NCBI GenBank assembly: GCA_937883885.1
Contig: CAKZXL010000800.1
Span: forward strand, 1-32,471
Reading direction: 5' to 3'
Source of the DNA: an uncultured Aquincola sp.
Lineage (GTDB): Bacteria; Pseudomonadota; Gammaproteobacteria; Burkholderiales; Burkholderiaceae
Length of the DNA stretch: 32,471 nucleotides
Shown here: positions 1 through 32,471 of the stretch, one piece after another
How the letters are laid out: every line of letters begins with the position of its first letter
Position numbering within the stretch: the first letter of the stretch is position 1
Made by a program: the position numbers and the translations under genes
Notes under the pieces: model-generated
Told to the model about the DNA's origin: nothing
Database searches by the model: none
What the model saw: the letters and a program-made list of their open reading frames with translations, nothing else

Positions 1-648
1 AGAAGGTCGAACTGCTTGCAGCCAAACTGCCTGCATGACAACCCGGCCTTGACCCAATCAGGTCACGCTGCAGGATGGGGGTCACACGGCCCTACGCAGC
101 GATCCCCCTCGATTGCACTTGCCCTGGGAACTACCTTCCACAGCGATTGGGGGGGGGCATTATTGCAGCCAGAACTTCCAAGCTGCGTCAGTAAGCAGGG
201 GCAACATCAGGGCGAGCTGAGATGTTCCGATTCGTCGGGTAGTTATCGAGAAGTACCGACTGTTTGCAACGTGTCGGTACCGAGAACCGTCTGGGCGAGC
301 CAGATTTCCGGCCCATTGGAAGTCCGCAGTCCGCAAGCGCGGATCGATCGAGTGATTTGTTGAAAGTCAACGACCTAGCATCGGGCCGTGCAGGCTAGTG
401 AGGGTTTCTGCGGGTTCGTGCGGAAAGATTCGAACTCCTGCGGGGTCTGGGTGGGGTGGAACCCTGCGCCAAACCTATGTAACTCAGCGCCTTACGACCG
501 CTGCGAACTCCTGCGGAAAGGCGCGGACTCCAGCCCCATCTGCCTACAATCCTACCAGTTCTGCCTGGTCGAGGTCATCCGTCCAGGGCATCACTGAGGG
601 CGCCAGTTCGATTCCCATTTGCGGAATTGAACCCGCGTCCGCAATTGG
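1..648. other. Non-coding left flank, no supported gene
   Basis: No reading frame in this stretch looks like a real protein: the open frames are short, lack a good ribosome binding site, and have no recognisable motif. Visible structure is limited to a nine-G homopolymer at 149-157, a pair of short direct repeats (431-443 and 504-516), and a weak 7-bp inverted repeat (619-625 with 638-644) downstream of the DCL-family gene. T-loop-like strings such as GTTCGATTCC occur near 607, but no complete tRNA can be folded. It may be decayed sequence at the edge of the island; this is inference. Confidence 0.5.
431..516. repeat. Short imperfect direct repeat pair in the left flank
   Basis: The 13-mer CGAACTCCTGCGG occurs at 431-443 and again at 504-516, and the 9-mer TGCGGAAAG occurs at 419-427 and 512-520, so the two copies carry related pieces in different order. 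No gene or known element explains them. They may be remains of a local duplication or of an old insertion site, and chance is possible given the GC bias. Confidence 0.3.
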
Positions 649-1395
649 TCAAGTCAATCGTACCGGGCGCGCAATTTTAGGTCTTCGAGCTTGGCTCGCG
701 GTCTGGAGGTTGGCTGACTTGGAGAGGATTCGTAGCATCGCCTGGTTGTGGTGGTAGTCGCGGAAGGCATCCGCGACAGCCTTGTCGATGAATGTTGGCG
801 TCGTCTGCCCATCAGCCGGAGCGGACACGATCCCGTCAGGGATGTCACCTGACCAGCCCCTGGCCGCCCGAAAGCCACTGACGATATGCGAGAAGTTTGG
901 CCAAGCGTGATCCAGATGGGCGTCGTCGATGCTGACCATCACGCCAGTCAGTTCGCATGCAACCAGCCCATGAGCGTCGCCATGCTCCGCGAAGGCACGC
1001 TTCTTGGCCAGAACGAGATCGAGTGCGACAGCCTCCCGGCATGCGCCGTAGAAATCCTTCGACCGGTCCCCTGGTAGGCCTTTGACGGCCCAGATATACG
1101 AAAAGTCCGTGGCGGACCCGTCCCGTCGAACCACCCAAAAGCCGGAGTTGCTCCAGCCCGTTCCCGTGTTCATGCGCCGTTCGAAGTGGCCGATCTGGCC
1201 ACAACCCTTCGCCGGCTCACCAACCTGGTCAAGAATCGGGTCATACCGTTCGATGAGGGCCACCAAGTCAGCGTGGTCACCTGGGTCAGAGATACGATCC
1301 CCGTCCTGGTACCGGTGTAGCAGCGTCTTGTAATGGTCCAGTGCGCTTTTCTGGGTTCGGAAGCTCCGCGAGCCGATGACGACAGGTTTGGCCAT
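649..1395 (-). CDS. DCL family (DUF3223) protein with HNH-like C-terminus
   Basis: A 248-residue protein. Residues about 18-105 match the DCL/DUF3223 domain: a helix with LLHRYQDGDRI (25-35), a segment DLVALIERYDPIL (43-55), and the signature RRDGSATDFSY (90-100). This domain is known from plant chloroplast DCL proteins and the tails of plant RNA polymerases IV/V, and also occurs in bacteria. The second half holds C147-x-x-T-G, D162-H163-x-x-P166, H215/H216 and N229, which resembles a metal-dependent HNH (beta-beta-alpha) nuclease arrangement, though zinc-binding cysteine pairs are missing. The start has a good AGGAGA site (1404-1409). It lies 55 bp after herA on the same strand, so it is probably the last gene of the nurA-herA operon. 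The domain call is fairly firm; nuclease activity is inference. Confidence 0.72.
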   Translation of the reverse strand: MAKPVVIGSRSFRTQKSALDHYKTLLHRYQDGDRISDPGDHADLVALIERYDPILDQVGEPAKGCGQIGHFERRMNTGTGWSNSGFWVVRRDGSATDFSYIWAVKGLPGDRSKDFYGACREAVALDLVLAKKRAFAEHGDAHGLVACELTGVMVSIDDAHLDHAWPNFSHIVSGFRAARGWSGDIPDGIVSAPADGQTTPTFIDKAVADAFRDYHHNQAMLRILSKSANLQTASQARRPKIARPVRLT

Positions 1396-1450
1396 TTTTC
1401 ATTTCTCCTGGCTCATCACTCACTTCCCCACAAGTGCCGGATGTCGGCAG

Positions 1451-3565
1451 TCACTTGTGAGCCCTAATCCATGTCTTGCCCGTCGACGTACTCTTGAACG
1501 TCTCCCATCCTCTGGGTTGTGAGCCGAAAATCGCATTCATCGCCTTTGAAACCAGGTTGTAAGCAAACTGACGGCGGTCTTCCAAGTGTTCCGGCAGGTG
1601 GTCAATCAGAAACTGCTGAACTCCATACCAAGGCATGCCATTCGAAGATTCGAGCTTCTGGCGGATGTCGGTATCTCCTTGCAAGGCATCAATCGCTCGC
1701 TGCTCTATGGTTGCCATGACGTCCACTGGCTCGGAGTCTTCGAAACCAGCCTCAGCAGAAAAGAGCGAGCCTGAAGCGTTTGCGTCTGGAACCCGGGCTG
1801 CCGCAGCACTCTGCTTCATTCCAGAGAAAGTGCTGCGCAGCGTTTGCGCATATGTATTCCCTACGGGTTGGTTGTAGTCATGGTCCCGCATTGAATACAT
1901 CTTCTCGAACGACAGTGCGCGGAGGCTGACCGGATAAGGTTTGCCTCCCACCGAACTCCAGAACACACCTTGGCCTGGGATCGGCTCATTGAGTAGCGAA
2001 CTCAAAAGGTCGTCACTGAAATGGGCGTTGGCTCGTTTCAGGGATGTAAGGTCGGCTGCGGACAACAAATGGAAGATGAACCAGTTGTCGCCCTGGCTGA
2101 GGATCTCGACTGGAATGCTGCCGGGTTGCTGCGTGATCAGCAGTGCCCCGAGGTCGTATTTACGGCCTTCCTTCACCCAGGCAATGTAAGGCTCGGCGGC
2201 AGGTGCGTTCTCGTTCAACACAGATTGCGCTTCTTCGACAACGGCGATCGTCGGGATGGTCTTGGGGTCGGCAGCGGTGAACTCTTGCTGGTTCCGATCG
2301 AAGATCCGGCGCAGGATCAGGCCAGAGAGCACCAGGGACTGGCCCCCGCGCATCTGGGAGACGTCGATAACGCACAGCTTTCCCTCGGAAAGCGCATGAA
2401 CCAGCATGTCCATGAGCTGACTGCTCTTGTCATGCAGCATCTTCACGATCGCTGTCATGTTGCCCCGGGCTGCCAGCGCCTCGGCCTCCTGTCGCTGAGG
2501 GTCGAGATCGAGCAGTCCACATACGTCTTCGAGCGGCGTGGTGTTGCCATTGGCGTCTATTAGATTGACCAGCGACTCCCAGCGATCTTGTGGAAGCCCC
2601 CTGAGCTTCCGCACGTTCTGCTGTTCCTGGCGCTCTGCTCCGAGTGCAATTGAAATTACATCCCCAGGCCGAAGGCGACGGATATCAAGCTTGATACCGC
2701 CCGCAACGAACGATTGGTAGAAAGGGCTTGGATTCTTTCGGTCGGTGAAAACGACGACCTTGTCTTCCAGCGCCGGGACATCGCATAGGCCGGGTCGACC
2801 CTTGTCGTCTGGCCAGAAATACTCCCCATCCGGGTCAAAGATGACCGTGCCCACAGGGACCTGCTTACCTGCGCGCTTGGTCACGAAGGGCGTGTTTTCG
2901 TAGAGCTTCGAGAAAAGCAGTTTGTTGAGGTTGGATTTACCGAAGCCCGCTCGCGCGAAGATGAAGCTACGGCGAGAGACCAGGGACTCGATCGGGAAGC
3001 GAACCAGCACCTCCGGGTCGACCACCTGCATCCATTCCTGCGATTGGAATGATTTGTTGCCGGCTGCGTAGATGTATTCCCCGAAGGCTAGATGGCCTAT
3101 GGGGGCTCCATCAATGTTGTGTCCAGCGATCTCGCGCAACACCTCGGCGCTTGGAAAGGCAACCTTGCTGCCGACATGGGGAAGTCGACGATGGGAGGGA
3201 ACGAATGTCAGCCCGTTGCCGTTCTTGCGTAGGACACCGAGCACGCGGATGTTGATCCGATACTTGAGATACTGCTCACGCAAATCCTCCGGAATAGGTC
3301 TTTCCTCGCGAACTGCACGGATGTTGAACTCCTCGCCGGAGCCGAACGACAGCTTGCCCTCAGAGGAAAAGGATGCAATGCGGCCCAACACCGCCTCATC
3401 GGGTGTCTCCAGTTGGACGATGAGGAATTGCCCGTGCATCGGGATGTTCTGGAACTCGTTTCGGTACGGCAAAACGAGGTCGGCGTGGAATTCCATGCCC
3501 CCCTGCTGGAAGCCACGAAAGATCCCGACGACCTGTTCTCTGGGAAAGAGTTGGATTTCTGCCAT
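1451..3565 (-). CDS. herA: HerA-family DNA-translocating ATPase
   Basis: A 704-residue ATPase of the HerA/FtsK-like (DUF87) superfamily, expected to form a hexameric ring that pumps duplex DNA into a partner nuclease. Residues about 1-140 fit the N-terminal HAS-barrel. The Walker A loop is ARAGFGKSN (204-212), in which alanine replaces the usual first glycine. A DPDGEYFW segment (about 244-251) follows, then a Walker B at about 436-445 ending in EEAQ, then LLITQQPGSIP, the usual sensor-like stretch of this family. The C-terminal 150 residues are variable and unassigned. The start has a GGGAGA site that overlaps the end of nurA, with only 11 bp between the two genes, so the pair is co-translated. 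NurA is the expected partner. Bacterial HerA homologues are known in anti-phage systems with Sir2, DUF4297 or NurA partners. Confidence 0.88.
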   Translation of the reverse strand: MAEIQLFPREQVVGIFRGFQQGGMEFHADLVLPYRNEFQNIPMHGQFLIVQLETPDEAVLGRIASFSSEGKLSFGSGEEFNIRAVREERPIPEDLREQYLKYRINIRVLGVLRKNGNGLTFVPSHRRLPHVGSKVAFPSAEVLREIAGHNIDGAPIGHLAFGEYIYAAGNKSFQSQEWMQVVDPEVLVRFPIESLVSRRSFIFARAGFGKSNLNKLLFSKLYENTPFVTKRAGKQVPVGTVIFDPDGEYFWPDDKGRPGLCDVPALEDKVVVFTDRKNPSPFYQSFVAGGIKLDIRRLRPGDVISIALGAERQEQQNVRKLRGLPQDRWESLVNLIDANGNTTPLEDVCGLLDLDPQRQEAEALAARGNMTAIVKMLHDKSSQLMDMLVHALSEGKLCVIDVSQMRGGQSLVLSGLILRRIFDRNQQEFTAADPKTIPTIAVVEEAQSVLNENAPAAEPYIAWVKEGRKYDLGALLITQQPGSIPVEILSQGDNWFIFHLLSAADLTSLKRANAHFSDDLLSSLLNEPIPGQGVFWSSVGGKPYPVSLRALSFEKMYSMRDHDYNQPVGNTYAQTLRSTFSGMKQSAAAARVPDANASGSLFSAEAGFEDSEPVDVMATIEQRAIDALQGDTDIRQKLESSNGMPWYGVQQFLIDHLPEHLEDRRQFAYNLVSKAMNAIFGSQPRGWETFKSTSTGKTWIRAHK

Positions 3566-3576
3566 GTTGTTCTCCC

Positions 3577-4719
3577 TTATCCGTACCGACGCTGCGCTGG
3601 ATCGGCATCCTGCAGCTGAAACGCATCCAATGTGCCTGCGTCGCCGCCGAGACTCGAACGCACACCCTCGTAGATGAAGTCCTGCAAAATATCGAAGTCG
3701 AAATCGACCAGCGCCGCATTTTCATGCGCCTTTTGCAGGCAGCGTGGGTAATGGGGAACTGGAAAACCGTTGATCGCATCAGCAAGCATGGACCCGAGAA
3801 TTGCCTGGGACTCGCCGACTTGTGGAACAAAGATATCGATTGGCCACACGGGATCGCGGCGCTGGGAGCCAAACTTCACCAAGAACATTTTGCCGCCGAC
3901 GAACTTGTTGATTTCGCCGCCATCGCCAGTACGGTCATCGCCTCGTGCGAACTCCGACCAGACGTATGCCTTTTCTTCAACTTCGCGGGGTACCTCGACG
4001 TAGACGGGGTAATCAGTCTGAAGGACGCCTTCCAAAGCCATGGCCAAGCGATACCGAGAAAGCACCTTGCTGTGCTTGGCTACACCCGCGAGATATACCC
4101 GCCGCCGGCTCTTGCTCCATTGCTTGTCAATACGCTCCTTCATTCCTTGGAGCAAACGCTGGAATAGGTCTTTGGCGAACACCTTGCTTCGCAGAAGGCC
4201 GTCGCAGATGATCAACGTGTCAGTGCCGTAATCTTTATCGAGGATCTTGAACAGGATCGCCCACTCGACCAGCTCCCGATAAACCTGAACCCAGCTGGGA
4301 GAAACCGGCTTTCCGCTGTCCGTCGGTCGGATCATGTGGGAGAGCGCCTGCAGACTGTCTACTCCTAGGAAAACCATCATTTCACCCAGTGCTGTTTTGG
4401 GCGTCCCGTCCTCATCGAACTGGCGTTGGTTCAGTTTCTGCACCGGTGTCGTGGGCGAAACTGCTTCAAGGCAGTACTCGTTGTTGCTGCTATCTACGAC
4501 TCGGACCAACTGAATCAGGAAGGGGTCGAACTGAAGCTGGTTGTTTCCCCCATCTGTGCCAACCAGTGAGATCGACGTCGTGGCGCGCGGCTGGATTCGG
4601 CGCGTGGCACTCTTCAACGACTGTATTTCTTCTCGCAGAGCATCCAGCACCCCTTGGTCGGTTCCGATGCAGTCTGCGATGGCCTCTTTCAGTTGGGCCT
4701 GGCTTGCCGGGTCAATCAT
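3577..4719 (-). CDS. nurA: NurA-domain nuclease, partner of HerA
   Basis: A 380-residue protein when started at MIDPAS. NurA nucleases are RNase H-like, Mn-dependent, and digest DNA fed by HerA. The expected acidic sites are visible: VGTDGG with D56, and IICDGLL with D173. A basic GVAKHSK segment (about 213-219) and the terminal PHYPRCLQKAHENA block (about 322-335) also fit the family. An ATG five codons upstream (4734) is in frame, but it sits within the sequence that forms the strong AGGAGG site (4724-4729) lying five bases before the ATG at 4719, so 4719 is the better start. The start codon overlaps the stop of a 28-codon upstream ORF as ATGA. With herA 11 bp downstream, a NurA-HerA complex is very likely. 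The residue assignments are by eye. Confidence 0.82.
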   Translation of the reverse strand: MIDPASQAQLKEAIADCIGTDQGVLDALREEIQSLKSATRRIQPRATTSISLVGTDGGNNQLQFDPFLIQLVRVVDSSNNEYCLEAVSPTTPVQKLNQRQFDEDGTPKTALGEMMVFLGVDSLQALSHMIRPTDSGKPVSPSWVQVYRELVEWAILFKILDKDYGTDTLIICDGLLRSKVFAKDLFQRLLQGMKERIDKQWSKSRRRVYLAGVAKHSKVLSRYRLAMALEGVLQTDYPVYVEVPREVEEKAYVWSEFARGDDRTGDGGEINKFVGGKMFLVKFGSQRRDPVWPIDIFVPQVGESQAILGSMLADAINGFPVPHYPRCLQKAHENAALVDFDFDILQDFIYEGVRSSLGGDAGTLDAFQLQDADPAQRRYG

Positions 4720-4802
4720 GCTCCCTCCTGACATTTCGCTGATTCAACGCGATGCCAGCCCTTGTTGGGGAGTCCTGGCTGGGCCCTACGGTTTCCACTC
4801 AT
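4716..4802 (-). CDS. 28-residue leader ORF translationally coupled to nurA
   Basis: This small ORF begins MSGNRRAQPG and ends KCQEGA. It has a canonical AAGGAG ribosome binding site (4812-4817) nine bases before its ATG, and its TGA overlaps the nurA ATG (ATGA). It is too short for most gene finders. It has no recognisable domain, signal peptide or membrane segment, and contains one cysteine and several basic residues. The good start signal plus the exact overlap suggest it is translated, either as a small protein of the NurA-HerA system or as a leader peptide that sets the translation rate of nurA. Which of the two cannot be told from sequence. Confidence 0.55.
   Translation of the reverse strand: MSGNRRAQPGLPNKGWHRVESAKCQEGA
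4723..4729 (-). promoter_or_regulatory. Strong ribosome binding site that fixes the nurA start
   Basis: On the minus strand the string AGGAGGG lies just before the ATG at 4719. It lies inside the leader ORF and downstream of the competing ATG at 4734, whose own upstream sequence (AGCGAA) is a poor match. This supports the shorter NurA. Confidence 0.65.
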
Positions 4803-4823
4803 GCAGGTTCGCTCCTTCTCTAT

Positions 4824-4842
4824 AGCGAGCGACCCGCTTGCT
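4824..4842. promoter_or_regulatory. Inverted repeat, possible operator upstream of the nurA leader
   Basis: AGCGAGCG and CGCTTGCT, separated by ACC, form an 8-bp arm repeat with one mismatch, placed just upstream of the leader ORF ribosome binding site. The motif ACCCGC inside it (4832-4837) recurs at 4921-4926 and 4951-4956 near the WYL gene start. It is a plausible binding site for the divergently encoded WYL regulator, but no experiment or known operator was compared. Confidence 0.3.
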
Positions 4843-4891
4843 GCATGGTCATAATCACAAGGATGCGGATATGGGCGCTCTGGGAATCGCA

Positions 4892-4920
4892 TAGACGGAT
4901 TGTAGTGCGTGCCATATACT
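4892..4920 (+). promoter_or_regulatory. Sigma-70-type promoter for the WYL/hsd operon
   Basis: A -35-like TAGACG (4892-4897) and a -10-like TATACT (4915-4920) are separated by 17 bp, matching the sigma-70 layout (four and five of six consensus bases). Transcription would start near 4927, about 43 bases before the WYL gene ATG. ACCCGCA repeats at 4921-4927 and 4951-4957 fall between the -10 box and the start codon, where a repressor could act. Confidence 0.5.
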
Positions 4921-4969
4921 ACCCGCAACTATCATCACAAGCATTTGTTAACCCGCATGAGCCCCAAGG

Positions 4970-5863
4970 ATGTCTGACGAACAGCTTGACGACCTTACCC
5001 AGCCGCAGCGCGATCGCCTTGCCTTCGTGGAACTGCGCGTGCGCTTCATCGGAGATATCCGCCGCCAGGACCTGGTGTCGCGGTTTGGAATCCAGTCGGC
5101 CGCCGCCACGCGTGACCTGGCGATCTACAAGGAGCTGGCACCAGGCAACATCGATTACGACACCAAGGCCAAGTGCTATGTCCTTGGAGAGGACTTCAAA
5201 CCGCTCTTCGACTTTCCGCCTGAACGGGTTCTGTCCTGGCTGACACAAGGCTTCGGAGACGGCGAGCCCTCCCAGCTCAAGGCGTGGGTGGCAAGTGAAA
5301 TCCCGTCAAGGCTCACGCATCCCGACCTGGATGTACTGGCCTGTGTAACGCGCGCGATCCATCAGGAGTGTCCTATTCGGGTGGAGTACCACTCGATCTC
5401 AAGCGGTCAGACCGAGCGCCAGATCGTTCCCTTTGCGCTGATCGACAACGGCCTGCGCTGGCATGTGCGGGCCTTCGATCGCAGGTCTCAGGAGTTTCGG
5501 GATTTCGTGATCACCCGGATCAAGGGACCGGTCTTGTTGCGAGATGAAGAAGTGCAGGCCCATGAGCGCGGCGACCAGGATATCCAATGGACGCGAATCG
5601 TCGAGCTGGAACTGATTCCCCACCCAGACCAGCCACGTTCTGAGGTTACCGAGATGGACTACGGCATGCGGGATGGCGTGCTGCGCATGAAGCTCCGCGC
5701 CGCGACGGCTGGATACATTCTGCGCAAGTGGAGCGTGGACAGCTCGCCCGATCACAGCCTGAGAGGGCCGGAGTACCGGCTCTGGCTAAAGAACCCCTTG
5801 GCCCTATACGGCGTCAGGAACGCGGTGCTCGCGCCTGGCTACCGATCGCCGGACCAAGCATGA
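4970..5863 (+). CDS. WYL-domain transcriptional regulator, CapW/BrxR-like
   Basis: A 297-residue regulator with three parts: a winged helix-turn-helix at about 10-75 (RRQDLVSRFGIQSAAATRDL fits the recognition region), a WYL domain at about 125-190, and a WCX-like C-terminal domain at about 205-290. The WYL core shows Y140, S145-G146, R150, P154, W164-H165-V166, R168, D170 and R183, the pattern of CapW/BrxR repressors that guard CBASS, BREX and other defence operons. The ATG is preceded by AAGG. The gene heads the restriction operon, 13 bp ahead of hsdM1, and diverges from the nurA-herA operon, so it probably represses one or both until it senses a ligand or DNA signal. The ligand is unknown. 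Confidence 0.85.
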   Translation: MSDEQLDDLTQPQRDRLAFVELRVRFIGDIRRQDLVSRFGIQSAAATRDLAIYKELAPGNIDYDTKAKCYVLGEDFKPLFDFPPERVLSWLTQGFGDGEPSQLKAWVASEIPSRLTHPDLDVLACVTRAIHQECPIRVEYHSISSGQTERQIVPFALIDNGLRWHVRAFDRRSQEFRDFVITRIKGPVLLRDEEVQAHERGDQDIQWTRIVELELIPHPDQPRSEVTEMDYGMRDGVLRMKLRAATAGYILRKWSVDSSPDHSLRGPEYRLWLKNPLALYGVRNAVLAPGYRSPDQA

Positions 5864-5876
5864 AGAGAACGACTTG

Positions 5877-7373
5877 ATGCAAGAAGCTCCAATCAATCTC
5901 AGTCAGCTCGAAGGCCACCTCTGGGAGTCCGCCAACATCCTGCGCGGCCCGGTGGATGCGGCTGACTTCAAGACCTACATCTTCCCGCTCCTGTTCTTCA
6001 AGCGGATCTGCGATGTCTGGGACGAGGAATACGCCGAGATCGTCGATGAGACCGGCGATGCCGAACTGGCCCTCTTCCCCGAGTCGCATCGCTTTCAGAT
6101 CCCGGATGACTGCCACTGGAATGACGTTCGTGCCGTGGCAACCAACGTCGGCAATGCCCTGCAGCGCGCCATGCGCGAAATCGAGAAGGCCAACCCGGAC
6201 ACCCTGTACGGCGTTTTCGGTGATGCCCAGTGGACCAACAAGGATCGACTCTCTGACGCGCTGCTCAAAGATCTGATCGAGCATTTCTCGCGCATCTCCT
6301 TCGGCAACAAAAACATCGCCTCCGATGTGCTGGGCGATGCCTACGAGTACCTGATCAAGAAATTTGCCGATGCCACCAACAAGAAGGCCGGCGAGTTCTA
6401 TACCCCGCGCAGTGTCGTGCGGCTGATGATCGAGATGCTCGACCCCAAAGAGGGCGAAACCATCTATGACCCGGCCTGTGGCACGGGCGGCATGCTGCTC
6501 GCTGCCGTTCAGCACGTTCAAGAACAGCATGGCGATGTGAAGCGTCTGTGGGGCAAGCTCTATGGGCAGGAAAAAAACCTCACCACCTCGTCCATTGCCC
6601 GCATGAACTTGTTCCTGCACGGCATCGAGGATTTTCAGATCGTGCGCGGCGATACCCTGCGCAACCCGGCCTTCTTCGAGGGTGACCGTCTGGCGAGCTT
6701 CGATTGCGTGATCGCCAATCCGCCCTTTTCCCTCGAAAAGTGGGGCGAAGACCTATGGGTGAACGATCCCTTCGGGCGCAACTTCGCAGGACTGCCCCCG
6801 TCCAGCAGCGGTGACTTTGCCTGGGTGCAGCACATGGTCAAGTCGATGGCCGAAGGGGCCGGGCGCATGGCCGTGGTGTTGCCCCAGGGCGCGCTGTTCC
6901 GCAAAGGGGCCGAGGGCAGTATCCGCCAAAAGTTACTGGAGATGGATCTGGTCGAGGCGGTCATCGGCCTGGCGCCCAACCTTTTCTATGGCACAGGCCT
7001 CGCCGCTTGCATCCTGGTACTCCGCAAGAAGAAGCCGGCCCAGCGGCGTCAGAAGGTGATGATCGCTGACGCCTCCAGGCTCTTCCGACGTGGTCGGGCA
7101 CAGAACTATCTGGAACCCGAGCACGGCCTCGAAATCCAGGGTTGGTTCGAGAAGTTTGAGGATGTGCAGGACGCGGTGCGCATCGTCGGCCTGGATGAAA
7201 TCAAGGCCGAGGACTGGACGCTGAATATCTCGCGCTATGTCCTGCCGCCGTTGCAGGAGGATATCCCGCCGCTGCCAGAAGCCATTGAGTCCTTCAAGAG
7301 TGCACTCACTCGCTGCCGGGAAGCGGAAGACAGGCTGGCCAAGGTCATGGTGGAAGGAGGCTGGCTGCAATGA
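5877..7373 (+). CDS. hsdM: Type I restriction-modification methylase subunit, first copy (HsdM1)
   Basis: A 498-residue adenine-N6 methyltransferase subunit. An HsdM_N helical domain covers about residues 7-150 (PLLFFKRICDVWDEEY is typical). The catalytic domain carries the AdoMet-binding motif DPACGTGGM starting at D198 and catalytic motif IV NPPF at 281-284. KKFADATNKKAGEFYTPRSV just before the fold is the usual lead-in. ATG at 5877 is preferred over an in-frame TTG three bases upstream; the ribosome binding site is weak (AAGAGAA), so translation may depend on the WYL gene upstream. Its length is normal for HsdM. The stop overlaps the start of a second, paralogous hsdM, which is unusual. 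Confidence 0.92.
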   Translation: MQEAPINLSQLEGHLWESANILRGPVDAADFKTYIFPLLFFKRICDVWDEEYAEIVDETGDAELALFPESHRFQIPDDCHWNDVRAVATNVGNALQRAMREIEKANPDTLYGVFGDAQWTNKDRLSDALLKDLIEHFSRISFGNKNIASDVLGDAYEYLIKKFADATNKKAGEFYTPRSVVRLMIEMLDPKEGETIYDPACGTGGMLLAAVQHVQEQHGDVKRLWGKLYGQEKNLTTSSIARMNLFLHGIEDFQIVRGDTLRNPAFFEGDRLASFDCVIANPPFSLEKWGEDLWVNDPFGRNFAGLPPSSSGDFAWVQHMVKSMAEGAGRMAVVLPQGALFRKGAEGSIRQKLLEMDLVEAVIGLAPNLFYGTGLAACILVLRKKKPAQRRQKVMIADASRLFRRGRAQNYLEPEHGLEIQGWFEKFEDVQDAVRIVGLDEIKAEDWTLNISRYVLPPLQEDIPPLPEAIESFKSALTRCREAEDRLAKVMVEGGWLQ

Positions 7374-8887
7374 GTGCCCGCATTACCCAACAAGAACTCG
7401 AATCCTATCTCTGGGGCGCCGCCGTACTGCTGCGTGGCCTCATCGATGCCGGCGACTACAAGCAGTTCATCTTTCCGCTGCTGTTCTTCAAACGCATCTC
7501 GGATGTCTGGGACGAGGAATATCAGGCGGCGCTCAGGGAGTCGGGCGGCGACTTGTCCTATGCCGAGTTCGCCGAAAACCATCGCTTCCAGATACCGGAT
7601 GGCGCGCATTGGAAGGACGTACGCCAGGTCCCGAAAAACGTCGGCATGGCGATCCAGTCAGCCTTGCGGCAGATCGAAGCGGCCAACCCGGACATGCTGG
7701 CCGGGATTTTTGGCGATGCGCCCTGGACCAACCGAGAGCGCCTGCCGGACGAAACCCTCAAGAATCTGATCGAGCATTTCTCGACGCAAACACTCTCGGT
7801 CGCCAATGTACCCGAGGACGAGCTCGGCAACGCCTACGAGTTCCTGATCAAGAAGTTCGCCGACGACTCCGGCCACACAGCCGCCGAGTTCTATACCAAC
7901 CGCACGGTCGTGCATCTGATGACACAGTTGTTGGCCCCGCAGGCCGGCGAGTCGATCTACGACCCCACCTGCGGCACCGGCGGCATGCTCATTTCCGCTC
8001 TGGCCGAGGTCAAGCGCAGCGGCGGCGAGTACCGCACCCTCAAGCTCTACGGGCAGGAGCGCAACCTGATCACCTCCGGTATTGCCCGGATGAACCTGTT
8101 CCTGCATGGCGTCGAGGATTTCCAGATCATCCGGGGCGACACCCTGGCCGATCCCAAGCACATCGAAGGTGACCGGCTGCGCCAGTTCGACGTGATCCTC
8201 GCCAACCCACCGTACTCCATCAAACAGTGGGATCGCGAGGCCTGGGGCCAGGATAAATGGGGGCGCAACTTCCTCGGCACGCCACCGCAAGGTCGGGCCG
8301 ACTACGCCTTCCAGCAGCACATCCTGGCCAGCCTGTCAGACCGTGGCCGCTGCGCCATTCTGTGGCCACACGGCGTGCTGTTCCGCAACGAAGAACAAGC
8401 CATGCGCGCCAGGATGGTCGAGCAGGACTGGGTTGAAGCGGTGATCGGCCTTGGGCCGAATCTCTTCTACAACTCGCCGATGGAGTCCTGCGTCATGGTC
8501 TGCAACCGGTGCAAGCCAGCCGAGCGCAAGGGCAAGGTGCTGTTCATCGACGCGCTGAACGAAGTCACCCGCGAGCGGGCGCAGAGTTTCCTCAAGCCGG
8601 AACACCAGCAACGCATCCTGGAAGCGTTCCGCGCTTTCGCACCGATCGATGGCTTTGCAGCGGTGGCGACGCTGGACCAGATCGCCAGCAACGGTGCGAA
8701 CCTGTCGATTCCGTTCTACGTGAGGCGAGTGTCTGGCTCGGTGAATGGCAACGGCACAAATGCTGCCATCAGCCTGAGATCGGCCTGGGAACAGTGGCAA
8801 ATCGACGGGCGCGCCTTCTGGCAACAAATGGACGCCTTGGTGGAAACGCTTGATGGCCTGGAAGTCGAGGAGGTCGAGCGTGCTTGA
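7370..8887 (+). CDS. hsdM: Type I restriction-modification methylase subunit, second copy (HsdM2)
   Basis: A 505-residue paralogue of the preceding gene, colinear over its whole length and identical at roughly half of positions by eye. The AdoMet motif is DPTCGTGGM (from D198; threonine replaces the alanine of HsdM1) and motif IV is NPPY (279-282), so both copies look catalytically intact. Its ATG overlaps the HsdM1 stop as ATGA, giving tight translational coupling. The divergence between the two argues against a recent duplication and for two specialised subunits, perhaps one per half-site of the HsdS target, giving an M1-M2-S enzyme in place of the usual M2S. That stoichiometry is inference. 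Confidence 0.92.
   Translation: MSARITQQELESYLWGAAVLLRGLIDAGDYKQFIFPLLFFKRISDVWDEEYQAALRESGGDLSYAEFAENHRFQIPDGAHWKDVRQVPKNVGMAIQSALRQIEAANPDMLAGIFGDAPWTNRERLPDETLKNLIEHFSTQTLSVANVPEDELGNAYEFLIKKFADDSGHTAAEFYTNRTVVHLMTQLLAPQAGESIYDPTCGTGGMLISALAEVKRSGGEYRTLKLYGQERNLITSGIARMNLFLHGVEDFQIIRGDTLADPKHIEGDRLRQFDVILANPPYSIKQWDREAWGQDKWGRNFLGTPPQGRADYAFQQHILASLSDRGRCAILWPHGVLFRNEEQAMRARMVEQDWVEAVIGLGPNLFYNSPMESCVMVCNRCKPAERKGKVLFIDALNEVTRERAQSFLKPEHQQRILEAFRAFAPIDGFAAVATLDQIASNGANLSIPFYVRRVSGSVNGNGTNAAISLRSAWEQWQIDGRAFWQQMDALVETLDGLEVEEVERA
8867..8873 (+). promoter_or_regulatory. Ribosome binding site that sets a GTG start for hsdS
   Basis: GAGGAGG lies six bases before GTG at 8880, inside the end of hsdM2. 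In-frame TTG and ATG codons at 8850-8855 lack such a site. This favours the GTG start. Confidence 0.6.
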
Positions 8888-10055
8888 TAAGGCCAAAAAG
8901 CAAGGCTGGCGCCAGGTGAAGTTCGGCGACGTGGTGCGCCAAGTTAAGGAAAGAGTTGATCCAGAGACTTCAGGGCTGGAGCGCTACGTCGCCGGTGACC
9001 ACATGGATACCGACGATTTGCGAATCCGTCGCTGGGGTGAGATCGGCAGTGGCTATCTCGGGCCTGCATTTCATATGCGCTTCCGGCCAGGGCAGGTGCT
9101 TTACGGATCTCGGCGAACCTACCTCCGCAAGGTGGCCGTCGCAGACTTCGATGGCATCTGCGCCAACACTACCTTTGTGATTGAGCCAAAGGACGCGGAG
9201 GAGCTGCTGCCCGAGTTCCTTCCGTTCCTCATGCAAACGGATGCTTTTAACGAGTTCTCCGTCAAGAACTCCAAAGGCTCAGTGAATCCGTATATCAACT
9301 TCTCTGACTTGGCGCGATTTGAGTTCGCGTTACCGCCGCTGGAGGAGCAGCGAAAAGCAGCCGAGGCCCTCGAGCTATTCGACGAACAGTCTGGCGCGTT
9401 TGAATCCTTGATTTCGACCGCACGGCAACTTCAACGTGCTCTTTCGATAGACCACTTTGACGCCGATCACCCGAACAGAGTGTCAGTCGCCAATGTTGGA
9501 ACATGGCATAGCGGAGGTACGCCGGCACGTGGCAACCCATCGTATTGGGGCGGAAGCATTCCTTGGATCAGCCCTAAAGACATGAAAGCCGCAGAGCTGG
9601 GCAGTGCAACCGAAACTGTAACCCCTTCGGGAGTAGAGGCGGGTTCTAAGTTGATGCCTGCCGACACAATCATGATCGTGGTGAGGGGAATGATTCTGGC
9701 CCATACATTTCCCGTCGCTAGGACGCTGGTGCCGGCCGCTTTCAATCAAGACATGAAAGCACTTGTGGTGTCCGACAGCTTCCGACCGAAATACATTCAG
9801 TATTGGTTTGAACATTCGGCTGAGCGATACCTTCAGCTCGTATCAGCGTCTTCACATGGAACAAAGCGTCTGGAGAGTGACAAGCTCTTTTCACTGTCCG
9901 TTCCCGCAGTCTCACTTGATGAACAAGATGTATTCATTGCCCAAATCGATGCCCTCCGGCAAGCGTGCCATCAGGCAGAGCAGCGTCGGCAAGATGCCTT
10001 GGCGGTGAAGCGAGCATTTCTAAACGGGCGGCTCTTTAGCGAGGTTGGGGAATGA
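8880..10055 (+). CDS. hsdS: Type I restriction-modification specificity subunit (HsdS)
   Basis: A 391-residue specificity subunit that reads a bipartite DNA target and directs HsdM and HsdR. Two target-recognition domains are visible: TRD1 at about residues 8-150, closing with FALPPLEEQRKAAEALELFD, and TRD2 at about 200-375, opening with the common GGTP...YWGGSIPWISPKD pattern and closing with SVPAVSLDEQDVFI. Each is followed by a helical spacer. The two TRDs are unlike each other, so an asymmetric bipartite site is expected. The second half looks lower in GC than its neighbours, as is common in exchanged TRDs. The GTG start overlaps hsdM2 by eight bases and the stop overlaps hsdR as ATGA. 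Confidence 0.9.
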   Translation: MLDKAKKQGWRQVKFGDVVRQVKERVDPETSGLERYVAGDHMDTDDLRIRRWGEIGSGYLGPAFHMRFRPGQVLYGSRRTYLRKVAVADFDGICANTTFVIEPKDAEELLPEFLPFLMQTDAFNEFSVKNSKGSVNPYINFSDLARFEFALPPLEEQRKAAEALELFDEQSGAFESLISTARQLQRALSIDHFDADHPNRVSVANVGTWHSGGTPARGNPSYWGGSIPWISPKDMKAAELGSATETVTPSGVEAGSKLMPADTIMIVVRGMILAHTFPVARTLVPAAFNQDMKALVVSDSFRPKYIQYWFEHSAERYLQLVSASSHGTKRLESDKLFSLSVPAVSLDEQDVFIAQIDALRQACHQAEQRRQDALAVKRAFLNGRLFSEVGE

Positions 10056-13030
10056 CAGGTTTCACTGAGGCAAATACCGTAGAAGCCTATCTCTACGATC
10101 TGCTATCTGGACCGGCAAAGCCCATCCCCGCCAATGTCGTACAGGAGCCAGAAGCCACCTACGGCCGCAGCCACAAGGGCATCGGCTGGCGCCGCATCGC
10201 CAGCGCTGAGATTCCGCGCCAGCACCAGGACGTACTGGTTGAGTCCTGGGCGCGTGAGGCGCTGATTCGCCTCAATCCGGAAATTGCCGCCCAGCCCGAT
10301 CTCGCCGACGAGGTGCTCTACAAGCTGCGCGCCATTGTGCTAGCGGTGCGCTCCGATGGTCTGATCCGCGCCAACGAGGAATTCACGGCCTGGCTCAGGG
10401 GGGAGCGTTCCATGCCCTTCGGCCAGAACAATGAGCACGTGCCGGTTCGGTTGATCGATTTCGACAACCTCGATCAGAACCAGTACGTCGTCACCCAGCA
10501 GTTCACCTTCCGCGCAGGCAGCGCCGAGCGTCGCGCCGATCTGGTCCTGCTGGTCAACGGCCTGCCGCTGGTTTTGATCGAGGCCAAGACGCCTACGCGC
10601 TCGGCGGTGAGCTGGGTGGATGGCGCGTTGCAGGTGCATGACGATTACGAGAAGCACGTGCCGGAGCTGTTCGTCTGCAATGTGTTCTCGGTGGCCACCG
10701 AAGGGAAGGAATATCGCTACGGCTCGCTCGGCCTGCCCATCAAGGATTGGGGGCCGTGGAACCTGGAGGATGACGGCGACGCGCTCAAGCACCCGCTGAA
10801 AGGCTTGAAACTGGCTGCCGAGAGCATGCTGCGGCCCCATGTGGTGCTCGACATCCTGGCCAACTTCACCCTGTTCGCCACCAACAAGAAAAAGCAGCGC
10901 ATCAAGATCATCTGTCGCTATCAGCAGTACGAGGCGGCCAACAAGATCGTCGAGCGGGTGCTGGCCGGCTATCCGAAGAAGGGCCTGATCTGGCATTTCC
11001 AGGGGTCAGGCAAGTCGCTGCTGATGGTGTTCGCGGCGCAGAAGTTGCGCCTGCATCCGCGCTTGAAGAATCCCACGGTGCTGATCGTGGTCGACCGTGT
11101 CGATCTCGATACCCAGATCACCGGCACCTTCACCGGGGCCGATATCCCCAACCTCGAGAAGGCCGACTCCCGCGACAAGCTGCGCCAACTGCTGGCGCAG
11201 GACGTGCGCAAGATCATCATCACGACGATCTTTAAGTTCGGCGAAGCCGGTGGTGTGCTGAATGATCGCGGCAACATCATCGCCTTGGTGGACGAGGCGC
11301 ACCGCACTCAGGAAGGCGACCTCGGCCGCAAGATGCGCGAGGCGCTACCGAATGCTTTCCTGTTCGGCCTTACCGGTACGCCAATCAATCGCTTCGACCG
11401 CAACACCTTCTACGCCTTCGGCGCGGAGGAGGATGACAAGGGGTATCTCAGCCGCTACGGCTTCGAGGAGTCGATCCGCGACGGCGCGACACTGAAGCTG
11501 CACTTCGAGCCGCGCCTGCTGGAGCTGCACATCGACAAGGCAGCCATCGATGCCGCCTTCAAGGAGATGACCGGCGGTCTCTCCGACCTCGACCGCGACA
11601 ACCTCGGCAAGACCGCCGCCAAGATGGCGGTGCTGGTGAAGACCCCGGAGCGCATCCGACGCGTGTGCGAGGACATCGTCCAGCACTTCCAGAGCAAGGT
11701 AGAGCCGAACGGTTTCAAGGGCCAGATCGTCACCTTCGACCGCGAATCCTGTCTGCTCTACAAGCAGGAGCTGGACAAGCTGCTGCCGCCGGAGTCCTCC
11801 GACATCGTGATGACGGTGAACGCCAACGAGCCGCAGTACAAGGCCTATGCGCGCACGCGGGATGAGGAAGAGCGGCTGCTCGACCGCTTCCGCGACCCCA
11901 ACGACCCGCTCAAACTAATCATCGTCACCTCGAAGCTGTTGACCGGCTTCGACGCGCCCATCCTGCAGGCGATGTATCTGGACAAGCCGCTGCGCGACCA
12001 CACGCTGCTCCAGGCCATCTGCCGGGTGAACCGCACCTACTCCGAGCAGAAGACCCATGGTCTGATCGTGGATTACCTCGGCATCTTCGACGACGTGGCC
12101 AAGGCGCTGGAGTTCGACGACAAGAGCGTCACGGCGGTGGTGTCGAATATTCAGGAGCTCAAGGACCGGCTGCCGGAGGCGATGCAGAAATGCTTGGCTT
12201 TCTTTGCCGGCGTTGATCGCACTGTCGAGGGTTACGAGGGGCTGATCGCCGCCCAGCAATGCCTGCCCAACAATGAGGTACGCGACAACTTCGCTGTCGA
12301 GTACAGCCTGCTCAATAAGCTCTGGGAGGCCATCTCGCCAGATCCGATCCTCGGTGAGTACGAGAGGGACTACAAGTGGCTCTCGCAGGTGTACCAGTCG
12401 GTGCAGCCCTCCAGCGGCCACGGCAAGCTGATCTGGCATTCCCTCGGGGCCAAGACCATCGAGCTGATTCACCAGAACGTGCACGTCGACGCCGTTCGCG
12501 ACGATCTCGACACTCTGGTGCTGGACGCGGATCTGCTGGAGGCGGTGCTCTCGAATCCCGATCCTAAAAAGGCCAAGGAAATCGAGATCAAGGTTGCCCG
12601 GCGGTTACGCAAACACCTCGGAAACCCAAAGTTCAAGGCGCTCTCGGAACGCCTGGATGCCCTACGGGACCGCTTCGAGTCCGGTGTGCTCAACAGCGTC
12701 GAGTTTCTCAAGCAACTGCTGCAACTGGCCAAGGAAGTGTTGCAGGCGGAGAAGGAAACACCTCCGGAAGAGGACGAGGATCGTGGCAAGGCGGCGCTCA
12801 CCGAGCTGTTCAATGAAGTTAAGACCGCCGAGACGCCGATCATGGTCGAGCGCGTGGTGGCGGATATCGACGAGATCGTGCGCTTGGTCCGGTTTCCCGG
12901 TTGGCAGGACACCCTCGCTGGCGAGCGCGAGATCAAGAAGGCGCTCAGGAAATCCTTGTTCAAGTACAAGCTGCATGCGGATGAAGAGCTGTTCGAGAAA
13001 GCGTACAGCTACATCCGGCAGTATTACTGA
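10052..13030 (+). CDS. hsdR: Type I restriction endonuclease, motor subunit (HsdR)
   Basis: A 992-residue translocating nuclease. The N-terminal PD-(D/E)XK nuclease shows D163 followed by E177-A-K179 in the string LIEAKTP. The SF2 motor follows with Walker A QGSGKS (317-322), DEAH (414-417), GLTGTP, and motif VI-like QAICRVNRTYSEQ. The remainder, from about residue 690, is the helical C-terminal region that contacts the methylase core. All catalytic motifs are intact, so the system is probably active. Its ATG overlaps the hsdS stop, and a GmrSD gene starts nine bases after its stop. It would translocate DNA and cut at distant sites when the HsdS target is unmethylated. Confidence 0.95.
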   Translation: MTGFTEANTVEAYLYDLLSGPAKPIPANVVQEPEATYGRSHKGIGWRRIASAEIPRQHQDVLVESWAREALIRLNPEIAAQPDLADEVLYKLRAIVLAVRSDGLIRANEEFTAWLRGERSMPFGQNNEHVPVRLIDFDNLDQNQYVVTQQFTFRAGSAERRADLVLLVNGLPLVLIEAKTPTRSAVSWVDGALQVHDDYEKHVPELFVCNVFSVATEGKEYRYGSLGLPIKDWGPWNLEDDGDALKHPLKGLKLAAESMLRPHVVLDILANFTLFATNKKKQRIKIICRYQQYEAANKIVERVLAGYPKKGLIWHFQGSGKSLLMVFAAQKLRLHPRLKNPTVLIVVDRVDLDTQITGTFTGADIPNLEKADSRDKLRQLLAQDVRKIIITTIFKFGEAGGVLNDRGNIIALVDEAHRTQEGDLGRKMREALPNAFLFGLTGTPINRFDRNTFYAFGAEEDDKGYLSRYGFEESIRDGATLKLHFEPRLLELHIDKAAIDAAFKEMTGGLSDLDRDNLGKTAAKMAVLVKTPERIRRVCEDIVQHFQSKVEPNGFKGQIVTFDRESCLLYKQELDKLLPPESSDIVMTVNANEPQYKAYARTRDEEERLLDRFRDPNDPLKLIIVTSKLLTGFDAPILQAMYLDKPLRDHTLLQAICRVNRTYSEQKTHGLIVDYLGIFDDVAKALEFDDKSVTAVVSNIQELKDRLPEAMQKCLAFFAGVDRTVEGYEGLIAAQQCLPNNEVRDNFAVEYSLLNKLWEAISPDPILGEYERDYKWLSQVYQSVQPSSGHGKLIWHSLGAKTIELIHQNVHVDAVRDDLDTLVLDADLLEAVLSNPDPKKAKEIEIKVARRLRKHLGNPKFKALSERLDALRDRFESGVLNSVEFLKQLLQLAKEVLQAEKETPPEEDEDRGKAALTELFNEVKTAETPIMVERVVADIDEIVRLVRFPGWQDTLAGEREIKKALRKSLFKYKLHADEELFEKAYSYIRQYY

Positions 13031-13039
13031 GGCCCGAGC

Positions 13040-15139
13040 ATGAAAGCAGAAGACACGCTGGTTACCAATCTGCTGCAGGGCGCGAAGCAATTCATCGTGC
13101 CGATCTTTCAGCGCGACTACAGCTGGGGCACGAAGCACTGCCAGCAACTGTGGAAGGATGTGATTCGCGTCGGTAGCGACCCAAACGTGAAGGGGCACTT
13201 CCTTGGCTCAGTGGTCTATGTCGCAGCCGAGGACAACACAGCCACCATCACTCGTTGGTTGTTGATCGACGGCCAACAACGCCTTACTACGCTGACGCTT
13301 TTGTTGATCGCGCTTCGTGACCAGATGGCACAGCTTCCTGGCAATTCCGGTCAGGGAGAGGAGGAAGCGACGCCCGATGAGCTGGACGACTATTACCTGC
13401 GCAACCGCCACGGCAAGGGAGAGCGGCGGCACAAGCTGCATCTGCGCCGGGCAGATCACGAAACGCTGATTGCGCTTCTGGATGGAAAGACGTTGCCAGA
13501 GGCCGCCTCGGAACGGGTGAAGGAGAACTTCCTGTTCCTGCGTGATTTGGTCGCCCAGGCGGACGTGCAAACCGTCTACAACGGCATCAAGAAACTGGTG
13601 GTCGTGGACGTGAGTCTGACGCGCGGCCAGGATGACCCGCAGATGATCTTTGAAAGCCTGAACTCTACCGGGGTGGATTTGACTCAGGCCGATCTGATTC
13701 GAAATTTCGTGCTGATGCGTCTGGACGAGTCCTCCCAGACCCAGCTTTACGAAGAACACTGGCAGCCAATCGAGCAGGCATTCGGGCGGCGCTACCGTAC
13801 CGAGTTCGATAAATTCGTGAAGGATTTTCTGACGCTGCAAATGCGTCCCGGCACGCCATTGAAGGCGGCCGAGATCTATCACGAGTTCCGCAGCTATTTC
13901 TCGCGTACTGTCGAAAAGCGTGGTGTCGATGGCATTCTCAGCGACCTGCGGCGCTTCGGCACCTACTACACGGCATTCAGTCTCGGACAGGAGAAGCAGC
14001 CGGCATTAAAGGAGGCATTTGCCCGCCTGCGTTCCCTGGTCGAGGTGGCTTCGCCGGTCGTGCTGACGCTTTACGACTTTCATGACCGAGCAAAGACCCT
14101 GCGTTCCGATGAATTCGTCGAGGCTGTCGAATTGCTGGAAAGCTTCGTGTTCCGGCGTTCAGTGTGCGACATGCAAACGCGCAGCCTCGGACAAATATTC
14201 GCAAGCCTCGCCTATCGGATCACCGAGAACCAGCCTTTGCTCAGTTTGAAGGTGGCGCTGTATCGGCAAGGCAAGAAGCGCCGCTTTCCGAGCGATACCG
14301 AATTTCGCGAGGCGCTCGAAACACGAGATGTCTACGACATGCGCACTTGCTTCTATCTGCTGGATCGGCTTGAAAACTTCAGCAAGGAGCGCATCGATAC
14401 CTCGAACTTCTCCATTGAGCACGTTATGCCGCAGAACGAGGATCTGCGTCCGGAATGGCGAACGATGCTCGGTAGCGACTGGAAAGCAATACAGGAAACG
14501 TGGCTACACCGCCTGGGCAATCTGACGCTGACCGGATACAACTCCACTTACAGCGACCGCCCATTTTCCGAGAAGAAAACGATTGCCGGTGGTTTCGATG
14601 AGAGCCCGCTGCGCTTGAACAAGTTCATTCGCGAACAATCAGCGTGGGACGGTACGACCATCGAGCAGCGAGGCAAGTTGCTCGCCGAGAAGGCCGTGAC
14701 CGTATGGCGACCATTGGTCGTCGATTTGCTGGCCGTGAAGCAGCGGGAGTTGGAGGAGCACAAGGCCTTTGCCGCCAACTACAGGATCGAGGACCTGGAA
14801 CTGGATGACATCGCCAAGCGGTTACTGGAAGCTTTACGTCCACAGATCCAGGCATTTGGTGAAGACGTAGTCGAGCTGCCCAACGACCGGAGCGTTATCT
14901 ACCGCGTGTTCGATTTCTTCGTCGAAATCATCCCGCGTAAGCAGCGGCTGAGCCTCTTGCTGAATCTGGATTTTGCCGACTGCGAAGATCCATCAGGGAA
15001 AGCCCGCGATGCTACGGAGTTCGCCTTCATCATCGGCGCAACTGAGACGGGTGGAGTGCTGTACAACCTGGACTCGCAAGACGATGTGCCGGCCTCGATC
15101 AACGTGGTCCGACAAGCGTATGAGCGTGTGACAGAGTGA
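13040..15139 (+). CDS. GmrSD-type fused type IV restriction enzyme (DUF262 + DUF1524)
   Basis: A 699-residue single-chain GmrSD homologue. The DUF262 (GmrS-like) part at about residues 5-240 has IFQRDYSW (22-29), the nucleotide-binding ParB-like DGQQRLTT (77-84), and FESLNSTGVDLTQADLIRN. The DUF1524 (GmrD-like) HNH nuclease shows IEHVMPQ with H461 and HRLGNLTLT with H490, followed by a YN...F.EKK ending. Residues from about 590 resemble DUF5655, a frequent tail domain of this family. Known members cut DNA carrying modified cytosines such as glucosylated hydroxymethylcytosine, using NTP. It begins nine bases after the hsdR stop on the same strand, so it is probably expressed with the type I system and covers phages whose base modifications defeat it. 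Confidence 0.9.
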   Translation: MKAEDTLVTNLLQGAKQFIVPIFQRDYSWGTKHCQQLWKDVIRVGSDPNVKGHFLGSVVYVAAEDNTATITRWLLIDGQQRLTTLTLLLIALRDQMAQLPGNSGQGEEEATPDELDDYYLRNRHGKGERRHKLHLRRADHETLIALLDGKTLPEAASERVKENFLFLRDLVAQADVQTVYNGIKKLVVVDVSLTRGQDDPQMIFESLNSTGVDLTQADLIRNFVLMRLDESSQTQLYEEHWQPIEQAFGRRYRTEFDKFVKDFLTLQMRPGTPLKAAEIYHEFRSYFSRTVEKRGVDGILSDLRRFGTYYTAFSLGQEKQPALKEAFARLRSLVEVASPVVLTLYDFHDRAKTLRSDEFVEAVELLESFVFRRSVCDMQTRSLGQIFASLAYRITENQPLLSLKVALYRQGKKRRFPSDTEFREALETRDVYDMRTCFYLLDRLENFSKERIDTSNFSIEHVMPQNEDLRPEWRTMLGSDWKAIQETWLHRLGNLTLTGYNSTYSDRPFSEKKTIAGGFDESPLRLNKFIREQSAWDGTTIEQRGKLLAEKAVTVWRPLVVDLLAVKQRELEEHKAFAANYRIEDLELDDIAKRLLEALRPQIQAFGEDVVELPNDRSVIYRVFDFFVEIIPRKQRLSLLLNLDFADCEDPSGKARDATEFAFIIGATETGGVLYNLDSQDDVPASINVVRQAYERVTE

Positions 15140-15182
15140 TTGCCGATTCTACAAATGCCTGATTGTCTGGAAATGATCTGAT

Positions 15183-18100
15183 ATGCCGAGCACTGCAAAG
15201 AAACGAATCTCCAAAAGCACGTTGTCCATGTTCCTGCGGACCAAGTGCGACCGCGAACTTTATCTGTCTTTGCATGAAGACTCGGAGCTTGACTCGCATG
15301 GCATGCCGGTTCCGTTGCAGGCACGTCCTGGAATCGGTGTCCTCCAAACGGCAGGACGGGATTTTGAGGATGAGCGCAACGATCAGTTGATTCAGGCGTT
15401 CGGCAGTCTCGTCATCTATCAGCCGGACAAGGGAGGCGCAAACAAACCAGTCAAGGCCCCGCTCGCGTCGTTGCTTGGCAAGGTAACAGCTTTGCCGTCG
15501 ATCATCCTGCAAGGGAAGTTCGAGCCCTCTTCCTTCCAGAACGCCGTGATGGCAAATATTGGCCTGCAACCCGGACAGATCACTCAGGTCCCGCCAATCG
15601 CAGGGCTCATCCCTGACATCATCGTCGTGCGCCAGGCCACAGCCGATGACGAGGAGGTGGGGCCAGACGGATGTCGTCGGCGAATTGACCCGGCAACTGA
15701 GACGCGGCGTGCATTGAGCATCATTGATGTAAAGCACACCAGCGAGGCTAATCCGAGCTACTCCGCCGAAGTCGCGCTTTACGCACTTTTTCTGGCGAAC
15801 TGGATCGCCGACCAGGGGTTGCAGAATGAGTATTTCGTAACGATTCGCAGCTACCTGTGGACCCGATTCAAGCAAGGGCAGTCTGAACTCGACGCGTTGA
15901 TGTCAGGCACCTCCCCAGTGACAGCGATTCAGTATCTCAATGCGCTGATCGCCGATAGCGAAGACGCCAACTTGCGCTTCTATCTGCCCACCGTTCTGCA
16001 TTTCTTCCGGGAGGACTTGCTCCGGGTCATCGCTGTTGGCGACGTATCAACCAACGGGTGGCAGAACCTTGAATGGCATGTCGATGGCAGGTGTAGTGCC
16101 TGCGACTGGTTGGGGCACGAAAAGTGGGCAAATGCGAAGGACAAAGCGCGAATTGCGGCTCAGCCGAACCACTACTGCTACCCCGCAGCGAAGCTGACTG
16201 GGCACTTGAGCCAAATCGCGGGTATGACACGAGGTGCAAGAAAGACGCTACAGATTAATGCCATTCAGGACACAGCGGGTGCGGCAAGCGCCCCCTCCGC
16301 ACATCCTGCCTTCCAGCAACACAGTCATCTCAAAAAGGAACGAAGCCGTATCCCCGCGCGAGCGCAGGCCCTAATTTCTTCGGCCACGACGGTGGACAGC
16401 GCCGCCGTTCTGGCGAGCTTGGCGTCAGCGCCACAACTCCATGTGGCGATCGCGGTCAACTTCGATCCGAGCGCTGGGTTGCTCACTGGCCTTTCGATAC
16501 TTGGTAGAGCGACGGCCTATGTGACGGGACAGTCGCCCCGGCAGTTTGCGACGAAATGCTTTGTCGTGGATCAGAAGGCGCTGGCTGACGAGTGGGTGGC
16601 TTTGGAGGGGCTCCTGTCGACACTGTCTGACATGATTGATCAGGCTGAGACATTTGTTCGCGCTGCCGGACGAACCCCGCTAACCGCACAAATCGCGTTC
16701 TGGGAGAAACGACAGTTTGAAGAGCTTTGTGCGGCGATGGGGCGGCATTTGCCACGGGTATTGAGCCTGACGAATCGCAAGACCAAGGCGCTGGCCTGGC
16801 TTTTCCCTGCCGATGAACTGATCGAAAAGCCCGATGGCGCAGTCAGCCCCTGCGTTGTTTTCGTTGATGAGATTGTCCGGCGAGTTGTTTTTGCCCCTAC
16901 ACCTCATGTGATCACCCTGTTCGATACCGTCGAAACCTACTATTCGGGTCCTGGACCAGTTCGGCTGGGTGATGCGTTCTATCGTGAATTCCTCACCAAC
17001 GGCATTCCTCGGGAACGCATTTACGAGATTTGGAGCAACGTCACCACGATTAAACGGGGGTCCGTTACTGTTCCCCGCAACACCGTCATTCAGGAATTCG
17101 GCAATGCGCTGGAGAAACAGTGCCGGGCATTGAACAGCATCGTCGAGAGACTGCGCACGGACTTCAAGGGGCAGCTCAAGGCAAACGCTCCAAAGCTGAC
17201 ATTGTCTATTCCTCAGGGTGCTCGCGACGTCGCGTTCGACAGCAAGCTTTGGGTTTGGTGGGAGGAATTGCAGTATCACACTAGAAAGCTGGAGTCCCAC
17301 CAGCGCCTGGCGCTTGATGCCGAGGCACTAGAGGCTAGTTACGAAGCGGTTCGGCTCACCAACGGGCAACCTACAGGAACCTCGAATGAGTACGTATTCG
17401 ACGTGCTTCCTGGGTCCACCGAAGCCAAGCTCGACGACAACGAAGGCTATCTGGCTCTCGGCAAGGAAGGTCATCCTGGGCTTCCTTTGCAGCGTGGAAG
17501 GGATCTGATCGCCGGTGGCGCGCCGCTTTACCCAGGGCAGAACGACACGCTGCTCGCACCGCTGTGGTCCGTACTTTCCGTAACGCTCGTGTCCTTTGAC
17601 AGAGGCATGCAAAAGGCTGTCCTGAAGCTAACCAACTGGCGTGAACCGGCTTTCGTACCTTATCTGCTGGCCAACTCGACTGTTGATCTGCTGAACGACA
17701 TCTTTATCACCAAAGGCCAGGGCTCCTTCAAGTGGTACGAGACGGTCAAGCGGATTCTCACTGCAGTAGGAAACCCGTCGATAGCGGTGGCAGATAGCAA
17801 TGCGGCCACTGCGATGGGGGCGAGGACTCCGCGCCCCGGCTCAGACCCGGTTACTCCTCTTGCCCGCGTGCTCTGGGAGGCCGACGCTCTTCACGCGACA
17901 TCCGTCGTCGCTGCGACGCAGGCCTCTTCGGTTGCAGCCTACGCCAAGGCCAAGCACAACCTGAACAAGAGTCAGACAGATGCTGTCACCCAGGCGGCAG
18001 AAAAAGGGCTGACTATCATCTGGGGGCCGCCAGGCACCGGGAAAACCCAGACACTAGCTGGATGTATTCACGGCCTTGTGCATGATGCCGTGCGGCGGGG

Positions 18101-19439
18101 GCAACCATTGAAATTGCTGGTCGCCGGACCGACGTACAAGGCTGTTGAGGAGATTATTGGTCGTGTTGTTGAGGCGTTAGACAACGATGCAACCTGTCCT
18201 GCTGAGGTCTTTGTTGGATATTCCTCTTCGCAGACCCCAAAGGTGTTCTCGGCAAGTAAGTCACATCTGCTCGTTGAGTCGTTTAATCTGAACCAGGGCA
18301 ATCAGGAAACACAGGACTGTCTTGCTAGTCTGGCTAAAACCGATGTTGTCACGATTGTCGCCACGGCGACGATGCAGGCGTACAAGCTCGCCGAGTGGAC
18401 CTATGGTCGCCATGTTGCGCCGATTTTTGACGTCGTGATTGTCGATGAAAGCTCTCAGGTTCAGGTCACACATGCAATCTCGCCACTGGCCACCTTGAAA
18501 GACGATGCGAGACTGATCATTGCTGGCGATCATCTTCAGATGCCGCCAATCATGGCGCTTGAACCACCCAAGGGCGCCGAATACCTGGTGGGCAGCATCC
18601 AGAAATACCTGCTCGACCGTCCGTTTGGCAGCCAAATCGTTCCATGTCCGCTGGAAGAGAACTACCGCTCGGCGGAGGACATTGTTGCCTATGCCCGCAC
18701 GATCGGCTACCGATCGACGTTGAAGGCGTCAAACGCCGCGACGGCACTTCATCTCTTGGCGGCGGTGCCAACTCCCGCATCAGGTTTTCCAGGGGCCTTC
18801 CCTTGGTCATCTCTGTGGCCGGATATTCTTGACCCCACGAAGAAGGTGCTGACCTTGCTCCATGACGATGATCTGTCGTCCCAAAGCAATTCCTTCGAAG
18901 CCAAGATCGTCGCCGCCTTGACCTGGTGCTTGAGGCAGACAGTGAGCGCGGAACTTGATGGGCGAGGTGCCGTGACGCATGCGTCACCTACGCCCGATCA
19001 GTTCTGGGGGCAGTGCATCGGAATCGTGACGCCGCATCGCGCTCAACGTGCCCTGGTGGTTCGCGAACTTCGGTCAATATTCCCGGCTGATCCGCCGAAC
19101 TTGATCGACTCGGCCGTTGATACTGTGGAAAAGTTCCAGGGTGGTCAGCGGCACACAATCGTCGTGACTTTTGGTGTCGGGGACGCGGACGTGATCATGG
19201 GAGAGGAAGCGTTCCTGATGCAGCTAGAGAGGACAAACGTGGCCATCTCACGCGCGATGGCCAAGTGCCTGGTAGTCATGCCAATGACCCTCGCAGGGCA
19301 CGTCCCTCAAGACAAGAAGGCGATCGAAACGGCACACGCGATCAAAGACTACGTTGACGAATTCTGTAATCAGGAACTTGTTGATCAAGTCTCGTTTGGA
19401 TCAACGTCGAGACAAGCGAAGCTGCGTTATCACCAATAG
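15183..19439 (+). CDS. Cas4/AddB-like nuclease fused to Dna2/NAM7-type SF1 helicase
   Basis: A 1418-residue two-engine protein. The N-terminal RecB-like nuclease shows a GRDFE lead (58-62), D145 (IPDII), D182-V-K184, and a QxxxY-like E196-x-x-x-Y200. Cysteines C22, C304-x-x-C307 and C332 match the spacing logic of Fe-S nucleases such as Cas4, AddB and Dna2. The middle (about 420-650) is reminiscent of the TM0106-type RecB/RNase H-like proteins. The C-terminal SF1 helicase has Walker A GPPGTGKT (948-955), VDESSQ (1087-1092), GDHLQMPP, EENYRSAE, DTVEKFQGGQ and ERTNVAISRA (1349-1358). It starts 43 bp after GmrSD and is the last gene of the chain. It probably unwinds and digests DNA; its defence role is inferred from context. 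Confidence 0.85.
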   Translation: MPSTAKKRISKSTLSMFLRTKCDRELYLSLHEDSELDSHGMPVPLQARPGIGVLQTAGRDFEDERNDQLIQAFGSLVIYQPDKGGANKPVKAPLASLLGKVTALPSIILQGKFEPSSFQNAVMANIGLQPGQITQVPPIAGLIPDIIVVRQATADDEEVGPDGCRRRIDPATETRRALSIIDVKHTSEANPSYSAEVALYALFLANWIADQGLQNEYFVTIRSYLWTRFKQGQSELDALMSGTSPVTAIQYLNALIADSEDANLRFYLPTVLHFFREDLLRVIAVGDVSTNGWQNLEWHVDGRCSACDWLGHEKWANAKDKARIAAQPNHYCYPAAKLTGHLSQIAGMTRGARKTLQINAIQDTAGAASAPSAHPAFQQHSHLKKERSRIPARAQALISSATTVDSAAVLASLASAPQLHVAIAVNFDPSAGLLTGLSILGRATAYVTGQSPRQFATKCFVVDQKALADEWVALEGLLSTLSDMIDQAETFVRAAGRTPLTAQIAFWEKRQFEELCAAMGRHLPRVLSLTNRKTKALAWLFPADELIEKPDGAVSPCVVFVDEIVRRVVFAPTPHVITLFDTVETYYSGPGPVRLGDAFYREFLTNGIPRERIYEIWSNVTTIKRGSVTVPRNTVIQEFGNALEKQCRALNSIVERLRTDFKGQLKANAPKLTLSIPQGARDVAFDSKLWVWWEELQYHTRKLESHQRLALDAEALEASYEAVRLTNGQPTGTSNEYVFDVLPGSTEAKLDDNEGYLALGKEGHPGLPLQRGRDLIAGGAPLYPGQNDTLLAPLWSVLSVTLVSFDRGMQKAVLKLTNWREPAFVPYLLANSTVDLLNDIFITKGQGSFKWYETVKRILTAVGNPSIAVADSNAATAMGARTPRPGSDPVTPLARVLWEADALHATSVVAATQASSVAAYAKAKHNLNKSQTDAVTQAAEKGLTIIWGPPGTGKTQTLAGCIHGLVHDAVRRGQPLKLLVAGPTYKAVEEIIGRVVEALDNDATCPAEVFVGYSSSQTPKVFSASKSHLLVESFNLNQGNQETQDCLASLAKTDVVTIVATATMQAYKLAEWTYGRHVAPIFDVVIVDESSQVQVTHAISPLATLKDDARLIIAGDHLQMPPIMALEPPKGAEYLVGSIQKYLLDRPFGSQIVPCPLEENYRSAEDIVAYARTIGYRSTLKASNAATALHLLAAVPTPASGFPGAFPWSSLWPDILDPTKKVLTLLHDDDLSSQSNSFEAKIVAALTWCLRQTVSAELDGRGAVTHASPTPDQFWGQCIGIVTPHRAQRALVVRELRSIFPADPPNLIDSAVDTVEKFQGGQRHTIVVTFGVGDADVIMGEEAFLMQLERTNVAISRAMAKCLVVMPMTLAGHVPQDKKAIETAHAIKDYVDEFCNQELVDQVSFGSTSRQAKLRYHQ

Positions 19440-19451
19440 CAGCTGCAGTAT

Positions 19452-20663
19452 TCAAACTCTTTCGACGTGAAAATCGAACTCGACGGCGGCAGCAGACTCG
19501 GCTTTCATTTGATCTGCTTGCCGCTTGCCAACATCAGCTGACTTTGCTGAGCGCGTAGAAACCAAGCGCCAATTGATTCCAGATTCCTCCAAAGAGTCCC
19601 TGAAGAGTTTTTTTGCATCAACCAACGCTGACGGAATTATTCCGAATCGTATGTACATATGGAGCGATTCGGAGGGCGAGGCGGTATTGGCAATATTGCG
19701 CCAAACCTTTCCAAGCGAAACTGCGAATGCCTGTTGCCCACCGTGATCCAGTTGCGGGCCGGCTGAATAGTCAATGGAATCGGGGCCACCCAGAAACCAA
19801 TTTCTCAACCATTGGTCCTGAACATATGTCCGCATTCCGTAGTATGGAGGAGAAGTGATTACAACCGAGGGCGCTTTGCTAATCGACTGAAACAACTCTT
19901 CCGACTGAGCATCTCCATGTAGGACATGAGATATTGGACAAGGCGATGCTTCATCAAGTCCAGCCAACCGCTCGATCTTTCGACGCAGCACTCGGAGTAC
20001 ATCGATCTTTGGCGCTTTGAGGTCGCGTTCCTTCCAGAATCGCACCGCGTAGTCCGGTTTTGACGCGTAAGTCCTCGGCATTTGATTTGAAAAGTAGCCC
20101 GCGTTCTCAACATGCTTGGGAAGTGGGCCATGCAAACATCCGAGTGCAGCAGCACGCAATATGGACGATGCATCCGTTTCATTTTCGAGTCCGAGCAATC
20201 CTTCGCGCAGGGCGCAAATATCACGGAGCGTCGACCGGTGATACGCGGAACGAAAGAATGGAGTGTCTGGCAAGTCGGCTGGCTCGACGTCTGAAATTAG
20301 TTCAGCAGCAAGCTCTAGAGGAGCCTCGATGTCGCAGCTCGCAAGTTTGGCTCTCGCAATAGCAACAGCAACTGGTGATGAATCAATGCCCCAGGCAGAA
20401 AACCCAAACTTTCGCGCAGAGAATAGAGTGGTGCCTCGACCACAAAATGGGTCGAGCACAACTGGCTTTTCCTTTAGATGCCTTTTGAGGACCCTGTTCG
20501 GATACTCAAGCGGAAACATCGTAAAGTAAGGGCAAATTGCGTTCAGCGCATTTTCTTTATTATAGGCAAGGGCCACGTTCTGGGTACTTGTGCTTGGCTT
20601 GAATTTTGGATATAAGGAGCAGTTTACACGGCTATGAGCGTGTAGGGAACGTTTCGCACTCAT
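19452..20663 (-). CDS. DNA methyltransferase (N4-cytosine or N6-adenine) coupled to the phage lysozyme
   Basis: A 403-residue AdoMet-dependent DNA methyltransferase. The AdoMet motif DPFCGRGTT is at 71-79, followed by a motif II aspartate (WGID, D94), and the catalytic motif is SPPY at 271-274. SPPY is typical of N4-cytosine enzymes. The AdoMet motif comes first and about 190 residues separate it from the catalytic motif, long enough to hold a recognition domain, as in the alpha arrangement. No restriction endonuclease accompanies it. Its ATG overlaps the lysozyme TGA (ATGA), so it is translated from the phage late transcript. By eye it is more AT-rich than the tail genes, suggesting a later acquisition (a moron). 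It probably protects phage DNA from host restriction. Confidence 0.83.
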   Translation of the reverse strand: MSAKRSLHAHSRVNCSLYPKFKPSTSTQNVALAYNKENALNAICPYFTMFPLEYPNRVLKRHLKEKPVVLDPFCGRGTTLFSARKFGFSAWGIDSSPVAVAIARAKLASCDIEAPLELAAELISDVEPADLPDTPFFRSAYHRSTLRDICALREGLLGLENETDASSILRAAALGCLHGPLPKHVENAGYFSNQMPRTYASKPDYAVRFWKERDLKAPKIDVLRVLRRKIERLAGLDEASPCPISHVLHGDAQSEELFQSISKAPSVVITSPPYYGMRTYVQDQWLRNWFLGGPDSIDYSAGPQLDHGGQQAFAVSLGKVWRNIANTASPSESLHMYIRFGIIPSALVDAKKLFRDSLEESGINWRLVSTRSAKSADVGKRQADQMKAESAAAVEFDFHVERV

Positions 20664-21133
20664 AGATCAGATCTCCCACGCAACAACAAGCATTCGGCTT
20701 GCCTACGTGCAATCAGCCCTGGCAAGACTCTTCCACCCCCGTGGACCCATCGCTTTAGTTCCTGTTCGGCAATGCCCCAGTCTCTCTGGTTAACCCGGCG
20801 TCGCAGCGTCGATGTCTGCAGCCGCCCCGCGCCGAGGTTGAACGTGAAGTCAACGATGGCAGCGAGCCGCTCCTCCGGTTCGGTGGCCAGCACCGGGCAG
20901 TAACGCAACGTGGCGGCGAGTGCCGATTGGAGATCGCGCGCCAGATAGACCTCGGCTTCTGCCTCCGTGATCGGCGGGTGCTGGGGGTCGCAGACATGGC
21001 CGTACCCAATCGTCCAGAACCCTGCTGGGCAGATATAGGGAACGGCAGTGATCTCGATTCCGCGCTTCACCTTGCGCTCGAATCCCTCGAAGCGCTTGGC
21101 CAGCTCGATAGCCGCTTTGGGTACCTCAATCAC
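20660..21133 (-). CDS. Phage lysozyme, GH24 family endolysin
   Basis: A 157-residue T4/P22-like muramidase that cleaves peptidoglycan at lysis. The catalytic glutamate sits in RFEGF (E16), and the TIGYGH stretch follows at about 41-46 with the usual aspartate/threonine site region. FTFNLGAGRLQTSTLRR is a characteristic helix pair of GH24 enzymes. No signal peptide or SAR transmembrane helix is visible, so it should depend on the upstream holin for release. The start is GTG, overlapping the holin stop (GTGA). Its length is normal for a compact GH24 lysozyme. Downstream, its stop overlaps the methyltransferase start. Confidence 0.93.
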   Translation of the reverse strand: MIEVPKAAIELAKRFEGFERKVKRGIEITAVPYICPAGFWTIGYGHVCDPQHPPITEAEAEVYLARDLQSALAATLRYCPVLATEPEERLAAIVDFTFNLGAGRLQTSTLRRRVNQRDWGIAEQELKRWVHGGGRVLPGLIARRQAECLLLRGRSDL

Positions 21134-21606
21134 GGCCGCACCCGGTCAAACACCCGACCGAGGAACCAGAAGTTCAGCACTCCTGCCCAGAGCGCCTGAT
21201 CGGCCTCCGTCCAAGCATGCAGAATGGCCGTTCCCCAGCCAGCTCCTGCAGTCACGACCGCTGCGAATGCCGCTGTCTTGGCGGCGCAGTACAGGGCCAT
21301 GAACCAGTAGGTGATGACGGGGCGCACGCTGATCGACAAGGCATCGGCCCAGCGCACCCCAGTTTTCTCGCCCTGAGTGCGAACAGCTTCCCGCAGGGTC
21401 TCAATGGCTCCGACGTTCCACGCGGCATCGGCACCCGCGCCGATTTCCGACATCCGTTGTGCGCCGCGAATCTTCTCGAACTCCAGCGCCTTGTCCTGCA
21501 TCGCCAGTTCGTGGCCACGCTCGCCTTTACGGTCGAGCAATTTGAGGATTTCAGGTGCGAGACGGAAGGCCCCTCCGAGGAGACCACCGAGCAAGGTCTC
21601 GATCAT
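21130..21606 (-). CDS. Three-transmembrane phage holin (GTA holin 3TM family-like)
   Basis: A 158-residue membrane protein. A short N-terminal glycine-rich segment (MIETLLGGLLGGAF) is followed by a charged helix (about 15-80), then two strong hydrophobic segments at about 100-130 (PVITYWFMALYCAAKTAAFA) and a final tryptophan-rich segment near 140-153 (ALWAGVLNFWFLGRVF). This fits the 3TM holin family found in gene transfer agents and related prophages. A longer in-frame extension exists, but the ATG at 21606 overlaps the previous stop (ATGA) and has GGGAGG six bases upstream, so it is the better start. It would permeabilise the inner membrane to release the lysozyme encoded next. Confidence 0.82.
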   Translation of the reverse strand: MIETLLGGLLGGAFRLAPEILKLLDRKGERGHELAMQDKALEFEKIRGAQRMSEIGAGADAAWNVGAIETLREAVRTQGEKTGVRWADALSISVRPVITYWFMALYCAAKTAAFAAVVTAGAGWGTAILHAWTEADQALWAGVLNFWFLGRVFDRVRP

Positions 21607-21908
21607 TGCGGGCCTCCCATCAGCTTGAGCTTGATGGCAGCACCAACCAGCAGTGCGGCCAGGATGCCGGTGGTGATGACCTTGACGGTGGTCTGCCACG
21701 CGGTACGCCGGGCGTCACGCCAGGCTTCCAACAGGTCGCGTAGTTGGCGGATGTCGCGTGCGGCGTGGCCGTTTTCCAGGCCAAGGTGGGTCAGGACACG
21801 CTCGGCTCCGCGTTCAGCGGCGCGGTCCAGCAGTTCGTCGAAGTCCTCGCGGCGCAAGAGGAGCATGTTCTCGACGAGAGCAGGCTGTTGTTGTTCGGGT
21901 TCGGTCAT
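21603..21908 (-). CDS. Small membrane-anchored phage protein, DUF6127-like
   Basis: A 101-residue protein with a charged helical N-terminal two-thirds (MLLLRREDFDELLDRAAERG, then RDIRQLRDLLEAWRDARRTAW) and a single C-terminal transmembrane helix at about 78-97. It resembles small proteins labelled DUF6127 in GTA-like cassettes. A longer reading frame continues upstream, but the ATG at 21908 lies just downstream of the hairpin at 21927-21951 and gives a sensible protein. It immediately precedes and overlaps the holin gene, so a role in lysis, such as holin modulation, is possible but unproven. Confidence 0.68.
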   Translation of the reverse strand: MTEPEQQQPALVENMLLLRREDFDELLDRAAERGAERVLTHLGLENGHAARDIRQLRDLLEAWRDARRTAWQTTVKVITTGILAALLVGAAIKLKLMGGPQ

Positions 21909-21926
21909 TGCGGTCTCCAGAAATGC

Positions 21927-21951
21927 GAAACCCGCCTCGTGGGCGGGTTTC
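21927..21951 (-). terminator. Strong hairpin, terminator or attenuator before the lysis genes
   Basis: GAAACCCGCC and GGCGGGTTTC form a perfect 10-bp stem around a 5-base loop. The 3' arm ends in TTTC on either strand, followed on the minus strand by GCATTTCT, giving only a weak U-rich tail. It lies in the one sizeable gap (about 65 bp) between DUF2793 and the lysis genes, so it could partly terminate tail transcription and lower lysis-gene expression. Confidence 0.6.
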
Positions 21952-21973
21952 TGGTGGGTACGAAGATGGGAAA

Positions 21974-22324
21974 TCAGATGGCGATGCCTGCGCTCCAGCC
22001 GGTGGACTTGTAGGCCGAGAGCTTGGCCTCGTCCTCGATGTAGCAAAGCCAGCCGATCTTGGGCGAGTGGTACTCCCAGGCATCGGCAATGCGCACCGCG
22101 ATCTGGTTGGTTTTGCCTGCCCACACGCCCGTGGCAGCGGCAGGAATGAGGTAGCGGTCGCCGTTGGCGGGGCTGGCCGGTGGCGTGGTCAGGTCGCGGT
22201 CTTTCACGGATAGGCCGACCACAGCGCCGAGGCGCTTGAGGTTGGCGTCCATGCCGGTGTCCCAGCCGCTCTCGCCGAGCGTCCAGCCGTAGTTGAGCCC
22301 AAGGTTCGGGTCGGTCGATGACAT
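21974..22324 (-). CDS. DUF2793-like phage tail-associated protein
   Basis: A 116-residue protein with the DUF2793 pattern: a short N-terminal segment, then TTPPASPANGDRYLIP (46-61), ATGVWAGKTNQIA (63-75), and a W-rich end with AWEYHSPKIGWLCYIEDE. This domain is frequent in GTA-like prophages near the tail tip and tail fibre genes, where it is thought to be a small beta-structured virion domain. Its ATG lies three bases after the glycosyltransferase stop and has GGAGA upstream. Usually the domain is carried on a longer fibre protein, so here it may be a stand-alone attachment module. Confidence 0.78.
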   Translation of the reverse strand: MSSTDPNLGLNYGWTLGESGWDTGMDANLKRLGAVVGLSVKDRDLTTPPASPANGDRYLIPAAATGVWAGKTNQIAVRIADAWEYHSPKIGWLCYIEDEAKLSAYKSTGWSAGIAI

Positions 22325-22327
22325 GGT

Positions 22328-22924
22328 CTATCTCCAGAGGTTCGATGCTTGGCGAATGTGCCGGACTGCTTCCGGGTCGCCGGTGCGGTGGCTTTGCTGC
22401 GGATGCTGCCGCCAGTGACGCCCGACGATGGGCAGATACAGCACGCCGCCGCGTTTGGCCACCAGCAGGGTCAGCAGCCAGTCGGCAAAGTTGTTGAGGT
22501 CGGTGGTTTCTTTGAGCACGGCTTCCACGGCAGATCGGCGCATCACGATCAGGCCGTGAACGTGGCTGGCGCTGTTGGCGTGCTGCCAACGGCTGTAGGC
22601 CAGACGCCGCACGGCAATGTCCTGGCCGTTTTCGTCGGTCAGTGCTTCGTCGGTGTAGGCCATCACGGCCTGCGGGCAGGCATCCAGCGCATCGGCCAGT
22701 TGTGTGAAGGCACTGGCTTCGTACAAATCGTCGGGATCGACAAAGGACACCAGCGGCAGCTTGCCTTGTGCGTAGCCTGCCGCGCGTGCCTCACCGATAC
22801 GGCCCGGAATGCCGGGCAAAACGTGCAACTGGATCGGTGCGTCCTCGAGGCTGGCGATGCAGGCCTCACGCCATTCGGCAGACTCGTTCAGGGAGAGCAG
22901 ATGAACATCGATGCGTGCTTCCAT
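22328..22924 (-). CDS. Glycosyltransferase-like protein (GT-A fold) inside the tail operon
   Basis: A 198-residue protein that resembles a compact family 2 (GT-A) glycosyltransferase: an initial beta strand (RIDVHLLSLNESAEW), a conserved GRIGEARAAGYAQG helix (41-54), and the sugar-nucleotide metal-binding SFVDPDDLY (60-68, DxD-type D63-P-D65-D66). A later segment LNNFADWLLTLLVAKRGG (143-160) resembles the acceptor-side acidic motif. No membrane helices are visible. The ATG shares a base with the hub stop (TGATG), so it is fully built into the tail operon. It could decorate a virion protein or change host surface sugars. The enzyme class is moderately sure; the substrate is unknown. Confidence 0.68.
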   Translation of the reverse strand: MEARIDVHLLSLNESAEWREACIASLEDAPIQLHVLPGIPGRIGEARAAGYAQGKLPLVSFVDPDDLYEASAFTQLADALDACPQAVMAYTDEALTDENGQDIAVRRLAYSRWQHANSASHVHGLIVMRRSAVEAVLKETTDLNNFADWLLTLLVAKRGGVLYLPIVGRHWRQHPQQSHRTGDPEAVRHIRQASNLWR

Positions 22925-25197
22925 CACACACCTCCCCAATACTGTCCCCAGCGCAGGCCGTAGCCCGCGCGATCCATCACTCGCACCTGCGGCTGCCAGC
23001 TGCTCAAACCATCGCGCTCGGCACTGATTTCTACTGTGATGCGGTCGCCCAGTGCTCCGGCTTCCAGCGCGGCCACTGCTGCCGTCCAGATGTAGGCGGT
23101 GCCAAGCAGTCCCGTTTCGGTGTGCGCCAGCACACCGTTGCGATTGCGGATACGCAGCGCGTAGGTCACACCCAGTTCTGGCCCGATATCGCCCTCGTCT
23201 TGCTGCACGAGGTAAGCGGTCTGCTGGGTGCGGTCGCGGTGGGCCCACGCGACGGTGAGATCACCGGCCACCACGGCAGGCTCGGTCTGGCCATTGAGAC
23301 GGATACGACCTGGTGGATACGGCAAAGCCTGCCGACCGGCCAGCACCATCGGCTGCCCATTCGCGGCCAGCACTGGATCACCCTGATCGGTCGATGTGCG
23401 AGGAATCGCGCCCACGAACACCGATTCGCCCGGGGCCCTCTCCGCACCTTCGGATGCCACCCATTCGCCGACACCGATCAACCGAGTCCCCGAGGCATGT
23501 GCTTGGGGTGTGGTGTCGAGCACGCCACGTGCGAGATCGATGGTCGCGTTGGCAGCATCGAAGGCCAAGACGGCAACGGCCTCTGCAATCGCCCCACTGG
23601 CGGCCATCAGATACGCGTAGTCGCCCTCGGCCAGTCTTTCCGGCTGGCTGATGGCCGTCACCGGTACACCGATGGCATCGACCTCGCTGGCAGGCAAGGC
23701 TGCATCGAGCGTCAGCAGTGGCGCGTAGTCCTCACCCACGACGGCAGCGAGATCGCCGCTCGTAGCACCGGTGGCCAGTTGCCAGTTCAGTTGCCCGGTA
23801 CCGCCTGCGGCCGCCAGCGCACCGAGATAGGCGTCCGTATCGGTCAGGTAGGCCAGATCTGCGCGCGACAAGCGCCGGGCCAGTTCCCAATACGGCACCT
23901 CGACGGCCAGCACCACGGCGGGCGACAACGGTTCGATGGTCGGCTCCTCGACGTGCGGTGGCGGGGGCGACAGCACGGTGTTGCTCATCCCGAACACGTC
24001 TTCCATGGCTTCGATGCGCCACTCGGCCGCGCCCAAGGTGCCGGTGTCGATGCCGGTGACGCGCACCACCATCTGATCCACACCCAAGCGCGGCCAGTTC
24101 AGCAGGAACACATCACCCGGCAGCGGCGCACGCTCCAGCGTGTCGCGTGCCACCGTCAGACTCATCCGGGCCAGCGGCGAACCCAAGGCGCGCAGGTCAC
24201 GCAAGGCCAGCCGCGCGGCCAGTGGCCCGTAGTTCACACCCGGGTAGTCGCGGCGTTGATTGATCACGCCGCCTTGCAACTGGATGGCGGCCAGGTTCTC
24301 GACCGTGACTGCGGCATCACCGCCGGTTTGCCAGTCGGTGTAAACGACGGTCAGTTCATTGGGCAGCTCGCCCCACTGGGCGCGTTCGAAGCGTTCCAGC
24401 CGCACGATTTCGTCAGGCCCCAACTGCGGTAGGCTGTCGATCCAATAGTCGTCGCGCAGCAGCTTGAGCTCAAACGTGCCTTGCTCCGGGTCGGTGTAGA
24501 GGATGCCGCCAATGTGGTCGATGACCTGGCCGATGAAGCTCTCGATGGGCTGCTGGCGCGTCCAGATGAGATTGAGGCCGAAGCCCTCACTCGACAAAGC
24601 CCATGCCGCGTTCCAGAAACTCCAGCCGATGGTGCTCTGAGGATAGCCCATGCCCCAGTGCGGATCGGTGAGGCACTGCACCAGAATGTGGGCTGGGTTC
24701 ATACCGACGCTGATCTCACGGCCTTCGTCCTCATCCCAGGTGCGGACTTCGGCATTCCATTCCATCCATGGCGCATCGAACCAACCCGCCGTGAAGCGCC
24801 GGACGCGCACTGCCCACGGTTTGATGTAGGGGTTGTTGGCCGCGAACAGGATCTTGCGTGCCACCAAGGAGAGCACGCCCCGAAATGCGGGGATGGAACC
24901 GCCGAGGCGACTCATCAGATAGTCGTTGCGTCCTTGCCCGGCATGACCAGAAAGCACATCGATGGTGCCGACCACGCCGCCTTCGCGCTCGTCGCCGCCA
25001 AACAGGGTTGGCTTGTTGATGCTCAGGCTGGTCAGCCCGTGGCCGGTGGACAGCGGCGCACGGTCGGCATCACCCCACGCGGTACGGTCGCCCATCTGGA
25101 TTTCCTGCACGGCATCGACGGGACCTTGGCACAAGGCCAGATGCAGCCCCATCCGATAGCGGTAGCCAACGGTTTGCGATTTGCTGCTGCCACCCAT
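22924..25197 (-). CDS. Phage tail hub / tip attachment protein (GTA-like, gpJ-like)
   Basis: A 757-residue central tail-tip protein. The opening MGGSSKSQTVGYRYRMGLHL with CQGPVDAVQEIQMGDRTAW is typical of the hub proteins of siphovirus and GTA tails. The middle (about 200-420), with WTRQQPIESFIGQVIDHIGGILYTD and later FERAQWGELPNELTVVYTDW, matches the Phage-tail_3 type region. A proline-rich linker (SPPPPHVEEP) precedes a fibronectin-like C-terminal part with LNGQTEPAVVAGDLTVAWAHRD. It would close the tail tube and bear receptor-binding parts. It follows the DUF2163 gene and two small genes, the normal position for this protein. Its start shares a base with the preceding stop. Confidence 0.85.
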   Translation of the reverse strand: MGGSSKSQTVGYRYRMGLHLALCQGPVDAVQEIQMGDRTAWGDADRAPLSTGHGLTSLSINKPTLFGGDEREGGVVGTIDVLSGHAGQGRNDYLMSRLGGSIPAFRGVLSLVARKILFAANNPYIKPWAVRVRRFTAGWFDAPWMEWNAEVRTWDEDEGREISVGMNPAHILVQCLTDPHWGMGYPQSTIGWSFWNAAWALSSEGFGLNLIWTRQQPIESFIGQVIDHIGGILYTDPEQGTFELKLLRDDYWIDSLPQLGPDEIVRLERFERAQWGELPNELTVVYTDWQTGGDAAVTVENLAAIQLQGGVINQRRDYPGVNYGPLAARLALRDLRALGSPLARMSLTVARDTLERAPLPGDVFLLNWPRLGVDQMVVRVTGIDTGTLGAAEWRIEAMEDVFGMSNTVLSPPPPHVEEPTIEPLSPAVVLAVEVPYWELARRLSRADLAYLTDTDAYLGALAAAGGTGQLNWQLATGATSGDLAAVVGEDYAPLLTLDAALPASEVDAIGVPVTAISQPERLAEGDYAYLMAASGAIAEAVAVLAFDAANATIDLARGVLDTTPQAHASGTRLIGVGEWVASEGAERAPGESVFVGAIPRTSTDQGDPVLAANGQPMVLAGRQALPYPPGRIRLNGQTEPAVVAGDLTVAWAHRDRTQQTAYLVQQDEGDIGPELGVTYALRIRNRNGVLAHTETGLLGTAYIWTAAVAALEAGALGDRITVEISAERDGLSSWQPQVRVMDRAGYGLRWGQYWGGV

Positions 25198-25412
25198 CAG
25201 CCTTGCTCCCGCTGGCTGGATCGATTGCGGGCGTGTTCGACCACACGTTGTGCCATTGCATCGCCGGTGGCCAGCAAGGTGTCGGCGTCACAGCCATCGC
25301 GCAGGAAGGCCCGGAAATCCAGATCGTGACGCGCAAACCAAGTGCGCGTGCCGTTCACGCACAGGCCCACGGCGCGTACGTGATCGATGGTGATGACGGT
25401 CTGAGTGGTCAT
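25197..25412 (-). CDS. Small tail-cassette protein, unknown function
   Basis: A 71-residue soluble protein (starts MTTQTVITIDHVRAVG, with LCVNGTRTWFARHDLDFRAFLRDG in the middle). I do not recognise a family with confidence. Its position between DUF2163 and the hub is often occupied by tail-assembly or NlpC/P60-type proteins, but this one is far too short to be a peptidase and has no catalytic Cys-His pattern. Its ATG overlaps the previous stop (ATGA) and its stop overlaps the hub start, so it is translationally coupled on both sides and likely real. Confidence 0.7.
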   Translation of the reverse strand: MTTQTVITIDHVRAVGLCVNGTRTWFARHDLDFRAFLRDGCDADTLLATGDAMAQRVVEHARNRSSQREQG

Positions 25413-25636
25413 TTCTTGCCACCTTTCTTCTTGATCGGATCGGCTTCGAGATCGCCGTACCAGACGACGTTGGAGCCACGCAGCAGCACGGTGCCGAACA
25501 CGACCGGGATCGGTCGGCCTTCTTCTGCGGTGGGGGCATCGACGTCAGACAGTGATGCCGGTTTGGGTTCGGGCGGTTTCGGCGCGAGCGCGACCGAAAC
25601 CAGCGCCGCCACCACGATGACGACGAGGTACCACAT
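25409..25636 (-). CDS. Small phage tail-cassette protein with N-terminal membrane segment
   Basis: A 75-residue protein. Residues 1-18 (MWYLVVIVVAALVSVALA) form a hydrophobic segment, followed by a proline-rich stretch, then RPIPVVFGTVLLRGSNVVWYGDLEAD (residues about 41-66), which resembles the start of GTA-like tail proteins upstream of the hub. A lysine-rich tail ends it. The start has GGAGA upstream, and it overlaps the next gene as ATGA. The function is unknown; it may act as an assembly or membrane-contact factor. Confidence 0.68.
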   Translation of the reverse strand: MWYLVVIVVAALVSVALAPKPPEPKPASLSDVDAPTAEEGRPIPVVFGTVLLRGSNVVWYGDLEADPIKKKGGKK

Positions 25637-25654
25637 GGCGATTTCTCCAGGGAT

Positions 25655-26443
25655 TCAGAACACGCCCGTCGAGAACGGGTTTTTGCTCGGGATGGCGGGA
25701 AAGCCGCCGTAGTTGTCGAGGTTGCCGAAGCGCGACTCGCACGTGGCCGTGCTGTGATCGCAGCCGACCGTCAGCAGAACCTCGGTGCCGACTTCAATGG
25801 CGACCGGATAGAGCAACTCGACGCCGCCACCGTAGTCATTGACGATCATGTGACGCGCACCTTCCGGGGTTTGCAGCCAGCCACCGGCCAAGCCACCACT
25901 GACACTGCCGGGCGTGCCACCATCGAGATCGACATTGCGGCCATTGCTGTTGCTCACCAAGGCACTGGCGGAAATGGGTGAGGCACCACAGGCAGCCGAA
26001 TACAGCACGTGAGAACACTTGCGGCTGTAGAGCCGCCGCAACCCGATACGCTTGAGACTGACTTGAGCCGACTCGCAGCGAACGCGAGCGACATCGTCAG
26101 CAACTTCGACGCCCAGCACCCGGCCCATCCAGCGCGTGCCAGAGATCCACCAGTAGTCACCCCAGGTGTCGCGCCGTCCGATGCGCAGGGTGATCGAGGT
26201 GGTGTCGCCGGTCAGCGAGTTGGCGAGCAGGTGACGCACCAAATCACAGTTCGGCGGCAGTTTCAGATCCAAGCTAGCCTTCGCAGCTTCAGCACCCAGC
26301 GCCAGTTCGTTGCGTTCCAAGGCCAGGCTCTTGTAAAGATTGCCGTCGAGATCAACATCGAATTCGTGCGGCGTCAGATAGAACTGCGCGCTGTTGCTGG
26401 CGAAGGCGTATAGCTCGACTTCCAGCAATGGGTTCTGGCTCAT
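25655..26443 (-). CDS. Phage BR0599 / DUF2163 family tail protein
   Basis: A 262-residue minor tail protein. The N-terminal beta-rich domain includes LYAFASNSAQFYLTPHE; the middle has LYSRKCSHVLYSAACGASP (cysteines C143 and C151 region). The C-terminal signature GCDHSTATCESRF then GNLDNYGGFPAIPSKNPF is the hallmark of the DUF2163/BR0599 family, found beside the hub in GTA-like and siphovirus tails. The conserved cysteines may bind a metal or Fe-S cluster, as in lambda gpL-like tail-tip proteins. Its start lies five bases after the previous stop with an overlapping GAGGGAGA site. Confidence 0.85.
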   Translation of the reverse strand: MSQNPLLEVELYAFASNSAQFYLTPHEFDVDLDGNLYKSLALERNELALGAEAAKASLDLKLPPNCDLVRHLLANSLTGDTTSITLRIGRRDTWGDYWWISGTRWMGRVLGVEVADDVARVRCESAQVSLKRIGLRRLYSRKCSHVLYSAACGASPISASALVSNSNGRNVDLDGGTPGSVSGGLAGGWLQTPEGARHMIVNDYGGGVELLYPVAIEVGTEVLLTVGCDHSTATCESRFGNLDNYGGFPAIPSKNPFSTGVF

Positions 26444-26448
26444 CCTGC

Positions 26449-28023
26449 TTACTCTCCCTCGTAGGTTTGACGGTCATTGCCGCGCGGTTCGGGCAACTGG
26501 CGCGCGGTCAAGGTGATCTCCAGCAGCGTCGGGCTGTGCCAGTACAGATCGACTGCGTCGTGGTCGAGGCGGCAGCGCACGAGGCGAATGACCCGGCTGC
26601 CTGCGGGCACCCAGTCATCGAGGCCCGAGCGCAGCACCAGCACACTGCCTTGATCCAGATGGCAGGTCGCCGTCAGGGCGTACTGCCGATAGCCGTCTGG
26701 ATGCACGATCAAGCAAGCGGCGGGGCGATGCCAAAAATCCGAAATTCGCGCGGAGATGTCTTTGCCTTCCACGCGCAGGTAGCCATCTTCGGGATCGGCC
26801 TCTGCCGTCACCCACAGGATCGGAGCCAAGCCATCGGGCAGCCAGAAGGCTTCCAGACGGCCTTGGGTTTGCCACAACCGCGCCCGCCAGATCTCGATTT
26901 CATCGAGTGAACTGGCCAGATAGCGCCGTTGCAAAGCTGTCGTCGCCCAGGGATCGTCCCGGCGCACCCACGGATCTGCAGGCGAGAAGTCTTGTCGGGT
27001 GATCGTGGCTTGCGCGACGGTCGTCGGATCGTCACGCCAGTTGCCATCGGGCCAGACCGGAATCTCGTCGAGCCACGCGTCGTCGAGTGCATCCATGTCC
27101 GGCGTTTGCGCGGGCGTGACAGTCGTGGTGACGCTGCCGCCGACCATCCCCGGCACCCACTGGGTCAAGTCCGCCGGATCGACAGCGCGTCCCCACACCA
27201 AGGGCATCACGCTGCTACCGGCTCCGGCAGCACGCGCCAAGGGTTCGGCCAGCCACAGCAGATCGGTTTCCACGTCGCTGAGTTGGGCAACTTGCCAGCC
27301 CTCGGGCGCAATGATCAGCACCCAGCGTTCGTCGCTGTCCCAGCCCTGCACGCCGTCATAGGTCAGACGCAGCGCGGCAGCCGGTGGGCCAAAGCGCCGC
27401 CAGTCAGCCTCCGACACCCCGAGATTCAGCGCGCCCTCCTCAGCTTTCTCAGTGAGATGAACGGCGTACTGTGGCAGGGGCCACCACGCGGCCTGGCCCA
27501 GATGATCGGCCAGCCAGTCGGCCACCAGGGCATCGGTCTGGCGGGCGTTGCCTACTTTGTAGGTGAGCCAGCGCCGGGGAATGCGGCGGCGTGCCTGCCG
27601 GGATTCGTTGCCGCTGGCCAGCCGCGTGACGCTGGTCTGCCACTCCAGCCGTTCGACGAGGGGCTCCATCCAATCATGACGGAAGGCAAACACGCCGCGT
27701 TGCGCATCCGGCCAAGGCTGGTCGCCAAAGGCATTCATACCGGTGGCGACGATGGCGCTCGAGGCCGTGTCCCGGCGCAACACTTCGACCAAGAACGTCG
27801 GTGCATCGATGGGTGGCCAGGGGCCCGCCAAGGATTCCGCCAGCAGGCTGGCCGCCAGATTGGGCGGCAGCGGAGCGACAGCTGTTTCCGGCGTGAAGCT
27901 GGCTGCGCTCGCCCCGAAGGTGGCGCGCGAGAGCACCTCACTCTGAAAAACGGGTAGTTCGCTTCCCGGCGTTGGCTTGCTGGAAACCTCCGCGAGGTCT
28001 TGAACGAGGACGCGATCCGTCAT
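26449..28023 (-). CDS. Phage tail-tip structural protein, unrecognised family
   Basis: A 524-residue protein rich in tryptophan, with many WxxD and DPW motifs (for example DDAWLDEIPVWPDGNWRDDP near 310-330) and no membrane segment. The region RQARRRIPRRWLTYKVGNAR (144-163) and the following ADWLADHLGQA resemble helical adaptor sequences. By position between the tape measure block and DUF2163 it is probably a baseplate or distal-tail component. Its start overlaps the preceding stop (ATGA). I cannot assign a Pfam family. Confidence 0.65.
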   Translation of the reverse strand: MTDRVLVQDLAEVSSKPTPGSELPVFQSEVLSRATFGASAASFTPETAVAPLPPNLAASLLAESLAGPWPPIDAPTFLVEVLRRDTASSAIVATGMNAFGDQPWPDAQRGVFAFRHDWMEPLVERLEWQTSVTRLASGNESRQARRRIPRRWLTYKVGNARQTDALVADWLADHLGQAAWWPLPQYAVHLTEKAEEGALNLGVSEADWRRFGPPAAALRLTYDGVQGWDSDERWVLIIAPEGWQVAQLSDVETDLLWLAEPLARAAGAGSSVMPLVWGRAVDPADLTQWVPGMVGGSVTTTVTPAQTPDMDALDDAWLDEIPVWPDGNWRDDPTTVAQATITRQDFSPADPWVRRDDPWATTALQRRYLASSLDEIEIWRARLWQTQGRLEAFWLPDGLAPILWVTAEADPEDGYLRVEGKDISARISDFWHRPAACLIVHPDGYRQYALTATCHLDQGSVLVLRSGLDDWVPAGSRVIRLVRCRLDHDAVDLYWHSPTLLEITLTARQLPEPRGNDRQTYEGE

Positions 28024-29078
28024 GCCGACTCCACGCCGAACTCAGCGGCATTGAAGGCGGCCTCCGTCCACTGCACGTTGCCGTTTGGATTACGCTCGAA
28101 CAGCGTGCTCTGCCAGGCCAGTTGCTCCTGCAGGATGATGTCGGTGCTGACGGCACTTTGTGCACCACTGACCACGAGGCCTTTGACCTTGCCCAGACCG
28201 GCGTCGGTCTTGCGGGCCAGCATCGTGAGCTGGACGCCGTAGATGGCGGGCGTGGCCATCACCGGCAGCGGTTCGACATCGAAGGACTGGCGCAACCCCA
28301 CGTTCGGCGCATTGATCGCCGTAGCTTCGTCCTCGTCGCTCACGGCTTCCCATGCGGCGGTAGCGACCGGGCTGGCCGTCCACTGGTTCAGGCTGCCATC
28401 GGCCTGTGCCTGCAAGGCATCGACGCGCACATCACCGAGGAAGGTGTTGTTGATCGTGCCGCTGGTGTCGGCGATATAGAAGTCGTCGACGTCGATGGTG
28501 AGCGGACAGCTCTGGCCGGGCACGGCACCCACAAATGCCGTGAGCAGTTGGCCACCGCCCTGGATGGTGTTCTGCGCAGTCATCTGTATGGCCAGGATGC
28601 CGTTGATGCGCACTGACAGAATGCCGTTGCTGGTGCCTTGCGTAACCTGCAACTCGATGTAGTGCCAGCCGCGCGCCGGAGCGCTTGCGACTGAGACAGA
28701 GATCAACTGGTCATAGCCGTATTGCCAGCGGTAGAGCTTGAGCCGACCGTCCTCGCCGATTTTCACGAGATGCGCGACCTGCGAGTTGGCGTCACGCACG
28801 CCCAGCAGCAGTGGCTCGGTGTAGGTGTTTTGGTACGGCACCACACGAATAGCCGCCCCGACGATCAGGCTGGTCTTGGTGGCGTCGAGGTTCTTGACGT
28901 AGCCACCACCAGAACCTTCCGGCAAACGCAGGGCATAGGAGGACGGACGACGGCCATTGATCCTGGTGGCCTGCGGTGACAGATACGCCGCTTTGCCACG
29001 CGCAAGCCACGGATCGCCAAAGCTGTCCACGGCCTGCGGGTCGTAGTGATCAAAACCGTCGATGAACAGAAGTGCCAT
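28020..29078 (-). CDS. Phage structural protein with jellyroll/LamG-like repeats, function unknown
   Basis: A 352-residue protein that opens MALLFIDGFDHYDP and has a beta-rich composition with motifs such as GWHYIELQVTQGTSNGILSVRING (about 144-167), a pattern of LamG/concanavalin-like folds that often bind carbohydrate. A longer frame begins 18 codons earlier, but the ATG at 29078 has AGGGGA upstream. Its stop overlaps the next gene. It sits between the tape measure and the 524-residue protein. A carbohydrate-binding or adhesin role on the tail tip is possible but unproven. Confidence 0.65.
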   Translation of the reverse strand: MALLFIDGFDHYDPQAVDSFGDPWLARGKAAYLSPQATRINGRRPSSYALRLPEGSGGGYVKNLDATKTSLIVGAAIRVVPYQNTYTEPLLLGVRDANSQVAHLVKIGEDGRLKLYRWQYGYDQLISVSVASAPARGWHYIELQVTQGTSNGILSVRINGILAIQMTAQNTIQGGGQLLTAFVGAVPGQSCPLTIDVDDFYIADTSGTINNTFLGDVRVDALQAQADGSLNQWTASPVATAAWEAVSDEDEATAINAPNVGLRQSFDVEPLPVMATPAIYGVQLTMLARKTDAGLGKVKGLVVSGAQSAVSTDIILQEQLAWQSTLFERNPNGNVQWTEAAFNAAEFGVESA

Positions 29079-29097
29079 TGGACTTTCCCCTGAAAAT

Positions 29098-31803
29098 TCA
29101 GCCTTGCAGCGCCGCACGGATGGCCCGTGCATTGCGTCCGATGATGTTGACGATGACTTTCTCTCCGGCAGGCGACTGCAGGTGGTCGTGGGTCACGCCC
29201 GGATCGACCGCGTTGACGATGCGCACCGCCTGATTCACCTGCGGCTGCGCGGGCGACACTTTCACCTCCGGTACCAGCCCGCCCGCTGCGAATGCCAATT
29301 CGCCACCCTTGAAACGTGGGCCTGCCGACAAGCCGTTGAGCGAATCGAGGAAGGCCACACCGACCTGGCGCACGGCGGCCGCCCGCACCACGTACTCGCC
29401 TGCGGACAGACGCGCCGGGATCGAATCTGACGTGGCGCTGCCCGGCCCGGAGACCAGACCGCCACCCGCGAACTTCTTGATGCCACCCAAGAGCGCCATC
29501 ACAGCGGCGACCATGGCTACCATCGCGGCCACCGCGAGTGCCGGGCCAACGTAGGGAATGGAAGCCTGCGACGCCGCCGCCCCGGCTCCCGCCTTGGCTG
29601 CATCCATCGACACCACGGCGGTAGTTTCGGTGGTCTTTTGGGCGACCTTGGCGGCGCTGGCCGCCGCATCGACGGTCTGCTCCTGCTGGATGAAACCGAG
29701 TTTGAGCGCCAGCATCCGCGCCTGCATGGCGATCCACTGCTGGAATGGTTGGATCACGAGCTGCTGCAGAAAGGCGTTGGACACCTGCTGGAAGATGCTC
29801 GCCAAGGCACTGCGCCAGGTCTGCGCACCAGTGATCATCCCGTTGAGCGCACCGCCAAAACTCTCGCCGATGCGATTCCACAGCGGGGCCATTTCATCGA
29901 CCGTGAGGCGGGTGCGATCCAACTCGTTACGCCACGCCTGCACGCGAATCACCGCATCCGGCCCGATGGCCTGCGCGGCTTTCTGCATGGTCGGCAGCAG
30001 GCGCTCCATCTCGGTGGCCGATTGCTGTTGCAGGGTCACGATCTGCTGGCGAGCCTGTGCTTCAGTCAGCAGCCCAGCCTGCTGCTGGCTCTGAATGGCC
30101 TCCTGCGCATTGCGCAGACGCTCAGTGACTTGCCGCCACTGAGCTTCAAGTGCAGCCAGATTGGCCTGTGCAGCCTTCACATTGATCAGCCGATCAACGA
30201 GCGACACGCCATCGGCATCGCTTTCTGCCGCCAGTCGCGCCCGTAGATCCCGGTAGCTGCGCTCGATAGCAGCTTGCCGGTCGGCATCCGTGGCCGTGCC
30301 GGTGATCTGCGCCAGTTCCTCACGCGCCTGCGCCAAGGCGTCGGCCAGCTCGCGTTCGGCTTGCGCTGCTTTACGGGCATTGGCCTGCTCGATGTCCGTG
30401 CGCCGGTTATTGAGCGTGATGAGGTCGGCTTCCGCCTTGGTCACTTCAGCCTTGGCGCGCAGGCGGTCGTTTTCCGATTTGCCGGTGGTGGCGACTTGCT
30501 GACTGCGCGCCAGCTCCTGCTGCTTGCGGGCGATCTCGGCATCGATCTCGCGCTGCTCGATGGCCGTTTTCTGCGTGTAGTAGTCGCGCACCGAGACCAG
30601 ACGGTCTTCGAGTGCAGCATCCAGCGCAGTTTGTTGCCGGGCCAGGCCGTCCTTGAGCAGGGCGAACTCGGCGTCCAGCTGCGCTTTCATCAGCGTGGTT
30701 TGCGCGCCGGTCGTGTCCTGCGCTGGCTTGACGGCTTTGGGCTTGGTCAGGCGTTGAAGCAATTCCGGATCGGCCTGGATCTTGGGTGCCTTGACCTCGA
30801 TGGGCTTGGGGTCGAACAGGCTGTCACGGAAGGACGCCAGTTCATCCAGCCGTTTGACCAGATTGCCTTTGAGGTCGGCAATGATGGCCTTGGCCCCTTC
30901 GGTGTTGCCCTTGAGCGCCTCCACAGCGGCGGCGACACCCGCGCCAATGGCTTCGCCCAAGGCGACGAAGGCCTTGCCGACGGTGGCGGCACCGAGGGCC
31001 AGCGTCTTGAGCACCAACACGATGCCGTCCAGAATCACCCGCAGCGTGCCGCCTTGCTTGGCCGACTCGACCATGCCACCGGCCATGTCATTCAGCGCAG
31101 GCAGCAAGGAGGCGATGATCTGGTTGCCGATGCTCTGGGTGGCCAGCTTCAGCTTGTCGAGCGCGTCGTTGAAATTGCCCGCCTGTGCGGCGGTGTCAGC
31201 GGACAACTGCAACCCGAGTTCAGCCGCCTCCTGCTTCAGCGCACCAATGCCCTCCCGCCCTTGGTTCAGGAAGGGGATCATCTCCGCACCGGCTTTGCCG
31301 AAGATATCGACAGCCAAAGCCGCTTTCTCAGCGCCATCGGGCATGGCCTGGAAGCGGTCGGCCAGATCCAGCAATACCTGTTCGCTGTCGCGTAGGGTGC
31401 CGTCCTGGTTCTGGACCGCCACCCCCAGCGCTTCGAAGTTCTGTGCCGATGCCTCCGAGCCGGTTGCGGCCTCCAGCATGCCGGTGGCCAGCTTCTTGAG
31501 CCCGGCTTCGAACTTCTCGGTGGACACCGCTGACAACTCGGCGGCCGGCACCAGCAGCGACAGCGATTCGACGGCAATGCCGGTACGCTGCGCCATCTCG
31601 TCCAGCGCATCCGCCGAATCGATGCTGGACTTGATCATGGCCCCGATGCCCGCCAGCGAAACGCCCACGCCGAGGTTGGCCAGCACGCCGTTGATGCTCT
31701 TGGCGGTGTCGGTCAGGCCACCTAAGCCCCGCTTGATCGAGTCGAAAGCGGTCTTGGTCTGGTCGACGGCACTGATCAGGATTTGGGCACGATTGCTTGC
31801 CAT
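29098..31803 (-). CDS. Phage tail tape measure protein
   Basis: A 901-residue tape measure protein that sets tail length and is ejected with DNA. It opens with SAVDQTKTAFDSIKRGLGGLTDTA and a tape-measure-type region with MIKSSIDSADALDEMAQRTGI and LADRFQAMPDGAEKAALAVDIFGKAGAEMIPFL (to about residue 180). Hydrophobic alanine-rich helices follow at about 220-290. A long coiled-coil, glutamine- and arginine-rich zone covers about 370-660. The C-terminus has AVAAMVAMVAAVMALLGG and then FAGGGLVSGPGSATSDSIPA with LSAGEYVVRAAAV, a hallmark of siphovirus tape measures. At the usual roughly 0.15 nm per residue it implies a tail near 135 nm. Its ATG shares a base with the previous stop. Confidence 0.93.
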   Translation of the reverse strand: MASNRAQILISAVDQTKTAFDSIKRGLGGLTDTAKSINGVLANLGVGVSLAGIGAMIKSSIDSADALDEMAQRTGIAVESLSLLVPAAELSAVSTEKFEAGLKKLATGMLEAATGSEASAQNFEALGVAVQNQDGTLRDSEQVLLDLADRFQAMPDGAEKAALAVDIFGKAGAEMIPFLNQGREGIGALKQEAAELGLQLSADTAAQAGNFNDALDKLKLATQSIGNQIIASLLPALNDMAGGMVESAKQGGTLRVILDGIVLVLKTLALGAATVGKAFVALGEAIGAGVAAAVEALKGNTEGAKAIIADLKGNLVKRLDELASFRDSLFDPKPIEVKAPKIQADPELLQRLTKPKAVKPAQDTTGAQTTLMKAQLDAEFALLKDGLARQQTALDAALEDRLVSVRDYYTQKTAIEQREIDAEIARKQQELARSQQVATTGKSENDRLRAKAEVTKAEADLITLNNRRTDIEQANARKAAQAERELADALAQAREELAQITGTATDADRQAAIERSYRDLRARLAAESDADGVSLVDRLINVKAAQANLAALEAQWRQVTERLRNAQEAIQSQQQAGLLTEAQARQQIVTLQQQSATEMERLLPTMQKAAQAIGPDAVIRVQAWRNELDRTRLTVDEMAPLWNRIGESFGGALNGMITGAQTWRSALASIFQQVSNAFLQQLVIQPFQQWIAMQARMLALKLGFIQQEQTVDAAASAAKVAQKTTETTAVVSMDAAKAGAGAAASQASIPYVGPALAVAAMVAMVAAVMALLGGIKKFAGGGLVSGPGSATSDSIPARLSAGEYVVRAAAVRQVGVAFLDSLNGLSAGPRFKGGELAFAAGGLVPEVKVSPAQPQVNQAVRIVNAVDPGVTHDHLQSPAGEKVIVNIIGRNARAIRAALQG

Positions 31804-32444
31804 CAGACTTTGTCCAGTTCTTGTTGAATCGCCCGAGCCAAGGCAGGGAGCGCACGTTGCACGCCGCCCGCCAGATTCAGTCGCCGTTTCAGATCGACGC
31901 GCTTGACCAGCACGGCGATGGGAATTTCCTGACCGCGCTTGATCTGCTTGCCCCCGGTGCGAGCACGCTCAGCGCGCTTGAAGCGATTGAGTTGTGATGC
32001 GTTCTCTTTGATGTTCTCGGCCATCAGCAGCACGCGACCGTTCTTCTCGATGAAGAAGGCATTGCCCGAGCGCATCAGGCCGTCGATTACCGCCTTGAAG
32101 CGCTTGGGGCCGATGCGCCCTGGCAGCAGCGGTATCAGCAAGTTGCCGCTCACCGTGCCGCCTTTTTCGTGCAGGCCGAGCCAAGGAATCTTGCTGCCGA
32201 CCAGCAAGGCAGGCAGTTGCTCCGGCTTCTTGTCGAACACCTTCACGCCCATCGAGGAGATGAAGCTGTTGCGCTTGACGGTGAAGGCACTGCGCATCTC
32301 GGACCGTGCTGCATCACGCACCTCGCGCCCACCCGATTGCATGCCCTTGGCGACAGCGGTGTGGATGGCACGACGCCGCTCGGTGCTCCATGTCGCCAAC
32401 TGGCGCGGGTCCAGCAGGCCAGTGGTGGTGAGCGAGAGACGCAT
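31803..32444 (-). CDS. DUF6441-like phage minor tail protein
   Basis: A 213-residue basic protein starting MRLSLTTTGLLDPRQLATW, with RRAIHTAVAKGMQSGGREVRDAARSEM (about 24-50) and a WLGLHEKGGTVSGNLLIPL segment (88-106). This resembles DUF6441 family tail proteins, which sit just before the tape measure gene and may be tail-tube terminator, neck or chaperone components. It has no membrane helices. Its stop shares one base with the tape measure start, so the two are coupled, and the gene before it ends only three bases upstream. Confidence 0.75.
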   Translation of the reverse strand: MRLSLTTTGLLDPRQLATWSTERRRAIHTAVAKGMQSGGREVRDAARSEMRSAFTVKRNSFISSMGVKVFDKKPEQLPALLVGSKIPWLGLHEKGGTVSGNLLIPLLPGRIGPKRFKAVIDGLMRSGNAFFIEKNGRVLLMAENIKENASQLNRFKRAERARTGGKQIKRGQEIPIAVLVKRVDLKRRLNLAGGVQRALPALARAIQQELDKV

Positions 32445-32447
32445 GGA

Positions 32448-32471
32448 TCAGTCCTTGAGCGGATCGCGTTG
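32448..32471 (-). CDS. 3' end of an upstream phage gene, partial
   Basis: Seven codons (QRDPLKD) and a TGA stop are in frame directly ahead of the DUF6441-like gene, ending three bases before its ATG. This fits the dense packing of the cassette, but almost nothing of the protein is visible and the frame is an assumption. Confidence 0.35.
   Translation of the reverse strand, partial: QRDPLKD

Follow-up and report, generated by a model that had tools for sequence, protein, structure and literature searches.

The window analysed here, a stretch of 32,471 nucleotides from an uncultured Aquincola sp., carries a NurA-HerA gene pair that probably drives a restriction-like system in which methylation protects self DNA. 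Among related loci the gene that recurs beside this pair encodes a DNA methyltransferase. The DUF3223/DCL gene that follows herA in the window looks like an island-end accessory, an interchangeable add-on 3′ of different defence operons and no core subunit of NurA-HerA.

The cluster consists of three minus-strand genes, as the first-pass annotation had it: nurA (3577..4734, 385 aa), herA (1451..3565, 704 aa) and the HamC-type DUF3223/DCL gene (649..1395, 248 aa, assigned with Pfam and PADLOC), with gaps of 11 bp between nurA and herA and of 55 bp between herA and DUF3223. The good ribosome binding site ascribed to the third gene was found as well, AGGAG being located 9 nt 5′ of the ATG. Besides this motif the minus-strand intergenic region (1396..1450) contains an inverted repeat, CACAAGTG...CACTTGTG, that extends into the end of herA. 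The previous end of the feature at position 4802 is too far out. The true start of nurA is probably at 4719, giving 380 aa, since GGAGG precedes that ATG and most of the 120 homologues listed have this length.

NurA gave no family match in Pfam, PADLOC, NCBIfam or PHROGs, and the single sequence retrieved nothing meaningful from the PDB (best E 0.51, P450s). With a profile of 35 rows, TdpB of Thermus (8wet_G) was the sole PDB chain at E ≤1, with E 0.0046. The AlphaFold model (pLDDT 83.1) has TdpB (E 2.1e-12) and Sulfolobus solfataricus NurA (E 4.8e-7) as top fold matches, and D61-G62 as well as D178-G179 are invariant among the 35 rows of the alignment. HerA is an FtsK/HerA-family DNA translocase ATPase (PF01935, 67.9 bits) whose best PDB match is TdpA (8wet_A, E 2.9e-22), covering HerA residues 393–554 only. 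The window thus contains a nuclease of NurA fold adjacent to a HerA translocase. Family members of this NurA occur in 2 of 398 genomes of the phylum, and the proteobacterial proteins are 77–91% identical to those from several other phyla; such rarity combined with high similarity is expected of a transferred module. In a tblastn search of 72,556 plasmid and 50,697 phage records NurA had zero matches. HerA matched seven plasmid records, at ≤31% identity and with none spanning 80% of the query. Scans of viral_contigs returned no locus for NurA, one for HerA and one for the NurA alignment, the latter two lying on a single contig (L091 and L127).

The first-pass annotation had proposed a defence system with DUF3223 as its third component. 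A defence role is likely, because a dense defence island surrounds the locus and HerA and NurA are closest to the TdpAB complex; the third-component role fails in the locus survey described below. Divergent from nurA, a plus-strand WYL regulator of BrxR/CapW type (4970..5863) was assigned by Pfam and by PDB match (best 7qfz, 292 bits; CapW and BrxR also matched). It is followed on the same strand by a type I restriction-modification (R-M) block of two HsdM-like methyltransferases (5874..7373 and 7370..8887), the specificity subunit HsdS (8850..10055) and the restriction subunit HsdR (10052..13030), and by a GmrSD-family protein (13040..15139), all assigned with Pfam and PADLOC. An SF1 helicase of 1418 aa (15183..19439, plus strand; AAA_11/AAA_12, DpdJ/MkoA-like) then converges with an N4/N6 DNA methyltransferase of 403 aa (19452..20663, minus strand) bearing the motifs DPFCGRGTT and TSPPY. 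Past the methyltransferase lie prophage genes for an endolysin, tail proteins and a tape measure protein. At the opposite side, comparison with other islands delimited a conserved sequence 3′ of DUF3223 (446..648, minus strand), where identity breaks off at window position 450 (455 for L089). A tmRNA or tRNA attachment site had been suspected at this place from a look at the sequence. ARAGORN found no RNA gene at the DUF3223 end in the window and the flanks of five loci, and Rfam gave sub-threshold matches for the L002 stretch and none for seven loci. With no RNA gene found there, we term the stretch simply an end shared by such elements. Three genomes yielded no further copy of it, and window positions 1–5900 had no near match in E. 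coli genomes.

To place the pair in a wider context, we evaluated a single NurA scan of 84,980 species genomes, which yielded 60 loci. These are close relatives only (60–100% identity) and non-independent, L012/L013/L057 and L051/L052 being near-identical and L045 and L053 originating from one MAG. In 58 of the loci nurA is followed by herA, complete or truncated at the edge of a contig; of the other two, L037 runs into a contig end and L060 has a broken NurA. In L015 and L025 HerA is present as short starts. Motif patterns fit 57 of 61 NurA pieces and 50 of 55 HerA pieces in the 60 loci, with misses mostly in cut or broken genes. The neighbourhood survey that the first-pass annotation had suggested was thereby carried out, with the outcome that DUF3223 is rare beside NurA-HerA (3/60: L002, L003 and L023, with identical order and a 55-bp gap throughout) and that a DNA methyltransferase gene is what recurs as the third member.

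A methyltransferase of one family adjoins NurA-HerA in 43 of the 60 loci. It stands directly 3′ of herA in 41, on the same strand in 33 and on the opposite strand in eight (seven scored by script plus L055, which the script misplaced owing to an additional, incomplete NurA-HerA copy), and directly 5′ of nurA in two. The HerA-adjacent form has about 366 aa and the same two motifs, DPFCGRGTT and TSPPY; the motif pattern fits 43 of 46 copies in the 60 loci, with full-length copies in L028 and L054 among the misses. Five further loci (L003, L004, L005, L017, L023) have a long open methyltransferase frame elsewhere in the genome. In L003 and L004 one stop falls inside the methyltransferase match, but 5′ of the ORF start. 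Both methyltransferase and HerA are broken in L011, while L009, L015, L025, L037, L040 and L045 run into contig ends. No methyltransferase of the family exceeding 30 bits was found in the whole assemblies of L002, L021, L030, L036 and L060. NurA or HerA is broken in L021 and L060, and in L002, a MAG and the closest relative of the window, the contig ends inside the island and the match elsewhere reaches just 21 bits. L030 and L036 are true exceptions, having full-length NurA-HerA and no methyltransferase of the family in the assembly. Judged by eye, their neighbours resemble housekeeping genes.

The window itself has no NurA-HerA-methyltransferase operon, its methyltransferase, a member of this family, being located 14.7 kb away beside the helicase. 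The convergent arrangement of these two genes, ≤16 bp apart or overlapping, was observed in seven loci (window, L098, L099, L102, L105, L107, L110). Two of these are plasmid-borne and have no NurA-HerA. The count is biased towards helicase pairing, as searches with NurA or the methyltransferase supplied the loci. The helicase of L028 is more distant and does not adjoin the methyltransferase there. The tree topology (FastTree, midpoint root, topology alone) separates two METHYLTRANSFERASE clades. Window-type methyltransferases (74–95% identity) occur in L004, L005, L017, L022 and L023, and those of the plasmids L098 and L099 (51–53%) group with them; that of plasmid L100, with no NurA-HerA within the 17 kb examined, falls in the HerA-adjacent clade. 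In L006, L012 and L014 NurA is 92–93% and HerA 86–94% identical to the window proteins, but the methyltransferases reach just 43–46%. Two alternative methyltransferases thus accompany one engine, so that no strict correspondence of engine and mark is evident. The window-type enzyme accompanies NurA-HerA, the helicase or both.

Pokkaliibacter and Ectothiorhodospira islands show the whole order as well: DUF3223-HerA-NurA / WYL-HsdM-HsdM-HsdS-HsdR-GmrSD-helicase / methyltransferase-endolysin. In Pokkaliibacter (L101/L102, one contig) the aligned parts show 91–96% DNA identity to the window; the Ectothiorhodospira island (92–95%) lies on two contigs, L110 and L111, that abut at the WYL-NurA gap and whose joining is taken from the window. 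The HsdS region is divergent between islands, with no DNA match over approximately 0.4–0.7 kb. L002 is 100% identical to the window over 8018 bp, until its contig end, and L001 and L003 belong to one genome. These shared identities indicate that the three DUF3223-bearing loci represent one island type of about 20 kb at a prophage end and are not independent. L017 is a deletion form in which window positions 1448–5877 and 19398–20713 are retained and two scars of approximately 110 bp from the R-M and helicase genes remain between them. R-M and helicase are lost, whereas WYL, NurA, HerA and the methyltransferase, with an open frame, are kept. Retention of the methyltransferase despite this loss fits a need for a mark.

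The DUF3223 protein matches PF11523 in Pfam (39 bits, cut-off 21) and the PADLOC HamC model PDLC00202 with 276 bits. Its N-terminal half is a DCL/NTF2-like domain with the fold of 2k0m. The C-terminal half contains A-H-x-D-H at residues 159–163 together with N229 and may be HNH-nuclease-like, to judge from a structural comparison that re-examines Foldseek's own candidates. Foldseek on this half gave no significant match, and a sequence profile search gave no support for HNH. Four Hachiman HamC proteins examined keep the equivalent of H163; H160, D162 and N229 are absent from them. Close relatives (77–92%) are also found 3′ of CBASS or BREX genes without NurA-HerA: BREX/WYL genes precede DUF3223 in L089 and L118, and a CapV/CD-NTase pair (CBASS) does so in L090, where DUF3223 itself is split over two frames. 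Distant relatives are the HamC of type II Hachiman, and on plasmids Hachiman genes adjoin in four of six loci examined out of 31 matches. DUF3223 occurs in 5 of the 398 genomes of the phylum, together with NurA only in G001, the chosen centre of the sample. In the phylum of G010 none of 199 genomes contained it in a search that had no positive control.

An obligate third gene was dropped as a description of DUF3223 after the locus survey. That NurA, HerA and DUF3223 nevertheless form a dedicated three-gene defence system, with DUF3223 as effector or sensor, appears improbable to us. The common strand, the short spacing, the good Shine-Dalgarno sequence, the order conserved in L002, L003 and L023 and the possibly nuclease-like half would suit such a system, but all three occurrences are versions of one island, close relatives follow BREX or CBASS genes instead, and the co-occurrence in the phylum is confined to the genome on which the sample was centred. 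A role of the pair in DNA transfer rather than defence, like that of NurA-TdtA in Thermus transjugation, is rated slightly higher, though still as rather unlikely. ICETh1 has a matching NurA-HerA-methylase order. Donation there depends on TdtA and, according to the text of PMC5365140, falls by four to five orders of magnitude when NurA is lost, the figure legend numbering the bars otherwise. Against this, no relaxase or secretion family was detected among the 20 main ORFs of the window scanned, where restriction genes occur together with prophage genes for lysis and tail proteins. Least probable of all, and by our estimate very much so, is end resection at DNA double-strand breaks. The two-protein pairing and the NurA fold match, and the pairs of L030 and L036 sit among housekeeping-looking genes, yet the 20 main ORFs include no mre11 or rad50 family and the distribution of NurA is as expected of a transferred module. 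Moreover, the role is doubted in an archaeon: in PMC12977600, HerA-NurA of T. kodakarensis is suggested to act against foreign DNA and not in end resection.

A further reading is that the island methyltransferase belongs to the 1418-aa helicase alone and that the NurA-HerA of the window is markless or has lost its partner. We regard this as unlikely, yet the least unlikely of these alternatives, with a probability that overlaps with those of the other readings. The convergent pairing in seven loci, the grouping of the window copy with helicase-paired methyltransferases, apart from most HerA-adjacent ones, and the existence of NurA-HerA without methyltransferase in L030 and L036 speak for it. 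In L017 and L022, however, methyltransferases of the window clade are accompanied by NurA-HerA and by no helicase in the available DNA, and L017 has retained its copy after losing the helicase. For the methylation-protected engine, which we prefer, the adjacency in 43 of 60 loci and the presence elsewhere in five more genomes fit. It is also favoured by the retention in L017, the joint breakage of methyltransferase and HerA in L011, the TdpA and TdpB matches, the ICETh1 operon and the role against foreign DNA suggested for T. kodakarensis HerA-NurA. The full-length pairs of L030 and L036 without a methyltransferase of the family count against it, as does the HerA-adjacent-clade methyltransferase on plasmid L100 without NurA-HerA nearby. 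The lack of a family methyltransferase above 30 bits in L002, the divergent methyltransferases of nearly identical engines, the small effect of methylase loss in ICETh1, the short span of the TdpA match and the non-independence of the 60 loci weigh on the same side.

By analogy to TdpAB, duplex DNA would be threaded through a translocating HerA hexamer and cut by NurA, with a methyltransferase of the one family marking and thereby sparing self DNA. The window methyltransferase, at the far island end beside the helicase, may serve both engines. More tentatively, one methyltransferase could thus be the shared self-mark of two unrelated ATP-driven nuclease engines, NurA-HerA and the 1418-aa SF1 helicase, with the HerA-adjacent slot taken by DUF3223, one half of it HNH-like, as a general accessory moving among CBASS, BREX, Hachiman and NurA-HerA loci; this extended scheme is possible, but clearly less likely than the engine itself. 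Sharing would account for a window NurA-HerA that has no adjacent methyltransferase.

The best solved relative of both proteins is TdpAB(C) of Thermus (PDB 8wet, 8wfd, 8y1k), which likewise combines a HerA-like translocase and a NurA-like nuclease. TdpABC spares DNA that bears a phosphorothioate mark, made by the PAPS-reductase-like TdpC, and degrades other DNA by means of a HerA-like hexamer and a NurA-like dimer. The likeness of the window to TdpA is confined to HerA residues 393–554, and that to TdpB appears by profile and fold and not by single sequence. In contrast to TdpABC, the linked gene in the window's family encodes a DNA methyltransferase instead of a phosphorothioation enzyme. In the 20 main ORFs of the window no PAPS-reductase-like Pfam family was found. 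Archaeal NurA-HerA is known for its part in end resection, which has also been proposed for Deinococcus. To our knowledge, bacterial NurA-HerA has no settled job.

Similar in gene order, and likewise part of a mobile element, is the operon of ICETh1 of Thermus thermophilus, with NurA, the HerA-family ATPase TdtA and an N4/N6 methylase (PMC5365140, PMC7767461). There the operon is led by a type IIG enzyme and was studied for DNA donation, whereas in the window DUF3223 adjoins HerA and the methyltransferase is about 15 kb away. Transfer changed only slightly when the ICETh1 methylase was lost (PMC7767461). SIR2-HerA and DUF4297-HerA systems share a HerA family ATPase combined with an effector nuclease, but the partner in the window is NurA: neither a SIR2 nor a DUF4297 partner is present, and HerA stays far below the NCBIfam cut-offs (48.8 bits against 800 for HerA_antiphage and 17.5 against 850 for a second anti-phage model). 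With type II Hachiman (HamA-HamB-HamC, PMC8565338) the window shares HamC, without HamA or HamB beside it; Pfam gave no DUF1837, and HamA and HamB are absent from the PADLOC matches listed for ten proteins of the window, at most 25 matches each for four of them. In the same source, PADLOC's authors call the defence role of DUF3223/HamC unknown. The BREX and CBASS islands (L089, L090, L118) have a WYL regulator at the same side of DUF3223 as the window, and what differs is the operon in between, NurA-HerA in the window and another one in those islands.

In open-licence PMC text we found no description of a defence system formed by NurA-HerA and a methyltransferase, of methyltransferase sharing or of an HNH part in DUF3223, which is weak evidence of novelty given that this text alone was covered. 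The parts are of known kinds; their family-wide pairing as defence, the sharing and the HNH-like half may be new. If the proposal is true, a wide and strongly conserved NurA-HerA-methyltransferase family would constitute a restriction-modification engine that does without a specificity subunit, a counterpart of TdpABC based on methyl marks. A methyltransferase serving two engines would represent a new kind of defence-island economy, and a nuclease half would give DUF3223/HamC a testable function.

The interval between the WYL and DUF3223 genes is an exchangeable slot, which holds NurA-HerA, CapV/CD-NTase genes or nothing. Beyond it, positions 4970–20663 of the window form a block of WYL, type I restriction-modification genes (with two HsdM), GmrSD, SF1 helicase and methyltransferase. 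The same WYL-to-methyltransferase block was found in Pokkaliibacter and Ectothiorhodospira, where it adjoins prophage endolysin genes and carries a different HsdS. The 1418-aa helicase of the window (15183–19439) gave no Pfam match from residue 1 to 900. On plasmids CP050515 and NZ_CP147716 a helicase of this type and a methyltransferase form a convergent two-gene pair; by its appearance, this pair is a candidate defence system in its own right.

A natural deletion form of the island is present at locus L017 (7157–13269), where the methyltransferase frame is open and scars of the HsdS and helicase genes separate it from WYL-NurA-HerA. At L055 (5154–12917) a partial second NurA-HerA copy was observed downstream of NurA-HerA-methyltransferase. 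In Bordetella genomosp. 2 (L004, 6641–9892) and Noviherbaspirillum (L005, 6487–9855) the gene immediately upstream of NurA encodes a protein of the sacsin/NO VEIN type, about 1100 aa long. DUF3223 (75%) also occurs at L119 (8001–10580), followed by an anti-phage dCTP-deaminase gene on a phage-like contig.

The 445 bases past the element end (window 1–445) contain no clear gene, and by eye some motifs of the element-end region recur in them. Despite 100% island identity over 8018 bp, this stretch is unlike that of L002, and it may be a second element in tandem.

In the A2 alignment the window NurA is 77–91% identical to those of genomes labelled Nitrospirae, Acidobacteria, Chloroflexus, Verrucomicrobia and others, many of them MAGs; this is unusually high for a nuclease. 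In other lineages the identity is 60–66%. This pattern suggests either recent transfer or tight constraint of NurA.
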